64,000 nucleotides of DNA from Rhodoferax koreense (lineage in GTDB: Bacteria; Pseudomonadota; Gammaproteobacteria; Burkholderiales; Burkholderiaceae_C): assembly GCF_001955695.1 (NCBI RefSeq), contig NZ_CP019238.1:1-64000 (forward strand). Direction: 5' to 3'. Shown here one piece after another: positions 1 to 64,000 of this stretch (positions within the stretch are counted from its first letter, which is position 1; each line of letters begins with the position of its first letter). The position numbers and the translations under genes are program-made. Below the pieces are notes generated by a model. It did not search any database, was not told the DNA's origin, and saw only the letters and a list, made by a program, of their open reading frames with translations.

Positions 1-329
1 GCCAGCAGTTCCGCCATCTGAAAGGGCTTGGACACATAGTCGTCGGCCCCGCCATCCAGGCCGCGCAGGCGATCATCCAGACCATCGCGAGCCGTGATGA
101 TGAGCAGGGGAACCGGGTTGTCCTTGGCTCGGATGCTGGCCAGCACCTCCAGCCCATCCTTTCCGGGCAGACCGAGGTCGAGTAGCACCAGGTCGTAATG
201 CTGGCAGCCCAGCGTGGTGAGCGCCGTCTGCCCGTCCTTCACCCAGTCGGCGGCGTAGGACGCATCCTTCAATGCGCCCTGGATCGCGTCACCGATCATG
301 GGATCGTCTTCGACCAGCAATACCCGCAC
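1..329 (-). CDS. OmpR-family response regulator, N-terminal part, cut by window start (copy 1)
   Basis: The GTG start at 327-329 and the receiver domain are present; the C-terminal DNA-binding half lies before base 1. It is the same gene as 57104-57769, where the full annotation is given. Confidence 0.9.
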   Translation of the reverse strand, partial: MRVLLVEDDPMIGDAIQGALKDASYAADWVKDGQTALTTLGCQHYDLVLLDLGLPGKDGLEVLASIRAKDNPVPLLIITARDGLDDRLRGLDGGADDYVSKPFQMAELL

Positions 330-351
330 TCACCCTCCCTTCAATTGTTGT

Positions 352-1105
352 TCAATGCGCCGTCCTGGCGGCTCGCTGCCTGAACAGCAGGATTGCCACC
401 ACTATGAAGGTGAGCAGCGCGGCCGACGCTGAATAGCGGCTCAGCGCCAAGCCGCCCGCGCTCACCGGCTTGTCCAGAAAATCGCCGACCACGGCACCTA
501 GCGGACGCGTCAGGATGAACGCCGCCCAGAACAGCAGCGTGCGGGACACGCTCGTCCAGTAGTAGGCTGCCACGACCAGCGCGAGCAGCCCGCCGAACAC
601 GACGGCCGCACCCGTGTATCCCAGGCCCGCCGTATCAGCCGTCCAGTCGCCCAGCGCGGTGCCCAGCGTCTGGGAGAACATAATCGTCAACCAGTAAAAG
701 GCTTCCGCCTTGGGCGAGCTGACCGTGCTTACCGACACGGAGCCAAGGGTGCGATGCCAGACGAAGAGAGAGCCAAGCAGCAAGGCCAGCAGCAAGCTCG
801 AACCGCCAGCGTACCCGATTCCGAGCGATCGGTCCGCGAAATCGGCAGCGTCGTGCCGACCGTGGTTGTCGCGATGATGGTCGTCCAGTACAGGAAGGGG
901 TGGAAGTCCTTGGCCTTGACCTGCGCGACCACGGCAGCCAGGAAGATCGCCGCGAAGATGGCTGTACCGACCAGGTAGCCCAGGTTCATGGACATCGAAA
1001 CCGCATCACCGCCAGTTTCACCGAGCGTCGTGGCGGCAATCTTGAGCCAGAGCCCAGCGTAACTTCGGGCACCTTGGCCAAAGCGTGTTCAGTGGATGTT
1101 TTCAT
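352..1105 (-). pseudogene. COG4705-like membrane protein, frameshifted in copy 1
   Basis: This corresponds to the intact gene at 57792-58550. Five bases are missing in this copy (near 846, 1045 and 1052), so the frame breaks into pieces. The start codon (1103-1105) and stop are kept. The damage is most likely sequencing error at the contig end, so the gene should not be treated as really broken. Confidence 0.85.
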
Positions 1106-1113
1106 GGGCGCGC

Positions 1114-1563
1114 TCACTTTCCTTCGAGCGTGTTAAAGGTTTTCAGCAGGGCATCCATCGCAGCCTTGCAGTCAGCCTGGCTTGGCGTGTCTGCGCGAAG
1201 CGTCGCAAGCGACTTGTCGATGGCCTTGTCGAGCAGATGCCAGTCATCTGCCGCGCGCGGTTTGAGTCCGGCTTCGGCCGAATCCCATGCGACTTCCAAG
1301 TCCTTGATGCGTGACTTGGCAGCAGGCAGATCGCCCTTGTCAACGATGGCGGCGACATCAGTGGCGATGCTGCGGAAGGCCGACAGGTCGCCCAGCTTGG
1401 ATGCAGTTTTGACTTGCAAGGCCGAGACAGTCTGGGCCGGTGTAGTTGATGCCGAGCTTGCGTTGTTCTGATCGGCAGATTTGGAACAACCAGCCGCGAG
1501 GGCCAAGAGCACGGCGGCCGAAATAGCCGCAACAGAGCGAGCGATTGAGTGCTGTATGAACAT
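1114..1563 (-). CDS. Small putative lipoprotein (copy 1)
   Basis: This copy is intact and matches 58560-59009, with the same 149-residue product, lipobox and ribosome binding site. See the copy-2 entry. Confidence 0.85.
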
Positions 1564-1592
1564 GTTTTTCTCCTTGTGTAGAGCGAAGAGGG

Positions 1593-2375
1593 TTATTCGA
1601 CGAGCTGGGCCGAGCGGCGTCCATTCATGCCGATCTGCGCGACGGCCACCAGCATGACGATCACCGTGAGGAACAAGGCGCTTGTCCACATGGCACCCAT
1701 GCCAAGGCCACCATAAGTCTTGGCCTGCGTCAGCAAGTCGCCGAGTGCGGCCCCGAAGGGGCGGGTCAAGATGTAGGGATCCAGAAGGTCAGAACGGCGT
1801 TGCCGCCCATGCGCCAGGCGGTATAGGTGATGCCAATCAGCACACCGAACGCCACCGCGCCCCAGGTAAAGCCCAAGCCCAATGCCTCGGTCGCCAAATC
1901 GCCAGCAGCCGTGGCCCAGCGCGAACGTGCAGAGGATGGCAGCCCAATAGAACAGCTCCCGGCTGCGCGTCACAATGTCGTGAATGGACAGGGTGCGCTC
2001 GATCCGATACCAGACGAAGAAGATCGCGGCGAGCGCAACGGCGAACGCCGAGGTGCTGATGTACAGGCTGACGCCAAGGCCATCGTCAGCAGATCGGTGA
2101 TCTGGGTGCCGACCACGCTGACCAGTACCAACCGTCAGCCAGTAAATCCAAGGGGTATAGCGTCGGGTGCGCAACTGCATGAACAAGGCGGCCGCCAACA
2201 GGGCAGCCATGACGGTTCGAGTCACGCCTTGCCCCCACCCTGCGTTGACCGCCAGGAAATCGGCTCCCGTCTCGCCCACCGTGGTGGACATGATCTTGAT
2301 GATCCAGAACGACAGCGCGACTTCCGGGACTTTATTGAGCCAGCCAGTGGTGCTGCTCGTGGGCAATTTGTTCAT
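1593..2375 (-). pseudogene. Second COG4705-like membrane protein, copy 1, with compensating frameshifts
   Basis: This is the same gene as 59039-59821. Four single-base indels (near 1777, 1912, 2084 and 2130) form two compensating pairs, so the frame stays open but two internal stretches are translated out of frame. Compensating errors that leave both ends in frame, next to an intact copy, argue for raw-read error, not decay. Confidence 0.85.
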
Positions 2376-2445
2376 GGTGTTCTCCTGCCGGGGGTGAAAT
2401 GGTTTGCCAGCAGTTTGAACATGCTGACTTAGCCCGCCCATAGGC

Positions 2446-3041
2446 TCACTCGCGCACCCATCCAAGCGCGATCAACCCGCTGAAAAGCCGCCGATGGATT
2501 CCGGTGGAAAGTTGATAACTTGGCAATAGATACCAGTGTGCTTCACGTAACGTCAGCCAGGCACAGATTGCAGCAACGGCGATGGCCCGAGCATGTCGAA
2601 TGGGAAGTGCACTCCAAGGTAGATGCGCGCCCAGGCAATGGGAACGCCCAGCAAAGCCAAAGTCACGCCTGCAATTCGTGGGCCTCGTTGCAGCGCGAGG
2701 CTGAAGGCAACCGCCCACCACAGCGTCAGGTGATCGCTTGGGAAAGACGAATCGGCAACATGAGGGATGAGGGTGTGACCCAGGCCGATCATGAAAGGTC
2801 GAGGATGCAACCAAGCCAGGCCGATGATCTGGTTGATGAGCAGGCCCAGCAATCCCGATGCGCTAGCAACGAGCATCGTCTTGCGGGTAGGCTCGCCGCC
2901 GCGAAGCCAGCCGATGCCGATCAGGAGTGGAACCGCCCAGATGAGCTGTTCGGCAAAGAAGGTGGCCAACGTCAGAGCCAAAGCACTGGGATGCTCCGGT
3001 GCGTTGAGCCAGAGAAAAAATGTATGGTTGAGTGATTCCAT
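2446..3041 (-). pseudogene. PAP2-family phosphatase, frameshifted in copy 1
   Basis: This is the same gene as 59892-60488. One C is missing from a C run near 2587, which shifts the frame after the third catalytic motif region. The N-terminal two thirds read normally. Confidence 0.85.
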
Positions 3042-3097
3042 GAGGTCTCCGGGCCGGATCGCCTCCGAGGGAAACGATCCGGCCATACTGTCGGGAG

Positions 3098-3433
3098 TCA
3101 GTCCCGCTTGTCGTGGTCATCATCGTGATCCGCCTTGTCCTCGGCAGACGAGATGACCGTGCCCTTGTCGGCATCGACCCGGACATCGAAGACCTTGGCC
3201 CCGCTGACGACTTCCACGTCGTAGACCCAGCCTTGCTTCGAGTTCTCGTACTCGGCGCGTGACGCCTTGCCATTGGCGTGCTGCTCGGCGACGGTGACCG
3301 CCTGTGTGAGGGGAATCTTGGCCTTGCTGATTGCCAGGGCGTCGTTTTCCATACCGCCATTGGCGGCGTAGGCGACCGCGCCGGTTGCAGCGATGGCGAC
3401 GGCCAGAAGGGAAAGTTTGGTGTAGCGGTACAT
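3098..3433 (-). CDS. PepSY-like secreted protein (copy 1)
   Basis: Identical to 60545-60880, described there. In this copy it is the first gene that is followed by error-free sequence. Confidence 0.8.
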   Translation of the reverse strand: MYRYTKLSLLAVAIAATGAVAYAANGGMENDALAISKAKIPLTQAVTVAEQHANGKASRAEYENSKQGWVYDVEVVSGAKVFDVRVDADKGTVISSAEDKADHDDDHDKRD

Positions 3434-3555
3434 GATGCTTCTCCAGAAGAGTGCAGGGATTTGCACAGTGGAGAAGGTACGCAGGCAGACTTAGCTCGCA
3501 CTGAGCCGGGAAGTTTTCGCTCTCGCCGATGTAGTGTTATCGACTTCTAATAATT

Positions 3556-3581
3556 GGTGCAGTCGTCTTCTGAAAATGACA
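3556..3581 (-). repeat. Tn402/Tn5053-type terminal inverted repeat (copy 1)
   Basis: On the minus strand it begins TGTCATTTTCAGAAGACGAC and continues TGCACC, the 25-bp end typical of the Tn402/Tn5053 family. The element it closes lies to the left, i.e. the operon repeated at 55316-60880. The outer flank is GATAA. It is identical to 61003-61028. Confidence 0.85.
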
Positions 3582-3662
3582 GATAAATCGCATGACGGCC
3601 TTTTTGGCCGGGGGTAGCATGACCGGACACTTTGCGTATACCCAAAATGACCGGAGGAACCC

Positions 3663-3693
3663 ATGACCAGCCGCAACGGCTACTTCCCAGGCA
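3663..3693 (+). pseudogene. parA: 5' fragment of parA (first 10 codons), cut off by a transposon
   Basis: An ATG with a strong GGAGG at 3652-3656 opens a frame that reads MTSRNGYFPG and then meets the Tn402-ended element at 3694. If bases 3694-6990 (the element plus one AGGCA copy) are removed, codon 11 becomes AAG and the frame runs without a stop through the ATG at 7056 into the resolvase, giving 283 codons. That continuity, the good ribosome binding site and the 5-bp duplication make this the likely original parA start. The same fragment appears at 61110-61140 in the second copy. The parA promoter and res DNA should lie in 3582-3662. Confidence 0.8.
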
Positions 3694-3753
3694 TGTCATT
3701 TTCAGAAGGCGACTGCACGGAATGTCAGGAGTCGGCTGCACGGCCTGTCGGGG

Positions 3754-3938
3754 CTATTTTTTGCGGGAGCGTTCCATGTGCAGAACAGCGTCAAGCAATG
3801 CCATTGAATCGCAGGTGTCGGATGCGTAGACCGTGCGCGTCCTTGGGTCATACGACACCATGACGAACGGGTCTGAGGTACGTTCCGTGCTCCGGGGCGC
3901 TTGACGCTTGGAGCGGTAGGTTCTGCATACCTCCCTCT
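3754..3938 (-). pseudogene. 3' part of a 127-residue hypothetical gene split by the IS3-family element
   Basis: On the minus strand this segment continues the frame that starts at 5436. Joining base 5238 to base 3938 (one TCT duplication copy removed) gives an open frame of 128 codons ending in TAG at 3754-3756. The C-terminal half is basic and contains the stretch FVMVSYDPRTRTVYASDTC. I do not recognise the family. An internal ATG in another frame gives no convincing gene here. Confidence 0.75.
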
Positions 3939-3977
3939 TGACCTTGCCCCTGTTTGCTGGAGTTCTTAGCCCACGGA

Positions 3978-4847
3978 TTACGCGGCCTTTTTACGCTGTG
4001 CCTCGTACCAGCGTTGCTCATATTGCATCGGGCTGAGGTATCCCAGCGTCGAATGCAATCGTCGGTGATTGTAGAAAGCCATCCAGTCCAGCACCGCGTC
4101 CATGGCCTCACGCCGGGTAGCGAACTTCCTGCCGTACAGGCTGGCCGTTTTCAATCTGCCCCAGAAGCTTTCGGTCGGTGCATTGTCCCAGCAGTTACCC
4201 TTCCTGCTCATCGATGAGCGCATCTCCCAGACACGTAGCGTGTCCTGGAATTCGTGGCTGCAATATTGACTGCCACGGTCGCTGTGGAAGATGAGGCCAG
4301 CCTCAGGGCGGCGCCGGAACCACGCCATGGTGAGCGCATCCTTGACTAGACTGGCTTGCATATGGGCTTGCATGCTCCAGCCCACCACCTGACGGCTGAA
4401 CAAATCAATGACGCCCGCCAGGTACAACCACCCCTCGTCGGTAGCGATGTAGGTGATGTCGCCACTCCACAACCGGTTGGGCGCCTCGGGATTGAAGCGC
4501 CGCTGCACGAGGTCGGGCGCCACCGGCAGACTGTGCCGGCTATCCGTGGTCACCACGAATTTGCGCTTGGTCTTGGCTTTGATGCCGTGCTGCTGCATCA
4601 GGTGACGTACCCGCTCTTTACCGACACGAATCCCGCGTGCAAGCAGCTCCTTGTGCATACGCGGCCAGCCGTACTCCTGCTTGACCTCTATGTGAATTGC
4701 ACGCATGTGGGCCAGTAAGGCTTCGTCGCTATGGCGGCCAGCAGGCCCTGGGCGAGCAGCGTCACGGCGGCGCTGCCAGACAAAATAGCCACTGGCGCTG
4801 ACCTCCAGCACTTCGCAGGAGATGCTCACTGGATACTGGTTTCTCAT
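3978..4847 (-). CDS. IS3-family transposase OrfB (DDE integrase domain)
   Basis: This 289-residue protein has an HTH_21-like N-terminal region (about 40-95) followed by an rve integrase core. The catalytic triad is visible as D130 (SGDITYIATD), D190 (FHSDRGSQY) and E226 (WDNAPTESFWG). Its ATG overlaps the orfA stop as ATGA, so it is either coupled to orfA or made as an OrfAB fusion by frameshifting; I see no clear A-rich slippery run at the junction. Length and motifs are normal for the family. Confidence 0.93.
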   Translation of the reverse strand: MRNQYPVSISCEVLEVSASGYFVWQRRRDAARPGPAGRHSDEALLAHMRAIHIEVKQEYGWPRMHKELLARGIRVGKERVRHLMQQHGIKAKTKRKFVVTTDSRHSLPVAPDLVQRRFNPEAPNRLWSGDITYIATDEGWLYLAGVIDLFSRQVVGWSMQAHMQASLVKDALTMAWFRRRPEAGLIFHSDRGSQYCSHEFQDTLRVWEMRSSMSRKGNCWDNAPTESFWGRLKTASLYGRKFATRREAMDAVLDWMAFYNHRRLHSTLGYLSPMQYEQRWYEAQRKKAA

Positions 4848-5170
4848 TTGGTAAATCCAGGCGTACCTCGCAGCGTGTCCTGCGCGAAGTACGCCGCGGC
4901 TTTTTTTGCGATGTCTCGCTCCATTCGAAGCCTGGCAACCTCAGCACGCAGGCGCGCCAGCTCCATTTGCTCAGGCGTGACGGATGCAGGTCTGTCTCCT
5001 ACACCGCCCACATCACCCTTGGCGCCGCGGCGTACCCAGTTGCTCAGGCTGGCCTTGGGGATACCCAATACCTTGGCTGTGGCAGCAATGGATTGCCCAC
5101 CCTTGACCTGACGCACCGCCTCCAATTTGTATTCCCGCGTGTACTGCGCTCGAACTTGCTTGTCTGACAT
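4844..5170 (-). CDS. IS3-family transposase OrfA (HTH)
   Basis: This 108-residue protein has a transposase_8-type helix-turn-helix in the first 60 residues (YTREYKLEAVRQVKGGQSIA... KASLSNWVRR) and a leucine-zipper-like helix at about 72-92 (PEQMELARLRAEVARLRMER). The start MSDKQVRAQ is preferred over an upstream in-frame ATG because family members start at this point. It would bind the IS ends and act with OrfB. Confidence 0.9.
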   Translation of the reverse strand: MSDKQVRAQYTREYKLEAVRQVKGGQSIAATAKVLGIPKASLSNWVRRGAKGDVGGVGDRPASVTPEQMELARLRAEVARLRMERDIAKKAAAYFAQDTLRGTPGFTK

Positions 5171-5234
5171 TTCTTGACTCCTTGGTCGTATTTTGAACAA
5201 GGCTCAAGAACTCCACTTTCCGGGGGCAAGGTCA

Positions 5235-5436
5235 TCTTTTCGGCAAGCTGCTGGCCGATCTTCTTCCAGTCAAAGAGATAGTCGGGATACAACCGGCGCA
5301 TGTCTCGCTTGTCCTGCGGCTCAAGCGTGTAATTGCGAATCCGCATGATGTTGTAATTGCTCCTGCCGACTTTGACCGTGAGATAGCAAAAGCCCTTTCT
5401 GGTCGTGACGAAGGCACTGCTTTGCTTGCGGCTCAT
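5235..5436 (-). pseudogene. 5' part of the split 127-residue hypothetical gene
   Basis: It starts with ATG at 5434-5436, overlapping the resolvase stop as ATGA, so it was probably translated together with the resolvase. The product begins MSRKQSSAFVTTRKGF and has a motif-like stretch NYNIMRIRNYTLEPQ. The IS entered after the codon for residue 67, and the fused frame now ends inside the IS. Its partner segment is 3754-3938. The function is unknown; the position suggests an accessory of the element. Confidence 0.75.
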
Positions 5437-5996
5437 GGTTGCTCGCTCCCGCCTTGCAGCGCGGCGTATAGGGCCGTCTTGCTCACCTTGAGCCGTGTAG
5501 CAGCCTCCCGGACGTTCAGCCCGTTGGCAATATGCTCCTGCGCCCGCTGCAACTTGTCGGCAGTGACAACCGGCTTGCGCCCGCCCTTGCGCCCGCGAGC
5601 GGCGGCAGCGGTCAGCCCGGCCTTGGTGCGCTCACGGATCAAGTCGCGCTCGAACTGGCCCAGCGCGCCGAACACGTGGAAGATGAGCCGCCCGCCCGGT
5701 GTGGTGGTGTCAATGCTTTCTGTCAGCGACCGGAAGCCGACGCCACGCGCTTCCAGCGCGCCGATTGTCTCGATGAGGTGTGGCATCGAGCGCCCGAGCC
5801 GATCCAGCCGCCAGACGGCCAGCACGTCGCCGTCGCGCAGATAGGCCAGCGCGGCGGCCAAGCCGGGCCTGTCGGCCTTGGCCCCGGAAGCCGTGTCCTC
5901 AAAGACGCGCTCGCAGCCCGCCTTGCGCAGTGCATCCGTCTGCAAGGCGGTGTCCTGTTCAGCCGTCGATACCCGCGCATAGCCGATGAGTGCCAT
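5433..5996 (-). CDS. tnpR: Serine recombinase/resolvase of the Tn402-ended element
   Basis: This 187-residue protein has the small serine resolvase layout: catalytic S10 in YARVSTAEQ, a conserved RLDRLGRS region near 67-74, the GQFERDLIRERT helix near 115-126, a GRKGGRK linker near 138 and a C-terminal Hin-type HTH (about 145-183). It would resolve cointegrates at a res site upstream (6000-6231). It differs clearly from the TniR remnant at 54707-55249, so the two Tn402-type elements carry different resolvases. The downstream 127-residue gene overlaps its stop codon. Confidence 0.92.
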   Translation of the reverse strand: MALIGYARVSTAEQDTALQTDALRKAGCERVFEDTASGAKADRPGLAAALAYLRDGDVLAVWRLDRLGRSMPHLIETIGALEARGVGFRSLTESIDTTTPGGRLIFHVFGALGQFERDLIRERTKAGLTAAAARGRKGGRKPVVTADKLQRAQEHIANGLNVREAATRLKVSKTALYAALQGGSEQP

Positions 5997-5999
5997 TAC

Positions 6000-6231
6000 C
6001 GCCCCTTTTGTCCGTTTTTCCGTCCGCCTATCATAATGTCCGACAACCCGTTATTCAAGCGCATTGCCGGACAGTGACCGGCTTGGCCGACTAATGATCG
6101 TTTGACGGACAAGGCGGCGCATGTGCCGCCATCCCGGCGCAATGGAACAGCGAACCGACTTAAGCCGGAACCGCCGAAAATTCCGGCGCGATACCGAGTA
6201 AGCCGGAATCCCAGATTTTTCCGGCACCGGG
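6000..6231. promoter_or_regulatory. Probable res site and promoter region of the element resolvase
   Basis: Upstream of the resolvase start are repeated TGTCCG/CGGACA arms: TTGTCCG near 6009, TGTCCGACA near 6038, CCGGACA near 6068 and GACGGACAA near 6103. Such spaced inverted arms are what serine resolvases bind. Farther right, GCCGGAA/TTCCGGC repeats (6160-6225) can form hairpins between the resolvase and the toxin gene. The exact subsites cannot be set by eye. Confidence 0.55.
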
Positions 6232-6552
6232 TCAAATAACGCCAACGACCAACAGGAGCGCCCTATCTATTGCTTTCATTCGCTCATCGTCGAGGCGGCC
6301 AAACGGTTCACTGATTTTGGTGCGCGGTAGCGTCGAGAGCTTGTCCACCATAACTTGCGATAGTGCGCGCAGCCCGTTAGCTGGATTCGGTTCCACGGTG
6401 ACGCGAAACGCGGCATTGCGCAGGTCGCTTGTCACTGGGCACAGCACAACGCTTTCCAAGTCGGTTAGTAGGTCTGATTGAACGATCAGGGCTGGTCGTG
6501 GTTTGCCGTAGTCACCCTGCAATGAAACCGTCACGAGGTCGCCTCGCTGCAT
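6232..6552 (-). CDS. MazF/PemK-family toxin (mRNA interferase)
   Basis: This 106-residue protein opens MQRGDLVTVSLQGDYGKPRP and continues ALIVQSD, the usual MazF/PemK N-terminal signature with the conserved basic loop. A second family motif, QVMVDKLSTLPR, lies near residue 68. Such toxins cut mRNA at short sites. The antitoxin gene upstream overlaps by one base (TGATG). An in-frame GTG one codon upstream is an alternative start. The pair sits inside the Tn402-ended element and may stabilise it or the plasmid. Confidence 0.9.
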   Translation of the reverse strand: MQRGDLVTVSLQGDYGKPRPALIVQSDLLTDLESVVLCPVTSDLRNAAFRVTVEPNPANGLRALSQVMVDKLSTLPRTKISEPFGRLDDERMKAIDRALLLVVGVI

Positions 6553-6767
6553 CACTCCCAGCCCTCAACGTGCGATGCCGCCTCTTCGGTGAAGCGCAAA
6601 ACCTCTGCTTCTGCTGGGTCGCCCTTCAGGCTTTGGCATTGCTTGCGCACTTGCGCCGTGAACTCAGGCGAACGGGTGTCCGGCACCCAAAACTGCACAG
6701 GCCGCAGCCCCGCCGCGCGCATCCGTTCGCGGTGTCGGGCTACCTTTGATTCGTGAATTGATGGCAT
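6552..6767 (-). CDS. MazE-like antitoxin (DUF3018-type)
   Basis: This 71-residue protein starts MPSIHESKVARHRERMRAAG and contains LRPVQFWVPDTRSPEF, the pattern of the DUF3018 antitoxins found next to MazF-like toxins. GGAG lies at normal distance before this ATG; two in-frame ATGs upstream (6776, 6788) are less likely. It should neutralise the toxin and repress the pair's promoter, which should lie between 6768 and about 6850. Confidence 0.82.
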   Translation of the reverse strand: MPSIHESKVARHRERMRAAGLRPVQFWVPDTRSPEFTAQVRKQCQSLKGDPAEAEVLRFTEEAASHVEGWE

Positions 6768-6985
6768 GGTGCTCTCCATTGGTTGCATGTATGGTTACAT
6801 GATACTGCGCATGAAACCATAGCGCAAGCCAAGCCGTTCCGCAACGTCGTGCAGGGAAGTTCTGCGCAATTTCCGCCCTTCTTGGAGTTTCGTGCATAGG
6901 ACTGCTGACACGACCCGGTCAGAAGTCGGCTGCACACGGGGCGGCCAGCCTCATGAACTGGTGCAGACGTCTTCTGAAAATGACA
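6768..6985. promoter_or_regulatory. Promoter side and right end of the Tn402-ended element
   Basis: This gene-free stretch holds the likely promoter of the toxin-antitoxin pair (an ATGGTTACATGATA... stretch near 6790), an inner GTCAGAAGTCGGCTGCAC repeat near 6919-6936 and the terminal 25-bp inverted repeat (6961-6985). No other gene is visible. Confidence 0.6.
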
Positions 6986-7055
6986 AGGCAAGACCAAGGC
7001 GAAGCGCAGCGCGATCATCACGCCGCGCACCGCCCAGGAAACACAGATTGCGGCC

Positions 7056-7811
7056 ATGCCGCGCCAGTCACGCGCAGCGCGCCAGGCGCTCGCCAAGACG
7101 CCACCGCTGCGCGTCGGCGGCGATGGCCTGGTCGAAGGTGCCGACCGCATCATGCGGACGCCGACCGAGCACCAGGCCGCCGGCGTCGCTTTCAAGGTCG
7201 CGCGCATCTACTTGCGCGTCAGCACCGACGAGCAGGACTTGACCAGGCAGGCCGCCATCGTGGAGAGCACCAGGGCCGCCGGCTTCTACGTCGCCGGCAT
7301 CTACCGCGAGAAGGCTTCGGGCGCTCGCGCCGATCGCGCCGAGCTGCTGCGCATGATCGGCGACCTGCAACCCGGTGAAGTCGTCGTTGCGGAGAAGATC
7401 GACCGCATCAGCCGCCTGCCGCTGCCCGAGGCCGAACGCCTCGTGGCCTCGATCCGCGCCCAGGGCGCGCGCCTGGCTGTCCCTGGCGTGGTCGATCTAT
7501 CCGACCTGGCCGCCGAGGCGAAGGGCGTGGCAAAGGTGGTGCTGGAGTCGATCCAGGACATGCTTTTGAAGCTGGCGTTGCAGATGGCCCGCGACGACTA
7601 CGAGGATCGCCGCGAGCGGCAGCGGCAGGGCGTCGAGCTGGCGAAGGACGCCGGCCGCTACACCGGCCGCAAGGCCAACACAAAGGTGCATGAACGCATC
7701 GTGGCGCTGCGCAGCGCAGGCCACAGCATTCCAGAGACGGCCAGGCTGGCCGGGTGCAGTGAAAGCCAGGTCAAGCGCGTATGGGCGCTGCACAACCAGG
7801 CGCAGGCGTGA
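7056..7811 (+). CDS. parA: ParA-type serine resolvase of the IncP backbone, 5' end displaced by a transposon
   Basis: The protein has a long N-terminal extension, then a serine-recombinase domain with catalytic serine in ARIYLRVSTDEQ (S55 from this ATG), the EKIDRISRLPLPEAERL region and a C-terminal HTH (SIPETARLAGCSESQVKRVW). It would resolve plasmid multimers at a nearby res. The open frame actually continues upstream to 6991 and, before the insertion at 3694-6985, probably began at 3663, adding 32 residues. The catalytic domain is untouched, so a product from 7056 could be active. However, the natural promoter, ribosome binding site and res are now 3.3 kb away. Its stop is next to the stop of the convergent upf31.0. 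Confidence 0.88.
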   Translation: MPRQSRAARQALAKTPPLRVGGDGLVEGADRIMRTPTEHQAAGVAFKVARIYLRVSTDEQDLTRQAAIVESTRAAGFYVAGIYREKASGARADRAELLRMIGDLQPGEVVVAEKIDRISRLPLPEAERLVASIRAQGARLAVPGVVDLSDLAAEAKGVAKVVLESIQDMLLKLALQMARDDYEDRRERQRQGVELAKDAGRYTGRKANTKVHERIVALRSAGHSIPETARLAGCSESQVKRVWALHNQAQA

Positions 7812-7812
7812 C

Positions 7813-8487
7813 CTACTCGGCCGCCTCCAGCTCGCGCAGGCATTCCATGATCGCCGCCCGCTCCAGCGGATCGAGCTTGGCGAGCTTCGCTTGCCAGCGG
7901 GCTTTCTTCCGCTTGATGCGCTCGCGCTCGCGGAAGTTGCTGCCGAGGTAGCGCAGATCGTGCAGCTCGGCCGGCTCGGGGTAGTTCATCCACAGCCGTT
8001 CGATAGCGATGCCGCCGCGCGTCATCGCGTTGAAGTCGATGGTTCTCCATGACGCCAAGGGAGAGCTGTCATAGATCGTTGAGCTGTAGCCCGACACCAT
8101 CACCGCGCACGGCAAGCCGGCCAGCACGTCGAGCAGCCGCACGTGGTCGGCGTCGTCGTATTCGTGGCGGTATAGCTTGCCGCCGCGCCGGCTGTCCATC
8201 ACGTAGGGCGGATCGGCGTAGACGAACTCGGAGCCGGTGAACTGGTGGGACTCCAGCCAGGCCACGGCGTCGCCGTGGTGCAGCTCCAGGCCGGGCACGT
8301 CGAGCTGCTGCCAGACCTCGATCACCTCGGGATCAACGTCGATGCCGACGCTGCGGGCAGCGGGCCGCTTGCGCTCCAGGATGTTGCCGCCGCCCAGGTG
8401 CGTTTCGATGTACGTGTCGTGAGGCGGGATGTTGTTGATGATCGTCTGGTAGACGCCGGCACCGCCCTTGCCGCCGGGGTATCTCAT
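7813..8487 (-). CDS. upf31.0: D12-class DNA adenine methyltransferase (Upf31.0)
   Basis: This 224-residue protein has the Dam-like motif MRYPGGKGG at its N-terminus (AdoMet binding) and the catalytic DPPY motif near residue 92 (FVYADPPYVMD). It should N6-methylate adenine in DNA. The start at 8485-8487 has GGAAGAAG upstream; a longer frame to 8670 would translate the hairpin-repeat region and is unlikely. In IncP-1beta plasmids this gene lies between trbP/upf30.5 and parA, exactly as here. No restriction partner is seen, so it is probably a solitary methylase that masks the plasmid from host restriction. Confidence 0.85.
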   Translation of the reverse strand: MRYPGGKGGAGVYQTIINNIPPHDTYIETHLGGGNILERKRPAARSVGIDVDPEVIEVWQQLDVPGLELHHGDAVAWLESHQFTGSEFVYADPPYVMDSRRGGKLYRHEYDDADHVRLLDVLAGLPCAVMVSGYSSTIYDSSPLASWRTIDFNAMTRGGIAIERLWMNYPEPAELHDLRYLGSNFRERERIKRKKARWQAKLAKLDPLERAAIMECLRELEAAE

Positions 8488-8514
8488 GGCCTTCTTCCTG
8501 GAGTAAATCGGGAC

Positions 8515-8640
8515 TTGGCCAGCATCGTCAGAAATGGCGATGCTGTCAAGGGAAGCCGGCCGGGCCTGCATCGTCAGAGCCGACGATGCGAAGCTGCTGG
8601 AGCGTCCTGCAGCACCGCCAGGAATGGCGATGCCGGATCG
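8515..8640. repeat. R751-type CATCG hairpin repeats between upf31.0 and upf30.5
   Basis: Repeated units of the type GCATCGTCAGAAATGGCGATGC appear here three to four times (near 8523, 8568 and 8618). Each can form a short hairpin with CATCG/CGATG arms. The same family recurs at 24460-24635, 27765-27905 and 34785-34955. R751 is known to carry such a repeat family near its insertion hotspots. Confidence 0.75.
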
Positions 8641-8641
8641 C

Positions 8642-9073
8642 TCAGTAGGTGGGGATGTAGACCACCTCAATGTCCACGCGCTGGTTCTCGCGCCGGCCCT
8701 CGGCCGTCGAGTTGTCTGCCACGAAATCGGCGGCCGATGCGAAGTTCACCATGATCTTGAGCGGCGAGACGCCGCGCGCCACCAAGTACGACCTGGCCGA
8801 GAGCGCACGGCGTAGTGCAAGGGCCTCATCGGCCGCGCTGGGCCGTAGTGTGCTGGTGCGCCCGCTGATGTAGATGATCGCCGCATTCCTAGCGTCGGCC
8901 AGCAGCTCCAGGGCCTCTGGCGTCGGCTGGAATGTCGCGCTGCTGTCGGGGAAGGACACCGATACGCCGGACTTGATCGGCGTGCCGAAGTTGCCGGCGT
9001 CGCCGGCGGCCAGTGCGCTTTGCGCGCTGACCAGGAACGCCAGAGAGAGGGCCAGAAGAACGGGTTTTCGCAT
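8642..9073 (-). CDS. upf30.5: OmpA-family periplasmic/outer-membrane protein (Upf30.5)
   Basis: This 143-residue protein starts with a clear Sec signal peptide (MRKPVLLALSLAFLVSAQ... SALA, cleavage near residue 23) followed by an OmpA C-terminal-like domain (about 45-140) with the signatures ISGRTS and RRENQRVDIEV. OmpA-like domains bind peptidoglycan, so it may link the mating apparatus to the wall or tidy the envelope. The start at 9073 follows GGAG; an ATG five codons upstream is possible. It lies directly downstream of trbP. Confidence 0.8.
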   Translation of the reverse strand: MRKPVLLALSLAFLVSAQSALAAGDAGNFGTPIKSGVSVSFPDSSATFQPTPEALELLADARNAAIIYISGRTSTLRPSAADEALALRRALSARSYLVARGVSPLKIMVNFASAADFVADNSTAEGRRENQRVDIEVVYIPTY

Positions 9074-9088
9074 GGGGCAGGACTCCAA

Positions 9089-9787
9089 TCAGAAGAACAG
9101 GTAGCCGGCCTTGCTCATGGGGATGCGGATCAACCAGAGCGAGGCCAGGTGCAGCGGGTAATAGGCGTAGAAGGCCCAGCGCAGGCGCGGCACGCGCACA
9201 TCCACCCGCGAGGCCAGGAAGAGCACCGGCAGGGCTGCCAAGGCCCACAGGTTGCGATTGACGAACCACAGGGCCGCGCAGGCCAGCACCGCGACCGCCG
9301 CGGCGGCCCAGCTCGGCCGGCGCGTGTACGACCACACCGCCAGGCCGAAAGCCACGGCCGGCCACCAATATTCGACCGAGCTGCCGCCGACCAGGAACAC
9401 CACGCCGGCGGCCGCCAGGTGCAGCTTGCCGCCACGTTCGACCAGGTAAGCCGTGGCCGTGACGACCAGCAGCGTGAACATCACGTTGAGCGGCCACCAA
9501 CCGGCGTACAGGCCGCCGAGGGCCACGAAGGGCACGGAGGCCAGCGCGCCGAACATCGCCAGGCGCGACATGGTGCGGCCGTACACGCCGCGTTCGAGCG
9601 TGCCCGGCCGGGCCAGGTTGTAGGCCAGGACGAACACGAAAAGGGGGAGCGCCACGCGGCCGGCCTCGAACAGCACCGGCAGCGTCGCGTTGAACAGGTA
9701 CTTGTTGACGTGATCGCCGGTCATGAGAACCAGTGCGAGCCACTTCAACGCTTCGACGGTTCCATCAGGAATCCGCAGGGCCTTCAT
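9089..9787 (-). CDS. trbP: TrbP, TraX-like polytopic membrane protein
   Basis: This 232-residue protein has about eight hydrophobic segments and the TraX-family start (EALKWLALVLMTGDHVNKYL). TraX-family proteins acetylate F pilin; in RP4 TrbP is not needed for the cyclic pilin, and its real role is unclear. The ATG overlaps the trbO stop (ATGA), showing coupled translation. It is the last of the trb genes in this operon. Confidence 0.88.
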   Translation of the reverse strand: MKALRIPDGTVEALKWLALVLMTGDHVNKYLFNATLPVLFEAGRVALPLFVFVLAYNLARPGTLERGVYGRTMSRLAMFGALASVPFVALGGLYAGWWPLNVMFTLLVVTATAYLVERGGKLHLAAAGVVFLVGGSSVEYWWPAVAFGLAVWSYTRRPSWAAAAVAVLACAALWFVNRNLWALAALPVLFLASRVDVRVPRLRWAFYAYYPLHLASLWLIRIPMSKAGYLFF

Positions 9788-10053
9788 CAGCGCCGGCCCC
9801 CGCGAATCGCGTAGGCGCGCAGCACCAGGAAGATGATGTAGAGCGCTGGCAGTGAGAGCACGAAGGCGATGGGCTTGCCGATCCACGCCGGCAGCGCCCA
9901 CAGCAGAAGGCCCAAGGCGAAGATCGGGCCGAGGCCCAGCAGAAGCAAATCGAGCTGGTTCTTGGCCTGTCCTTCCGCCCACTTGCAATAGGCTTGAAGC
10001 AACCGGCCGACGCCCAGCGTGTACCGCATCATGAAGGCGTGGAATTTGTCCAT
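9787..10053 (-). CDS. trbO: TrbO, small membrane protein of the trb operon
   Basis: This 88-residue protein has a short charged N-terminus and two hydrophobic segments (about 34-55 and 60-80), ending in a basic tail. Its precise function is unknown; in RP4 trbO is dispensable for transfer. A KorB operator (10055-10067) lies immediately before its ATG. Confidence 0.85.
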   Translation of the reverse strand: MDKFHAFMMRYTLGVGRLLQAYCKWAEGQAKNQLDLLLLGLGPIFALGLLLWALPAWIGKPIAFVLSLPALYIIFLVLRAYAIRGGRR

Positions 10054-10054
10054 G

Positions 10055-10067
10055 TTTAGCCGCTAAA
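10055..10067. promoter_or_regulatory. KorB operator upstream of trbO
   Basis: Perfect TTTAGCCGCTAAA, one base from the trbO start codon and inside the trb operon. A site this far from a promoter fits KorB's action at a distance and its ParB-like role. Confidence 0.9.
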
Positions 10068-10081
10068 TCGGAAGAGCCGGC

Positions 10082-10717
10082 CTACTCGGCCGACCCCTCG
10101 CGTGAAGTGTTGAAAGACACCGTGCGGGGCACGTAGCCGGCCACCGACACGCTGCGAGCTGCTGCGGCCGCTGGGGCGGCCTGCTGGGGTGCTGGTGCCG
10201 GCCTGGCCGCCGGCGTCGCCCGCTGGGCCACCGTCGCGGGCTGGCTGGGCGTCGAGGGCGTGGCCCCGGCCTTCGTCACGTCAAGCGTGACGAACCGAGC
10301 TTCGAGCCAATCGGCCCACTTCGACGCCTTGCGCATCAAGTCGGCCCGGTACACCGCGTTGTACTGCGGCGTGCGCGAGTGGTAGTTCGCCGCCTTCGTC
10401 CAGAGGTCGCCCTTGTCGTTGCGGATGTGCATCCGCAGCCGCCAGGCGGCCAGGTCGAACGAGTAGCAGCCGGCAGCCGCCACATCGTTCGCCGTGATGC
10501 CGTATCGGGCCAGGTCGCCCAGGTACGCGGTGTTGAACTGCATCGGGCCAACGTCATGCGTGCCATTCGAGTTGCGCACCCACTGGCCCGGCTTGCCGCC
10601 CTCTTTCTCGGCGACGGCCAACACGATGTTGACCGGCACCTCGTACTTGACGGCGGCCGAGATCGAGCAGACGACGCGCTCCTGGAGCTGCGGCGGCAGA
10701 TCGGCGAAGAACGGCAT
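10082..10717 (-). CDS. trbN: TrbN, lytic transglycosylase of the mating apparatus
   Basis: This 211-residue protein has an SLT-type domain in residues 15-140: VLAVAEKEGGKPG carries the likely catalytic glutamate (E37) and GPMQFNTAYLG is the second motif. An alanine/proline-rich tail follows (about 155-195). It would open peptidoglycan locally to let the type IV secretion channel pass. No classic signal peptide is evident. It is 13 bp downstream of trbM. Confidence 0.88.
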   Translation of the reverse strand: MPFFADLPPQLQERVVCSISAAVKYEVPVNIVLAVAEKEGGKPGQWVRNSNGTHDVGPMQFNTAYLGDLARYGITANDVAAAGCYSFDLAAWRLRMHIRNDKGDLWTKAANYHSRTPQYNAVYRADLMRKASKWADWLEARFVTLDVTKAGATPSTPSQPATVAQRATPAARPAPAPQQAAPAAAAARSVSVAGYVPRTVSFNTSREGSAE

Positions 10718-10730
10718 GCCCTCCCCTCCC

Positions 10731-11318
10731 TCAGTTCAGCCAGGACTGACGGCGGCGCTCTTCGTCCTCGCGCCGGATGCGTTCGTTGTACTCGGCCAAG
10801 GCGCGGTCATAGTCGCGCGCTTCGACCCAATACCCGCCCCGCTCTGGCGTCCCGACATAGCGCGGCAGCGTGCCGCTGCTGGCGAAGTCGGTGTAGGCGT
10901 GGCCGGTGTAGGCCCCGCAGTAGTCAGGCAACTGGTTGCTGATGTACGTGCGCCCATCGTCGTAGCCGCCCGTCCACATCACCAACGTCGAGTTCAGCGA
11001 CTGCGCGTCGCAACGGCCAGCGCCGCGCGAGATCGCCGACACGAGCGACTGCATTTCCGGCGTCTGGCTCGCCACCGGGCAAAGCTGGAGGAAGTTCAGG
11101 CGGGCGCGGATCGTGTCCGACAGCTTGCGCTTCGTGATGTTGAAGTACCGCGACAGCGACGGCGTGCATTCGCTCGGGCGCGTGCCCGACGACAGGCACA
11201 GGATCGCCTCGCAGGCCAGGCGCGTGTCGCCGGTCAGCACGTCTTGCGCGCTGGCCGTGCCGGCGGTCGATCCGAGGGCTGCCACGAGGGCGGCCAGGGC
11301 AAACAGTTTCTTCTTCAT
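10731..11318 (-). CDS. trbM: TrbM, periplasmic conjugation protein
   Basis: This 195-residue protein has a Sec signal (MKKKLFALAALVAALGSTAG, cleaved after SAQ near 25) and many cysteines in the mature part (ACEAILCLS, LQLCPV, GRCDA, DYCGAY), pointing to a disulfide-bonded periplasmic protein of the TrbM/KikA family. RP4 trbM is not strictly required for transfer. It lies just after trbL. Confidence 0.88.
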   Translation of the reverse strand: MKKKLFALAALVAALGSTAGTASAQDVLTGDTRLACEAILCLSSGTRPSECTPSLSRYFNITKRKLSDTIRARLNFLQLCPVASQTPEMQSLVSAISRGAGRCDAQSLNSTLVMWTGGYDDGRTYISNQLPDYCGAYTGHAYTDFASSGTLPRYVGTPERGGYWVEARDYDRALAEYNERIRREDEERRRQSWLN

Positions 11319-11335
11319 GGTTGGACTCTCCTTGG

Positions 11336-13054
11336 TTACGCAGTTGTGCCGTCGCGGCCTTGCTCGCGGTTGGCGAACGCAGCTACTTCGGACTCGGGAT
11401 CGGCATCGGCGGGGCCGCCTGCCAGGCTGTTGTCGCCGAAGCTCGGCGCGGGCTGCTGGTCGGGCACGTCGATGTTCTCGGCCGTGCCGCTTCCTTGCGC
11501 CTTGATCGCGGCGGCGATCTTTCCGCCAGTGGTGTCGGCGATCCGCTCGGCTGCGGCTTCGCGCAGGCTCGCGGCTTTGGCCTTGGCAACATCGGCGGTT
11601 CCCTTCGCCAAGTTCGCGCCGGCGTCGGCGGCGATGCGGCCGGCCGTGCCGAGGGCCGATGCGGCCGATGCGAGCAAGCCGGGGCCGGTGCTGCCCGGTG
11701 CGGCCTGCTGCCCTTGCCCTGCCCCGCCGGCGGGCTTGGGTTCGTTCTTGGCGGCCTTGTCGGCACTGCTGCCGGTGCTGGCCGTCGAGCTGCTGCCCTG
11801 GCCGCCGGCGTCGGCTTTGCCGCCGCCCTTATCGCCGCCCTTCGAGCTGCCCGAGCTGCTGCCGGTCGAGGGGCTGCCGCCACCCGACGAAGAGCCACCG
11901 CCGGAGCTGCCGCTAAAGCCCGCAGCCTGAGCGAAGGGCGTGCTGCCGGTGCCGGCGTCGCCGCCGCCGCCCGCACCGCCGCCCGAGCTGCCGCCGCCCG
12001 AGAAGGCCGACATAACGTCCGTGCCTGCCGACACGTTCTCATTGGCCTTCGAGAAGGCGGCCATGACGGCAGAGGCACCACCGGCGGCCGAGGCTGCGCC
12101 GGCGGCCAGAGCGGCGCCGCCGGTCGCGGCCGCTGCTGCTGCCATGCCTGCGGCACCCAACGCAGCGCCTGCACCGAACTGGCCGATGCCGGCACCGCCC
12201 ACGCTCGCGCCGGTGATGATCCCGGCGATGAGCGGCGGAATCTTGTTGACCAACGCCAAGAGGATGATGACGACGATCAGCATCACGCCCATTTCCTTGA
12301 GGCTGATGCCGGCGCTCATGCGCGAGTAGTAGTCATCGAGGAAGGTCTTGCCGATGCCCACCAGGAGCACCATTGCGAAGAGCTGCGCGGCCACGCCCAG
12401 GACGACCTTGTAGTAGTTGATCGCCATGTCGGAAGTCCAGCGCGAACCACCGAAGCCGAGGAAGAACACGCCGCCGTAGGCGAGCACCCAGCCCGACGCG
12501 AGCAGCAGAAGCATATTCACACCGACCAGGGCCAGGATGACCAGGATCGCCACGGCCATGAGGATGCCGGCCATGCTGTCCACCGGCGACCACACCGAGG
12601 ACTGATCCATCACCTTGTCGAAGATCGCAAAGCCCACGTCCACGATGCCCGAGGGCGACAGAGCATTGCCCAGGCCCGTCGCGTTGCCGGCGAGCTGCCG
12701 CAACGACGCATAGATGGACGAGGCGAAGTTAGGGCCGTTGGTCAGCGCCCACCAGAAGAAGCCGGTAAAGATCGTGAAGCGGACGAACTCCGCGAAGAAC
12801 TCGCCAATGTCGGCCTTGCGCAAGGCCATCATGCCGAACGTCCAGACCATCGAGATCACAACCAGCGTCCAGAAGAGCCAGGTTGCGGCCGTGGTGATGA
12901 CACCGGCCCAGCCGCTCGCGGCGGCCTGGTAGCGATCCAGCACGCTATCGAACACGCCGGCGTTGTCGATGGCCGCGTGGGCATCGACCGCGAAGAACGC
13001 CAGCCAGACGAACAGCGGCAGGGCGAGGGTTTTTAGATTGGCTGGCATTCTCAT
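11336..13054 (-). CDS. trbL: TrbL, VirB6-like polytopic channel component
   Basis: This 572-residue protein has a signal-like N-terminus (ending VDAHA), at least five transmembrane segments in residues 50-320 and a very glycine/serine/alanine-rich C-terminal half, all usual for VirB6/TrbL proteins. It forms part of the inner-membrane channel of the type IV secretion system. A start three codons later is possible. The GC-rich repeat-like tail produces long meaningless open frames on the opposite strand. Confidence 0.92.
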   Translation of the reverse strand: MRMPANLKTLALPLFVWLAFFAVDAHAAIDNAGVFDSVLDRYQAAASGWAGVITTAATWLFWTLVVISMVWTFGMMALRKADIGEFFAEFVRFTIFTGFFWWALTNGPNFASSIYASLRQLAGNATGLGNALSPSGIVDVGFAIFDKVMDQSSVWSPVDSMAGILMAVAILVILALVGVNMLLLLASGWVLAYGGVFFLGFGGSRWTSDMAINYYKVVLGVAAQLFAMVLLVGIGKTFLDDYYSRMSAGISLKEMGVMLIVVIILLALVNKIPPLIAGIITGASVGGAGIGQFGAGAALGAAGMAAAAAATGGAALAAGAASAAGGASAVMAAFSKANENVSAGTDVMSAFSGGGSSGGGAGGGGDAGTGSTPFAQAAGFSGSSGGGSSSGGGSPSTGSSSGSSKGGDKGGGKADAGGQGSSSTASTGSSADKAAKNEPKPAGGAGQGQQAAPGSTGPGLLASAASALGTAGRIAADAGANLAKGTADVAKAKAASLREAAAERIADTTGGKIAAAIKAQGSGTAENIDVPDQQPAPSFGDNSLAGGPADADPESEVAAFANREQGRDGTTA

Positions 13055-13064
13055 CGTCAGCACC

Positions 13065-13292
13065 TCACCATTCGCGTTTCGGGCTGGGCTTGAAATCCCC
13101 ACCACGACGCAAGCACAGCGACGAAAAAGCCTGCTGGACGCCCTTGTCCTCGATCTTGGCGATGTTCTCGGGCTTGCAGTTCTCGTCGTTCACTTCCGGC
13201 ATGGGGGCCGTGGCCGGCTTGTTGTCGCAGCCGGCGACCAAGGCCGCCACGAGGGCGGCCGAGGCCAAGGACAGAGCCTTGATTGCTTTCAT
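13065..13292 (-). CDS. trbK: TrbK, entry-exclusion lipoprotein
   Basis: This 75-residue protein has a lipoprotein signal with lipobox LVAGC (C22). The mature peptide is short and charged (CDNKPATAPMPEVNDENC). TrbK of RP4 sits in the inner membrane of the recipient and blocks entry of related plasmids. It lies between trbJ and trbL, its conserved place. Confidence 0.92.
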   Translation of the reverse strand: MKAIKALSLASAALVAALVAGCDNKPATAPMPEVNDENCKPENIAKIEDKGVQQAFSSLCLRRGGDFKPSPKREW

Positions 13293-13301
13293 GAATCCCC
13301 C

Positions 13302-14066
13302 TTACCAGGTGCGCGCCGGGCTGGCCCGGTAGCTGCCCTGGCGCAGTTGTGCGGCCGCTGCCGCCTGCTGGGCTTCCTTGTCGGCGTCGGCCTGCATCTT
13401 GGTTGCCATCGCGTTCTGCTGCGCGATCAGCAGGCCACGAATCTGCAAGAGCTGGTTGGCCTGCTGGCTGGCGAGCTGGTTGGCGTAGCCGATGGCCTGC
13501 ATTTGGCCCTGCGCGCCCTGCGCTGCCGATTGAAGACGCTGCAACGTCGCTGCATCGGCCGTGAGATTCGTTTGCTGCCTATCGAGGCCCTTGAACAAGG
13601 CATCGTTGGCCTTCTTCTGCGACTCGCTCGCGAGCTGGGCCACATTCCGAAGTGCTGCGCGTTCCGCGTCGGAGCACCCTGCCGCCGTAAAGCACGGCGA
13701 GTTCTTGTAGTAGTTCACGTCCTGGAACTTGCCGATGTAGCTGTCCAGGCTGCCGAGTTGGGTCTTGTAGTAATCCAGCGTGTTGACCGCGTTCATCAAC
13801 CCGTTGATGGTCGATTGCGCCTGATCCCAGATATACGCGGCCGGGGCCATCGTGTTCTGGAGTTGGTTTTGATACTGCTGGAGCTGGGTGCTGTACTGCT
13901 CAATTTGCTTGAGCGTCTGGGCCACCGATTCGATGGCCGTCATGATGTTCTGCGACAGGTTGGTGCCGTCGATGACGGGGATGCCAGCCTGCACAGGTGT
14001 GACCGCCAGCGTGCTCGAAACAGCAATGACGAGGGCCAATTTAGCGGCTAAAAACTTCGGCTTCAT
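13302..14066 (-). CDS. trbJ: TrbJ, VirB5-like pilus-associated protein
   Basis: This 254-residue protein has a signal peptide (residues 1-28, cleaved after VQA) and a helical, glutamine-rich mature part (repeated QQYQNQLQ and QQAN patterns) as in VirB5/TrbJ. It is thought to act in pilus assembly and in entry exclusion together with TrbK. A perfect KorB operator lies inside its first codons (14040-14052). Confidence 0.92.
   Translation of the reverse strand: MKPKFLAAKLALVIAVSSTLAVTPVQAGIPVIDGTNLSQNIMTAIESVAQTLKQIEQYSTQLQQYQNQLQNTMAPAAYIWDQAQSTINGLMNAVNTLDYYKTQLGSLDSYIGKFQDVNYYKNSPCFTAAGCSDAERAALRNVAQLASESQKKANDALFKGLDRQQTNLTADAATLQRLQSAAQGAQGQMQAIGYANQLASQQANQLLQIRGLLIAQQNAMATKMQADADKEAQQAAAAAQLRQGSYRASPARTW
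14040..14052. promoter_or_regulatory. KorB operator inside the trbJ 5' coding region
   Basis: Perfect TTTAGCGGCTAAA starting within the fifth codon of trbJ. It encodes residues LAAKL in the signal peptide, so both the operator and the protein sequence are kept. Confidence 0.9.
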
Positions 14067-14086
14067 GGTGCTTTTCTCCTATGGCG

Positions 14087-15508
14087 TTAGTAATCGAAGG
14101 AACGGTACGGCTTGGAAAACGTCATGTCCTTCGTGACCACGACGTTGAAGCGATACCCCGGCCGAATTTCCAGCGTCGGCGAAATGCTCAGGTTCTTGGC
14201 GATGAGTTGCGCCGTAACCTGGCCGAGCTGCTGGCCGAGGGCTTCGCTTAGGGCACTGCTGGCGCTCGGTGCGCCATAGGTGTTTGTGGCCTGGTTCTGG
14301 CGTTGGCTGTAGGTGATGCCTGCTGTCACGCCGGACATGAGGAAGGCCGAGCCGAACAGGCGCACATAGTGGTTGTTCACCTGGTCGTGGAAGCCCGCGT
14401 ATCCCGCGCTGTCCGCGCCTGGCATCGCGCCAATGTCCATCGCCTTGCCATCGGGGAACACGATGCGTTGCCACGCAACCAGCACGCGCGCTTGGCCGTA
14501 GGCCACGTCGCTCGAATACGAGCCGACGAGGCGCGATCCCTGCGGGATCAACAGGTGCTTGCCGGTCGGTGTGTCGTACACGTCCTGCGCGACCTGGGCC
14601 ATGATTTGGCCCGGCAGATCGGAGTTGATGCCCGAAATGAGCGTGGCCGGCACGACGAAGCCCGCGCGCAGCTCGAACGGTGTGCGCGGCGCTTCCGGCT
14701 GCGAATCCAGCTTCCAGCGGTCGCCCTGCCCACCTTGGCCGAACTGCGCCATGCTGTTGCGCCCGCCGCCGCTGGTCGAGGTTTGCAGGAGCTGCGGCGC
14801 ACCGCCCGCGCCCATGCCGCCGGCGGCCGGAGCCGCGCCGCCACCACCGACGCCCATGCCGCGAATCTGCGCCAGGCGTGCTTGATAGGCGGCGGTCGGA
14901 TCGTTGCTGCGCTGCGCGTCGATTTGCTGCTGCACCGCTGCGATGCGGTTCAGCATTTCATCGCGCGTCTGCGGCGTGCCGGTGTAGGTGCTCGGGCCAC
15001 CCGGCGCGGAGCCGTTGCTACGCGGGGCATCCACGCGCACGGTGGTCTTGGCCTTCACGGCTTCGCCGAACATCTGCATCTTCGCCATGCGGATGCGCTG
15101 GGCCTCGTCGTCGTTCACCGGCTGGCCCGGGTTGCCGGGGTTGGCCGGCGGGGCCGGCGGCGCGTCCGGGTTGGACGGCCGCGCGATCTCCAGCGGAGCC
15201 GACGCCGGGCCGGTCGGCATGTCGGGCACCTTGAGCGGGCTTGCCGGCTCGATCAAGCCGCCGGTCTTGTCGCCTGCGATCTCCTTGGCGAACATCGACG
15301 TGTTGCCGGCCTTCTCCTTGGGGCCGTCCGCCGGCGCGTTCTGCTTGGCCGCGCGATCCGCCGCGACCAGGGCCATGACCAGCACGAACGACAGCAGGAC
15401 GCCGCCGAGGATGTACATGGGCATGTTGTTGACGCGACGGACGCCCGCCTTCTTGGACACTTCGCCAGGCGAAGCGTCAGGTGCCATCTGATCGGCGTTT
15501 TCTGTCAT
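14087..15508 (-). CDS. trbI: TrbI, VirB10-like channel scaffold
   Basis: This 473-residue protein has a cytoplasmic N-terminus (1-30), one transmembrane helix (about 32-50), a long proline-rich linker (70-260) and a C-terminal VirB10/TrbI beta-barrel domain (about 275-470, with LLIPQGSRLVGSY). It spans both membranes and links TrbG/TrbH to the inner-membrane ATPases. It starts four bases after the trbH stop. Confidence 0.94.
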   Translation of the reverse strand: MTENADQMAPDASPGEVSKKAGVRRVNNMPMYILGGVLLSFVLVMALVAADRAAKQNAPADGPKEKAGNTSMFAKEIAGDKTGGLIEPASPLKVPDMPTGPASAPLEIARPSNPDAPPAPPANPGNPGQPVNDDEAQRIRMAKMQMFGEAVKAKTTVRVDAPRSNGSAPGGPSTYTGTPQTRDEMLNRIAAVQQQIDAQRSNDPTAAYQARLAQIRGMGVGGGGAAPAAGGMGAGGAPQLLQTSTSGGGRNSMAQFGQGGQGDRWKLDSQPEAPRTPFELRAGFVVPATLISGINSDLPGQIMAQVAQDVYDTPTGKHLLIPQGSRLVGSYSSDVAYGQARVLVAWQRIVFPDGKAMDIGAMPGADSAGYAGFHDQVNNHYVRLFGSAFLMSGVTAGITYSQRQNQATNTYGAPSASSALSEALGQQLGQVTAQLIAKNLSISPTLEIRPGYRFNVVVTKDMTFSKPYRSFDY

Positions 15509-15512
15509 GGCG

Positions 15513-16001
15513 TCACTCCTTGCGCACCCAGTACCCGGCCGGCGCGAACGTGCCGTTTTGCGCCAGGTAAGGGCGGGTGATGGATTGATTGCCGACCATC
15601 AAGGTCAGGCGGTACAGGTTCGAGTCGCCAGCCTGGTCGAGCACGTAGCGCAACGGCAGGCCGCCCGACGCGGCCGTGGTGGCCGGTGCGCTCGCCTGCG
15701 ATGCCGCCGAGGCCGGGGCCTGCGTGGAAGCGCCGGCCGGGGCGTACTCCAGGAGGGCATAGCCCTTGTCGCGCAGCGACTTGACGAGCGCCTGGCCGAA
15801 CGGATCGGGCGTCGGCTGTTGCAGCTCCAGGCGCGTGCGCGCCGGCGCGTACAGCGTGGCGAGCTGCTGCACCGCGTCGGTGGCGAGCTTCTGCTGATCG
15901 AGCGCGGCCGACTGGACGAAGTTGCCGTACTGGCTGGTGGTTGCGCAGCCGCCGAGGCCCAGGGCGAGGGCGAGCAGCGCGAGAGAGACGATCTTGCGCA
16001 T
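15513..16001 (-). CDS. trbH: TrbH, VirB7-like lipoprotein
   Basis: This 162-residue protein has the lipobox LGGC (C19) after a hydrophobic signal, followed by an alanine-rich central linker. It should anchor the TrbG outer-membrane ring. The ATG at 15999-16001 overlaps closely with the end of trbG (2-bp gap). Confidence 0.9.
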   Translation of the reverse strand: MRKIVSLALLALALGLGGCATTSQYGNFVQSAALDQQKLATDAVQQLATLYAPARTRLELQQPTPDPFGQALVKSLRDKGYALLEYAPAGASTQAPASAASQASAPATTAASGGLPLRYVLDQAGDSNLYRLTLMVGNQSITRPYLAQNGTFAPAGYWVRKE

Positions 16002-16003
16002 GG

Positions 16004-16903
16004 TCACTTCCTCCGGCTGATGGTCACGCGGTCTTGGCTACTGCCAACACCGGCAATCAGGATCGCGCGGTCAAACACCGTGTCCACGATGTAGCGATTG
16101 CCCTGCACGCGGTAATTGACCAGCACCGTTTCGTCGTCGGTGAACAAGCCGCCCTCTTTGCGCACGACCAGGAGCGTCGGCGCTTCGGTCTGCTGCATCG
16201 TGCCGGGCATTTCGATGATGGTCTTGCGGCCATCGTTGTAGACGCGCACAGGCTTCCAGCTCGCCGACCCGGACAGCTCATAGTCGAACGAGAGATCGCC
16301 CAGGTACTCGCCCGTCGCCGGCAGGGTGTTGTCGGTGCGTTCCTGCTTCTCGCGGCGCTGGATCGCGTCCCACTTGGCTTGCGCTTCCTCGGGGTACGTG
16401 AACGAGACTTGCGGCATGTACTCGGTGCGATGCGAGCGCAGGCGGAAGTGGTAGCTGCGGCGGTTCGTGGTCACAACCAGGCTGGTTTCGAGGCCCACGT
16501 CCATCGGCTTGATGATGAGGTGCTGAACCTCGGTCGCGCCGCTGCCGGTGATGGCCGGTTCCACCGTCCACCTGGCCGTGTCGCCCAGGTTGATCGAGTT
16601 CACTTGTTCGCCGGGCTGCAAGGCCACGTCGCACACCTGGAGCACCGCGCAAACGATGCTCGGCTGCTGCGCGCCGTACACGAACTTGATGGCACCGCCC
16701 GAGCCGGCCACCGGCTTGATGCCGGTCGCCGACCCCGCTTCCCACCGTTTGGCGATGGCGAGCGCCGCGCGCTCTTGAGCGGTCAGCGTCGGGTTGGTCT
16801 TGTTGAAATACTTGTCGGCAATGTCGTCGCCAGGGGCGGCCAGAGCCAGGGAGGGCACCGCCACAGCAGCGCCCACGATCAAAGCGGAGAGGGTTTTCTT
16901 CAT
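16004..16903 (-). CDS. trbG: TrbG, VirB9-like outer-membrane complex protein
   Basis: This 299-residue protein has a signal peptide (MKKTLSALIVGAAVAVPS, cleaved after ALA), an N-terminal VirB9/CagX domain (about 60-190) and a C-terminal domain (about 210-295) that pairs with TrbH and TrbI. The start at 16903 is chosen because it opens the signal peptide; a longer frame exists upstream. Confidence 0.94.
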   Translation of the reverse strand: MKKTLSALIVGAAVAVPSLALAAPGDDIADKYFNKTNPTLTAQERAALAIAKRWEAGSATGIKPVAGSGGAIKFVYGAQQPSIVCAVLQVCDVALQPGEQVNSINLGDTARWTVEPAITGSGATEVQHLIIKPMDVGLETSLVVTTNRRSYHFRLRSHRTEYMPQVSFTYPEEAQAKWDAIQRREKQERTDNTLPATGEYLGDLSFDYELSGSASWKPVRVYNDGRKTIIEMPGTMQQTEAPTLLVVRKEGGLFTDDETVLVNYRVQGNRYIVDTVFDRAILIAGVGSSQDRVTISRRK

Positions 16904-16920
16904 GGTGGATGACCTCGAAT

Positions 16921-17703
16921 TCATTGGATGCGGGACCAGGAGTAATCACGCACGTAGATGCTCAACGGGTTGTTCCGCAGTTGCTCATCGGTGGTGTTGG
17001 GCGTGACCTCGGCGATGTAGGTAGTCACGAGCGCGCGCCAGGTGACGGGCTGACCTTTCAGCGTGCCTTGGCGGTCGCGCGTGGTTTCCACCCACTCGAC
17101 TTGCCAGGTGTCGGGCGTTTGCGGGATGACGGTCTTGATCTCGACGCTGACCATTTCCTTCTCGGCGCGCTTGAACGGGCTGGAATCGGGCGTGCCGTTC
17201 AACCACTCGTTCATCTTTGGCGTCGCCGGATCGTTGGGGGCGAGCATCGAGTACGCCTTGAACACGCACTTGCGCTGCAAGGCCACGTCAGGCGACACCA
17301 TGCGCGCGCAGCTCATCCAGTCCGCAACGGCGGCGTGGATGACACGCGGATCGGCCTTCCCTGCGGCCTGCACCGGGCCGGCGGCCACCGTCTGGCCCAG
17401 CTTGTCCACCTCGACCACGTAGGGGATGAACTTCGACTGGCTGCCGATGTGGATCACGCCACCCACGCCGGCCAGCGCGATCAACAGCGACAGGATGCCG
17501 ATCACCTGCCAGGTTTGGCGCTGCGAGACGACGCCGCCCACGTGATCGTTCCAGGTGCGGCGCGCGGCCAGGTAGGGGTTCTCGGCCTCGCCCGCACGGC
17601 GGCCGCCGGCGAGCGGTTCCTTCGAGCGGCGCGGATCGCGCGGCTCGGCGGAGTTGGCGGGCTTCTTGAAGATCAAGCCCTTGAGGGTGTCGGCGATGCT
17701 CAT
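16921..17703 (-). CDS. trbF: TrbF, VirB8-like inner-membrane protein
   Basis: This 260-residue protein has a cytoplasmic N-terminus (1-60), a single transmembrane helix (about 63-83, VIGILSLLIALAGVGGVI) and a periplasmic VirB8 domain (about 95-255). It nucleates channel assembly. The start codon overlaps the trbE stop by four bases. Confidence 0.93.
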   Translation of the reverse strand: MSIADTLKGLIFKKPANSAEPRDPRRSKEPLAGGRRAGEAENPYLAARRTWNDHVGGVVSQRQTWQVIGILSLLIALAGVGGVIHIGSQSKFIPYVVEVDKLGQTVAAGPVQAAGKADPRVIHAAVADWMSCARMVSPDVALQRKCVFKAYSMLAPNDPATPKMNEWLNGTPDSSPFKRAEKEMVSVEIKTVIPQTPDTWQVEWVETTRDRQGTLKGQPVTWRALVTTYIAEVTPNTTDEQLRNNPLSIYVRDYSWSRIQ

Positions 17704-20258
17704 GCGGCCTCCAGGTAGTCGTTGAGATTCAGCCCACGGCCGGCCAGCCACTCATGCACCCATTCGTGGCCGAACTTGGCTTCGAGGCTCTTGATGGTGG
17801 CGACCGATTCCTTGTCGGACGCACCGACGAAGGCCAGGGCCATCGGCCCCAGGGCAAGGTCATAGAGACGGCGGCCGTTCTCCGAGACGTAGTAGTACTG
17901 ACGCTTCGGAATGGCAGTCGCCAGGATTTCGATCTGACGCGCGTTGAGGCCCATACGGCGATAGAGCGCCGATGTGTCCTCATCCCTGGCGTAGACGTTG
18001 GGCAGGAAAATCTTGGTCGCGGTCGATTCCACGATCACGTCCAAGATGCCCGAGTTGGCCGCGTCGGAGAGGCTTTGCGTCGCCATCAGCACAAGGCAGT
18101 TGGCCTTGCGCAGCACCTTGAGCCATTCCCTGATCTTGGCGCGGAACGCGGGGTGGCCCAGCATCAACCAGGCTTCGTCCAGGATGATGACGGAGGGCTG
18201 GCCTTTCAGTGCGCGCTCGATGCGGCGGAACAGGTAGAGCAGCACCGGCAGCGCGAACTTCTCGCCCAGGTTCATCAGCTCTTCGATCTCGAACACCGTG
18301 AAGTCGGACAGCGACAGGCCGTCCTCTTCGGCGTCGAGCAGGTGGCCCATCGAGCCGTCCACCGTGTACTGCTTGATGGCCTCGCGGATCGCCTCGTCCT
18401 GAATCGTCACCGAGAACTCGGAGAGCGTGCGCGCGCCGCTGGCGTGCATGCTCATGATCGCGTTGCCGATCTCGTTGCGCTGCGCCGGCGTGGTGTTGAC
18501 GCCGTTCAACGCCAGGATGGTGTCGATCCACTCCATCGCCCAGGCCCTATCCCCCTTCGTTTCGAGGAACTGGAGCGGGCAGAACGCCAGGCGGTCATCG
18601 TCGGCGGCCACCGTGAAATGCAGGCCGCTCTTGCCCTTCGTGGCCGCGCGGATGCCGGCCGCGAGTGGGTACATCGACATGCCCTTGTCGAAGGCGTAGA
18701 TCGACATGCCGGCGTAGCGACGGAGCTGCGCGGCGATGATGCCCAGGTGCGTCGATTTGCCTGCGCCGGTCGGGCCGAACATGAAGGTGTGGCCCAGGTC
18801 GCGCACGTGCAGGTTCAGGCGGAACGGCGTAGCGCCCACCGTCACGCAGTGCATGAGCGCCGGCGACAGCGGCGGGTACATCGGGCACGGAGCCGTGGCG
18901 CTGCCCGTCCAGATCGAGCTTGTCGGCAGCAGGTCGGCCAGGTTCATCGTGTTGATGAGCGGCCGGCGCACGTTCTCGACGCCGTGGCCGGGCAAGCTGC
19001 CCAGGTACGCATCGAGCGTGTTGATCGTCTCGATACGGGCCGCGAAGGCCAGGCGGTTGACGGCCTTCTCGACCAGGAGCGCGGAGGCCGCCAGGCGCTC
19101 CCGATCCTCGTCCATCAGCACGACCACGCTGGTGTAGTAGCCGGCCGCCACCAAGCCGCTGTTGACCTCGGCGATGGCCGCCTCGGCGTCGCCGACCATC
19201 GCGGCCGCGTCCTGGTTGATCGAGCCGGTATTCGTGTTGAACACCTGATCGAAGAAGCCGCGAATCTTCTGCTTCCACTTCTTGCGGAACTTGTCCAGGT
19301 GCTTCAAGGACTCGTGCTGATCCATGAAGATGAAGCGGCTCGACCAGCGGTATTCGCTGGGCAGCTCGGCCAGGGCCGAGAGCACCCCAGGCGTTGACTC
19401 CAAGGGGAAGCCTTCGATGGCGACCACCTGGATGAACTTGCGCCCGATCTTGGGCACGACGCCGCCCCACAGCTCTTGCCCGCCGATTACCGCATCGAGG
19501 TACATCGGATTGCTGGGCAGCATGACCGGGTGATGGAGGCCCGTCACGCAGAACTGCAACCAGCTCAGGAAGTCATCGTGCGTGACTTCCCTGCCCTCTT
19601 CCGACACGACTTTTTGGCCGCGCAGGCGCGTCATCTTGACCGCCGAGGACAGGCGCGATTCCAGGCTGGTGATCTCGCGCTTGAACTGCGCAATCAGGCC
19701 CGTAGTGCGCGCCGTATGGTCGGGAGCCACCGCATCGTCATCGAACATGAGTTCGACAAACTTGCGCTGGGCCAGCACTGGCGGGAACCACGTGACGGTC
19801 AGGACAAAGTAGCCCTCGAACATCGCGCCCAGGCCCTCGAACAAGCGCCGGCGTTCCTCGTCAATGGCGAAGGAAACGGAGTCGGGGAACGATGACACGC
19901 CCCGCTCCGAGTAGTTCGGCGCAGGCCGACGCACAGCATCGACATGCACCATCCAGCCGTTCCCCAGGCCCGCCAGGGCCTGGTTGATGCGGAACGACAC
20001 CATTTCCCGCTGTTCCTCGGTGCTGCTGGCGTTGTCATCCCCCTTGTACAGCCAGGCGGCCATAAAGGAGCCGTTCTTGCCCACGATCACGCCGTCATCG
20101 ACCACGGCGGCGTAATTGAGCAGATCGGCCAGGCCGGCATCCTTGGCGCGATGCTTCTTGAGCTTCAGCTCGGCATCGACAGCCCGGATGCGGGCAAAGA
20201 GGATGAGCAACAGAACCGCACCGAGCACAGCAATGGCAATTGCGATTGCTTCGATCAT
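17700..20258 (-). CDS. trbE: TrbE, VirB4-like ATPase
   Basis: This 852-residue protein starts with a transmembrane segment (1-22), then a CagE/VirB4 N-terminal domain (about 180-400) and a nucleotide-binding domain with Walker A GPTGAGKST near 495 and Walker B VIILDEAWLM near 690. It powers pilus biogenesis and DNA transfer. It overlaps trbD (ATGA) and trbF, so the operon is tightly coupled. Confidence 0.95.
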   Translation of the reverse strand: MIEAIAIAIAVLGAVLLLILFARIRAVDAELKLKKHRAKDAGLADLLNYAAVVDDGVIVGKNGSFMAAWLYKGDDNASSTEEQREMVSFRINQALAGLGNGWMVHVDAVRRPAPNYSERGVSSFPDSVSFAIDEERRRLFEGLGAMFEGYFVLTVTWFPPVLAQRKFVELMFDDDAVAPDHTARTTGLIAQFKREITSLESRLSSAVKMTRLRGQKVVSEEGREVTHDDFLSWLQFCVTGLHHPVMLPSNPMYLDAVIGGQELWGGVVPKIGRKFIQVVAIEGFPLESTPGVLSALAELPSEYRWSSRFIFMDQHESLKHLDKFRKKWKQKIRGFFDQVFNTNTGSINQDAAAMVGDAEAAIAEVNSGLVAAGYYTSVVVLMDEDRERLAASALLVEKAVNRLAFAARIETINTLDAYLGSLPGHGVENVRRPLINTMNLADLLPTSSIWTGSATAPCPMYPPLSPALMHCVTVGATPFRLNLHVRDLGHTFMFGPTGAGKSTHLGIIAAQLRRYAGMSIYAFDKGMSMYPLAAGIRAATKGKSGLHFTVAADDDRLAFCPLQFLETKGDRAWAMEWIDTILALNGVNTTPAQRNEIGNAIMSMHASGARTLSEFSVTIQDEAIREAIKQYTVDGSMGHLLDAEEDGLSLSDFTVFEIEELMNLGEKFALPVLLYLFRRIERALKGQPSVIILDEAWLMLGHPAFRAKIREWLKVLRKANCLVLMATQSLSDAANSGILDVIVESTATKIFLPNVYARDEDTSALYRRMGLNARQIEILATAIPKRQYYYVSENGRRLYDLALGPMALAFVGASDKESVATIKSLEAKFGHEWVHEWLAGRGLNLNDYLEAA

Positions 20259-20566
20259 TTGTATTGCTTCCCTTGACTCGGCGTGTTGTCACGGAAGGGC
20301 GTGCTGCGAGCCGGGTAGTACGGCTTGTACCGGCGGTGCCGCAGGTACACGTGTCGCAGCTTCGGATCGGCCTTCGCCATGAGGCGCAGCGCGAAGAGCG
20401 CGCCGAACCACAAGGCGATGCCGAACACCGTTGCCCTCACTTCTTGGGCGCTGAAAATCAGCGCGCCGGCCAGCAGGCCCGAGAACATCACCAGCTCACG
20501 ATCCCCGCCCATGAACAGGTTTTCTCGGTTGCCGGCCCTACGGATGGGGATCGCGCGCAGAGCCAT
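20255..20566 (-). CDS. trbD: TrbD, VirB3-like inner-membrane protein
   Basis: This 103-residue protein starts with an IPIRRAGNREN-type segment, then two hydrophobic helices (about 28-65), as in VirB3/TrbD, which work with the VirB4 ATPase. It lies between trbC and trbE. Confidence 0.92.
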   Translation of the reverse strand: MALRAIPIRRAGNRENLFMGGDRELVMFSGLLAGALIFSAQEVRATVFGIALWFGALFALRLMAKADPKLRHVYLRHRRYKPYYPARSTPFRDNTPSQGKQYK

Positions 20567-20569
20567 GAC

Positions 20570-21034
20570 TTACCCCGCGATGTGGCCGCGCTCGGCCCAG
20601 CGCATGACGGCTTCGCCGGGGAAGCCGGCCACGTCCAGCGCGGCGACCTTGACCTGGTGCAGCGCGCCATCGGTCAGGGCGGCGATTTCCGCGCCACGGC
20701 CGAAGAACGTGCTCATCATGTTCTGCGCGCCGACCAGCAGGGCCATGACCAGGACGATGAAGATCAACGTGCGGAAGAAGCCGTTGAGTTCGCCGCCGAA
20801 GATCAGGATGCCGCCGGCGACCACGATGCCGATGATCGACAGCGCGAAGGCCACCGGGCCGGTGACGGAGTTGCGGAGGTTGGTCAGCCAGCTCTCATAC
20901 GGCAGAGAGCCGCCGGTGCCCTCGGAGGCGAATGCGTGCTGGGGGGCCAGCAGGAAGAACGCCAGGAGGGCGAAGAGGCCCATGTAGAACAGGGCGTTGC
21001 GGTTGAGGCGGAATGCCGGGAAGGTTGCTTGCAT
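20570..21034 (-). CDS. trbC: TrbC, conjugative pilin precursor (cyclic pilin)
   Basis: This 154-residue precursor has a long signal peptide ending HAFA at residue 36. The part from S37 to G114 is exactly 78 residues and is followed by AEIA, the tetrapeptide removed by TraF when RP4 pilin is cyclised head to tail. The C-terminal 36 residues ([12 protein letters not shown] onward) would be removed first. The mature part has two hydrophobic helices. TraF (41444-41980) is present, so the whole maturation route is encoded. Confidence 0.95.
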
Positions 21035-21050
21035 TGGTCGTAACTCCTAG

Positions 21051-22013
21051 TCAGAGGGTTTTGGTGATGTACTGGCCGTTGGCGAACCCGGAAACCTCCA
21101 AGATTTCCTGGATGCGCCGCGAGCCTTCGACGCGGGCGATATGAACAACCACGTGAACCGCCTCGCCGATAAGCGGTTCAATGGGTTTCGGGGAATCGGG
21201 GTGCATGCTGATGAGCATGGCGAGCCGATCCAATCCAGCTTTGGCGTTGTTTGCGTGCAGGGTTGCAGCACCTCCTTCGTGCCCGGTGTTCCAGGCCATC
21301 AACAGATCAAGGGCTTCGGGGCCGCGCACCTCGCCGACCAGGATTCGGTCGGGGCGCATGCGGAGGGTGGTTTTCAGCAGCGCCGTCATGTTCACGTCGA
21401 TGCTGGTGTGGTACTGGACGTAGTTCTCGGCGGCGCACTGGATTTCGCCGGTGTCCTCGATGATGAAAACCCGCTCGGTCGGGTCTTGAATCACCATCTC
21501 GTTGATGATCGCGTTCACCAGCGTGGTCTTGCCCGAGCCGGTGCCGCCGATCACAAGGATGTTCCGGTGCGCGCGCACCGCTGCAATCAATGCCTCGCGC
21601 TGCGGCGCGGTCATGATTCCGCGTTCGACGTACTGATCGAGCGTGAAGATGGCGACGGCCTTCTTCCGAATGGCGAAGGTGGGTGCGGGCACAACCGGCG
21701 GGAGCTGGCCGGCGAAGCGACTGCCATCAAGGGGCAGCTCGCCTTCCAGGATCGGCTTGGAGCGCGTGACTTCCTTGCCGTGGTAGCCCGCGATGGTTTC
21801 GATGATGGCTTGCGCCTGCGCGACGCGCAGCGTGCCGATGCACTTCATCGGCTCGCCCAGGCGTTCGAGCCAGAGCTTGCCGTCCGCGTTGAGCATGATT
21901 TCAACGGTCTTGGGATCGTTGAGGGCGGCCAGCAGCTCCGGCCCCATGTCGCGTTCGAGCTTCTTCTTCGCCCGTTCCTTGATGCTGTTGTGTTCTGGTT
22001 TCTGGTCGGTCAT
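21051..22013 (-). CDS. trbB: TrbB, VirB11-like secretion ATPase
   Basis: This 320-residue hexameric-type ATPase has Walker A GGTGSGKTT near residue 155, an Asp box (IIEDTGEIQC) and a VirB11 His box (GHEGGAATLHAN). It is the first gene of the trb operon. Upstream DNA (22014-22322) has the KorB- and TrbA-controlled promoter. Confidence 0.95.
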   Translation of the reverse strand: MTDQKPEHNSIKERAKKKLERDMGPELLAALNDPKTVEIMLNADGKLWLERLGEPMKCIGTLRVAQAQAIIETIAGYHGKEVTRSKPILEGELPLDGSRFAGQLPPVVPAPTFAIRKKAVAIFTLDQYVERGIMTAPQREALIAAVRAHRNILVIGGTGSGKTTLVNAIINEMVIQDPTERVFIIEDTGEIQCAAENYVQYHTSIDVNMTALLKTTLRMRPDRILVGEVRGPEALDLLMAWNTGHEGGAATLHANNAKAGLDRLAMLISMHPDSPKPIEPLIGEAVHVVVHIARVEGSRRIQEILEVSGFANGQYITKTL

Positions 22014-22322
22014 TCCGTATGCCCTGTATGCCGTTGCGTTTCGCGCATTCTATACAGGTTCATACGATATACCGAACTAATTTCGACCGCAACACCGAAG
22101 CGCACAAGGGTGACTTCGGCCGCGACGTTGCATCGCGGATTGCAGGGGCGAAAGAGGCGACAACGCGGCGCATGCTCCGTGCGCCCTCGCGCCGAACCCG
22201 TGGCGTTTGCGTTATGGGTTGTCCGGGGGTTGAGCCACCCCGGCGGGCTTTAGCGGCTAAAACTTGGCTGGCTCTTGTGGCTCAGTTCCGCGCCGCTTCC
22301 CTTCCCTTCTCACATCCTGGCG
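22014..22322. promoter_or_regulatory. trbB promoter region with TrbA-type and KorB sites
   Basis: This gene-free stretch contains CGATATACCG at 22065-22074, the kind of short palindromic site bound by TrbA in IncP plasmids, and a perfect KorB operator TTTAGCGGCTAAA at 22249-22261. A CCGGGGGTTGAGCCACCCCGG-like hairpin at about 22223-22243 may end trbA-side transcription. No gene is seen. Confidence 0.7.
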
Positions 22323-22685
22323 TCAACTCCCTCTAAGTTTCTTCCTTGTCGCTTCGCCCCACTTCTTGACGATGAACGCCTGGTGTTCTGGCAGCACGGC
22401 CGCCACGCGCTCGAAGCCTGGCGGCAGGCTTCGGGGTGCCTTGCCGCCGGCCAGGGCGTCAAGGGCTTCTTTGTCCAGGTCGGTCGATTCAAGCAGGAGC
22501 GGCAGGGGAGTTTCAAGGGCCTGCGCAATGTCCTCCATCACCTTTAGGGAGGGGTTGGCTTTGCCAGTAGTGAGATCGGACAGGAAGGAGATCGAAACCC
22601 CCGACCTGTCCGATAGCTCCTTTTTCGTCATGTGCCGCTCATCGAGCAGCCGGAGCACGTTCGTGAAGAAGATGTAGTTGTACAA
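22323..22685 (-). CDS. trbA: TrbA, global repressor of transfer genes
   Basis: This 120-residue protein has an N-terminal Cro/CI-type HTH (about 18-60, KKELSDRSGVSISFLSDLTTG) and a C-terminal part (LPPGFERVAAVLPEHQAFIV) nearly identical to the C-terminus of KorA here. The shared part is the KorA dimerisation region. TrbA represses tra and trb promoters at CGATATA-type sites. It is transcribed leftward, divergent from ssb/trfA. Confidence 0.93.
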   Translation of the reverse strand: MYNYIFFTNVLRLLDERHMTKKELSDRSGVSISFLSDLTTGKANPSLKVMEDIAQALETPLPLLLESTDLDKEALDALAGGKAPRSLPPGFERVAAVLPEHQAFIVKKWGEATRKKLRGS

Positions 22686-22798
22686 GGCCCGTATGCCTTC
22701 TCGGTGCGGGCGGCAGAAAATTTTAGCCGCTAAAGTTCTTGACCACGGACGCAGGTTTAGCTAAACTGACGACTCCATTAGCGAAAGGAGCATGACGA
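22686..22798. promoter_or_regulatory. Divergent trbA / ssb-trfA promoter region with KorB and KorA operators
   Basis: A KorB operator TTTAGCCGCTAAA (22722-22734) is followed by a -35 TTGACC (22739-22744) and a perfect KorA operator GTTTAGCTAAAC (22755-22766) that covers the -10 of the rightward trfA promoter. KorA binding there is known to switch from trfA to trbA transcription in RK2. Confidence 0.88.
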
Positions 22799-23140
22799 AT
22801 GAGCCACAACCTGTTCCAGTTTATCGGTAATCTTACCCGCGATACCGACGTTCGCCATAGCGAAAACAGCGCCCGCGCCGTTTTCGACCTGGCTGTCAAT
22901 CGCGTGTGGCGCAACGCAGCCGGTGCGAAGCAGGAGCAGACGGACTTCTTCCGCATCAAGTCGTTCGGCGGCCTGGCCGAGAACGCGGGCAAGTACCTGG
23001 GCAAAGGCTCCAAGGTGTTCGTCCAGGGCCGCATCGAGCCGACGAAGTACGAGAAGGACGGCAAGACCGAATACGGGTTCGATTTCATCGCCGAGGAAAT
23101 CGAATACCTGGACACCAAAGCGCCAGGCGGCGGCCAGTAA
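22799..23140 (+). CDS. ssb: Single-stranded DNA-binding protein
   Basis: This 113-residue protein has an OB fold like other plasmid SSBs (FIGNLTRDTDVRHSENS, RIKSFGGLAENAGKYLGKG, VQGRIEPTKYEKDGK) but lacks the long acidic tail of chromosomal SSB. It precedes trfA in the same transcript, as in RK2. Confidence 0.94.
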   Translation: MSHNLFQFIGNLTRDTDVRHSENSARAVFDLAVNRVWRNAAGAKQEQTDFFRIKSFGGLAENAGKYLGKGSKVFVQGRIEPTKYEKDGKTEYGFDFIAEEIEYLDTKAPGGGQ

Positions 23141-23186
23141 GGCCAGGCCCGGCCACGGCCGGGCAGTATGCTAGGAGGGAGATTAG

Positions 23187-24407
23187 ATGCAGAACGAGTT
23201 CAACGAGCAGGAATACAGGCGCAAGCTCATCGAGGGCGGGCTTAGCGAAGCCGACGCCACCGACCTTGCCGCCCGTACCGCCGCCGCTCGCAGGGACTCG
23301 GGCAGCGCCGGCGGGGCCTTCCGCCCCGCCGGTTCCCTCTTCGAGCTGCCGGCCACGGCCGGCGACAACGAGGCGGCTTTGCCGCCGAAGCTACCGACGC
23401 CGGCAAGTGCCGCCGTCGAGCGATCCGAGCGCATGGCGCAGGAATCGGCCGAGCTTGCGCGCACGATGGGCCTGCCGCCCGAACCGCGCACCGCCGTGAA
23501 CAAGATGGCCGAGCAGATCGGCGCGCTGGCCCAGGACAAACGGAGTAGTGCGATGGCGACCAAGAAGCGAACGGCCGGCGGTGAGCTGGCCGAGAAGGTC
23601 AGCGAGGCCAAGCAGACGGCCTTGCTCAAGCACACGAAGCAGCAGATCAAGGACATGCAGCTCTCGCTGTTCGACCTGGCTCCCTGGCCGGATCACATGC
23701 GGGCACTGCCCAACGACTTCGGGCGGTCGGCGATCTTCACCGTCCGCAACAAGAAGGTGCCGCGCGCCGCGCTGCAAGGCCAGTCGATCTACCACGTCAA
23801 CAAAGACGTGGAGATCACCTACACCGGGATCGAACTGCGCGCCGACGACGACGAGCTGGTATTCGCCCAGGTGCTGGAGTACGCGAAGCGCACCGCGCTC
23901 GGAGAGCCGGTTTCCTTCACGTTCTACGAGCTTTGCCAGGACTTGGACTGGTCAATCAACGGTCGGTACTACACAAGGGCCGAGGAATGCCTGACGCGGC
24001 TCCAGGCGTCGGCCATGCAGTTCTCATCCCAACGCATCGGCCGGCTCGAATCGGTGTCGCTGATCCGGCGCTTCCGCGTCCTGGATCGCGGCAAGCGCAC
24101 GTCGCGCTGCCAGGTCGAGATCGACGCCGAAATCGTGGTGCTGTTCGCCGGCGACCACTACACGAAATTCGTGTGGGAGAAGTACCGCAAGCTGTCGCCC
24201 ACCGCGCGGCGCATGTTCGACTACTTCGCCACCCACAAGGAGCCGTACCCGCTTAAGCTGGAGACGTTCCGGCTGATGTGCGGCTCGGATTCCACCCGGC
24301 CGAAGAAGTGGCGCGAGCAGGTAGGCGAAGCGTGCGACGAGCTGCGCGAAAACGGCCTGGTCGAAAGTGCGTGGGTGAACGACGACCTGGTGCATTGCAA
24401 GCGGTGA
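23187..24407 (+). CDS. trfA: TrfA replication initiator
   Basis: This 406-residue protein binds the oriV iterons and recruits DnaA and helicase. An internal in-frame ATG at 23553 (MATKKRTAGG, residue 123) matches the start of the short form TrfA2 (about 284 residues); the long form is used in pseudomonads. The C-terminal two thirds have the paired winged-helix layout, and QLSLFDLAPWPD (about residue 158) resembles a beta-clamp-binding QLSLF motif. The length fits the beta branch. Confidence 0.95.
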   Translation: MQNEFNEQEYRRKLIEGGLSEADATDLAARTAAARRDSGSAGGAFRPAGSLFELPATAGDNEAALPPKLPTPASAAVERSERMAQESAELARTMGLPPEPRTAVNKMAEQIGALAQDKRSSAMATKKRTAGGELAEKVSEAKQTALLKHTKQQIKDMQLSLFDLAPWPDHMRALPNDFGRSAIFTVRNKKVPRAALQGQSIYHVNKDVEITYTGIELRADDDELVFAQVLEYAKRTALGEPVSFTFYELCQDLDWSINGRYYTRAEECLTRLQASAMQFSSQRIGRLESVSLIRRFRVLDRGKRTSRCQVEIDAEIVVLFAGDHYTKFVWEKYRKLSPTARRMFDYFATHKEPYPLKLETFRLMCGSDSTRPKKWREQVGEACDELRENGLVESAWVNDDLVHCKR

Positions 24408-24428
24408 TCGCCCCCCTGCCCTCCCCTG

Positions 24429-24458
24429 GAGCCGCCCGAGATCGAGGCGGCTTTTTTT
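24429..24458 (+). terminator. trfA terminator
   Basis: GCCGCC and GGCGGC arms around CGAGATCGA, followed by seven T, 22 bases after the trfA stop. Confidence 0.85.
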
Positions 24459-24459
24459 C

Positions 24460-24636
24460 TCGAGCATCGCCACTTCCGGCGAGGCAGTACCGCGCACCAG
24501 CTCGCGCACGTCGAGCTGCAGCATCGTCACTTCCGGCGAGGCTGGCCACGTCCTGGCCACGTCCTGGCCACGGTCGACCATCGCCACATCCAACGATGCC
24601 CCGAGGGCCCCATCGCCACTTCCGACGATGAGATCC
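24460..24636. repeat. R751-type CATCG repeats between trfA and oriV
   Basis: Units such as CATCGCCACTTCCGGCGAGG, CATCGTCACTTCCGGCGAGG and CATCGCCACTTCCGACGATG recur at 24464, 24525 and 24611, with a diverged CATCGCCACATCCAACGATG at 24580. A small tandem run of CTGGCCACGTC also occurs at about 24542-24570. This is one of the sites where other IncP-1beta plasmids carry insertions; none is present here. Confidence 0.75.
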
Positions 24637-24642
24637 GCTCTT

Positions 24643-25320
24643 TGACATTTGAGGGGCCAAGCTGCGGGGGATTCTCCCGGCCGGCGGCCGCGAGAACCGG
24701 CTATGTCGTGCTACGCATCGAGCCAGGCGGCCACGGCCGCCCGTCTCGCCCCTGGCGGGCTTCCAGCGCCTTCCCGACGCTCACCGGGCCGGTGGCCCTC
24801 GCCGCTAGGCTACGAGGCCCTGGCGGGCCTTTCTGGCCCCTTCTCGGGGCCATAGAGGGCCGGCGCTGCCTGGTCGGCCTTGTGGATCGTTTGGGGACAA
24901 AACGCCGGCTGGTGACAGTTGAGGGGCGTTTCTTGACACTTGGGGGGCAGCGCACCCCGGCGCGATGCTGACAGATGAGGGGCCGGCCTCGAAATCGGCC
25001 GGCTGGAGCCGCGCCGGAGGCCGTCGAGGCGGCCTATGTGCTTGATCGGGCTGGCTTTATCCACAGAAGTTGTGGATAAGCCTGTTGGCAAGGCCCTTGC
25101 CGTACTGACACTTGAGGGGCGGGGGTGCTGACAGATGAGGGGCGCGATCCTTGACACTTGACGGGCAGACTATTGACCCTTGAGGGGCTTATCCATTGAC
25201 ACTTGAGGGGCGGCCCTTCGAGCCTTTTCCTTGGCGTATCAACGGCTTGCGCGCGTTTTCCGGTCAAGCTAACCGGCTTTTAACCCTTCATAACCTTTAT
25301 ATTAAACCTAGTTGTTATAA
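24643..25320. other. oriV: oriV, vegetative replication origin
   Basis: Nine directly repeated TrfA iterons of the form TGACASWTGAGGGGC lie at 24643, 24913, 24934, 24969, 25106, 25129, 25152, 25174 and 25197; the third and seventh carry one changed base in the G run. Two DnaA boxes face each other at 25057-25065 (TTATCCACA) and 25071-25079 (TGTGGATAA). A cluster of five iterons follows, then the AT-rich unwinding stretch (25275-25320). The grouping of 1, 3 and 5 iterons is the IncP-1 pattern. Confidence 0.95.
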
Positions 25321-25729
25321 CCGGGTGTCGAAAAAAGCGGCAAACCGGCCCAAGGTGCCCCGCAGAATAATCGGCCGCCGAAGGGGGGTGCCCCCCCTTC
25401 TCGATCCCACCCGGCCGCTAAAGCGGCCTCCCATCCCCCCAGGGGCGTTGCCCCTCGGCCTACGGCCTTCACCCCAAGAATGGAGCGCCTACGGCGCTAC
25501 GGCTGACCATAGCCAGGCGCAAGCGCCTGGCAGAAGTTCGTGCTCTTCCAAAGGGGGCCAAGGCCCCCTCTGGACTCCCCAACTGTCAAGGCCGCGGTGA
25601 CTCCTGCGCCGTCGCCAAGTCGGAAGATGGCTCCAGCTCGAAGGCCGCAAGGTTGAACGCCAAGGGAGGGGTCGGCCTGCCAGGCCCAGGGCGTGATTGC
25701 GCCCCTCAAGTGTCAAGAAGCGGGGGAAT
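25321..25729. other. GC-rich palindromic segment right of oriV with an inverted iteron
   Basis: No gene is supported here. The stretch has many hairpins: GGGGGGTGCCCCCC near 25384, GGCCGCTAAAGCGGCC near 25413, GGGGCGTTGCCCC near 25442, CAGGCGCAAGCGCCTG near 25514 and GGGGGCCAAGGCCCCC near 25554. IncP origins carry G-rich and hairpin DNA at this place. At 25701-25715 GCCCCTCAAGTGTCA is a perfect iteron in the opposite orientation. Confidence 0.7.
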
Positions 25730-26044
25730 TCAGTCGTCCGCGTCGTCGTGCAGGATCGACTCGTAGTCCTGCCCGCCGTAGAACACGCCGATGATGGAAA
25801 CCAGATCGCCGGCCACATCGAAGGCGATCACGGCGCGCTTGCGGTAGTTCGTGATGCGCAGGCCGGGCCGCACATCGTCGCGCATGGTGCCGCGCAGTGG
25901 AAACGTGCGCAGGCTTTCGCAATAGGTGACGATTGCCTCGGTGTAGCGAGCGGCAACGTCAGGCGACGCCGCCGCCGCGATGTAGCGGTACAGCTCGGCA
26001 AGCTGCTCTTCGGCCTCGGGCGAGAAGACGACCGCGTAGCTCAT
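25730..26044 (-). CDS. parE: RelE/ParE-family toxin
   Basis: This 104-residue protein fits the ParE fold: start MSYAVVFSPEAEEQLAELYR, a central FPLRGTMRDDVRPGLRITNY and a hydrophobic C-terminal strand (VSIIGVFYGGQDYES). ParE toxins poison gyrase. Its ATG overlaps the antitoxin stop (ATGA). The RK2 parCBA-DE cassette is absent, so this pair is a separate addiction module beside oriV. Confidence 0.88.
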   Translation of the reverse strand: MSYAVVFSPEAEEQLAELYRYIAAAASPDVAARYTEAIVTYCESLRTFPLRGTMRDDVRPGLRITNYRKRAVIAFDVAGDLVSIIGVFYGGQDYESILHDDADD

Positions 26045-26310
26045 TGCGCCTTCGCATGCTCGGCGGCCAGGCGGGCGCGCACCTGGTCGGCGGTGACGGC
26101 TCGGGAGGGATCGGCTTTCAGGGCGTCATACGCCGGGCCGACCTGGTTGTGAAGCCAGGACTCGACGGCGCGATCACGCGCGAGTAGCGCACGCAGGCCG
26201 TCGCGGATGACCTCGCTTTCGCTCGCGTACTCCCCGGTCTTGACCTTCGTTTTCACCACGTCGGCCATGTCGTTCGGCAGGGTGATGCTCAGTTGCTGGG
26301 TGGTTCGCAT
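26041..26310 (-). CDS. parD: ParD-family antitoxin
   Basis: This 89-residue protein starts MRTTQQLSITLPNDMADVVK, a ribbon-helix-helix DNA-binding domain, and continues with the TGEYASESEVIRDGLRAL motif typical of ParD/CopG antitoxins. The C-terminal tail would bind the toxin. GGAGG precedes the ATG; an upstream ATG at 26331 is less likely. The promoter should lie between 26311 and 26370, back to back with klcA. Confidence 0.88.
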   Translation of the reverse strand: MRTTQQLSITLPNDMADVVKTKVKTGEYASESEVIRDGLRALLARDRAVESWLHNQVGPAYDALKADPSRAVTADQVRARLAAEHAKAQ

Positions 26311-26370
26311 GGCGGCCTCCATTCGGTTCAATAGGATTCAATCCTATCACTCCAAGGGGACGAAGTCCAG

Positions 26371-26428
26371 TTTAGCGGCTAAAGTTTAGCTAAAGTGCTT
26401 GACAGGTTAGGACATTTTGTCCTAATAT
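26371..26428 (+). promoter_or_regulatory. klcA promoter with KorB, KorA-like and KorC operators
   Basis: In order: KorB operator TTTAGCGGCTAAA (26371-26383), KorA-like GTTTAGCTAAAG (26384-26395, one arm base changed), -35 TTGACA (26399-26404), KorC operator TAGGACATTTTGTCCTA (26408-26424) and -10 TAATAT (26423-26428). Three repressors can therefore act on one promoter. Confidence 0.9.
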
Positions 26429-26478
26429 ACGTCTTGAAGGCCGGGCATGTCGCCCAGGTCAACTACCGGAGAGTTCCG

Positions 26479-26907
26479 ATGAACACCCAAGACCAACCCG
26501 TCACCGCTTCCCTGGTCGCCGAGGCCCAGCGCCTCGACTTCTTGCCTACCTACTTCGGCCCGCGCCTGATGATGCGCGGCGAGGCCCTTGTGTACGCCTG
26601 GCTGCGCCGGCTCTGCGAACGCTACAACGGCGCGTATTGGCACTACTACACCCTGTCGGACGGCGGTTTCTACCTGGCCCCCGACCTGGCCGAGCGCCTG
26701 GAGATCGAGGTAGACGGCAACGGCTTCCGGGGCGAACTGTCGGCCGACGCCGCCGGCATTGTCGCAACCCTGTTCGCGCTCGGCCAGCTCGCGGCCGAGA
26801 TCGCCGGCACGGACGCGGCCGACGCCCTGATCGACCGCTATCACTTCCTGCGCGGCTTCGCGGCCGGCCACCCCGAGGCCGCTGCGATCTACCGGGCTAT
26901 TGACTGA
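26479..26907 (+). CDS. klcA: KlcA antirestriction protein
   Basis: This 142-residue protein of the ArdB/KlcA family (MRGEALVYAWLRRLCERYNG, YWHYYTLSDGGFYLAP) inhibits type I restriction enzymes and eases entry into new hosts. The ATG at 26479 has GGAGAG upstream. It is the first gene of the klcA-klcB-korC operon. Confidence 0.94.
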   Translation: MNTQDQPVTASLVAEAQRLDFLPTYFGPRLMMRGEALVYAWLRRLCERYNGAYWHYYTLSDGGFYLAPDLAERLEIEVDGNGFRGELSADAAGIVATLFALGQLAAEIAGTDAADALIDRYHFLRGFAAGHPEAAAIYRAID

Positions 26908-26958
26908 TGAGGGGCGGCCCCGGCTCCGGCCGGGGCTGCACCAGGAGCACGTCAAGCG

Positions 26959-28164
26959 ATGGCGAAGCGAACAAAGCAACCGGCCCAGGCGGGCCAGGAC
27001 TGGAGCGCGCCGGCGGCCGAGCTGCTGGCCGAGCTGCCGGCAGACCGTGACGGCCTGCTGGCTGCGGCCGTTGCGGCCGTGGTGGAGATCGACGCGGCTG
27101 TCATGCGCGGCGACGGGGCGGCGGCCGAGCTGGCCGGCGACCGATACGAGGCGATCATCTGGAAGCTGAACGGCGGCACGAACTTCGGGTGCATGGCCGA
27201 CGACGAGGCCGCCGGCCGCGTCATCGAGCGGCATTGCGCTGCGGTGCCGGGGGACGTGCCCTTGTGGGGCCAGCGCGGCCAGTTCCTGGCCGTGGCGGGC
27301 GACGTGCGCGCCCTGGTGGAGTACGAGGCCGGTTATGGCGGGCCGCTCAACGCGCATTTTCAGTTCCACGCGGTTGACCTGGACAGGCCGTTTATCTCGG
27401 CGACGGGCTATCGCTCGCACTTCGACACGGCGCGGGGCTGCATGACCGTGGACGAGGTTGCGCGCGGCATCCTGACGGCCATGCTGGCCGAGAAGAAGCG
27501 GCCGGTGTTGATCGAGGCCAACTACCGCGACCGCTTGGCCGACGCTCCCCTGCCCGATTGGCTGGCCGGCCTGGTGCCGCCGGCGCGGCGCGAGCCGGCG
27601 ACCGTGACGATCCCGCCGGGCTTCGTCTTGGTCGATGTGGTGCTGCCGGCGCACAAGGCGTTCATCGCGCGGCGCTGGGCGGCCGAGGCGGCGGGCAAGG
27701 TCAAGGCGGCCAGGGCCGCCAGGTCGAACGCCAAGGGAAAGGCCGGGGGCCGCGAGCGAGATCCCGCATCGGCGGAAACGGCGATGCGCTGCAGCACCGC
27801 CAAAGCTGACGATTGCAAGGCCGAGGCTGGGCCTGTATCGCCAGAAGCGACGATGCCGGGCGCAGGCGAAGCATCCTGCAGCACCGCCAGGAATGGCGAT
27901 GCAGGCCCGGCCGACCTGGTGGAGTTCACGCCCGCACCAGGCCAACGGTGCGAGATCGTGAGCGTCCACCATCCGGTGTTCGCCAAGGAGATCGGCAAGC
28001 GCGTCATCATCGTGAAGGTGCATCCAGACACCCGCCAGGTGTGGGCGCATGACGACCGGCCGGTGACATACAAGACCAACCGCGCGGGCCGCCGTGTGGT
28101 GGATTCAGACCCGAGCTGCATTCAGTCGATCTACGGATTCGACCAACTGCGGCTTATCACGTGA
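26959..28164 (+). CDS. klcB: KlcB, IncP control-region protein with a KorA-like segment
   Basis: This 401-residue protein is of unknown biochemical role. Residues near 215-245 (PPGFVLVDVVLPAHKAFIAR) resemble the C-terminal dimerisation part of KorA and TrbA. Right after it, residues of about 270-315 are encoded by CATCG-type hairpin repeats (27765-27905) that stay in frame, so a mobile-like repeat has become coding. The C-terminal domain (FTPAPGQRCEIVSVHHPVFA) follows. Confidence 0.85.
   Translation: MAKRTKQPAQAGQDWSAPAAELLAELPADRDGLLAAAVAAVVEIDAAVMRGDGAAAELAGDRYEAIIWKLNGGTNFGCMADDEAAGRVIERHCAAVPGDVPLWGQRGQFLAVAGDVRALVEYEAGYGGPLNAHFQFHAVDLDRPFISATGYRSHFDTARGCMTVDEVARGILTAMLAEKKRPVLIEANYRDRLADAPLPDWLAGLVPPARREPATVTIPPGFVLVDVVLPAHKAFIARRWAAEAAGKVKAARAARSNAKGKAGGRERDPASAETAMRCSTAKADDCKAEAGPVSPEATMPGAGEASCSTARNGDAGPADLVEFTPAPGQRCEIVSVHHPVFAKEIGKRVIIVKVHPDTRQVWAHDDRPVTYKTNRAGRRVVDSDPSCIQSIYGFDQLRLIT
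27765..27905. repeat. CATCG hairpin repeats inside klcB
   Basis: Units GCATCGGCGGAAACGGCGATGC, TATCGCCAGAAGCGACGATGCC and CACCGCCAGGAATGGCGATGC occur at about 27768, 27837 and 27883, separated by CTGCAGCACCGCCA copies. They match the intergenic repeats at 8515-8640 and 34785-34955. Confidence 0.8.
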
Positions 28165-28180
28165 CCAGGAGAAGAAACGA

Positions 28181-28438
28181 ATGACGAACGACGCCAATAT
28201 CCGGCTGGAGTGCTTGAAGCCGGCCGAGCGGTGGGCGCAGCCGAGCGGCGAAGAGGTGCGCGAGGTGCTGCGCCTGGCGGGCCTCACCGGCGGCAAAGCC
28301 GCGAAGGTGCTGGGCCTCGGCCCGAAGGGCGACCGGACGATCCGGCGATGGGTGGGCGAGGACACGCCGATCCCTTATGCCGCGTGGGCGCTGCTGTGCG
28401 ACTACGCCGGCCTCGGGCTGATCTGGAAAGAGGCTTGA
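28181..28438 (+). CDS. korC: KorC, repressor of klc and kle operons
   Basis: This 85-residue protein has a helix-turn-helix (EEVREVLRLAGLTGGKAAKV, then GDRTIRRWVGEDTPIPYAAW). It binds TAGGACATTTTGTCCTA, found upstream of klcA and kleA. AGGAGAAG lies just before the ATG. The gene closes the klc operon and so feeds back on itself. Confidence 0.92.
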   Translation: MTNDANIRLECLKPAERWAQPSGEEVREVLRLAGLTGGKAAKVLGLGPKGDRTIRRWVGEDTPIPYAAWALLCDYAGLGLIWKEA

Positions 28439-28454
28439 CGCCAGGGAAAGAGGC

Positions 28455-28546
28455 TTTAGCGGCTAAAGTGCTAGGCATCGGACTACGGTAAAGCGAAAAT
28501 AGTTTAGCTAAAGTGCTTGACAGGCTAGGACATTTTGTCCTAATAT
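28455..28546 (+). promoter_or_regulatory. kleA promoter with KorB, KorA-like and KorC operators
   Basis: KorB operator TTTAGCGGCTAAA (28455-28467), KorA-like GTTTAGCTAAAG (28502-28513), -35 TTGACA (28517-28522), KorC operator TAGGACATTTTGTCCTA (28526-28542) and -10 TAATAT (28541-28546). From the KorA-like site onward it is almost a copy of the klcA promoter; even the leader CTTGAAGGCCGGGCAT is shared, so the two arose by duplication. Confidence 0.9.
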
Positions 28547-28597
28547 AGCACTTGAAGGCCGGGCATTCCGCCCAGGTCGATTACCGGAGAGGTTCCG

Positions 28598-28834
28598 ATG
28601 AGCAAGAACAAGATCATGCCTTGGGTTGACGCCCTGCCGAATGTGGAAGCCACCGACTTCCAAGCCCGCCGCGACCAGATCGAGGCCACGATGGCCGAGG
28701 CGGCCGAGCTGGTGAAGCAGGCGGAAGAGCTGCGCGGCAAAGCCTATTTCGCCGCCTTGAGCCTGGAGGCCAGTGCCAAGGGCGAATGGTCGAGCCAAGC
28801 GGTCGAGCAGGCCAAGCGCAGCGTCGGCTGGTAA
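28598..28834 (+). CDS. kleA: KleA, IncP stable-inheritance region protein
   Basis: This 78-residue protein is mostly helical (EATMAEAAELVKQAEELRGK) and matches the KleA family; its function is not settled. It is the first gene of the kle operon, under the KorA/KorC promoter. Confidence 0.9.
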   Translation: MSKNKIMPWVDALPNVEATDFQARRDQIEATMAEAAELVKQAEELRGKAYFAALSLEASAKGEWSSQAVEQAKRSVGW

Positions 28835-28892
28835 GGGAAGGCGGCCCGGCTTCGGCCGGGTCATCAACGGAACGCCAAGAGGAAACAGTCCC

Positions 28893-29108
28893 ATGAGCAA
28901 AGGCAAGATCGAGATCATCGAGACGTGCTGCCGGCGCTGCGGCAAGAGCATCCGAACCTTGAGCCACACCATCATCGGCGCCGATGATGCCCGCGAGAAG
29001 TTCGGCAGCATCTGCGGCGGCTGCATCACGCCGGAGGAAGATAACGAGCTGACGGAAATGCTGCTGGCGGCGGCCGTGCGACGCATGAGCGGAGCGACGC
29101 TGCAATGA
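28893..29108 (+). CDS. kleB: KleB, small cysteine-rich Kle protein
   Basis: This 71-residue protein has two CxxC pairs (ETCCRRCGK and ICGGCIT), which could bind zinc. It follows kleA in the order seen in R751, where kleC and kleD of RK2 are absent. The function is unknown. Confidence 0.87.
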   Translation: MSKGKIEIIETCCRRCGKSIRTLSHTIIGADDAREKFGSICGGCITPEEDNELTEMLLAAAVRRMSGATLQ

Positions 29109-29140
29109 CGGCATTCCACACGTTCGACGGCCCCAGGTGG

Positions 29141-29168
29141 AGGAACGCCCCGGAGTGATCCGGGGCGC
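29141..29168 (+). terminator. Possible attenuator between kleB and kleE
   Basis: GCCCCGGAGTGATCCGGGGC forms an eight-pair hairpin in the 144-bp gap between kleB and kleE, but no T run follows, so it may tune kleE-F expression or act on mRNA stability without ending transcription. Confidence 0.45.
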
Positions 29169-29252
29169 TTGGCCTGGTGCTGGCACACCGTAACCATGCT
29201 TCCGAGTGGGAGCATCCAGCATTCAACACGTAACCGCGTGGAGGGTCAAGCC

Positions 29253-29582
29253 ATGTCCAACATCGTCAAGTTCCCCAGGGCGAGCAAGCCGCCGGCTCCC
29301 GAGCCGGTGCAGCCTGCCGCGCCCGCTGCTGCGCCTGCCGCACCCAAGGCCGAAGGCCGGGGCCTGGTGGCCGGCCTGGTCAAGTTCGTATGGGTGGCGA
29401 CCGTGCTGGTCTGGCCGGTGCTCAAGTGGGTGCTGGCGATCATCACCTTCTTCCAGTTCGTGCGGATGCTCTACCACTGGAACACGCCTGGCGTGTATGC
29501 CGGCTGGTCGTTCCTGGCGTACTTCGCGGCACTGACCGCGATCACCTACTTCGTTTCGATCTACAAACCGAAAGGGCTTTGA
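29253..29582 (+). CDS. kleE: KleE, small membrane protein
   Basis: This 109-residue protein has a proline/alanine-rich N-terminus (about 10-30) and two strongly hydrophobic helices (about 42-68 and 82-102). It is of the KleE family with unknown role in the inner membrane. kleF begins one base after its stop. Confidence 0.88.
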   Translation: MSNIVKFPRASKPPAPEPVQPAAPAAAPAAPKAEGRGLVAGLVKFVWVATVLVWPVLKWVLAIITFFQFVRMLYHWNTPGVYAGWSFLAYFAALTAITYFVSIYKPKGL

Positions 29583-29583
29583 C

Positions 29584-30114
29584 ATGGCAAAGCAGACCCT
29601 CCCCTACCCGCCTGGCTTCGTGGAGCCGACCACTGGCCGCGTGGCCGTCCTGGTGCGCGAGTACGCGGACAGCGACTTGAACGGCGACGCGCCGGCCTAC
29701 TGGTACAGCGCGCAATCCGAAGAATGGGGCCTTGACCCCTGGCGTCTCGTGGAGGGCGTCGATCCGCACGTGGGCGGCGGTTCCTTCGACGTGTGCTTTG
29801 CCAGCGGCGGCACGCGCACCGTAGGCCCGCTGATGACGTTCTTCCTGAGTGCCGCCCATGCGGCACAGCTCATTGACGCCAAGGGGGAAGAGTTGGCCTT
29901 GCAGCGCGCCACCCTGGCCGTCATCGCGGACGGGCTGGGCCTGCCTGCCAAGGCGCTGCGCATCGAGGCGAAGGTGGAGGGCCGGCCGGCCGTGTTCTAC
30001 GACCAGGACGGGGCCACGCTTTGCGCGTGCGCGGTGGATTCCGACCACTGGCGACAGGCGCGGGCGACGGCCGCAACGGCATCGGCCATCGACAAGGCGC
30101 GAACAAATTTTTAG
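29584..30114 (+). CDS. kleF: KleF, IncP control-region protein
   Basis: This 176-residue soluble protein of the KleF family shows no recognisable catalytic motif. It ends the kle operon; its stop codon lies inside the KorB operator of the korA promoter (30110-30122). Confidence 0.88.
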   Translation: MAKQTLPYPPGFVEPTTGRVAVLVREYADSDLNGDAPAYWYSAQSEEWGLDPWRLVEGVDPHVGGGSFDVCFASGGTRTVGPLMTFFLSAAHAAQLIDAKGEELALQRATLAVIADGLGLPAKALRIEAKVEGRPAVFYDQDGATLCACAVDSDHWRQARATAATASAIDKARTNF

Positions 30115-30155
30115 CCGCTAAAACGCTTGACGGCTTCGCATGGTTTAGCTAAACT
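30110..30155 (+). promoter_or_regulatory. korA-incC-korB promoter with KorB and KorA operators
   Basis: KorB operator TTTAGCCGCTAAA (30110-30122), -35 TTGACG (30127-30132), perfect KorA operator GTTTAGCTAAAC (30143-30154) overlapping the -10. KorA and KorB repress their own operon here, the central loop of IncP control. Confidence 0.92.
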
Positions 30156-30214
30156 TCTGCACATGGTCGGCGGCTGGCACCGCCATTTGTTCAACAAACC
30201 GGGTGTGGAGTGTT

Positions 30215-31291
30215 ATGGGTGCAATCCATGAAGAAACGGCTAACCGAAGCCCAATTCCAGACGGCCATCAAGGGGCTGGAGATCGGGCAGCAGACCATCG
30301 ACATAGCGCGCGGCGTGCTGGTCGATGGCCGGCCCCAGGCGGAGTTTGTCACTTCGCTGGGGCTGACCAAGGGGGCGGTGTCGCAGGCGGTCAGTCGCGT
30401 ATGGGCAGCAGCAGGGGAACAGCTCCCCGAGGGCTTCGAGCGAGTGACGGCGGTACTGCCGGAGCATCAAGCGTTCATCGTCAAGAAGTGGGAAGCAGAC
30501 GCCAAGAGGAAACAGGAACCCAAGTCATGAAAACACTGGTCACGGCAATTCAGAAGGGCGGTCAAGGCAAGACGTTCGCCACCTGCCACCTGGCATTCGA
30601 CTTCCTGGAGCGCGGCCTTCGCGTGGCCGTGATCGACCTGGACACCCAGGGCAACGCATCGTTCACGCTGTCGGCGTACCAATCGGGCTACCTCGCCAGC
30701 CAGTTGTTCACCGGCGACACCGATGACCTGCGGTATTGGTTCGGCAAGCGCGAGGGCGAGAGCCTGGCGCTGATCGCGGCAGACGCCAACCTGGCGAACC
30801 TGGACAAGATGGAGCTTTCCCAGGCGGCCGCCGCGCTGCGGGCCAGTGTGGCCGCGCTGGGCGAGTTCTTCGACGTGTGCCTGATCGACACGGCCCCCTC
30901 CCTTGGCGTCGCCATGACGGCGGCCGTGCTGACGGCCGACTACATGCTGTCGCCCATCGAAATGGAGGCGTACAGCTTGCAGGGCATGAAGAAGATGGTC
31001 GCGGTCATCAGCAACCTGCGCAAGCAGAACCCCAAGCTGCGCTTCCTCGGCATGGTGCCGAACAAGGTGGACGCGCGGAAGCCGCGCCACGTCAACAACC
31101 TGGCGACGTTGCAGCAGGCATACCCGCAGCTCATCTTGCCGTTCAGCATCGGCGCGCGTGACAGCATCGCCGAGGCGCTGGGCGAGCAGATGCCGGTGTG
31201 GAAGATCAAGAAGACCGCCGCGCGGAAGGCCACCCAGGAGGTGCGTGCGCTGGCGGATTACGTGTTCACGAAGATGGAGATCGCGCAATGA
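30215..31291 (+). CDS. incC: IncC partition ATPase (ParA family), long form IncC1 and short form IncC2
   Basis: The long form starts at 30215 (MGAIHEETANRSP) in a frame that overlaps korA almost completely. The short form IncC2 starts at 30527 (MKTLVTAIQKGGQGKT), where ATG overlaps the korA stop. IncC2 has the deviant Walker A QKGGQGKT (residues 9-16) and the LIDTAPSLG motif of ParA ATPases. With KorB it partitions the plasmid and potentiates KorB repression. The long form would be 358 residues and the short one 254. Confidence 0.93.
   Translation: MGAIHEETANRSPIPDGHQGAGDRAADHRHSARRAGRWPAPGGVCHFAGADQGGGVAGGQSRMGSSRGTAPRGLRASDGGTAGASSVHRQEVGSRRQEETGTQVMKTLVTAIQKGGQGKTFATCHLAFDFLERGLRVAVIDLDTQGNASFTLSAYQSGYLASQLFTGDTDDLRYWFGKREGESLALIAADANLANLDKMELSQAAAALRASVAALGEFFDVCLIDTAPSLGVAMTAAVLTADYMLSPIEMEAYSLQGMKKMVAVISNLRKQNPKLRFLGMVPNKVDARKPRHVNNLATLQQAYPQLILPFSIGARDSIAEALGEQMPVWKIKKTAARKATQEVRALADYVFTKMEIAQ
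30228..30530 (+). CDS. korA: KorA, global repressor
   Basis: This 100-residue protein has an N-terminal HTH (SLGLTKGAVSQAVSRVW) that binds GTTTAGCTAAAC, and a C-terminal dimer part (LPEGFERVTAVLPEHQAFIV) shared with TrbA. It controls trfA, klcA, kleA, korA and kfrA promoters. Its whole reading frame lies within the start of incC1. Confidence 0.95.
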   Translation: MKKRLTEAQFQTAIKGLEIGQQTIDIARGVLVDGRPQAEFVTSLGLTKGAVSQAVSRVWAAAGEQLPEGFERVTAVLPEHQAFIVKKWEADAKRKQEPKS

Positions 31292-32337
31292 GCGCCAAGA
31301 CCAACGCCAAGAAGAAGGAGCAGGACAAGCCGCAATCGTCCGGGCTGGGCCTGGACGGGCTGGGCGACCTGGCCGGCCTGCTGAACGAGCAGCCGGCGGC
31401 CAACGCCGGCGGCGCAGGCCCGCAGGAGCTGCCGCTTGACCTGATCGACGAAGACCCGCACCAGCCGCGCACGGCCGACAACCCCGGCTTCTCGCCGGAG
31501 AGCATCGCGGAGATCGGCGAGACGATCAAAGCGCGCGGCGTGAAGTCGCCCATCAGCGTGCGCGAGAACCCGGACGCACCGGGGCGCTACCTCATCAACC
31601 ACGGCGCGCGGCGCTATCGCGGCTCGAAGTGGGCGCACAAGACCACGATCCCGGCCTTCATCGACAACGACTACAACGAGGCCGACCAGGTTATCGAGAA
31701 CCTGCAACGCAATGAGCTGACGGCGCGTGAGATCGCCGACTTCATCGGCCGCGAGCTGGCGAAGGGCAAGAAGAAGGGCGAGATCGCCAAGGAGATCGGC
31801 AAGTCGCCGGCCTTCGTCACGCAGCACGTCACGCTGCTGGACTTGCCCGAACCCATTGCCGAGGCGTTCAATAGCGGCCGGGGCAAGGACGTGACTGTCA
31901 TCAACGAGCTGGTGACGGCCTACAAGAAGAACCCCGACGAGGTGGCCGCCTGGCTGGCCGACGACAGCCAGGAGCTGACGCGCGGCTCGGTGAAGCTGCT
32001 GCGCGAGTTCCTGGAGGACAAGCGCAGTCACGAGGACGGCGACCGTGATCCCAACACCGTCGATGCGCTGACCGGCAAGACCGACGCCGAGGCCGGCGAC
32101 GGCGAGCAGGGGCCGCAGGATGATGACGCCAAGGGGAAGAAGGAGCCGAAGGAGGCCGACCCCGACAAGCTCAAGAAGGCCATCATCCAGGTCAAGCACG
32201 ACGACCGGCCGGCACGGCTGATCCTCAACCGCCGGCCCCCGGCCGAGGGCTGGGCCTGGCTCAAATACGAGGATGACGGCCAGGAGTTCGAGGCCGACCT
32301 TGGCACCGTGCAGCTTGTCGCGCTGCTGGAGGGCTGA
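31288..32337 (+). CDS. korB: KorB, ParB-family repressor and partition protein
   Basis: This 349-residue protein has a ParB N-terminal domain with the motif GARRYRGSKWA, a central HTH (KGEIAKEIGKSPAFVTQHVT) and a C-terminal SH3-like dimer domain (about 290-349). It binds the 13-bp TTTAGCSGCTAAA sites, of which I count eleven perfect copies. It overlaps the incC stop (ATGA). Confidence 0.95.
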   Translation: MSAKTNAKKKEQDKPQSSGLGLDGLGDLAGLLNEQPAANAGGAGPQELPLDLIDEDPHQPRTADNPGFSPESIAEIGETIKARGVKSPISVRENPDAPGRYLINHGARRYRGSKWAHKTTIPAFIDNDYNEADQVIENLQRNELTAREIADFIGRELAKGKKKGEIAKEIGKSPAFVTQHVTLLDLPEPIAEAFNSGRGKDVTVINELVTAYKKNPDEVAAWLADDSQELTRGSVKLLREFLEDKRSHEDGDRDPNTVDALTGKTDAEAGDGEQGPQDDDAKGKKEPKEADPDKLKKAIIQVKHDDRPARLILNRRPPAEGWAWLKYEDDGQEFEADLGTVQLVALLEG

Positions 32338-32381
32338 CACGCCCAGCGCCGGGCATCGCCGACCACCGACCCCCACCCATC

Positions 32382-32409
32382 GCCCCGCCATCGAGCGGGG
32401 CTTTTTTTT
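32382..32409 (+). terminator. korB terminator
   Basis: GCCCCGC and GCGGGGC arms with a six-base loop followed by eight T. Confidence 0.9.
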
Positions 32410-32417
32410 GCCCGCGT

Positions 32418-32496
32418 TTTAGCCGCTAAAAAAGGTTCAGCTAAACCGCTTGCGTAGTGTTGTATGTTGTAGTATGCTACACGCTACAACATACAA
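32418..32496 (+). promoter_or_regulatory. kfrA promoter: KorB, KorA-like and KfrA operators
   Basis: A KorB operator (32418-32430) is followed by a KorA-like GTTCAGCTAAAC (32435-32446). A long palindrome follows, with 13-bp perfect arms TTGTATGTTGTAG (32460-32472) and CTACAACATACAA (32484-32496). That palindrome, directly before the ribosome binding site, is the expected target of KfrA autorepression. Confidence 0.85.
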
Positions 32497-32516
32497 CCGG
32501 CCAAAGGAGGCCCGAC

Positions 32517-33548
32517 ATGGCGATCTCGAAGGAGCAGATATTTGCGGTGGCCGACGAACTGGACGCGGCCGGCCAGAACCCCACGCTGGCGAACGTGCGC
32601 AAGCAGCTCGGCAGCGGCAGCTTCACCACCATCAGCGAGGCGATGAACGAGTGGCGCGCACGCAAGGCCAGCCAGGCCGCCCCGATCCGCGAGCCGGCAC
32701 CGCAGGCGATCACCGACAAGCTGGCCGAGCTGGGCGGCGACTTGTGGGCCGTGGCGCTGGAAATGGCGAACAACCGCCTGGCCGCCGAGCGCGAGGCGCT
32801 GGAGGCCGTGCGCCAGGAGACGGAAGCAGCGCGCCAGGAAGCCGCAGAGCTGGCCGACCAGCTCACCGGCGAGCTGGACGAGGCCAAGGCCCGCGTCGCG
32901 GCCCTGGAGGCCGTCGAGGCGGCCGCCAAGGGCGAGGCCGACGAGCTGCGCGGCAAGCTCGCGGCGACCAGCGAGCGCGCGGCCACGGCCGAGGCCAGGG
33001 CCGGCGAGCTGCGCACGGAGCTGGATCACGCCCATCAGGAAGCCCGCCAGGCGCGCGCAGAGCGCGACAAGGCCCAGGAGAGGGCCACGGCCAGCGCCGA
33101 CCAGGTGGAGGCCCTGCGGGCCGACCTCGCGGCCGCGAACAGCCGTACCGCCGAGATCGAGCGCCGCGCCGGCGAGCTGCGTGCCGACCTGGAGCGGGCG
33201 AACCAGGCGACCGACCAGGCGCGCGCCGCTCAGGCCGAGCAGCGGAAGGCCACCGAGGCGGCCGCCGCCGAGCGCGACCAGGTGCGCGCGGAGCTGGTGA
33301 AGGTGCAGGCCAAGGCCGAGGCGGCCGAGCAGGCCCACCAGGAGCAGCGCAAGGCGATGGCGGCCGAGGCACACCGCCAGGCCGAGCGGCTGACCGCCGC
33401 CCAGGGCGAGCGCGACCAGGCGAAGCGCGACGCTGCCCAGGCCCGCGAGGAAGCGGCCGGGCTTCGCGGCCGGCTGGAGGCCCTGGAAACCGTCATGGCG
33501 CAAGGCCGGGCGGCCGATCCGACCAGCGGCGGACGCAAAAAGACCTGA
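32517..33548 (+). CDS. kfrA: KfrA, DNA-binding coiled-coil protein
   Basis: This 343-residue protein has an N-terminal DNA-binding domain (1-70, ANVRKQLGSGSFTTISEAMN) and then a long alanine/glutamate/arginine-rich coiled coil (about 80-330). It represses its own promoter and, with KfrB and KfrC, aids stable maintenance as a nucleoid-like scaffold. AGGAGG lies at the right distance before the ATG. The low-complexity coiled coil gives several false open frames on the other strand. Confidence 0.93.
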   Translation: MAISKEQIFAVADELDAAGQNPTLANVRKQLGSGSFTTISEAMNEWRARKASQAAPIREPAPQAITDKLAELGGDLWAVALEMANNRLAAEREALEAVRQETEAARQEAAELADQLTGELDEAKARVAALEAVEAAAKGEADELRGKLAATSERAATAEARAGELRTELDHAHQEARQARAERDKAQERATASADQVEALRADLAAANSRTAEIERRAGELRADLERANQATDQARAAQAEQRKATEAAAAERDQVRAELVKVQAKAEAAEQAHQEQRKAMAAEAHRQAERLTAAQGERDQAKRDAAQAREEAAGLRGRLEALETVMAQGRAADPTSGGRKKT

Positions 33549-33617
33549 TAAATCGGTTGGTTTTCCTTAAAATTACCCTGGAACCCTGACAAAACGCACA
33601 ACCCGGCCGCTGGGAAG

Positions 33618-33650
33618 AGCCGGCCTCGCTTTGCCGAGGTCGGCTTTTTT
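33618..33650 (+). terminator. kfrA terminator
   Basis: AGCCGGCCTCG and CGAGGTCGGCT arms (one G-T pair) followed by a T run, 70 bases after the kfrA stop. Confidence 0.8.
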
Positions 33651-33718
33651 GTTGGAGCGCGGCTTGCATGGGGCCACCATCACCCTTTTGAGAACCACGG
33701 CAACCATAGGAGTGCCCG

Positions 33719-34066
33719 ATGAAAGAACGCCTCTTGGTCATGAACGGTCAACGCATCGTTCAGGCCGAAAAGGACGGCGCTTGGACGAATCAGAAAGTAG
33801 ACAAGGCGGGCGCGTTGAAGCCCGGCATCTACAACCTGTACACGGCCCAAGCGGCCGACAAGAAGCAGACCCACGCCGGCGTGATCGTTCATGCCGACGC
33901 CACCAACGTGTACCAGCAGATCGGCAAGAACTTTGTCATGCACGCTCGGTCAGATTTCGATAAAGTACCTGAAATTGGGAGCGCAAAGAGCATCAGCTAC
34001 AACGCCCAGGGCAAGGCGGCAGTCGCCGCAGAGGCCCCGAAACTGACGCGGGGGCGCTCCATGTAG
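33719..34066 (+). CDS. kfrB: KfrB, stable-maintenance protein (Upf54.4-type)
   Basis: This 115-residue protein starts MKERLLVMNGQRIVQAEKDG and has a compact KfrB-type domain (KPGIYNLYTAQAADKKQTHA). KfrB is reported to bridge KfrA and KfrC in IncP-1beta plasmids. It lies between the kfrA terminator and a KorB operator. Confidence 0.85.
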   Translation: MKERLLVMNGQRIVQAEKDGAWTNQKVDKAGALKPGIYNLYTAQAADKKQTHAGVIVHADATNVYQQIGKNFVMHARSDFDKVPEIGSAKSISYNAQGKAAVAAEAPKLTRGRSM

Positions 34067-34067
34067 C

Positions 34068-34080
34068 TTTAGCGGCTAAA
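34068..34080. promoter_or_regulatory. KorB operator between kfrB and kfrC
   Basis: Perfect TTTAGCGGCTAAA immediately followed by AAGGAGG, so it sits directly on the kfrC ribosome binding site. Confidence 0.9.
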
Positions 34081-34094
34081 AAGGAGGCACGCCC

Positions 34095-34748
34095 TTGAAA
34101 CGACTCACCATCCCCGGCAGCGGCACCGAGAGCCGCGCCACCAAGCCGGCCCGCGTCAGCGCGCCGGCCACCCTCGGCGGTGCCGCCTTCGGCGCTTCGC
34201 GCGAGGACACCGGAGCCGACTTGCTGGAGGCCGCCCAGGCGGCCGAGATCGAGCAGCAGGCCACCCTAGAGGCGGCCCCGGTCGAGCAGTCCTACCCCGA
34301 AACCCTGGCGCTCTACGTGCAGGCCAAGCACGACCAGGTGGAGCACATCGAGGACAGGCTAGAAAACCTGATCGACCGGCAGCAGGCCCGCTTGCAGCAG
34401 ACCCAGGCGTCCGCGCCTGGCCGGCTTTCCTTGCCCGGCTCTAAGCGAGCCTGGCAGAACCAGCAGGCGCAGCAGCAGGCCCGCTTGCAGACGCTTCACG
34501 CGCGCCTGGAGGCCGTCCGCGAGATCAAGGAAGGCATGGGCCTGCACTCGCCGAAGATCGAAGAGCTGGCGACGCGCAAGATGCGCGCCGAGAACCCCGA
34601 GCTGGCTTCCGATTGGGATGCCATGCGCGAGGCCGCCCGCCGGCATGAGCTGCTGATGCGCAAGCAGGAGCAGGAGCGCAAGCAATCCCAGGCCCAGGAG
34701 CGGCCAGGGAGATCGCAGTCCTTGGGCCTGTCAGCCAGGCCCGCATAA
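34095..34748 (+). CDS. kfrC: KfrC, stable-maintenance protein (Upf54.8-type)
   Basis: This 217-residue helical protein is rich in Q, A and R (QHQQ-type stretches, RLQQTQASAPGRLSLPGSKR), as in the KfrC family. It acts with KfrA and KfrB in the beta branch. Codon choice matches the backbone. Confidence 0.85.
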   Translation: MKRLTIPGSGTESRATKPARVSAPATLGGAAFGASREDTGADLLEAAQAAEIEQQATLEAAPVEQSYPETLALYVQAKHDQVEHIEDRLENLIDRQQARLQQTQASAPGRLSLPGSKRAWQNQQAQQQARLQTLHARLEAVREIKEGMGLHSPKIEELATRKMRAENPELASDWDAMREAARRHELLMRKQEQERKQSQAQERPGRSQSLGLSARPA

Positions 34749-34753
34749 AAACG

Positions 34754-34779
34754 AAGCCCGGCGGTCGCCGGGCTTTTTT
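34754..34779 (+). terminator. kfrC terminator
   Basis: AAGCCCGGCG and CGCCGGGCTT form a ten-pair stem with a two-base loop and six T. Confidence 0.9.
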
Positions 34780-34784
34780 CTCGA

Positions 34785-34955
34785 GCATCGCCATTTCTGG
34801 CGAGGGAGGCCCGCCGAGGGCCTGGCGGAATCATCCTGCAGCATCGTCACAAGCGACGATGCCGGGAGCTGGCCAGCATCGCCGAACCTGGCGATGCCGC
34901 CGGCGCGGTCGACCATCGCCAGTTCTGACGATGAGATCCCGCATCGCCATCTACA
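34785..34955. repeat. CATCG repeats between kfrC and traM
   Basis: CATCGCCATTTCTGGCGAGG, CATCGTCACAAGCGACGATG, CATCGCCGAACCTGGCGATG, CATCGCCAGTTCTGACGATG and a partial CATCGCCATCTACAGCGAGG occur in sequence. The last unit runs into the stop-codon side of traM. It is the fullest cluster of this family in the plasmid, with five units in 170 bp. Confidence 0.8.
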
Positions 34956-35391
34956 GCGAGGCCCACAGGGCCAGGCCGGCGGCCACGACCGCCATGCCGG
35001 CCGCGACCATGTTCATCATGGCGACGCGCCGCGCCTCGCGGATCGGCGCGACGAGCTGCGCCGTCACCGCCTCAACCTCACGCCGCACGGCCTCGGCGGC
35101 CGCCTTCGCGCCCTCCTGCATTCCCCGCGTCATGGCGTCCTTGCTGGCCGCCAACGCCGCGTTGAGCGTCCTTTCCGCCTTTCCCTTGGCGTCATCACCC
35201 CATCGGTGGGCGATGGACTCCAGTTCCGACTTGAAGGCGTCCAAGATTTCCTGCTGGGCCGATGCGCTGTCCTGCATCAGCTTCATGTTGATGGTCTGGA
35301 GGATCAAGATCGGATCGTCGCGGCCCACGGCGATGCCGTGCTTGGCCGCGATCTCCCGTATCAGCTCCTCGATCTTGTCGTCGGCCGCCAT
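34951..35391 (-). CDS. traM: TraM, conjugation accessory protein
   Basis: This 146-residue protein is mostly helical, with one C-terminal membrane helix (about 125-145, VAMMNMVAAGMAVVAAGLAL). It belongs to the TraM family of IncP; it improves transfer but has no enzymatic motif. It overlaps the traL stop. Confidence 0.88.
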   Translation of the reverse strand: MAADDKIEELIREIAAKHGIAVGRDDPILILQTINMKLMQDSASAQQEILDAFKSELESIAHRWGDDAKGKAERTLNAALAASKDAMTRGMQEGAKAAAEAVRREVEAVTAQLVAPIREARRVAMMNMVAAGMAVVAAGLALWASL

Positions 35392-36116
35392 CAGAGCACC
35401 GCCGCGTTTTCGAGCTGGGCGAAGAGCTGGGTTTTCACGATCTTGAGCCGCTGCCGCGTCATGATCGTGAGCGCCGAATCGGCCAGGGCCTCATCGAAGG
35501 TGCGCCGATCCTGGAGCATTTCGGCGAAGTCGCGGCCGTAGGTTTCCTCTTTCAGCGCCGGAATCTGGATGATGGCGGACACACGGCCCTTGTTGGCCGT
35601 GTACGCCTTCAACTGCTCGAACCCCTTGCCCTCGTGCTCGATTGGCCCCCAATACGGGTTCAGCCAGACCACGAACAGGCATTCGGCCGGGAACTGGCTG
35701 GCGAGCTGGGCGAAGCCGCTCACCGTGTCCACCAGGGCCTGGCCGCCGGTGACGACCGTATGCACCACGAGTTCGTGGCCCATGTCCTGGAGCAGCGCCG
35801 GCACCTGGTTGCTGATGAGGTAGTGCGACAGCGGCACGAACGAGCTGGCCCCGTTGTCGATGATGACGTCGCCCTCGGCCGACGCGATCATCTCGACCAG
35901 GGCGTCGAAATTCCGGGTGTTGATCTCGTCGCCGTCCATGATGTTGAGCCGGCGCACGTTGAGGGCTTTGTAGCCCTCGAACGTCGCGTTCACCGGATCG
36001 GTGTCGATGCAAAGCGGCTTCTGTCCCTTGCCGGCTTTGTACTGCGCGATGGTGGCCGCGATCATCGACTTGCCGACGCCGCCCTTGCCTTGCAGAACCA
36101 TGTGAATTTTCGCCAT
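35391..36116 (-). CDS. traL: TraL, ParA/MinD-like ATPase of the tra region
   Basis: This 241-residue protein opens MAKIHMVLQGKGGVGKSM, a deviant Walker A P-loop. It is of the conjugal-transfer TraL family; it may position the transfer machinery, though its exact role is open. traK, traL and traM are overlapping genes read away from oriT. Confidence 0.9.
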   Translation of the reverse strand: MAKIHMVLQGKGGVGKSMIAATIAQYKAGKGQKPLCIDTDPVNATFEGYKALNVRRLNIMDGDEINTRNFDALVEMIASAEGDVIIDNGASSFVPLSHYLISNQVPALLQDMGHELVVHTVVTGGQALVDTVSGFAQLASQFPAECLFVVWLNPYWGPIEHEGKGFEQLKAYTANKGRVSAIIQIPALKEETYGRDFAEMLQDRRTFDEALADSALTIMTRQRLKIVKTQLFAQLENAAVL

Positions 36117-36514
36117 TACAGTAAATCCTCTTTCTTTGGAGTCGCATCAAACGTGAAGCCGCCGATCTTGGGCGGCTCACTCTTGGATTCCGAGGCCGGC
36201 GGGGCGGCCTTCGGCTCGGGCTTCGCGCCCTTGGGCTGGCTGTCCGGGGGAGTGGCGGGAGGCGGCGGGGAAGCTACCGGCGCGGCCTTGATGTACCGCT
36301 TCACGTGCTGGGTGAAGGTTTCGTACCGACAGCGCAGCCGGCCGGTTTCCTTCATGTGCTCCCAGATCGTTTTCATCGCATAGCCCGCATCGAGCGCCGC
36401 TTGAACGTCGCTCTTGACGGCCAGGAACGCGACCACGTGCTTGTCCTGGCGCGGCTTCTTGGCTTCCCGTCCCTTCACCCATTCAGCCAGCTCTTCGGGG
36501 TAGGTCTTTGGCAT
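36116..36514 (-). CDS. traK: TraK, oriT-binding relaxosome protein
   Basis: This 132-residue basic protein (PKTYPEELAEWVKGREAKKP, DKHVVAFLAVKSDVQAALDA) has a proline-rich tail. TraK wraps the leading side of oriT and bends it for TraI/TraJ. It is divergent from traJ across oriT. Confidence 0.92.
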   Translation of the reverse strand: MPKTYPEELAEWVKGREAKKPRQDKHVVAFLAVKSDVQAALDAGYAMKTIWEHMKETGRLRCRYETFTQHVKRYIKAAPVASPPPPATPPDSQPKGAKPEPKAAPPASESKSEPPKIGGFTFDATPKKEDLL

Positions 36515-36887
36515 CGTGTTCGTCCATCTAATCCTCTCATCGCAAATGTAACGCTACTAAGCGGCGCTACGGAAACGCAAAAAGTCCGCTATCGGCGTGC
36601 ATTGGCACGCTTCGATAGCGGCATTATGGGCCATTGTGGCGGGTTTCGCTATATCCGTTGCTGCTTTTGCGGCCTGATAGCGCGATAGTTGCGGATAAAT
36701 CGTAATGGCTGGTGTAGACTTTCCTTGGTGTTATTAACGCCGTAAGGCGGGCAGGATGTGTGAAGTTAGCTAACCGGCGAGCCGGTTATCTATCTTCACT
36801 GTCCCTTATTCGCGCCGGGGGCGCTCAACGGGTCATCCTGCTCTGCGAGGCAGCCGGCTACCGCCGGCATGAGAGACGAGGCGAGGC
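36515..36887. other. oriT: oriT, origin of conjugative transfer, with divergent traK/traJ promoters
   Basis: The nic site is on the minus strand in TTCACACATCCTG^CCCG, i.e. opposite bases 36751/36752, and matches the RP4/R751 relaxase site. A TraJ-type palindrome TAACCGGCGAGCCGGTTA lies at 36771-36788. On the traK side CCGCTATCG (36586-36594) and CGATAGCGG (36613-36621) form a second palindrome, and further ATAGCG motifs follow near 36675-36690. CGCTATATCCG near 36647 resembles a TrbA site. No gene is present. Confidence 0.93.
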
Positions 36888-37262
36888 ATGGAGAACGACG
36901 AAAAGGAACACGGCCGCCGGCGGCGGCAGCACCTGCGGGTGCCGGTGTTCCCCGAAGAGAAAGACGAGATCGAGGCGAACGCCAAGAGGGCGGGCGTCAG
37001 CGTGGCGCGCTATCTGCGCGACGTGGGCCAGGGCTACCAGATCAAGGGCGTCATGGACTACCAGCACGTGCGCGAGCTGGTGCGCGTCAACGGCGACCTT
37101 GGCCGCCTTGGCGGCCTGCTCAAGCTCTGGCTGACCGATGACGTGCGAACGCTCCAGTTCGGCGAGGCGACCATCCTGGCCCTGCTGGGCCGGATCGAGG
37201 CCACCCAGGACGAAATGAGCCGGATCATGAAGGCCGTGGTTCAGCCGAGGGCCGAGCCTTGA
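36888..37262 (+). CDS. traJ: TraJ, oriT-recognition protein
   Basis: This 124-residue ribbon-helix-helix-like protein (RQHLRVPVFPEEKDEIEANA, AGVSVARYLRDVGQGYQIKG) binds the palindrome beside nic and brings the relaxase TraI. A KorB operator lies immediately after its stop. Confidence 0.93.
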   Translation: MENDEKEHGRRRRQHLRVPVFPEEKDEIEANAKRAGVSVARYLRDVGQGYQIKGVMDYQHVRELVRVNGDLGRLGGLLKLWLTDDVRTLQFGEATILALLGRIEATQDEMSRIMKAVVQPRAEP

Positions 37263-37266
37263 CTTC

Positions 37267-37279
37267 TTTAGCGGCTAAA
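37267..37279. promoter_or_regulatory. KorB operator between traJ and traI
   Basis: Perfect TTTAGCGGCTAAA, 17 bases before the traI start codon and over its ribosome-binding region. Confidence 0.9.
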
Positions 37280-37296
37280 AAGCCGGAGGGGCGGCC

Positions 37297-39537
37297 ATGA
37301 TCGCCAAGCACGTGCCGATGCGCTCGCTTGGCAAGAGCGACTTCGCGGGCCTGGCGAACTACATCACCGACGCCCAAAGCAAAGACCACCGGCTGGGCCA
37401 CGTGCAGGCGACGAACTGCGAAGCCGGTTCCATCCAGGACGCCATCACGGAGGTGCTGGCGACCCAGCACACGAACACCCGCGCGAAGGGCGACAAGACC
37501 TACCACCTGATCGTCAGCTTCCGGGCCGGCGAGCAGCCCAGCGCCGACACCTTGCGCGCGATTGAGGAACGCATCTGCGTCGGGCTGGGTTATGGCGAGC
37601 ATCAGCGAATCAGTGCCGTCCACAACGACACCGACAACCTGCACATCCACATCGCCATCAACAAGATTCACCCGACGCGGCACACGATGCACGAGCCGTA
37701 CTACCCGCACCGGGCGCTGGCGGAACTCTGCACGGCCCTGGAGCGCGACTACGGCCTGGAGCGCGACAACCACGAGCCGCGCAAGCGCGGCGCGGAGGGC
37801 CGGGCCGCCGACATGGAGCGGCATGCCGGCGTTGAAAGCCTGGTCGGCTGGGTCAAGCGCGAGTGCCTGGACGAGATCAAGGGCGCGCAGTCCTGGCAGG
37901 AACTGCACCAGGTCATGCGCGACAACGGAATGGAGCTGCGCGTCCGCGCCAATGGCCTCGTGTTCGAGGCCGGCGACGGAACGATGGTGAAGGCGAGCAC
38001 AGTAGCCCGCGACCTTTCCAAGCCGAGCCTGGAGGCGCGGCTTGGCCCGTTCGAGGCTTCGCCCGAACGGCAGGCGCAAACCACCGCGAAGCGGCAGTAC
38101 CGCAAAGACCCCATCCGCCTTCGCGTCAACACCGTGGAGCTGTACGCGAAGTACAAGGCCGAGCAGCAGAACTTGACCACGGCGCGCGCCCAGGCCCTGG
38201 AGCGCGCCCGGCATCGCAAGGATCGGCTGATCGAGGCGGCCAAGAGGTCGAACCGCCTGCGCCGCGCCACGATTAAGGTGGTCGGCGAGGGCCGCGCGAA
38301 CAAGAAGCTGCTGTACGCCCAGGCGAGCAAGGCCCTGCGCAGCGAAATCCAGGCGATCAACAAGCAGTTCCAGCAGGAGCGCACGGCCCTCTACGCCGAG
38401 CACCGCCGGCGCACGTGGGCCGACTGGCTCAAGAAGGAGGCGCAGCACGGCGGCGCCGACGCCCTGGCCGCCCTGCGCGCCCGCGAGGCGGCCCAGGGCC
38501 TCAAGGGCAACACCATCCGGGGCGAGGGCCAGGCGAAGCCCGGCCACGCGCCGGCGGTGGACAACATCACGAAGAAGGGGACGATCATCTTCCGCGCCGG
38601 CATGAGCGCCGTGCGCGATGACGGTGACCGCCTGCAAGTCTCCCGCGAGGCCACGCGCGAAGGGCTGCAAGAAGCCCTGCGCCTGGCGATGCAACGCTAC
38701 GGCAACCGCATCACCGTCAACGGCACGGTGGAGTTCAAGGCGCAGATGATCCGCGCCGCCGTCGATTCCCAGCTACCCATCACCTTCACCGATCCGGCTC
38801 TTGAGAGCCGGCGGCAGGCGCTTTTGAACAAGGAGAACACCCATGAGCGAACCGAAAGACCAGAGCATCGAGGACGAACTGGACGCGGCGCTGGCGGCCC
38901 TGGACAGCGGCCCGCTGCCGACCAGCACGCTACCGGAGCCGCAGCCGTCGCCCGAGCAGGCGACGGCCGGCCAGCCGCCGGCCGAGGCGACCGCGCCGAC
39001 GCCGGCCTTCACGCCGCCACCGTCCACCGGAAGCCCGACGTTGGACGCCTTGGAAGAAAACCGCCGCCCCAAAGCCAGCACCGTTTGCGAGCACTGTCCG
39101 AACTCGGTGTGGTTCGCATCGCCGGCGGAAGTGAAGTGCTATTGCCGCGTGATGTTCCTCGTCACGTGGAGCAGCAAGGAACCCAACCAGATCACGCACT
39201 GCGACGGGGAATTTCTCGGCCAGGAACAGGAGTAGGCCAGACGCCGCCGGGCGTCGCCGCCGCCGACAAGTACATCGCCGAACGCGAGGCAAAGCGCCTA
39301 AAAGGTTTCGATATACCGAAGCATTCCCGATATACTGCCGGTGATGGTGCGCTCACGTTCCAGGGCACCAGGACTATCGAGGGCCAGGCGCTGGCCCTCT
39401 TGAAACGAGGTGATGAGGTCATGGTTATGCCCATCGACCAGGCCACGGCCCGGCGCTTGACGCGCATCGCGGTCGGCGATGCCGTCTCGATCACCGCGAA
39501 AGGCTCCATCAAAACGTCGAAAGGAAGGAGTAGATGA
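37297..39537 (+). CDS. traI: TraI relaxase
   Basis: This 746-residue MobP-type relaxase has the active tyrosine at Y22 (ANYITDAQS), and the metal-binding histidines lie in HNDTDNLHIHIAINKIHP (about 108-118). The middle is helical and basic. The last third (from about residue 510) is read through traH in another frame and has low complexity. It cuts and holds the nic strand at oriT. Confidence 0.95.
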   Translation: MIAKHVPMRSLGKSDFAGLANYITDAQSKDHRLGHVQATNCEAGSIQDAITEVLATQHTNTRAKGDKTYHLIVSFRAGEQPSADTLRAIEERICVGLGYGEHQRISAVHNDTDNLHIHIAINKIHPTRHTMHEPYYPHRALAELCTALERDYGLERDNHEPRKRGAEGRAADMERHAGVESLVGWVKRECLDEIKGAQSWQELHQVMRDNGMELRVRANGLVFEAGDGTMVKASTVARDLSKPSLEARLGPFEASPERQAQTTAKRQYRKDPIRLRVNTVELYAKYKAEQQNLTTARAQALERARHRKDRLIEAAKRSNRLRRATIKVVGEGRANKKLLYAQASKALRSEIQAINKQFQQERTALYAEHRRRTWADWLKKEAQHGGADALAALRAREAAQGLKGNTIRGEGQAKPGHAPAVDNITKKGTIIFRAGMSAVRDDGDRLQVSREATREGLQEALRLAMQRYGNRITVNGTVEFKAQMIRAAVDSQLPITFTDPALESRRQALLNKENTHERTERPEHRGRTGRGAGGPGQRPAADQHATGAAAVARAGDGRPAAGRGDRADAGLHAATVHRKPDVGRLGRKPPPQSQHRLRALSELGVVRIAGGSEVLLPRDVPRHVEQQGTQPDHALRRGISRPGTGVGQTPPGVAAADKYIAEREAKRLKGFDIPKHSRYTAGDGALTFQGTRTIEGQALALLKRGDEVMVMPIDQATARRLTRIAVGDAVSITAKGSIKTSKGRSR
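38843..39235 (+). CDS. traH: TraH, encoded inside traI in another frame
   Basis: This 130-residue acidic protein (MSEPKDQSIEDELDAALAAL) has a proline-rich middle and a C-terminal cysteine cluster (VCEHCPNSVWF, VKCYCRVMF). RP4 TraH stabilises the relaxosome. It lies wholly inside traI, an out-of-frame overlap known from IncP plasmids. Confidence 0.88.
   Translation: MSEPKDQSIEDELDAALAALDSGPLPTSTLPEPQPSPEQATAGQPPAEATAPTPAFTPPPSTGSPTLDALEENRRPKASTVCEHCPNSVWFASPAEVKCYCRVMFLVTWSSKEPNQITHCDGEFLGQEQE
39309..39337 (+). promoter_or_regulatory. traG promoter region with paired TrbA-type sites inside traI
   Basis: CGATATACCG (39309-39318) and CGATATACTG (39328-39337) are spaced 19 bases apart inside the traI 3' end, about 200 bp before traG. 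The first is the same as the trbB-promoter site at 22065. RK2 has a TrbA-controlled traG promoter at this place. Confidence 0.75.
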
Positions 39538-41447
39538 AGATCAAGATGAACAACGCGGTAGGGCCGCAAGTCCGAACCGCCAAACCGAAGCCGAGCAAGC
39601 TGCTGCCGGTGCTGGGCGCGGCCTCGATGGTCGGCGGCCTCCAGGCCGCGACGCAGTTCTTCGCCCACACGTTCGCCTATCACGCGACCCTCGGCCCCAA
39701 CGTGGGCCACGTGTACGCGCCCTGGTCGATCCTGCACTGGACGTACAAGTGGTACAGCCAGTACCCGGACGAGATCATGAAGGCCGGCAGCATGGGGATG
39801 CTGGTTTCGACCGTGGGCCTGCTGGGCGTGGCCGTGGCGAAGGTCGTCACGTCCAACAGCTCGAAGGCGAACGAGTACCTGCACGGCTCGGCCCGCTGGG
39901 CCGAGAAGAAGGACATTCAGGCGGCCGGCCTGCTGCCACGCGAGCGCAACGTCCTGGAGATCGTCACCGGCAAGGCCGCACCCACGGCTACCGGCGTGTA
40001 CGTGGGCGGCTGGCAGGACAAGGACGGCAATTTCTTCTACCTGCGGCACAGCGGCCCCGAGCACGTGCTGACCTACGCGCCCACGCGCTCGGGCAAGGGC
40101 GTCGGCCTGGTGGTGCCCACGCTGCTGTCGTGGGGCGCGAGCAGCGTCATCACCGACTTGAAGGGCGAGTTGTGGGCCTTGACCGCCGGCTGGCGGCAGA
40201 AGCACGCCAAGAACAAGGTGCTGCGCTTCGAGCCGGCCAGCACCTCGGGCGGCGTCTGCTGGAATCCGCTGGACGAAATCCGCCTCGGCACCGAATACGA
40301 GGTGGGTGACGTGCAGAACCTTGCCACGCTGATCGTTGACCCGGACGGCAAGGGCCTGGACTCGCACTGGCAGAAGACCGCCTTCGCGCTCCTGGTCGGC
40401 GTGATCCTGCACGCGCTGTACAAGGCCAAGGACGATGGCGGCACCGCCACGCTGCCGTCCGTCGATGCGATGCTGGCCGACCCGAACCGGGACATTGGCG
40501 AGCTTTGGATGGAAATGGCGACCTACGGGCACGTAGACGGCCAGAACCATCACGCCATCGGCTCGGCGGCCCGCGACATGATGGATCGGCCCGAGGAAGA
40601 AGCCGGATCGGTGCTGTCCACGGCCAAGTCGTACCTGGCCCTGTACCGCGACCCCGTGGTGGCCCGCAACGTCAGCCGGTCGGACTTCCGCATCAAGCAG
40701 TTGATGCACGAGGACGACCCGGTAAGCCTCTACATCGTCACCCAGCCCAACGATAAGGCCCGCCTGCGGCCGCTGGTGCGCGTCATGGTGAACATGATCG
40801 TGCGCCTGCTGGCCGACAAGATGGACTTCGAGGGCGGCCGGCCGGTGGCGCACTACAAGCACCGGCTCTTGATGATGCTGGACGAGTTCCCGAGCCTCGG
40901 GAAGCTGGAGATCATGCAAGAGTCGCTGGCCTTCGTGGCCGGCTACGGCATCAAGTGCTACCTCATCTGCCAGGACATTAACCAGCTCAAGAGCCGCGAG
41001 ACGGGCTACGGCCACGACGAAAGCATCACGTCGAACTGCCACGTGCAGAACGCCTACCCGCCCAACCGCGTCGAGACGGCCGAACACCTGTCCCGCCTCA
41101 CCGGGCAGACCACCGTGGTGAAGGAGCAGATCACGACCAGCGGCCGCCGCACGGCGGCGATGCTGGGCCAGGTGTCGCGCACTTACCAGGAAGTGCAGCG
41201 GCCCTTGCTGACGCCCGACGAATGCCTGCGCATGCCGGGGCCAAAGAAGAACGCCCAGGGCGAGATCGAAGAAGCCGGCGACATGGTGATCTACGTCGCG
41301 GGCTACCCGGCGATCTACGGCAAGCAACCCCTGTACTTCAAAGACCCAGTGTTCTCGGCACGCGCCGCGATCCCTGCGCCCAAGGTCAGCGACCGCCTGC
41401 GCGCCGTCGCACAGGCCGAGACGGAAGGGGAGGGCATCACGATATGA
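39534..41447 (+). CDS. traG: TraG, VirD4-like coupling ATPase
   Basis: This 637-residue protein has two N-terminal membrane segments (about 25-45 and 80-105), Walker A TRSGKGVG near 187 and Walker B LLMMLDEFPSLG near 444. It links the relaxosome to the Trb channel. The start overlaps the traI stop. Confidence 0.95.
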   Translation: MKIKMNNAVGPQVRTAKPKPSKLLPVLGAASMVGGLQAATQFFAHTFAYHATLGPNVGHVYAPWSILHWTYKWYSQYPDEIMKAGSMGMLVSTVGLLGVAVAKVVTSNSSKANEYLHGSARWAEKKDIQAAGLLPRERNVLEIVTGKAAPTATGVYVGGWQDKDGNFFYLRHSGPEHVLTYAPTRSGKGVGLVVPTLLSWGASSVITDLKGELWALTAGWRQKHAKNKVLRFEPASTSGGVCWNPLDEIRLGTEYEVGDVQNLATLIVDPDGKGLDSHWQKTAFALLVGVILHALYKAKDDGGTATLPSVDAMLADPNRDIGELWMEMATYGHVDGQNHHAIGSAARDMMDRPEEEAGSVLSTAKSYLALYRDPVVARNVSRSDFRIKQLMHEDDPVSLYIVTQPNDKARLRPLVRVMVNMIVRLLADKMDFEGGRPVAHYKHRLLMMLDEFPSLGKLEIMQESLAFVAGYGIKCYLICQDINQLKSRETGYGHDESITSNCHVQNAYPPNRVETAEHLSRLTGQTTVVKEQITTSGRRTAAMLGQVSRTYQEVQRPLLTPDECLRMPGPKKNAQGEIEEAGDMVIYVAGYPAIYGKQPLYFKDPVFSARAAIPAPKVSDRLRAVAQAETEGEGITI

Positions 41448-41980
41448 GCCGCATCCTGAAACGCATCGCGGCAGGCGTCGTCATCGCGGGCGTGGCCGCC
41501 CTGCTGCTGGCCGCCGGCGGCTATGCCGCCGGTGCCCGCGTGAACACCACCAAGAGCATTCCGGTCGGCCTGTACTGGACGAGCAGCGCGCCGGTGGAGA
41601 AGGGGGCCTACGTCCTCTTCTGCCCGCCGCAGCTCGGCGTGTTCGATGACGCCAAGGAGAGGGGCTACATCGGGGCCGGCTTCTGCCAGGGCGGCTACGG
41701 CTACATGATGAAGCGCGTTTTAGCCGCTAAAGACGATGCCGTCGCCGTCGCCGATGACGGCGTGCGCGTCAACGGCGAGCTGCTGCCCCTCAGCGCGCCG
41801 ATCAAGGCCGACAAGGCCGGTCGGCCGCTGCCGCGCTATCAGTCCAACAGCTACACGCTCGGCAATTCCGAGGTGCTGCTTATGTCGGACGTGAGCGCCA
41901 CATCCTTCGACGGCCGCTACTTCGGCCCGATCAATCGTTCGCAAATCAAGACCGTGATCCGTCCGGTCATCACCTGGTAG
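41444..41980 (+). CDS. traF: TraF, pilin-maturation protease/cyclase
   Basis: This 178-residue signal-peptidase-like (S26) protein has an N-terminal membrane helix (8-30). Catalytic serine S38 (TTKSIPVGLYW) and lysine K90 (MMKRVLAAKDD) are both in place. It removes AEIA from TrbC and closes the pilin ring. A perfect KorB operator (41719-41731) lies in the coding region just after the lysine codon. Confidence 0.93.
   Translation: MSRILKRIAAGVVIAGVAALLLAAGGYAAGARVNTTKSIPVGLYWTSSAPVEKGAYVLFCPPQLGVFDDAKERGYIGAGFCQGGYGYMMKRVLAAKDDAVAVADDGVRVNGELLPLSAPIKADKAGRPLPRYQSNSYTLGNSEVLLMSDVSATSFDGRYFGPINRSQIKTVIRPVITW
41719..41731. promoter_or_regulatory. KorB operator inside traF
   Basis: Perfect TTTAGCCGCTAAA encoding VLAAKD just after the catalytic lysine; intragenic KorB sites at this place are known in IncP plasmids. 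Confidence 0.88.
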
Positions 41981-41991
41981 GGAGACACACC

Positions 41992-44055
41992 ATGCGCCTT
42001 TTCATCGCAGAAAAGCCGTCCGTCGCCAAGGCCATCGCCGGCGAGCTGGGCGCGACCGGCAAGGGCGACGGCTTCATCGAGTGCGGCACCGACAAAGTGA
42101 CCTGGTGCTTCGGGCACATGCTCGAACAGGCCGACCCCGACGAGTACACGCCCGATGACGTGCCGCGCGGCCAGTCCGGCAAGAAGGTCTGGCGCGTCGA
42201 TGAGCTGCCCATCATCCCCGAGAGCTGGATTCTCAAGCCCAAGGACGACGCGAAGAAGCAGCTCGCCGTGATCGGCAAGCTGCTCAAGGAGGCCAAGGAG
42301 ATCGTCAACGCCGGCGACCCCGACCGCGAAGGCCAGTTGCTGGTTGACGAAGTGCTGGAGCACTTCCGCAACAGCAAGCCGGTGCGCCGCTTTTGGGTGA
42401 GCGCGCAGGACTCCGTTTCCGTCAAGCGCGGCCTGGCCGCGTTGAAGGAGAACACCACCTATGCAGGCTGGGCCGACGCTGCACGCGGGCGGCAGCGCGC
42501 CGACTGGCTGATCGGCATGAACCTCAGCCGCGCGTACACGCTGCGCGCGCAGCGCGGCGGCTCGCGCGCCCTGCTGACCGTGGGCCGCGTGCAGACGCCG
42601 ACGCTGGCCCTCGTGGTCGCCCGCGACCGCGAGATCGAGGCATTCAAGGCCGTGCCGTACCACACCATCCGGGCGGTGGTGCAGCACGCCGGCGGCAGCT
42701 TCGCCGCCGCATGGAAGGCGAAGGAGGATCAAGCCGGCCTGGACAGCGAAGGCCGCCTTGTCGATACCGCCGTCGCCGACGCCCTGGTGGCCGCCGTCAA
42801 GGGCCAGCCGGGCACCATCGCCGCGTACAAACAGGAGGCCAAGAAGCAGAACCAGCCGCTGGCCTTCGCCCTGTCCGACATTACGGCACTGGCCTCGGCC
42901 AAGTTCGGCTACAGCGCCGAGGACGTGCTGAACACCTGCCAGGCGCTCTACGAGACGCACAAGCTGACCTCGTACCCGCGCACCGACTGCGCCTACCTGC
43001 CGGAGTCGCAGCACGCCGACGCGCCGCGCGTGCTGGAGGCGATCAAGCACGTCAACCCCGAACTGGCCGGCCTGGTCGATGGTGCCGATCCGCGTATCAA
43101 GTCCAAGACGTGGGACGACTCGAAGATCACCGCGCACCACGGCATCGTGCCGACCATGCAGAAGGGCAGCAAGGCCGCCCTCAGCGAGCGCGAGCGCAAC
43201 ATCTACGACCTGATCGTGCGCGCCTACCTGGCGCAGTTCTACCCGCTGCACGAGTACATGCAGACCACCGTGGGCGTCGAGATCGCGGGCGAGAACTTCG
43301 CCGCGAGCGGCAAGGTAGTCACGCGCAACGGCTGGCGTGACGTGTACAGCCAGGCCGACGAGGAAGGCGAGAAGGACGAGGACGACGACAGCGGCACGCA
43401 GGCCCTGCCGTCGATGGCCCAGGGCGACGCCGTGACCTGCACGGACGCCACCCGCAAGGACGCCAAGACGAAGCCGCCAGCGCGCTTTACCGAGGGCACG
43501 CTGATCCGCGCGATGGAGAACATCCACAAGTTCGTCAGCGATGCCGAGCACAAGAAGATGCTGCGCGAGGGCGACGGCATCGGCACGTCGGCCACCCGCG
43601 CGTCGATCATTTCCGAGTTGAAGCGGCGCGAGTTCCTGGCCGTCAAAGGCAAGCAGATCATCAGCACGACCCTCGGCCGCAGCGTCATCGACGCGCTGCC
43701 CGAGGTTGTGAAAAGCCCGGTGCTGACCGCGCTCTACGAGCGGATGCTGAAAGGCGTCGAGCAGGGCACGGCCGCCCTGGACGCCTTCATCACGAAGCAA
43801 GAGACGTTCATCCGCGACCAGGTGGCGAAGGCCAACAGCGGAGCCGTGACCATCGCCGGCGGCAAGGAAGCCGCGCCGGTGTCATCCCTTCACAAGTGCA
43901 TGGCCTGCGGCAGCGGCTTGTCGCGCCGGCCGAGCAAGAAGAAGGGGCAATTCTGGTGGGGTTGCAGCAACTTCCCCACATGCAAGCAGACCTACCCCGA
44001 CCTCAAGGGTCGGCCCGACTACAGCAAGGGCCGCAACGGCCCGGCATCCGAATGA
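41992..44055 (+). CDS. traE: TraE, topoisomerase III-like protein
   Basis: This 687-residue type IA topoisomerase has a Toprim domain at the start (MRLFIAEKPSVAKAIAGELG) with GDPDREGQLL near 108, an active tyrosine in LTSYPRTDC near 327 and a C-terminal zinc finger (CMACGSG ... CSNFPTCKQTY, about 636-672). It probably helps processing of DNA during transfer; RP4 traE is not essential. Confidence 0.94.
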   Translation: MRLFIAEKPSVAKAIAGELGATGKGDGFIECGTDKVTWCFGHMLEQADPDEYTPDDVPRGQSGKKVWRVDELPIIPESWILKPKDDAKKQLAVIGKLLKEAKEIVNAGDPDREGQLLVDEVLEHFRNSKPVRRFWVSAQDSVSVKRGLAALKENTTYAGWADAARGRQRADWLIGMNLSRAYTLRAQRGGSRALLTVGRVQTPTLALVVARDREIEAFKAVPYHTIRAVVQHAGGSFAAAWKAKEDQAGLDSEGRLVDTAVADALVAAVKGQPGTIAAYKQEAKKQNQPLAFALSDITALASAKFGYSAEDVLNTCQALYETHKLTSYPRTDCAYLPESQHADAPRVLEAIKHVNPELAGLVDGADPRIKSKTWDDSKITAHHGIVPTMQKGSKAALSERERNIYDLIVRAYLAQFYPLHEYMQTTVGVEIAGENFAASGKVVTRNGWRDVYSQADEEGEKDEDDDSGTQALPSMAQGDAVTCTDATRKDAKTKPPARFTEGTLIRAMENIHKFVSDAEHKKMLREGDGIGTSATRASIISELKRREFLAVKGKQIISTTLGRSVIDALPEVVKSPVLTALYERMLKGVEQGTAALDAFITKQETFIRDQVAKANSGAVTIAGGKEAAPVSSLHKCMACGSGLSRRPSKKKGQFWWGCSNFPTCKQTYPDLKGRPDYSKGRNGPASE

Positions 44056-44076
44056 CCACAGCGAAGGAGATCGACC

Positions 44077-44466
44077 ATGAACGAGCAAACCACCACCAAC
44101 ACCGCCGCCCACGACGAGCCGCTGGCCGTCCTGCCGCCGGTTGACGACGACGCCGCCGGCCGCGAGGCCGTGCGCGAGAAGATGGCCGACGCGCTGACGC
44201 CCGGCTTCCAGGTCGAGTTCGACCCCGACGAAGCCGAGCGCGTGGGCGCGTTCGTGGAGGACGCGCTGTCCGAGCAGGACGCCGCCGCGAGCGGCGACGA
44301 CCTGGTGGAAGTCGATGGCGCGCTGGAGCCGGCATTCCTGGACGACGAAGGCCCGAGCGCCGACATCCCGCCGTTCATCACCACCACGAACGCCCGCGAG
44401 CTGTACGACCTGCGGCCCGGCGAGACGGTTGCCCAGGCCGCCGCGCGCAAGGCTTCGGAGGGCTGA
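44077..44466 (+). CDS. traD: TraD, small acidic protein
   Basis: This 129-residue, very acidic protein ([20 protein letters not shown]) has a conserved C-terminal [20 protein letters not shown]. It belongs to the IncP TraD family, which is unrelated to F TraD. Its function is unknown. It lies four bases before traC. Confidence 0.85.
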
Positions 44467-44469
44467 CCC

Positions 44470-47400
44470 ATGCCGATCACGAAAGCCGAGGCGCAAGGGG
44501 TGACGCGGGCTTTCGTCCGCGACTACCCCGGCGCGCTGGAGCTGGCCTACAAGTTCCGCGAGGACGCGGCCGAGCTGTACGGGCCGCGAGCGGCCGAGGT
44601 GCCGGCCGACATGAAGGGCGGCTACGTGCCCAAGGAGACGCTGCACGCCGGCCGCGCCTACCGTGGCCGCGTGGACGTGCCCTTGCAGAACGTCGAGAGC
44701 GCCAGCGACCTACTGATGACGCTGCGGCACGAGGTGCTAGGCCACTACGGGGCCAACACCTTCGCGCCGGGCGAGAAGCGCGCCTTGCTGGACGGCCTGG
44801 CGGCCGCCCGCAACGAACCCACCCTCAAGCCGCTATGGGATGACGTGAACCGGCGCTATGCCGGCCAGTCCCTGGACGTGCGCGCCGAGGAAGTGTTTGC
44901 CCTGCACTGCGAGGGCATCGAGCCGAGCCAGCACCAGGTCGCCGACCAGGTGCAGCAGCGCGGCCAACAGTCATTCACGGAAACCTGCATCGCCCGCGTG
45001 CGGCCCATGCAGGCCGACGACCTGCACAACATCGTGTGCATGGTCGCCCAGGGCCTGCGCGACCGTTCCCGGACACAGCAGAACTTCCCTCAGTTCAACG
45101 AGCTATTCCGAAGGGACGAGAACATGGAGCCGAAGAAGCCGTTTCACGAAGTCGTGGCCGAAAAGCTGATCGAGCAGCTCAAGGCCGGCACCGCACCGTG
45201 GCAAAAGCCGTGGGAGCCGGGCGAACCCAACGCCTACCTGCCGATGAACCCGACCACCGGCAAGCGGTACAAAGGGATCAACGCCATCCACCTGATGGCC
45301 CAGGGCCGCAGCGATGCGCGCTGGATGACCTACAAGCAGGCCGCCGCCGTGGGCGCGCAGGTTCGCAAGGGCGAGAAAGGCACGCCGGTTCAATACTGGA
45401 AGTTCAGCGAAGAGCAAGACAAGCTGGACGACAGCGGCCGGCCCGTCCTCGATGCGAAGGGCCAGCCGGTCAAGGAAACCGTCATGCTGGAGCGGCCGCG
45501 CGTGTTCTTTGCGACCGTGTTCAACGGCGAGCAGATCGACGGCCTGCCGCCGCTCCAGCCGAAGAAGGAACAGACTTGGAACGCCGTCGAGCGCGCCGAG
45601 CACATCCTGAAAGCCTCGGGCGCGACGATCACCCACGCCGCCGGTGATCGGGCGTTCTACCGCCCTTCGACCGACAGCATCACCCTGCCGGAGCGCGGCC
45701 AGTTCCCCAGCTCCGACCGCTACTACGCGACCGCGCTGCACGAGCTGGGCCACTGGACGGGCCACGCTTCGCGCCTTGACCGCGACCTGGCGCACCCGTT
45801 CGGGAGCGAGGGGTACGCCAAGGAAGAGCTGCGCGCCGAGATCGCTTCCATGATCGTCGGCGACGAGCTGGGCATCGGCCACGATCCGGGCCAGCACGCC
45901 GCCTATGTGGGTTCGTGGATCAAGGCGCTGCAAGACGAGCCGCTGGAGGTGTTCCGCGCGGCCGCCGATGCCGAGAAGATTCACGACTACGTGCTGGCCT
46001 TCGAGCAGAAGCAGGTTCAGGAGCAAGACCAGCAGCAGAGCCAGGCCCAGGACGAAGCCGTGGCCCAGGCCCTGGCCGTGGACATTGCCGAAGTCCTGGA
46101 CAACCCGGACGTGTCTTTCAGCCACTACCAGGCATTCCAGGGCGACACCCTGGAAGACGCCTTGCGCAGCCGTGGCCTCGAAACCGTGGGCAGCATCACC
46201 GGCACCGATCCCGAGCAGTTCTACGCGGTCGCGCATGACCGGCTGTCGCCGGTGTTCGGCATCGACCCGAGCCACACCGACACCGACAACGCCTACCTGG
46301 AGCGCAAGGGCTTGGCGCAAGAGTTCGCCAACATGGCCGAACAGCTCCACCTCGCGCAGCAGCTCCAGCAGCACGGCGAACAGATCGTGTCGAGCATCGA
46401 CGCCGAAGCCAGGTGGAGCGACGGCCAGCGCATCTTTGCGTTCCACGACCAGGACGGTGAACCCCACCAGGTTCGCAGCCTGGACGAGCTGAACAACTAC
46501 GCGCCCGACCAGTTGATGGCCCTGCCGGCGCTGACCCAGCAGCAAGCGGCCGTCGCAGACCAGGAGGCGAACATGACCCCACCGACCAACGACCAGGCGG
46601 CCGCCCTGCTGGCCGCCCATCCTGCCGACGCGGTGCAGGGCATCGAGCAGGCCGCCGCCGCGCGCCGGCAGCTCGCCGCCGGCGAGATCGACGGCCAGGC
46701 GTTCGCCGACGCGACCCGTCAACACCTTGGCGTTGAGCTGCCGCCCGACTGGAGCGGAGAGCTGCGCATCGTCGGCGTGGCCGAGCAGGACGGCCAGACC
46801 GTCGATGCCGCCCAGGCCGGCATCGAGCCGCAGGCGTTCCAGGTCTACGCGCGCAAGGCCGATGCGCAGTTCGGCGAGGACGCCTTTGCCTTCGTCGCCG
46901 GCACCCGCACCGAGGGCCAGGCCGAGGCTCTGGCCGAGCGCCTGCACCTGGTCGATGCGCTGGGCACCGACAACCAGCACGAGCGCGCCGCCAAGCTGGC
47001 CCGCGTGCAGGAAGAGCGTGTACGGCGCGACCCCAACGCGACCGAAGAGGACATTTCAGCCGCTAAAGAGGCACGCAAGACCGCCGAGGCGTCGGCCATG
47101 CTCAACGACAGCGACGCGCAGCGCCGCGCGGCCGAGCTGGAGCGCCAGGAACGCGAGCGGCAGCAGGCGCAGCCGCAGGCCGAGAAGCCCGAACGGCAGT
47201 ACATCAACGTGCCGTACAAGGAGAAGGACGAGGCCAAGAGCCTCGGGGCGCGTTGGGATCGGCAGCAACAGTCCTGGTACGTGCCGCCGGGCACCGATGC
47301 CGCTCCCTTCGCCAAATGGGCGCAGGGAGCCGCTACAGCGGCCGTAGAGCCGCGTTCGGCCCAGCCGGCACCCGAAGCCCAGGGCGAGGCGCAGAAGCCC

Positions 47401-48816
47401 GCGCAGCAGGCCCAGCAGGCCCGCCAGTACCTGGCCGTGCCCTACGAGCAGCGCAACGCGGCCAAGGCCGCCGGCGCGCTTTGGGACAAGGCCGCGAAGT
47501 CCTGGTATGTCGGCCCGCGCGCCGACGCGGCGAAGCTCGAACGCTGGAAGCCCGAGAACGTGCAGGCCCAGCAAGGGCCAGCGATGACGCCAAGGGAAGA
47601 GTTCGCCGAGGCCATGCGCAGCGCCGGCCTGTTCACCGGCAGCAACGCCCAGGGCGATCACCCGATCATGGATGGCAAGCGGCACCGCGTGCCGGTCGAG
47701 GGCGGCAAGAAGGGCGCGCTCGATGGCTTCTACGTGGGCCACCTGGACGGGCACCCGGCCGGGCGGATCATCAACAACAAGACCGGCACGGACATTACCT
47801 GGAAGAGCAAGGGCTACGCCTTGAGCGACCAGGAGAAGGCCAAGCTCCAGGCCGAGGCGGCCGAGAAGCTGGCACAGCGAGCCGTCGAGCAGGACAAGGC
47901 CCAGGAGGCCACCGCGCAGCGCGTCGGTCGGCAGATGGCCGACCTCGTGCCCATCGAGCAGCCGACGCCCTACCTGCAAGCCAAAGGCATCCAGGCGCAG
48001 GCCGGCGTGATGACCGACCGCGAAGGCCAGAAGACCTACATCCCGGCCTTCGACGCAGAGGGCAAGCAATGGACGATGCAATACATCCAGGAGGACGGCA
48101 CTAAGCGGTTCGCCAAGGACTCGAAGAAGGAAGGATGCTTCCACCCGGTCGGCGGCATGGACGCCCTGGCGGCCGCGCCGGCGCTGGTGATCTCGGAGGG
48201 CTACGCCACGGCGGCCCAGGTGGCCGAGGCCGTGGGCCACGCCACGGTCGCCGCCTTCGACAGCGGCAACCTTGAGGCCGTGGCGAAGGCGCTGCACGCC
48301 AAGTTCCCGGACAAGCCGGTCATCATCGCCGGCGACGACGACCGGCACCTGGTCATGACCCACGGCAACAACCCCGGCCGGGAGAAGGCCGAGGCGGCCG
48401 CCCAGGCCGTGGGCGGCAAGGCGATCTTCCCGATCTTCGCGCCGGCCGAGAACACCTACCCGCGCGACTTGCCCGCCATCACGCCCGACAGCTTCAAGAC
48501 CCACCTGCGCGCCGAGCAGCGCCTTGCCGACGCCGCCGCCGGCAAGGTCGAGCTGGCCGGCGACGAGGCGGCCAAGCTCAAGGCGTCGATGTTGAGCGGC
48601 GCGCAGATCGCGGCGCTGTCCACGATGAAGCAGCACACCGACTTCAACGACTTGGCGCACAAGAGCGAGCTGGGCATCGAGGGCGTGAAGCGGCAGATCG
48701 GCGCGGCCATCAGCCAGGTGCAGCGCGACGAGCAGCAGCACCAGGAGCAGAAGCACGTCGAGAAAAAGCAACAGCAGATCGAGCAGCGCCCACGGCGGGC
48801 CGCTCGCATCGGATAA
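44470..48816 (+). CDS. traC: TraC, giant multidomain primase
   Basis: This 1448-residue protein has several visible modules. These are an N-terminal zincin-like part (LRHEVLGHYG near 86), an ArdC-type ssDNA-binding domain from residue 219 (FHEVVAEKLIEQLKAGTAPW) and a metallopeptidase motif HELGHWTGH near 423. Two DUF5710-like repeats follow near 910 and 986 (NVPYKEKDEAKSLGARWD and AVPYEQRNAAKAAGALWD), then a C-terminal Toprim primase core (EGYATA near 1242, GDDDRH near 1289). An in-frame ATG at 45124 starts a likely shorter product at the ArdC domain. Primase is sent to the recipient to start complementary-strand synthesis. The length is close to R751 TraC and longer than RP4 TraC. Confidence 0.93.
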   Translation: MPITKAEAQGVTRAFVRDYPGALELAYKFREDAAELYGPRAAEVPADMKGGYVPKETLHAGRAYRGRVDVPLQNVESASDLLMTLRHEVLGHYGANTFAPGEKRALLDGLAAARNEPTLKPLWDDVNRRYAGQSLDVRAEEVFALHCEGIEPSQHQVADQVQQRGQQSFTETCIARVRPMQADDLHNIVCMVAQGLRDRSRTQQNFPQFNELFRRDENMEPKKPFHEVVAEKLIEQLKAGTAPWQKPWEPGEPNAYLPMNPTTGKRYKGINAIHLMAQGRSDARWMTYKQAAAVGAQVRKGEKGTPVQYWKFSEEQDKLDDSGRPVLDAKGQPVKETVMLERPRVFFATVFNGEQIDGLPPLQPKKEQTWNAVERAEHILKASGATITHAAGDRAFYRPSTDSITLPERGQFPSSDRYYATALHELGHWTGHASRLDRDLAHPFGSEGYAKEELRAEIASMIVGDELGIGHDPGQHAAYVGSWIKALQDEPLEVFRAAADAEKIHDYVLAFEQKQVQEQDQQQSQAQDEAVAQALAVDIAEVLDNPDVSFSHYQAFQGDTLEDALRSRGLETVGSITGTDPEQFYAVAHDRLSPVFGIDPSHTDTDNAYLERKGLAQEFANMAEQLHLAQQLQQHGEQIVSSIDAEARWSDGQRIFAFHDQDGEPHQVRSLDELNNYAPDQLMALPALTQQQAAVADQEANMTPPTNDQAAALLAAHPADAVQGIEQAAAARRQLAAGEIDGQAFADATRQHLGVELPPDWSGELRIVGVAEQDGQTVDAAQAGIEPQAFQVYARKADAQFGEDAFAFVAGTRTEGQAEALAERLHLVDALGTDNQHERAAKLARVQEERVRRDPNATEEDISAAKEARKTAEASAMLNDSDAQRRAAELERQERERQQAQPQAEKPERQYINVPYKEKDEAKSLGARWDRQQQSWYVPPGTDAAPFAKWAQGAATAAVEPRSAQPAPEAQGEAQKPAQQAQQARQYLAVPYEQRNAAKAAGALWDKAAKSWYVGPRADAAKLERWKPENVQAQQGPAMTPREEFAEAMRSAGLFTGSNAQGDHPIMDGKRHRVPVEGGKKGALDGFYVGHLDGHPAGRIINNKTGTDITWKSKGYALSDQEKAKLQAEAAEKLAQRAVEQDKAQEATAQRVGRQMADLVPIEQPTPYLQAKGIQAQAGVMTDREGQKTYIPAFDAEGKQWTMQYIQEDGTKRFAKDSKKEGCFHPVGGMDALAAAPALVISEGYATAAQVAEAVGHATVAAFDSGNLEAVAKALHAKFPDKPVIIAGDDDRHLVMTHGNNPGREKAEAAAQAVGGKAIFPIFAPAENTYPRDLPAITPDSFKTHLRAEQRLADAAAGKVELAGDEAAKLKASMLSGAQIAALSTMKQHTDFNDLAHKSELGIEGVKRQIGAAISQVQRDEQQHQEQKHVEKKQQQIEQRPRRAARIG
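47055..47067. promoter_or_regulatory. Degenerate KorB operator inside traC
   Basis: TTCAGCCGCTAAA differs from the KorB consensus at one position. It may be a weak twelfth site or a coincidence in a GC-rich gene. Confidence 0.5.
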
Positions 48817-48920
48817 GTCGAAAAATCCGGCTAAAGTGGCCGAGCTGCACATCAGGCCGCGCGGTTTTCCTCCCTGATCGCCGGCGCGGTTTCTTCCTCC
48901 CTGAACCGCATGCAGACTTG

Positions 48921-48951
48921 CCGCCTCGGACACCCCGAGGCGGTTTTTTTT
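48921..48951 (+). terminator. tra operon terminator
   Basis: CCGCCTCGG (48921-48929) and CCGAGGCGG (48935-48943) form a nine-pair stem followed by eight T, 105 bases after traC and just before IS1071. Confidence 0.92.
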
Positions 48952-48961
48952 CGCCTCGCTC

Positions 48962-51900
48962 GGGGTCTCCTCGTTTTCAGTGCAATAAGTGACGGTACGC
49001 AAAGCTAGCACTGGCGCGGGGGTGGTCTGGGTAGACCGTTGATTTCATTGACTTTCCTGTTCGCTTTGTAAACGGGTATGGTGGCCTCCCACTTTTGAGG
49101 TTCACGATGCAGGGTTGGCACACAACGTTTTTGGGGATGCGTGGGCTCCCCCGCGATATCAGCGACTTCGAGATGAAGGCATTTTTCACCTTCGATGGTG
49201 CCGAGCGCGACGCAATCAATGCACGCCGAGGTGATTCCCACAAGCTTGGTCTGGCGCTCCATATTGGTTTCCTGCGCATGAGTGGGCGTTTGCTCGGTGC
49301 CTTTCGGGTAATTCCAGTAGCCTTGTGGCGCCACCTTGGCAACGAGCTTGGCATTGCAGCACCAGAAGTCGCCTCGCTGAGAGCCATGTATGAACGCGGG
49401 CGCACGCTATTCGATCACCAACAAGTAGCCTGCACGGTCCTTGGATTCCAGTGGATGAGCGAGCACCAGCGCCGCTCACTGGTACGTGAACTGCGCGACG
49501 AAGTGGCGCGCTGCGCCGACCGCGATCAGCTACTCGTGCGGGCGCGTCAATGGCTGTACAAGAACAAGCTGGTGATCGTGCACGAGCGGGCAATTCGGAC
49601 ACTGATTGCGGCGGCACTTGCCCAGCTTGAAGTTGAAACAGGCACCGCCATCGCCGCCAGCGTTGATCCAGCAACACTTGATCGCTGGCGAGCCTCAGTT
49701 TCAGAGCTGCGCCCAGATGGACAAACCCAGCAGAGTTGGCTATGGGCTGCACCGGCGAAACACTCAACCCGCCAAATCAGCGAGGTACTGGAGCGCATCG
49801 ACCTGCTTTACACGCTGGACGTTCATAAGCACCTGGCAGACATCCCCGATCTCATCTTGCGCCGCTACGCGCGCCGACTTGTCTCCAGGCCGCCCTCAGC
49901 CGGAGCCAAGATCAAAGAGCCAGCGCGCACCGTGGAGGTCGCATGCTTTCTTCGGTATTGCCTGTTCACCACCACAGACCAGTTGATCCTTATGGTGCAG
50001 CGCCGGATCGCCGATCTGTGGCGTCAGGCTGCCGCCGATGTCCCCGCTACCGTCAATTGGGCCGCAATGTACAAAACGCTGCTCGGCGAACTTGTTGCCT
50101 TGAGCGCGCAAGGTGCGGTGCCAGATGCTGAGTTGCGTGCCCGTCTTGAAGCCTTGATCACCGAAACCCAGAAACGCAAACCACCGAGCAGGGCCTCCCT
50201 GGTCCGCGAGGGATTGATTGATGGAATTCGCCCCGTGCGGTCGTTGCTCGTCGCCATTGCAAAGCTGCCCTGGCAGGCCACCGGCGAGCATCCTGCCATC
50301 GAGTACCTTGCCAAGCTGCAAGCTTTATATCTCAAAGGATCCAGAAAGCTGCCAGTTGAAGTGGTGGCACCAAGTCTGGGAATGATCTGGCAGGTTTCGA
50401 TCTCCAGCCCAGACCGGGAACGGGCGTTTCAGGCGTTGGAGGTGGCCACCCTGTTTGCCCTGCGCCGCGCGGTGCGCAATGGCTCGGTCTGGATTGAGCA
50501 CAGCCTGAGCTTTCGGGGTCGTGCGCGCTTGTTCTTCACGGACGAGCGTTGGCAGGCAGAGTCCAAGAAACACTATGCCCGTCTATCGTTACCCAGCAAG
50601 GCTGCCACTTTCTTGAAGCCTTTGCTGGCCAGAGTAACTGCCGGTGTCGATGCGGTGGCCGCTGCAGCCCGCAGTGGCGTACTGCGCGTGGATGATGAAC
50701 TCCATTTGTCGCCATTGCCCGCAGAGGACGAAGACCCAGAAGTGACCAAGCTGCGCGCGGCTTTGGATCACCGCATCGGTGAGGTTCAATTGCCGGAAGT
50801 GATTCTGGCCGTTGACGCCCAGGTGCGCTTTAGCTGGATCATGCTCGGACGTGAGCCGCGCTCTACCGACGAGCTGCTGATGGTCTATGCCGGCATCATG
50901 GCCCACGGCACCAGTCTGACTGCGGTCGAATGCGCGCGCATGATTCCGCAATTGTCTGCCACCAGCATTCGCCAGGCCATGCGCTGGGCGCGGGACGAAC
51001 GGCGTCTGAGCCAGGCCTGCCAGGCTGTGCTGGAATTCATGCAGCGACACCCGATTGCCGCCACCTGGGGGCGGTCCGATTTGGCATCTTCTGACATGAT
51101 GAGCATGGAGACCACCAAACGGGTGTGGCAAGCCCGGCTTGATCCTCGGCGCAACACACCTTCCATTGGAATCTACTCCCATGTAAAAGACCGGTGGGGC
51201 ATCTTCCATGCGCAGCCCTTTGTGCTCAATGAGCGCCAGGCGGGCGTGGCCATTGAAGGTGTCATCCGCCAAGAAAAGCTGGAGACCAGCCAGCTTGCTG
51301 TGGATACCCATGGCTACACCGACTTTGCCATGTCACATGCCCGTTTGCTTGGTTTTGATCTTTGCCCGCGGTTGAAGGAACTCAAACAGCGCCACCTCTT
51401 TGTGCCACGCGGCACCAAAGTGCCCGCAGAAATCGCTGCGGTGTGCGAAGCCAATGTCGACGTCGCTTTGATCGAAAAGCATTGGGATAGTCTGGTGCAC
51501 CTGGCAGCCTCGGTCATGAGCGGACATGCCAGTGCGGTGGCAGCTCTTGCGCGGTTCGGTTCTGCCGCCCAGGGCGATCCAATCTATGAGGCTGGCGTGC
51601 AATTGGGGCGGTTGCTGCGTACGGCGTTTTTGGCTGACTACTTTGTCAAGGACGCTTTCAGGAACGAGTTGCGCCGGGTGCTCAATCGGGGCGAGGCTGT
51701 TAACGCCCTCAAGCGCGCCATTTATACCGGCCGGATCAGCCCGGCGCAGGCCAAACGTGTCGATGAAATGCAGGCTGTGGCCGATGCGTTGAGCCTGATG
51801 GCCAACATCGTGATGGCGTGGAATACCTCACAGATGCAGGCGGTCCTGGATCGCTGGTCGAACCGCCGCCAGGTCATTCCACCGGAACTGATCGGGAAGA

Positions 51901-52165
51901 TTGCGCCCACCAAGCTGGAGAGCATCAACTTGCGGGGTGTGTTTCGCTTCCCGGTTGACCGCTATGCTGACCAAATCCTGCCTTCGCGGCCAAATGCATC
52001 GATAACTGGCACCAATGGATGAAACCGACCACGGTTTGACGCCACGAATCGCAGATTTGAAAGTGAACAGGAAAGTCAATGAAATCAACGATCTACCAAC
52101 ACCACCTCCGCGCCAGTGCTAGCTTTTCGTACCGTCACTTATTGCACTGAAAACGAGGAGACCCC
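48962..52165. mobile_element. IS1071, complete
   Basis: The element measures exactly 3204 bp, the size known for IS1071. Its ends start GGGGTCTCCTCGTTTTCAGT on both strands and stay largely alike for about 110 bp, the unusually long inverted repeat of this element. The flanking pentamers differ (CGCTC left, AACGT right), so the present copy is not a simple insertion: one flank was lost by later deletion or recombination. IS1071 often flanks catabolic genes; only one copy is present here. Confidence 0.95.
49107..52022 (+). CDS. tnpA: IS1071 transposase (Tn3 family)
   Basis: This 971-residue Tn3-family DDE transposase has an N-terminal DUF4158-like part (GLPRDISDFEMKAFFTFDGA) and a C-terminal catalytic domain. 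The ATG at 49107 gives the known 971-residue length; a TTG four codons earlier is in frame but unlikely. No resolvase gene accompanies it, as usual for IS1071, so cointegrates would not be resolved by the element. Confidence 0.95.
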   Translation: MQGWHTTFLGMRGLPRDISDFEMKAFFTFDGAERDAINARRGDSHKLGLALHIGFLRMSGRLLGAFRVIPVALWRHLGNELGIAAPEVASLRAMYERGRTLFDHQQVACTVLGFQWMSEHQRRSLVRELRDEVARCADRDQLLVRARQWLYKNKLVIVHERAIRTLIAAALAQLEVETGTAIAASVDPATLDRWRASVSELRPDGQTQQSWLWAAPAKHSTRQISEVLERIDLLYTLDVHKHLADIPDLILRRYARRLVSRPPSAGAKIKEPARTVEVACFLRYCLFTTTDQLILMVQRRIADLWRQAAADVPATVNWAAMYKTLLGELVALSAQGAVPDAELRARLEALITETQKRKPPSRASLVREGLIDGIRPVRSLLVAIAKLPWQATGEHPAIEYLAKLQALYLKGSRKLPVEVVAPSLGMIWQVSISSPDRERAFQALEVATLFALRRAVRNGSVWIEHSLSFRGRARLFFTDERWQAESKKHYARLSLPSKAATFLKPLLARVTAGVDAVAAAARSGVLRVDDELHLSPLPAEDEDPEVTKLRAALDHRIGEVQLPEVILAVDAQVRFSWIMLGREPRSTDELLMVYAGIMAHGTSLTAVECARMIPQLSATSIRQAMRWARDERRLSQACQAVLEFMQRHPIAATWGRSDLASSDMMSMETTKRVWQARLDPRRNTPSIGIYSHVKDRWGIFHAQPFVLNERQAGVAIEGVIRQEKLETSQLAVDTHGYTDFAMSHARLLGFDLCPRLKELKQRHLFVPRGTKVPAEIAAVCEANVDVALIEKHWDSLVHLAASVMSGHASAVAALARFGSAAQGDPIYEAGVQLGRLLRTAFLADYFVKDAFRNELRRVLNRGEAVNALKRAIYTGRISPAQAKRVDEMQAVADALSLMANIVMAWNTSQMQAVLDRWSNRRQVIPPELIGKIAPTKLESINLRGVFRFPVDRYADQILPSRPNASITGTNG

Positions 52166-52759
52166 AACGTGGACATCCAGATGCGCACCAATGTGCCGCA
52201 CATCTTCGCCATCGGCGACATCGTGGGCCAGCCCATGCTGGCGCACAAGGCGGTGCACGAGGCGCATGTGGCAGCCGAAGTCATCGCCGGTGAACTGCAA
52301 GGCAACAAGGAACTGGCCGCTGCCGCCTTCAACGCCCGCGTCATCCCCAGCGTGGCCTACACCGACCCCGAAGTGGCCTGGGTGGGGCTCACCGAAGACC
52401 AGGCCAAGGCCCAGGGCGTCAAGGTCAAGAAAGGCCTGTTCCCCTGGGCCGCCTCCGGCCGTGCCATTGCCAACGGGCGCGACGAAGGCTTCACCAAGCT
52501 GCTGTTCGACGACAGCCCCGAAGCAGGATCAGGAGACGGCCATGCTGGCCGGGGCCACGGCAAGATCTTGGGCGGTGGCATGGTCGGCACCCACGCGGGC
52601 GACATGATCGGAGAGATCGCGCTGGCTATCGAGATGGGTGCCGACGCAGTGGACATCGGCAAGACCATCCACCCGCATCCAACCCTTGGCGAATCCATTG
52701 GCATGGCGGCGGAAGTGGCGCATGGCAGCTGCACGGATGTGCCGCCTGCGCGCAAGTAA
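52166..52759 (+). pseudogene. lpd: 3' fragment of a dihydrolipoamide dehydrogenase gene
   Basis: The frame enters directly from the IS1071 end and encodes about 196 residues of the C-terminal half of lipoamide dehydrogenase. It carries the FAD-domain motif HIFAIGDIV, the interface-domain start IPSVAYTDPEVAWVGLT and the active-site HPHPTLGE. The N-terminal two thirds, with the redox disulfide, are missing. Around residue 117-127 a stretch SGDGHAGRG looks inserted compared with the usual sequence. It is chromosomal debris, probably from a Burkholderiales host. Confidence 0.88.
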
Positions 52760-52782
52760 GTCCGCAGCCAAGCTACCCTGCC

Positions 52783-52812
52783 AAGGCCCGAACTGGCGAC
52801 GGTTCGGGCCTT
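52783..52812 (+). terminator. Hairpin after the lpd fragment
   Basis: AAGGCCCGAAC and GTTCGGGCCTT form an eleven-pair stem with an eight-base loop. It was probably the terminator of the original lpd gene; the T run is poor. Confidence 0.6.
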
Positions 52813-52841
52813 GTGCTTTGCGTACCCAAACAATCGCCGCA

Positions 52842-52867
52842 GAATACTGTGCATTTGTACAGTATTC
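52842..52867 (+). promoter_or_regulatory. LexA-box-like palindrome abutting the IS91-family transposase start
   Basis: GAATACTGT (52842-52850), eight bases, then ACAGTATTC (52859-52867) are perfect nine-base arms. The core CTG-N10-CAG matches the SOS-box pattern of gamma- and beta-proteobacteria. The ATG at 52868 follows at once, so a bound repressor would block transcription or initiation. LexA as the ligand is inferred. Confidence 0.6.
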
Positions 52868-54415
52868 ATGTCAGCCACTTCCAAGCCCAAGCTCTACAAC
52901 CCACGCCACCCCGAACGCACGCTGCTCTACCAAACGGTAGCCGAGCACTACGAGACCTGGCTAGAGTTGGCCAGCGCGGGTCAGTTCGACGGCCAGGGCG
53001 ACCACCACACCCCCAAGCCCTTCGTGCGCAAAGCGTTTGCCAAGTATCTTGAGTGCGGCATCTTTGCCCATGGCTTTGCCCGCGCTCGCTGCGGCGACTG
53101 TGGGCACGACTACTTCGTCGCTTTCTCCTGCAAAGGCCGGGGAGTCTGCCCCTCGTGCACCACCCGGCGCATGGTGGAGACAGCAGCGCACCTGAACGAT
53201 CACGTATTCCCCCGCCTGCCGGTGCGCCAGTGGGTGCTGTCGGTTCCCAAGCGGCTTCGTTACTTCATGCAGCGCGACGGAGCGGTGCTGAGCATGGTGC
53301 TGCGCATCTTTCTGCGGGTGATCGCACAAACTCTGCAGACCCACAGCCCCGGTGCGGCCCATATGGACAAGGCAGGCCTGCACATCGGTGCCATCGCCTT
53401 CATTCACCGATTCGGCTCCAGCCTCAATGAACACGTCCACTTCCACGTTTGTGTGGTGGACGGGGTGTTTGAGGAAGTGGAGGGCGAGGGCGATGCTGAT
53501 GCGACCCCTCGAATCTCATCGCCGGGTGTCATCTTTCACGCGGCCACCGGCATCGATGCGGCTACCGTGGCCCCAGTGCAGACCACACTGCAAAAACGCA
53601 TCCTGCGCGCCTTCGTTGCTCGGGGCCTGCTGGAGAACTGTGACGCCAAAGACATGCTGGGCTACAAACACAGCGGCTTCTCGGTGGATGCGGGGGTGTG
53701 CATCGAAGCCCACGACCGCGCTGCGCTGGAGCGGCTGCTGCGCTATTGCGCGCGTCCACCGTTTTCCATGGAGCGCCTACGCAAAGAGGGAAGCAAACTG
53801 GTGTACCGCTGCGGCAAGCAGCGCAGCGAACCCACCAGCGACAAGCGCGGTGCCAAGGTTGATGAGCTGCACCTCACACCGCTGGAACTGATCGACCGCA
53901 TCGCCGCGCTGGTGCCACCGCCACGCACCCACCGGCACCGCTACTTTGGTGTGCTGGCACCAAACTCGCCGCTGAGAGCGGCGGTAACGGCGCTGGCTCA
54001 GCCTGCTGCGTCGCAACCAGCCACGGTGGAGACTGCACAACCTGGCGCGGGCGTACCTGGGGTGGCGGCGCCGGGCAACGCGGCCACACCCACACCCGAA
54101 CCTGAAGCACGCCCGAAGCGAGCGGCGCATTACTTGTGGGCGGTGCTGATTGCCCGCATCTACGAGGCATTTCCGCTGCTGTGCCCCATGTGCGGTGGGC
54201 AGATGCGCATCATTGCCTTCATCACCCACAGCGCCGAAATCCGCCACATCCTGAACCACATCGGGGTGGAGTCTGCCCCCCCGCACATCACCCCGGCACG
54301 CGGGCCACCGCTGTGGGAGGGCTGCGACGCGCCGGTGGATGATGGTGCGCAAGGCGAGCCGGATTGGGATCTGGCAGCTCAACCCGACGAGGTAGACCAG
54401 CGCGTCAATTGGTGA
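52868..54415 (+). CDS. IS91/ISCR-type rolling-circle transposase (HUH)
   Basis: This 515-residue protein has an N-terminal zinc-binding region (CGDCGHDYF ... CKGRGVCPSC), the HUH motif in NEHVHFHVCVVDG near residue 195 and a tyrosine candidate in MLGYKHSGF near 265. An alanine/proline-rich linker leads to a second CPMCGGQM zinc motif near 440. This is the layout of IS91-family Rep-like transposases. The element ends are not certain; a CTTGCC/GGCAAG hairpin at about 54494-54512 downstream may belong to oriIS. The start at 52868 has no clear Shine-Dalgarno; an upstream in-frame start at 52811 is possible. Confidence 0.9.
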   Translation: MSATSKPKLYNPRHPERTLLYQTVAEHYETWLELASAGQFDGQGDHHTPKPFVRKAFAKYLECGIFAHGFARARCGDCGHDYFVAFSCKGRGVCPSCTTRRMVETAAHLNDHVFPRLPVRQWVLSVPKRLRYFMQRDGAVLSMVLRIFLRVIAQTLQTHSPGAAHMDKAGLHIGAIAFIHRFGSSLNEHVHFHVCVVDGVFEEVEGEGDADATPRISSPGVIFHAATGIDAATVAPVQTTLQKRILRAFVARGLLENCDAKDMLGYKHSGFSVDAGVCIEAHDRAALERLLRYCARPPFSMERLRKEGSKLVYRCGKQRSEPTSDKRGAKVDELHLTPLELIDRIAALVPPPRTHRHRYFGVLAPNSPLRAAVTALAQPAASQPATVETAQPGAGVPGVAAPGNAATPTPEPEARPKRAAHYLWAVLIARIYEAFPLLCPMCGGQMRIIAFITHSAEIRHILNHIGVESAPPHITPARGPPLWEGCDAPVDDGAQGEPDWDLAAQPDEVDQRVNW

Positions 54416-54706
54416 CCCAGTGAAGCGGCGGTATCCATCGCTGCGGGGAAGCAGCTGCGCGCGCGCCAGGCCCAAATGCATACTGCCTCCCAAGCTCTTG
54501 CCATTGAGCGGCAAGCGAGCGCTCAACCTTCCTTGGCCGAACGTGTTTCGAGGCCCAAAACTCGTGCCATACTTGGCCTCATGCGGTTGAATTTCCTATC
54601 CGTCAAGTTTCAGGCGAAAGTCGCCACCATGGCGGTGGGCGATCCGCGCGAGGGCAAGACGCCGCTCGGCGCAGTGGTTGACGCCAAGACCGTTGGCTAT
54701 CCGTTG
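54416..54706. other. Junction DNA between the IS91-type transposase and the tniR remnant
   Basis: No complete gene is seen. The stretch probably contains the downstream end of the IS91-type element (hairpin near 54494) and a foreign 75-bp open segment (54629-54703, starting MAVGDPREGKTPLGAV) fused in frame to tniR. I do not recognise the source of that segment. Confidence 0.5.
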
Positions 54707-55249
54707 ATCGCTGCCGGCGTCGATCCGGCCCATCTCTACGAGGATCAAGCGTCGGGCAAACGCGAGGATCGTCCCGGCCTGTTGAGCTGCCTGAAGGCGC
54801 TACGACCGGGGGATACGTTGATGGTGTGGAAACTTGACCGGCTCGGGCGCGATCTGCGGCATCTCATCAACACCGTGCATGACCTGACCGGGCGAGGCAT
54901 CGGTCTGAAAGTGTTGACTGGGCACGGTGCAGCCATTGACACCACGACGGCCGCCGGCAAGTTGGTCTTCGGCATCTTCGCCGCGCTGGCCGAGTTCGAG
55001 CGCGAACTGATTACCGAGCGCACGATTGCAGGATTGGCTTCGGCGAGGGCGCGCGGTAGGAAGGGCGGCCGGCCCTTCAAGATGACTGCCGCCAAGTTGC
55101 GGCTGGCGATGGCCGCTATGGGGCAGCCCGAAACCAAGGTCGGCGATCTATGTCAGGAACTGGGCATCACAAGACAGACCTTGTATCGGCACATTTCGCC
55201 GAAGGGCGAGTTGCGCCTTGATGGCGAGAAACTGCTCAGTCAAGTTTGA
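54707..55249 (+). pseudogene. tniR: tniR resolvase of a Tn402/Tn5053-family transposon, 5'-truncated
   Basis: From LIAAGVDPAHLYEDQASG to the C-terminus (LRLDGEKLLSQV) the product follows the TniR (TniC) resolvase. The first 25 or so residues, which carry the catalytic RVS serine, are missing and replaced by unrelated sequence that keeps the frame open upstream (to 54476). The remnant should be inactive. It shows that the operon to the right was carried by a Tn402/Tn5053-type transposon whose tniA, tniB and tniQ were deleted. Confidence 0.82.
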
Positions 55250-55315
55250 TGACAGGACAGCGGTTACTGTAGACGAATCGTGACGACTGGTTGAGTCAGT
55301 ATGTCCTACCTGTTA

Positions 55316-55747
55316 TCACTTGAACGCCAATAACAGAACGCCTCCGGCGACCATCGAAATGCCGGACCACTCCCTCAGTGACGGGCGTTCGCCCAAAAAG
55401 GCGAAAGCAAATACCGCCACCAGGACAAGACTGAGTTTATCCACTGGCGCAACCTTGGATGCATCGCCAATCTTGAGTGCGCGGAAGTAGCAGACCCACG
55501 ATGCCCCTGTCGCCAAGCCGGACAGCCCGAGAAAAAGCCATGTCTTGGGTGATAACTCCAAGGGGTTGGTCCATTTCCCCGTGTAGGCAACAAACGCCGA
55601 CAGGACGACGATGATGATGGCCGTGCGGATCAAGGTGGCCAGATCGGAATCAACTCCCTGAATGCCAACCTTGGCAAAAATAGCCGTCAGTGCCGCAAGG
55701 ATAGCGGACAGCAAAGCCCAATAAAACCACCCCGCCGAATTAACCAT
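55316..55747 (-). CDS. Small EamA/DMT-family transporter
   Basis: This 143-residue protein has five hydrophobic helices and a single EamA domain (FRALKIGDASKVAPVDKLSL, FAFLGERPSLREWSG), half the size of usual ten-helix DMT exporters, so it probably works as a dimer. The substrate cannot be told. It is the last gene of the leftward operon, 28 bases after the sensor kinase stop, and convergent with tniR. Confidence 0.85.
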   Translation of the reverse strand: MVNSAGWFYWALLSAILAALTAIFAKVGIQGVDSDLATLIRTAIIIVVLSAFVAYTGKWTNPLELSPKTWLFLGLSGLATGASWVCYFRALKIGDASKVAPVDKLSLVLVAVFAFAFLGERPSLREWSGISMVAGGVLLLAFK

Positions 55748-55775
55748 TTAGCCTGCCTCCGCGTTTCTCAAACCG

Positions 55776-57128
55776 CTACCGCATGGGAGCGATAACGGCA
55801 ACATTTAAGCCAGTTTGCTTCTCTTGATCTGAGAAGTCGAGGCGGATTTCAGCACCGATGCGATTGGCAATCGTCTGGACAATGGATAGTCCCAGACCCG
55901 AGCCGATCTGCTCGCTCCCCAGCGTGCGGTAGAAGGGATCAAACACTCGATCCCGTTCAGCCAACGGAATGCCAGGCCCACTGTCCTGAATACGTAGTAC
56001 GACCTTCCCTTCCGAAACACCCACAGAAAGATCAACACGCCCTCCCTCTGGCGTGTAGCGGATGGCGTTATCGACTAGGTTCTTGACCACAGCGATCATG
56101 TCCAGCTCGCTTGCCCACACTTCGGCGTCCAGCGCGCCTTCGACACCGATGTCGATGTGCTTGGCCTCGGCCAGCGGCATGAGGTCTTCCAGCACGCGGC
56201 GGTAGATGCTCTGGACAGATACAGGCGACTTCGGCAGGTCGGTGGCCGACTGTGCCTTGGCCAAGGTCAAGAGTTGATCGAGCAGGCTGCGGCCGCGCTC
56301 GATCCCTTGGCGCAAAACCGTCAGCCGTTCGCGCGCCACGCTGGACATTTCCGCTTCCGCGAGCCGTTCTGCTTGCAGCGACATGGCTGTCAGCGGCGAA
56401 CGTAGCTCGTGCGCGGCATCCGCCACAAAGCGGCGCTGAGATTCCATCGACTGGCTGACACGAGCGAGCAGGCGATTGATCGCCACGACAAACGGACGTA
56501 CCTCGACCGGAAGGTGGCGGTCTTCGACGGGATGCAGTTCCTGCTCTGCCCGCTGGTCTATTTCCTTGGACAGCGCCGCGATGGGCTGGAACATCTTGCG
56601 CACCAGGTCAGCAACGATCAACAGCAGCACCGGCACGAGAATCAAGAAAGGCATCACCGTGCGCAGTGCCCCGTCGCGGGCAATTTCATTGCGGAAACCG
56701 GACTCCTGAGCCACAGCAATGCGTTCGCCGCTCGCCGTGGTCTTGACCAGCACGCGAAACGTCTCGCCACCAACTTCCAGCGTGTGCAATCCATCCGCCA
56801 AGGTCGCCGGGAGCGGGAGCACGCCTCCTGCATCCACGCCTACCGTAGAGGGACTGACCTCACCCAAGCGCTGGACGATCACGCGCGACTCTTCATCGAC
56901 ATCCTTGAGACGGATATCGGTGGTTGGCACGGCAGGCAACAAGCGCTGGCGATCCATGAGCTGCGCCACCTGGCGCAGTACATCGTCCTGTAGTTCGTGC
57001 GCTTCATCGAAGGCGGACAGGAACGAGAATACGCCCGCCACAACGGCCACCACGAGGATGGCCAGCGACAAGGTGAAGGACAGCTTGAGCTGAACTGATT
57101 CGTTCAAGCGCCTTTTGAGACCATCCAT
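55776..57128 (-). CDS. Sensor histidine kinase of the cargo operon
   Basis: This 450-residue protein has two membrane helices (about 17-38 and 158-176) with a 120-residue periplasmic sensor between them. A HAMP-like linker follows, then H240 in FVADAAHELRSPLTAM and an HATPase_c domain with N, G1 and G2 boxes (NLVDNAIRYTPEGG, DSGPGIP, GSGLGLSIV). The layout is that of QseC/PmrB/TctE-type kinases. The periplasmic part is short and has no obvious metal-binding cluster. It overlaps the regulator gene by 25 bases. Confidence 0.92.
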   Translation of the reverse strand: MDGLKRRLNESVQLKLSFTLSLAILVVAVVAGVFSFLSAFDEAHELQDDVLRQVAQLMDRQRLLPAVPTTDIRLKDVDEESRVIVQRLGEVSPSTVGVDAGGVLPLPATLADGLHTLEVGGETFRVLVKTTASGERIAVAQESGFRNEIARDGALRTVMPFLILVPVLLLIVADLVRKMFQPIAALSKEIDQRAEQELHPVEDRHLPVEVRPFVVAINRLLARVSQSMESQRRFVADAAHELRSPLTAMSLQAERLAEAEMSSVARERLTVLRQGIERGRSLLDQLLTLAKAQSATDLPKSPVSVQSIYRRVLEDLMPLAEAKHIDIGVEGALDAEVWASELDMIAVVKNLVDNAIRYTPEGGRVDLSVGVSEGKVVLRIQDSGPGIPLAERDRVFDPFYRTLGSEQIGSGLGLSIVQTIANRIGAEIRLDFSDQEKQTGLNVAVIAPMR

Positions 57129-57769
57129 CCGACCCCCCTGACGTTCTTGATGACCTCGCCACCGAGCTTGCGCCGCAGTGCGTGGATTAGATATTCGACG
57201 GCATTGCTTTCGACTTCTTCCCCCCAGCCATAGATGCGATCCTCCAGTTCGCTGCGCGAAAGGATGGCACCAGGCCGAACCAGCAAGGCTTGCAGTAACG
57301 AGAACTCGCGGTTGGACAGTTGCACTTGGGGGCCATCATTGGCACAAGCCTCTTTGGTGGCCGGGTCAAGCGTCACCACGCCGTTGCTGAGCACGGGAGC
57401 TGCCGTGCCACCTTTGCGCCTCAGGACGGCGCGCATCCGGGCCAGCAGTTCCGCCATCTGAAAGGGCTTGGACACATAGTCGTCGGCCCCGCCATCCAGG
57501 CCGCGCAGGCGATCATCCAGACCATCGCGAGCCGTGATGATGAGCAGGGGAACCGGGTTGTCCTTGGCTCGGATGCTGGCCAGCACCTCCAGCCCATCCT
57601 TTCCGGGCAGACCGAGGTCGAGTAGCACCAGGTCGTAATGCTGGCAGCCCAGCGTGGTGAGCGCCGTCTGCCCGTCCTTCACCCAGTCGGCGGCGTAGGA
57701 CGCATCCTTCAATGCGCCCTGGATCGCGTCACCGATCATGGGATCGTCTTCGACCAGCAATACCCGCAC
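57104..57769 (-). CDS. OmpR-family response regulator of the cargo operon
   Basis: This 221-residue protein has a receiver domain with D51 as phosphoacceptor (LVLLDLGLPG) and K101 (DYVSKPFQ), then a winged-helix Trans_reg_C domain (about 125-218, ending VRGVGWMVSKG). It starts with GTG after GGGAGGG. It resembles QseB/PmrA-type regulators and should control the operon promoter near 60881-61028, though I could not identify its binding repeats. Confidence 0.93.
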   Translation of the reverse strand: MRVLLVEDDPMIGDAIQGALKDASYAADWVKDGQTALTTLGCQHYDLVLLDLGLPGKDGLEVLASIRAKDNPVPLLIITARDGLDDRLRGLDGGADDYVSKPFQMAELLARMRAVLRRKGGTAAPVLSNGVVTLDPATKEACANDGPQVQLSNREFSLLQALLVRPGAILSRSELEDRIYGWGEEVESNAVEYLIHALRRKLGGEVIKNVRGVGWMVSKGA

Positions 57770-57791
57770 TCACCCTCCCTTCAATTGTTGT

Positions 57792-58550
57792 TCAATGCGC
57801 CGTCCTGGCGGCTCGCTGCCTGAACAGCAGGATTGCCACCACTATGAAGGTGAGCAGCGCGGCCGACGCTGAATAGCGGCTCAGCGCCAAGCCGCCCGCG
57901 CTCACCGGCTTGTCCAGAAAATCGCCGACCACGGCACCTAGCGGACGCGTCAGGATGAACGCCGCCCAGAACAGCAGCGTGCGGGACACGCTCGTCCAGT
58001 AGTAGGCTGCCACGACCAGCGCGAGCAGCCCGCCGAACACGACGGCCGCACCCGTGTATCCCAGGCCCGCCGTATCAGCCGTCCAGTCGCCCAGCGCGGT
58101 GCCCAGCGTCTGGGAGAACATAATCGTCAACCAGTAAAAGGCTTCCGCCTTGGGCGAGCTGACCGTGCTTACCGACACGGAGCCAAGGGTGCGATGCCAG
58201 ACGAAGAGAGAGCCAAGCAGCAAGGCCAGCAGCAAGCTCGAACCGCCAGCGTACCCGATTCCGAGCGATCGGTCCGCGAAATCGGCCAGCGTCGTGCCGA
58301 CCGTGGTTGTCGCGATGATGGTCGTCCAGTACAGGAAGGGGTGGAAGTCCTTGGCCTTGACCTGCGCGACCACGGCAGCCAGGAAGATCGCCGCGAAGAT
58401 GGCTGTACCGACCAGGTAGCCCAGGTTCATGGACATCGAAACCGCATCACCGCCAGTTTCACCGAGCGTCGTGGCGGCAATCTTGATGAGCCAGAAGCCC
58501 AGCGTAACTTCGGGCACCTTGGCCAAAGCGTGTTCAGTGGATGTTTTCAT
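57792..58550 (-). CDS. COG4705-like polytopic membrane protein A
   Basis: This 252-residue protein has about eight transmembrane helices and a repeated pattern: VPEVTLGFWLIKIAATTLGE, FYWLTIMFSQTLGTALGDW and LLFWAAFILTRPLGAVVGDF each hold an FW...T..G..GD motif, so the protein seems built from several copies of a two-helix unit. I place it with the predicted membrane-anchored proteins of COG4705, whose function is not known to me. A paralogue lies two genes upstream (59039-59821). It starts nine bases after the lipoprotein stop. Confidence 0.8.
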   Translation of the reverse strand: MKTSTEHALAKVPEVTLGFWLIKIAATTLGETGGDAVSMSMNLGYLVGTAIFAAIFLAAVVAQVKAKDFHPFLYWTTIIATTTVGTTLADFADRSLGIGYAGGSSLLLALLLGSLFVWHRTLGSVSVSTVSSPKAEAFYWLTIMFSQTLGTALGDWTADTAGLGYTGAAVVFGGLLALVVAAYYWTSVSRTLLFWAAFILTRPLGAVVGDFLDKPVSAGGLALSRYSASAALLTFIVVAILLFRQRAARTAH

Positions 58551-58559
58551 GGGGCGCGC

Positions 58560-59009
58560 TCACTTTCCTTCGAGCGTGTTAAAGGTTTTCAGCAGGGCAT
58601 CCATCGCAGCCTTGCAGTCAGCCTGGCTTGGCGTGTCTGCGCGAAGCGTCGCAAGCGACTTGTCGATGGCCTTGTCGAGCAGATGCCAGTCATCTGCCGC
58701 GCGCGGTTTGAGTCCGGCTTCGGCCGAATCCCATGCGACTTCCAAGTCCTTGATGCGTGACTTGGCAGCAGGCAGATCGCCCTTGTCAACGATGGCGGCG
58801 ACATCAGTGGCGATGCTGCGGAAGGCCGACAGGTCGCCCAGCTTGGATGCAGTTTTGACTTGCAAGGCCGAGACAGTCTGGGCCGGTGTAGTTGATGCCG
58901 AGCTTGCGTTGTTCTGATCGGCAGATTTGGAACAACCAGCCGCGAGGGCCAAGAGCACGGCGGCCGAAATAGCCGCAACAGAGCGAGCGATTGAGTGCTG
59001 TATGAACAT
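58560..59009 (-). CDS. Small putative lipoprotein between the two COG4705-like genes
   Basis: This 149-residue protein has a signal peptide ending in the lipobox ALAAGC (C26), then a serine/alanine linker and a helical domain (about 45-149). [20 protein letters not shown] is followed by [14 protein letters not shown]. Such helical histidine/acid-containing periplasmic domains occur beside metal-response genes, but I do not recognise this one. AAGGAG precedes the ATG; a much longer frame upstream is a shadow of the neighbouring gene. Confidence 0.82.
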
Positions 59010-59038
59010 GTTTTTCTCCTTGTGTAGAGCGAAGAGGG

Positions 59039-59821
59039 TTATTCGACGAGCTGGGCCGAGCGGCGTCCATTCATGCCGATCTGCGCGACGGCCACCAGCA
59101 TGACGATCACCGTGAGGAACAAGGCGCTTGTCCACATGGCACCCATGCCAAGGCCACCATAAGTCTTGGCCTGCGTCAGCAAGTCGCCGAGTGCGGCCCC
59201 GAAGGGGCGGGTCAAGATGTAGGCGATCCAGAAGGTCAGAACGGCGTTGCCGCCCATGCGCCAGGCGGTATAGGTGATGCCAATCAGCACACCGAACGCC
59301 ACCGCGCCCCAGGTAAAGCCCAAGCCCAATGCCTCGGTCGCCAAATCGCCAGCAGCCGTGCCCAGCGCGAACGTGCAGAGGATGGCAGCCCAATAGAACA
59401 GCTCCCGGCTGCGCGTCACAATGTCGTGAATGGACAGGGTGCGCTCGATCCGATACCAGACGAAGAAGATCGCGGCGAGCGCAACGGCGAACGCCGAGGT
59501 GCTGATGTACAGGCTGACGCCAAGGCCATCGGTCAGCAGATCGGTGATCTGGGTGCCGACCACGCTGACCAGTACCACCGTCAGCCAGTAAATCCAAGGG
59601 GTATAGCGTCGGGTGCGCAACTGCATGAACAAGGCGGCCGCCAACAGGGCAGCCATGACGGTTCGAGTCACGCCTTGCCCCCACCCTGCGTTGACCGCCA
59701 GGAAATCGGCTCCCGTCTCGCCCACCGTGGTGGACATGATCTTGATGATCCAGAACGACAGCGCGACTTCCGGGACTTTATTGAGCCAGCCAGTGGTGCT
59801 GCTCGTGGGCAATTTGTTCAT
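59039..59821 (-). CDS. COG4705-like polytopic membrane protein B
   Basis: This 260-residue protein has about eight membrane helices and the same repeated motif as protein A ([60 protein letters not shown]). Overall similarity to protein A is clear but partial, so the duplication is old. GGAGAACACC precedes the ATG at 59819-59821. The pair may form a heteromeric membrane complex. Confidence 0.8.
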
Positions 59822-59891
59822 GGTGTTCTCCTGCCGGGGGTGAAATGGTTTGCCAGCAGTTTGAACATGCTGACTTAGCCCGCCCATAGGC

Positions 59892-60488
59892 TCACTCGCG
59901 CACCCATCCAAGCGCGATCAACCCGCTGAAAAGCCGCCGATGGATTCCGGTGGAAAGTTGATAACTTGGCAATAGATACCAGTGTGCTTCACGTAACGTC
60001 AGCCAGGCACAGATTGCAGCAACGGCGATGGCCCCGAGCATGTCGAATGGGAAGTGCACTCCAAGGTAGATGCGCGCCCAGGCAATGGGAACGCCCAGCA
60101 AAGCCAAAGTCACGCCTGCAATTCGTGGGCCTCGTTGCAGCGCGAGGCTGAAGGCAACCGCCCACCACAGCGTCAGGTGATCGCTTGGGAAAGACGAATC
60201 GGCAACATGAGGGATGAGGGTGTGACCCAGGCCGATCATGAAAGGTCGAGGATGCAACCAAGCCAGGCCGATGATCTGGTTGATGAGCAGGCCCAGCAAT
60301 CCCGATGCGCTAGCAACGAGCATCGTCTTGCGGGTAGGCTCGCCGCCGCGAAGCCAGCCGATGCCGATCAGGAGTGGAACCGCCCAGATGAGCTGTTCGG
60401 CAAAGAAGGTGGCCAACGTCAGAGCCAAAGCACTGGGATGCTCCGGTGCGTTGAGCCAGAGAAAAAATGTATGGTTGAGTGATTCCAT
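59892..60488 (-). CDS. PAP2-family membrane phosphatase
   Basis: This 198-residue protein has about five membrane helices and the three PAP2 motifs: LHPRPF (motif 1 region), SSFPSDH (motif 2 with catalytic histidine) and ARIYLGVHFPFD (motif 3). It looks like undecaprenyl-diphosphate phosphatase (BcrC/YbjG type) or a lipid phosphatase. It should act on a membrane lipid phosphate at the periplasmic face. The ATG at 60486-60488 follows GGAGACC; an upstream ATG at 60533 is unlikely. Confidence 0.88.
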   Translation of the reverse strand: MESLNHTFFLWLNAPEHPSALALTLATFFAEQLIWAVPLLIGIGWLRGGEPTRKTMLVASASGLLGLLINQIIGLAWLHPRPFMIGLGHTLIPHVADSSFPSDHLTLWWAVAFSLALQRGPRIAGVTLALLGVPIAWARIYLGVHFPFDMLGAIAVAAICAWLTLREAHWYLLPSYQLSTGIHRRLFSGLIALGWVRE

Positions 60489-60544
60489 GAGGTCTCCGGG
60501 CCGGATCGCCTCCGAGGGAAACGATCCGGCCATACTGTCGGGAG

Positions 60545-60880
60545 TCAGTCCCGCTTGTCGTGGTCATCATCGTGATCCGCCTTGTCCTCGGCAGACGAGA
60601 TGACCGTGCCCTTGTCGGCATCGACCCGGACATCGAAGACCTTGGCCCCGCTGACGACTTCCACGTCGTAGACCCAGCCTTGCTTCGAGTTCTCGTACTC
60701 GGCGCGTGACGCCTTGCCATTGGCGTGCTGCTCGGCGACGGTGACCGCCTGTGTGAGGGGAATCTTGGCCTTGCTGATTGCCAGGGCGTCGTTTTCCATA
60801 CCGCCATTGGCGGCGTAGGCGACCGCGCCGGTTGCAGCGATGGCGACGGCCAGAAGGGAAAGTTTGGTGTAGCGGTACAT
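60545..60880 (-). CDS. PepSY-like secreted small protein, first gene of the operon
   Basis: This 111-residue protein has a signal peptide (MYRYTKLSLLAVAIAATGAV, cleaved after YAA) and one PepSY-type domain (ISKAKIPLTQAVTVAEQHAN, GWVYDVEVVSGAKVFDVRVD, GTVISS). It ends in an Asp/His-rich tail (DKADHDDDHDKRD) that could bind metal ions. Secreted PepSY proteins often lie beside two-component systems and may tune the sensor. GGAGAAG precedes the ATG. Confidence 0.85.
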   Translation of the reverse strand: MYRYTKLSLLAVAIAATGAVAYAANGGMENDALAISKAKIPLTQAVTVAEQHANGKASRAEYENSKQGWVYDVEVVSGAKVFDVRVDADKGTVISSAEDKADHDDDHDKRD

Positions 60881-61002
60881 GATGCTTCTCCAGAAGAGTG
60901 CAGGGATTTGCACAGTGGAGAAGGTACGCAGGCAGACTTAGCTCGCACTGAGCCGGGAAGTTTTCGCTCTCGCCGATGTAGTGTTATCGACTTCTAATAA
61001 TT
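60881..61002 (-). promoter_or_regulatory. Probable promoter region of the eight-gene cargo operon
   Basis: The 122 bases between the PepSY-like gene and the Tn402-type inverted repeat are the only sizeable upstream space of the operon. I could not pick out a reliable -35/-10 pair or regulator repeats; a CAGTGCGAGCTAAGTCT stretch near 60940 is one weak candidate. Confidence 0.45.
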
Positions 61003-61028
61003 GGTGCAGTCGTCTTCTGAAAATGACA
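61003..61028 (-). repeat. Tn402/Tn5053-type terminal inverted repeat of the cargo transposon
   Basis: Identical to 3556-3581. It marks the right edge of the transposon whose left edge was lost near IS1071 and the IS91-type element. It lies 81 bases before the presumed parA start codon, i.e. in the parA promoter/res area. Confidence 0.87.
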
Positions 61029-61109
61029 GATAAATCGCATGACGGCCTTTTTGGCCGGGGGTAGCATGACCGGACACTTTGCGTATACCCAAAATGACCG
61101 GAGGAACCC

Positions 61110-61140
61110 ATGACCAGCCGCAACGGCTACTTCCCAGGCA
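61110..61140 (+). pseudogene. parA: 5' fragment of parA (second copy)
   Basis: Same as 3663-3693: ATG, ten codons, then the Tn402-ended element. Confidence 0.8.
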
Positions 61141-61200
61141 TGTCATTTTCAGAAGGCGACTGCACGGAATGTCAGGAGTCGGCTGCACGGCCTGTCGGGG

Positions 61201-61385
61201 CTATTTTTTGCGGGAGCGTTCCATGTGCAGAACAGCGTCAAGCAATGCCATTGAATCGCAGGTGTCGGATGCGTAGACCGTGCGCGTCCTTGGGTCATAC
61301 GACACCATGACGAACGGGTCTGAGGTACGTTCCGTGCTCCGGGGCGCTTGACGCTTGGAGCGGTAGGTTCTGCATACCTCCCTCT
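61201..61385 (-). pseudogene. 3' part of the split 127-residue gene (second copy)
   Basis: Same as 3754-3938. Confidence 0.75.
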
Positions 61386-61424
61386 TGACCTTGCCCCTGT
61401 TTGCTGGAGTTCTTAGCCCACGGA

Positions 61425-62294
61425 TTACGCGGCCTTTTTACGCTGTGCCTCGTACCAGCGTTGCTCATATTGCATCGGGCTGAGGTATCCCAGCGTCGAA
61501 TGCAATCGTCGGTGATTGTAGAAAGCCATCCAGTCCAGCACCGCGTCCATGGCCTCACGCCGGGTAGCGAACTTCCTGCCGTACAGGCTGGCCGTTTTCA
61601 ATCTGCCCCAGAAGCTTTCGGTCGGTGCATTGTCCCAGCAGTTACCCTTCCTGCTCATCGATGAGCGCATCTCCCAGACACGTAGCGTGTCCTGGAATTC
61701 GTGGCTGCAATATTGACTGCCACGGTCGCTGTGGAAGATGAGGCCAGCCTCAGGGCGGCGCCGGAACCACGCCATGGTGAGCGCATCCTTGACTAGACTG
61801 GCTTGCATATGGGCTTGCATGCTCCAGCCCACCACCTGACGGCTGAACAAATCAATGACGCCCGCCAGGTACAACCACCCCTCGTCGGTAGCGATGTAGG
61901 TGATGTCGCCACTCCACAACCGGTTGGGCGCCTCGGGATTGAAGCGCCGCTGCACGAGGTCGGGCGCCACCGGCAGACTGTGCCGGCTATCCGTGGTCAC
62001 CACGAATTTGCGCTTGGTCTTGGCTTTGATGCCGTGCTGCTGCATCAGGTGACGTACCCGCTCTTTACCGACACGAATCCCGCGTGCAAGCAGCTCCTTG
62101 TGCATACGCGGCCAGCCGTACTCCTGCTTGACCTCTATGTGAATTGCACGCATGTGGGCCAGTAAGGCTTCGTCGCTATGGCGGCCAGCAGGCCCTGGGC
62201 GAGCAGCGTCACGGCGGCGCTGCCAGACAAAATAGCCACTGGCGCTGACCTCCAGCACTTCGCAGGAGATGCTCACTGGATACTGGTTTCTCAT
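61425..62294 (-). CDS. IS3-family OrfB (second copy)
   Basis: Same as 3978-4847, with the D130/D190/E226 triad. Confidence 0.92.
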   Translation of the reverse strand: MRNQYPVSISCEVLEVSASGYFVWQRRRDAARPGPAGRHSDEALLAHMRAIHIEVKQEYGWPRMHKELLARGIRVGKERVRHLMQQHGIKAKTKRKFVVTTDSRHSLPVAPDLVQRRFNPEAPNRLWSGDITYIATDEGWLYLAGVIDLFSRQVVGWSMQAHMQASLVKDALTMAWFRRRPEAGLIFHSDRGSQYCSHEFQDTLRVWEMRSSMSRKGNCWDNAPTESFWGRLKTASLYGRKFATRREAMDAVLDWMAFYNHRRLHSTLGYLSPMQYEQRWYEAQRKKAA

Positions 62295-62617
62295 TTGGTA
62301 AATCCAGGCGTACCTCGCAGCGTGTCCTGCGCGAAGTACGCCGCGGCTTTTTTTGCGATGTCTCGCTCCATTCGAAGCCTGGCAACCTCAGCACGCAGGC
62401 GCGCCAGCTCCATTTGCTCAGGCGTGACGGATGCAGGTCTGTCTCCTACACCGCCCACATCACCCTTGGCGCCGCGGCGTACCCAGTTGCTCAGGCTGGC
62501 CTTGGGGATACCCAATACCTTGGCTGTGGCAGCAATGGATTGCCCACCCTTGACCTGACGCACCGCCTCCAATTTGTATTCCCGCGTGTACTGCGCTCGA
62601 ACTTGCTTGTCTGACAT
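62291..62617 (-). CDS. IS3-family OrfA (second copy)
   Basis: Same as 4844-5170. Confidence 0.9.
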   Translation of the reverse strand: MSDKQVRAQYTREYKLEAVRQVKGGQSIAATAKVLGIPKASLSNWVRRGAKGDVGGVGDRPASVTPEQMELARLRAEVARLRMERDIAKKAAAYFAQDTLRGTPGFTK

Positions 62618-62681
62618 TTCTTGACTCCTTGGTCGTATTTTGAACAAGGCTCAAGAACTCCACTTTCCGGGGGCAAGGTCA

Positions 62682-62883
62682 TCTTTTCGGCAAGCTGCTG
62701 GCCGATCTTCTTCCAGTCAAAGAGATAGTCGGGATACAACCGGCGCATGTCTCGCTTGTCCTGCGGCTCAAGCGTGTAATTGCGAATCCGCATGATGTTG
62801 TAATTGCTCCTGCCGACTTTGACCGTGAGATAGCAAAAGCCCTTTCTGGTCGTGACGAAGGCACTGCTTTGCTTGCGGCTCAT
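62682..62883 (-). pseudogene. 5' part of the split 127-residue gene (second copy)
   Basis: Same as 5235-5436. Confidence 0.75.
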
Positions 62884-63443
62884 GGTTGCTCGCTCCCGCC
62901 TTGCAGCGCGGCGTATAGGGCCGTCTTGCTCACCTTGAGCCGTGTAGCAGCCTCCCGGACGTTCAGCCCGTTGGCAATATGCTCCTGCGCCCGCTGCAAC
63001 TTGTCGGCAGTGACAACCGGCTTGCGCCCGCCCTTGCGCCCGCGAGCGGCGGCAGCGGTCAGCCCGGCCTTGGTGCGCTCACGGATCAAGTCGCGCTCGA
63101 ACTGGCCCAGCGCGCCGAACACGTGGAAGATGAGCCGCCCGCCCGGTGTGGTGGTGTCAATGCTTTCTGTCAGCGACCGGAAGCCGACGCCACGCGCTTC
63201 CAGCGCGCCGATTGTCTCGATGAGGTGTGGCATCGAGCGCCCGAGCCGATCCAGCCGCCAGACGGCCAGCACGTCGCCGTCGCGCAGATAGGCCAGCGCG
63301 GCGGCCAAGCCGGGCCTGTCGGCCTTGGCCCCGGAAGCCGTGTCCTCAAAGACGCGCTCGCAGCCCGCCTTGCGCAGTGCATCCGTCTGCAAGGCGGTGT
63401 CCTGTTCAGCCGTCGATACCCGCGCATAGCCGATGAGTGCCAT
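62880..63443 (-). CDS. tnpR: Serine resolvase of the Tn402-ended element (second copy)
   Basis: Same as 5433-5996. Confidence 0.92.
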   Translation of the reverse strand: MALIGYARVSTAEQDTALQTDALRKAGCERVFEDTASGAKADRPGLAAALAYLRDGDVLAVWRLDRLGRSMPHLIETIGALEARGVGFRSLTESIDTTTPGGRLIFHVFGALGQFERDLIRERTKAGLTAAAARGRKGGRKPVVTADKLQRAQEHIANGLNVREAATRLKVSKTALYAALQGGSEQP

Positions 63444-63678
63444 TACCGCCCCTTTTGTCCGTTTTTCCGTCCGCCTATCATAATGTCCGACAACCCGTTA
63501 TTCAAGCGCATTGCCGGACAGTGACCGGCTTGGCCGACTAATGATCGTTTGACGGACAAGGCGGCGCATGTGCCGCCATCCCGGCGCAATGGAACAGCGA
63601 ACCGACTTAAGCCGGAACCGCCGAAAATTCCGGCGCGATACCGAGTAAGCCGGAATCCCAGATTTTTCCGGCACCGGG

Positions 63679-63999
63679 TCAAATAACGCCAACGACCAAC
63701 AGGAGCGCCCTATCTATTGCTTTCATTCGCTCATCGTCGAGGCGGCCAAACGGTTCACTGATTTTGGTGCGCGGTAGCGTCGAGAGCTTGTCCACCATAA
63801 CTTGCGATAGTGCGCGCAGCCCGTTAGCTGGATTCGGTTCCACGGTGACGCGAAACGCGGCATTGCGCAGGTCGCTTGTCACTGGGCACAGCACAACGCT
63901 TTCCAAGTCGGTTAGTAGGTCTGATTGAACGATCAGGGCTGGTCGTGGTTTGCCGTAGTCACCCTGCAATGAAACCGTCACGAGGTCGCCTCGCTGCAT
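63679..63999 (-). CDS. MazF/PemK-family toxin (second copy)
   Basis: Same as 6232-6552. The start codon is the last complete codon of the window, so the antitoxin is not seen in this copy. Confidence 0.9.
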   Translation of the reverse strand: MQRGDLVTVSLQGDYGKPRPALIVQSDLLTDLESVVLCPVTSDLRNAAFRVTVEPNPANGLRALSQVMVDKLSTLPRTKISEPFGRLDDERMKAIDRALLLVVGVI

Positions 64000-64000
64000 C

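Follow-up and report, generated by a model that had tools for sequence, protein, structure and literature searches.

The mmf operon in a Tn6048 remnant on a Rhodoferax koreense plasmid: a candidate envelope system responsive to divalent metals

Eight co-oriented genes for envelope and regulatory proteins in Rhodoferax koreense raise the questions of whether they form a new system and what such a system would do for its host. They lie in a 64,000-nucleotide stretch of contig NZ_CP019238.1 (the window), on its minus strand, with all starts and stops intact (Table 1). A first-pass annotation had taken them for a closely spaced operon and a candidate undescribed system, and its family assignments were borne out, including the secreted PepSY protein with an Asp/His-rich tail (a Pfam match; several relatives also have the tail) and the QseB/PmrA-type regulator; from mmfA to eamA, the gaps are 56, 70, 29, 9, 22, −25, and 28 bp. 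The order mmfA-B-C1-D-C2-R-S-eamA and the shared orientation are those of the mmf ('multiple metal response') cluster, and alignment of the window to pHB44 identifies the host replicon as that plasmid or a near-identical one, on which basis it is virtually certain that the set is the mmf operon of Tn6048. All eight genes, their order, and their orientation are shared with the mmf operons of Cupriavidus metallidurans CH34 (which has three copies), pAKD16, pHB44, and pBS64, at DNA identities of 98.6–100% (pMOL98 was left out). Gene order, names, and transposon are given in sections of PMC4914505, PMC12029693, and PMC2864759, so the set can no longer be called undescribed; the phenotype is only partly known. 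The names used here come from Table 1 of PMC4914505 and section 3.5.6 of PMC12029693, which lists eight genes. Publication of Tn6048 with its eight genes dates back to 2010 or earlier (PMC2864759), and a 2025 paper still labels mmf function unknown (PMC12029693).

The operon sits in an immobile Tn6048 remnant on a known soil-bacterium plasmid. Its placement within a Tn402/Tn5053-type element, bounded by an inverted repeat on one side and a tniR remnant on the other, proved correct, the element being Tn6048; since mmf is published as Tn6048 cargo, the cargos known for the family extend beyond mercury resistance and integrons, contrary to what had been supposed. The match to Tn6048 spans 54705–61028 at 98.7% identity and leaves 6,324 of 10,403 bp (~6.3 kb). 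Compared with the complete transposon, the present copy has a single inverted repeat, the second being absent where homology stops at 54705 inside a 5'-truncated tniR, and it lacks tniA, tniB, and tniQ, the truncated tniR being the only tni match to the Tn6048 of pAKD16. An intact element is expected to have a 5-bp target duplication, and ATTTG flanks the complete pAKD16 copy. Positions 1–6553 of the window repeat 57441–64000 (99.83% identity, 0 mismatches, 11 gaps), a repeat that the first-pass annotation had not noticed. The two stretches are the ends of a circular plasmid left untrimmed, and the frame-broken DUF347 matches found at 382–2309 therefore belong to an assembly duplicate.

Table 1. 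Features of the mmf operon and Tn6048 remnant in the window
Feature	Position	Strand	Description	Basis
Terminal inverted repeat	61002-61028	-	Sole Tn6048 end left	Identical to both Tn6048 ends in pAKD16
Tandem box	60936-60952	-	CTCAGT-N5-CTAAGT, predicted MmfR site, ahead of mmfA	
-10-like hexamer	60921-60926	-	TACCTT, 9 bp past box	
mmfA	60880-60545	-	Secreted PepSY protein, 111 aa, Asp/His-rich tail	Pfam PepSY, 40.1 bits
mmfB	60488-59892	-	BcrC/YbjG-type PAP2 undecaprenyl-diphosphatase, 198 aa	Pfam PAP2, 50.3 bits
Single half-site	59869-59881	-	GGGCTAAGTCAGC, upstream of mmfC1	
mmfC1	59821-59039	-	DUF347/COG4705 membrane protein, C1 group	Four DUF347 stretches (Pfam), best BLAST score
mmfD	59009-58560	-	Small exported protein, lipobox here, predicted four-helix bundle	
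mmfC2	58550-57792	-	DUF347/COG4705 membrane protein, C2 group, 8 TM helices	Pfam, AlphaFold2 model
mmfR	57769-57104	-	OmpR-family response regulator nearest PmrA/QseB, GTG start	Response_reg + Trans_reg_C
mmfS	57128-55776	-	Sensor histidine kinase, QseC-like	HisKA + HATPase_c
eamA	55747-55316	-	Half-size EamA-type transporter	Pfam EamA, 85 bits
tniR remnant	54705-55249	+	Tn6048 tniR, first ~70 bp missing	

The catalytic motif set of PAP2 phosphatases comprises RP, PSDH, and R..H..D, and MmfB retains it intact as RP..PSDH..ARIYLGVHFPFD. Its PAP2 domain scores above the Pfam cut-off and misses that of the NCBIfam equivalog NF008813 (131.7 versus 229 bits); as read from its sequence, MmfB would dephosphorylate undecaprenyl pyrophosphate. 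MmfD belongs to no Pfam family, relatives giving scattered weak matches, and its model reaches a pLDDT of 76.7 overall and >90 in the bundle part. Its designation as a lipoprotein holds for the protein encoded here, but in some relatives, on inspection by eye, the signal peptide lacks a lipobox. With alternative-frame ORFs excluded, mmfD is present at 15 loci, 8 of them among 80 genome-contig loci.

MmfC2, like MmfC1, carries four DUF347 stretches. Proteins of the C1 and C2 groups, as assigned by best BLAST score and not by tree, co-occur in 16 of the 80 loci and also on Bradyrhizobium and Nostoc plasmids, which supports their recurrence as a pair. The AlphaFold2 model of MmfC2 has 8 helices (pLDDT 91.8, pTM 0.88) and no clear match in the PDB, which speaks neither for nor against a known metal-exporter or MFS fold, and K23, E31, D35, D90, E136, D155, R202, and D210 are invariant across 56 aligned proteins (L028:4249-4974, a wrong protein, is excluded). 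Parts of two reports propose DUF347 proteins as metal transporters (PMC4531530, PMC9756366), one adding that operons with UppP and DUF347 genes are upregulated under lead (PMC4531530); published material also places DUF347 in eukaryotic microalgae. Of 22 other genomes with DUF347, 21 supplied 24 loci, fragments such as G036 being set aside. In favour of a metal role, a Deinococcus DUF347 gene has CDF and P-type ATPase genes nearby. Against it, of the 121 families found near DUF347 (150 proteins scanned), the 25 listed include no classical metal exporter, and RND proteins are present in the set farther out (116 of 150 sampled proteins scanned, 25 of 152 families listed). We infer that MmfC1 and MmfC2 act in transport, with metal ions as the probable substrate; we put their identification as a metal transporter at a little under an even chance.

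The best-scoring models place MmfR and MmfS with QseBC/PmrAB, yet below the NCBIfam equivalog cut-offs for PmrA (209.7 versus 330 bits), QseB (202.9 versus 345), and QseC (216.2 versus 475); the CzcRS/CopRS/SilRS models TIGR01387 (167 versus 279.2) and TIGR01386 (148.9 versus 292.55) were likewise missed. PmrA boxes consist of tandem half-sites with an 11-bp period, a form that the box ahead of mmfA resembles. The −10-like hexamer stands at a fixed distance from the box; column counts over 30 sites give A in 29 and the last T in 24. Loose matches number 48 in 2.0 Mb of loci versus 2, 4, and 3 in resampled sequence, the 48 not being independent because several loci are near-identical operon copies; 35 of them precede PepSY, PAP2, DUF347, or response regulator genes. 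Both strict matches in the host genome belong to mmfA and its assembly duplicate, with none elsewhere. Fourteen other genomes contain 15 strict matches, all but one of them near an Mmf-type homologue, and no match to the reversed pattern; as all 14 genomes come from loci where a loose box had been seen, it is the scarcity of matches elsewhere that is informative. On the negative side, the strict box is missing from 4 of these 14 genomes, and no box was seen at 15 of 35 and 10 of 11 response-regulator-bearing loci, these being two separate sets, or at 3 of 8 loci on plasmids, the association of box and regulator being partly built in because a box directly ahead of a regulator gene was also counted. 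That the tandem box is the MmfR site is a prediction in which we have good confidence.

Published phenotypes, as given in the parts of the reports consulted, bear on function. Expression of mmf is induced by Zn and Pb (PMC2864759, PMC12029693), and pHB44 raises the bacitracin MIC from 40 to 300 ug/ml; in E. coli K-12, pMBUI8, whose mmf genes are described as mmfA and mmfB only, takes it from 40 to 200. The bacitracin data pertain to whole plasmids, not single mmf genes. The envelope or metal theme of the first-pass annotation is supported. In the most likely reading, divalent-metal stress turns on an envelope operon through a QseB/PmrA-type system. The sequence supports the operon, the box, the C1-C2 pairing, the catalytic motifs, and the structural model, and to these we join inferred steps, including an EamA role. 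MmfS would respond to a surplus of divalent metal (Zn, Pb) or to the envelope damage that follows from it and phosphorylate MmfR, which would bind the tandem CTAAGT box overlapping the mmfA −35 region and turn on the operon, mmfR and mmfS included. On the periplasmic side, MmfB would strip a phosphate from undecaprenyl pyrophosphate, speeding carrier recycling (hence bacitracin tolerance) and releasing phosphate. MmfC1 and MmfC2 would combine into a transporter of the inner membrane, with divalent metal ions as its likeliest substrate; in the periplasm, MmfA, with its acidic, His-containing tail, and MmfD may bind metal or protein. Against this model, no bacitracin effect could be measured for pBS64, which carries the same cluster and whose cured host was resistant to begin with; growth with Cd, Co, or Zn does not differ between the mmf-bearing C. 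gilardii NOV2-1 and CCUG38401T, which lacks mmf (PMC12029693); and the pHB44 authors interpret their data as Fe/V import, the direction opposite to export. As a whole, we regard the model as evenly balanced between right and wrong.

It is conceivable, if unlikely, that what MmfC1 and MmfC2 carry across the membrane is instead undecaprenyl phosphate or some other substrate of phospholipid type, so that the MmfB product is recycled, and that metals are merely the stress disturbing the carrier cycle. The bacitracin phenotype fits such a role, as do neighbours of DUF347 genes: PAP2 and DedA in Azospirillum, DedA in Rhodococcus, EptA-PAP2-DgkA in Methylophaga, and three PAP2 genes in Hymenobacter. 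Among the 45 of 80 loci with full flanks, PAP2 occurs within 4 kb in 6 versus 1 farther out, and a Pfam scan found PAP2 in 3 and EptA in 2 of 150 near proteins, neither being among the 25 families listed for the far set. However, DUF347 often lacks PAP2- or DedA-type partners, its invariant core is rich in acidic residues, and both its presence in microalgae and the Zn/Pb induction reported speak against the lipid reading. It is improbable that the operon is cargo without present benefit, hitch-hiking on the plasmid: Tn6048 is broken here, and no growth effect was seen in C. gilardii NOV2-1, but none of the eight reading frames is broken, and genome contigs that lack tniABQ also carry the operon (loci L029 and L031). 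Very improbable is the proposal of the pHB44 authors that the cluster aids capture of ferrichrome-bound Fe and V, which draws on how V. paradoxus HB44 grows across Fe and V levels when it carries pHB44 and when it does not, since that comparison was of a whole plasmid, the eight genes include no outer-membrane receptor, TonB, or siderophore gene, the ferrichrome link derives partly from dip2, which lies outside the operon, is said in the section consulted to have FhuA features (PMC4914505), and is annotated in the record within an IS3 family transposase, and the reported inducers are Zn and Pb.

Returning to metal-responsive control, two known systems invite comparison. In pbr lead resistance, the PbrB phosphatase works with the PbrA exporter under Pb stress, a pairing of phosphatase and membrane exporter that mmf would share; mmf differs in its DUF347 pair, its two-component control, and the lack of a P-type ATPase, none having been found by Pfam among the eight genes. 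Beside mcr-9 on an IncHI2A plasmid, a qseBC-like pair (regulator 66.8% and kinase 43.1% identical to MmfR and MmfS) is preceded by a C1-like DUF347 gene (55% to MmfC1) with the same box; this locus differs from mmf in having one DUF347 gene and mcr-9 and wbuC as neighbours, and no PAP2 or PepSY match was found within the 12.6 kb seen. It is enticing, though speculative and in our judgement rather doubtful, to view mmf as the mobile version of a broader regulon for envelope stress, in which a QseB/PmrA-branch regulator and a nearly genome-unique tandem CTAAGT box would control DUF347 pairs with PAP2 and PepSY genes, some hosts adding genes for cytochrome b561, a DegP-like protease, or CopK, and to which the DUF347-regulator-kinase set beside mcr-9 would belong. 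The DUF347 pairs, in which four hairpin repeats would enclose a core of invariant acidic residues, would be unrecognised exporters moving divalent metal to the periplasm, where phosphate released by PAP2 would help to trap it.

DUF347 is a large uncharacterised family of bacteria and microalgae. Three results new here make mmf function testable: the box predicted in the mmfA promoter, the pairing of C1 with C2, and a confident DUF347 model. Carried on broad-host-range plasmids and induced by Zn and Pb, mmf may connect metal stress to bacitracin tolerance.

The eight genes are the published mmf cluster (mmfA, mmfB, mmfC1, mmfD, mmfC2, mmfR, mmfS and an EamA gene) and are already known. They are catalogued on plasmids pHB44 and pBS64 in PMC4914505, which assigns the cassette to Tn6048, a transposon described in PMC2864759; they reappear in PMC12029693, which gives Cupriavidus metallidurans CH34 three identical copies. 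With genes, names and transposon all found in the relevant parts of these three papers, the first-pass annotation's proposal of an undescribed system is refuted. Tn6048 is also recorded on laboratory RP4, pAKD16 and pMOL98 (PMC11952213). The same annotation's set of eight same-strand genes is confirmed, on the minus strand, with all eight reading frames intact, intergenic distances of 9 to 70 bp and a single 25-bp overlap. Its domain assignments were borne out by domain searches, which gave, in order, PepSY, PAP2, DUF347 (COG4705), a small exported protein assigned to no Pfam family, a second DUF347, an OmpR-type response regulator (RR) closest to PmrA/QseB, a QseC-like histidine kinase (HK) and a half-size EamA protein.

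Coordinates of the features discussed (L numbers denote loci from other genomes or plasmids)
Feature	Position	Strand
mmf operon	60880-55316	minus
Box CTCAGT-N5-CTAAGT, upstream of mmfA	60952-60936	minus
-10-like TACCTT	60926-60921	minus
Tn6048 part kept	54705-61028	
Second inverted repeat	61141-61167	
IS3-type insertion	about 61425-62647	
Resolvase gene	62880-63443	
lpdA-like fragment and ISPps1 transposase gene	52169-54415	
Terminal repeat	1-6553 and 57441-64000	
Intact Tn6048, pAKD16	L014:3427-13829	
Azospirillum plasmid arrangement	L016:363-6458	
CopK-like gene, Comamonadaceae contig	L066:2956-3361	
Box and DUF347-RR-HK, Enterobacter hormaechei plasmid	L024:5897-8859	

Aligned to the initial 49,000 bp of the 57,450-bp plasmid pHB44 from Variovorax paradoxus (L011), the window gave two alignments that share a duplicated part, one at 99.994% identity with 0 mismatches across 31,145 bp and one at 99.947% across 24,417 bp. 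Because the operon stretch is also 100% identical in two Pseudomonas plasmids, the replicon is, judged by its sequence, pHB44 or a near-identical plasmid. The terminal repeat (99.83% identity, 0 mismatches, 11 gaps) reflects a circular plasmid assembled without trimming its overlapping ends, and the first ~3.5 kb of the window are a frame-broken duplicate of mmf genes. Across the host's 5.9 Mb in 3 contigs, DUF347 matches are confined to this contig.

The operon does lie in a Tn402/Tn5053-type element, as read earlier, here Tn6048 reduced to a remnant. The intact pAKD16 copy spans 10,403 bp with matching 27-bp ends and is 100% identical to that of CH34; against it, the part kept in the window (98.7%) retains one end and a tniR without its first ~70 bp, and tniABQ is absent, so that the operon is carried by a remnant rather than by a functional transposon. 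The interval from IS1071 to the tniR remnant holds an lpdA-like fragment and a transposase gene of IS91 type (ISPps1); tniABQ may have been lost through this IS91-type insertion. Beyond the operon lies a second Tn402/Tn5053-type inverted repeat in opposite orientation; it has 3 mismatches to the end of Tn6048, and after it come an IS3-type insertion and a resolvase gene. Among the loci searched, tniABQR adjoins mmf in L013 and L014, is interrupted in L012 and is partial, at a contig end, in L032; for the Paenacidovorax (L029) and Tibeticola (L031) operons, the only TniR-like matches are distant ones (34% and 32%).

Whether the genes travel together was assessed in the 45 loci with full flanks among the 80 genome-contig loci closest to MmfC2. 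Within 4 kb, as against 5.5-9.5 kb away, an RR occurred in 17 versus 5 loci (Fisher 0.006), an HK in 14 versus 5 (0.04), PepSY in 7 versus 0 (0.01), a second DUF347 in 11 versus 1 (0.004) and PAP2 in 6 versus 1. The full set was found in L012, L013, L014, L029, L031 and L032, the named hosts being Burkholderiales; among the loci examined it is restricted to that order and plasmids, and at least 80% of the stretch is present in 11 of 1,796 plasmid records having any match. PepSY-PAP2-DUF347-DUF347-RR-HK also occurs in two MAGs, one from Thiobacillaceae (L033) and one from Geobacter (L042). A less biased sample of 200 genomes from the phylum, the host's included, yielded 23 with DUF347; an RR lay within 3 kb in 11 of the 24 loci fetched and in none of the other 13. 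From these counts, DUF347-RR-HK is a recurrent module, and DUF347 often occurs without RR-HK. An Azospirillum plasmid carries RR-HK-DedA-PAP2-DedA-PepSY facing MmfD-like and C1-like DUF347 genes, an arrangement with a possible link to undecaprenyl-phosphate handling.

New here is a predicted, nearly genome-unique MmfR site, a box of tandem CTAAGT-type half-sites before mmfA. As TACCTT follows after 9 bp, the box overlaps the place of a -35 element, as do the boxes of activators of the PhoB/PhoP/PmrA type. Across 30 distinct sites of related loci, A occupies the second -10 position 29 times and T the last position 24 times, both positions lying outside the search pattern used. A loose pattern gave 48 matches in 2,005,188 bp of loci, several from near-identical copies, versus 2, 4 and 3 in Markov resamples; 35 of the 48 precede PepSY, PAP2, DUF347 or RR genes. 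With the -10 letters added, the strict pattern matched twice in the own genome, both times at the mmfA promoter, and 15 times in 14 other genomes (63 Mb by rounded sizes), spread over 10 of them, where a reversed control gave 0 matches. For 14 of the 15, the 3-kb locus also encodes an Mmf-type homologue (A, B, C1, C2, or an RR with 62-67% identity), counting L144, whose box lies between C1-like and DegP-like genes and points toward the DegP-like one; the remaining match (L150) faces an RR 37% identical to MmfR. Against generality, the box is absent from 15/35, 10/11 and 3/8 RR-bearing loci in three sets. Boxes, most from the loose pattern, also precede genes for cytochrome b561 (L056, L058), a BhsA-like protein (L018), an RND adaptor (L070), a DegP-like protease (L041) and CopK (L066), by family assignment envelope or metal-stress genes. 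The CopK-like gene comes directly after the kinase gene in an operon of mmf type. On an IncHI2A plasmid with mcr-9, the same tandem box precedes a C1-like DUF347 gene followed directly by RR and HK genes; in that stretch, no match to the pattern was found before mcr-9.

The C1-C2 pairing and a structural model of MmfC2 are further additions, drawn from comparison and prediction. MmfC1 and MmfC2 share about 36% identity, and other DUF347 proteins split into C1-like or C2-like by best BLAST score; 16 of 80 loci contain both types, as do Bradyrhizobium and Nostoc plasmids. The model has 8 helices (pLDDT 91.8); loop charges favour both termini inside, the last outer loop being a weak exception. 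The odd-numbered helices each bear a conserved motif whose last residue is Asp (D35, D90, D155, D210); E31, K23 and R202 are conserved alongside at the level of sequence. Sequence search found no related solved structure, and fold comparison gave no clear match.

As to function, PMC12029693 reports that Pb and Zn induce the eight genes, an induction also given in PMC2864759, and calls their function still unknown; growth of a C. gilardii strain with mmf did not differ with Cd, Co or Zn. In published work, pHB44 and pMBUI8 raised the bacitracin MIC, an effect not measurable for pBS64, whose cured host was resistant beforehand, and the whole pHB44 plasmid altered growth with Fe and V. That MmfC1/MmfC2 transport a lipid carrier is the less likely reading; the neighbourhood evidence tilts slightly that way and the expression evidence toward metal, neither decisively. 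Given the Zn/Pb induction, the bacitracin, Fe/V and C. gilardii data and a metal transporter role proposed for DUF347 in the literature, we favour mmf as a metal-stress envelope operon in which MmfB would act as an undecaprenyl-diphosphatase and MmfC1/MmfC2 would transport metal.
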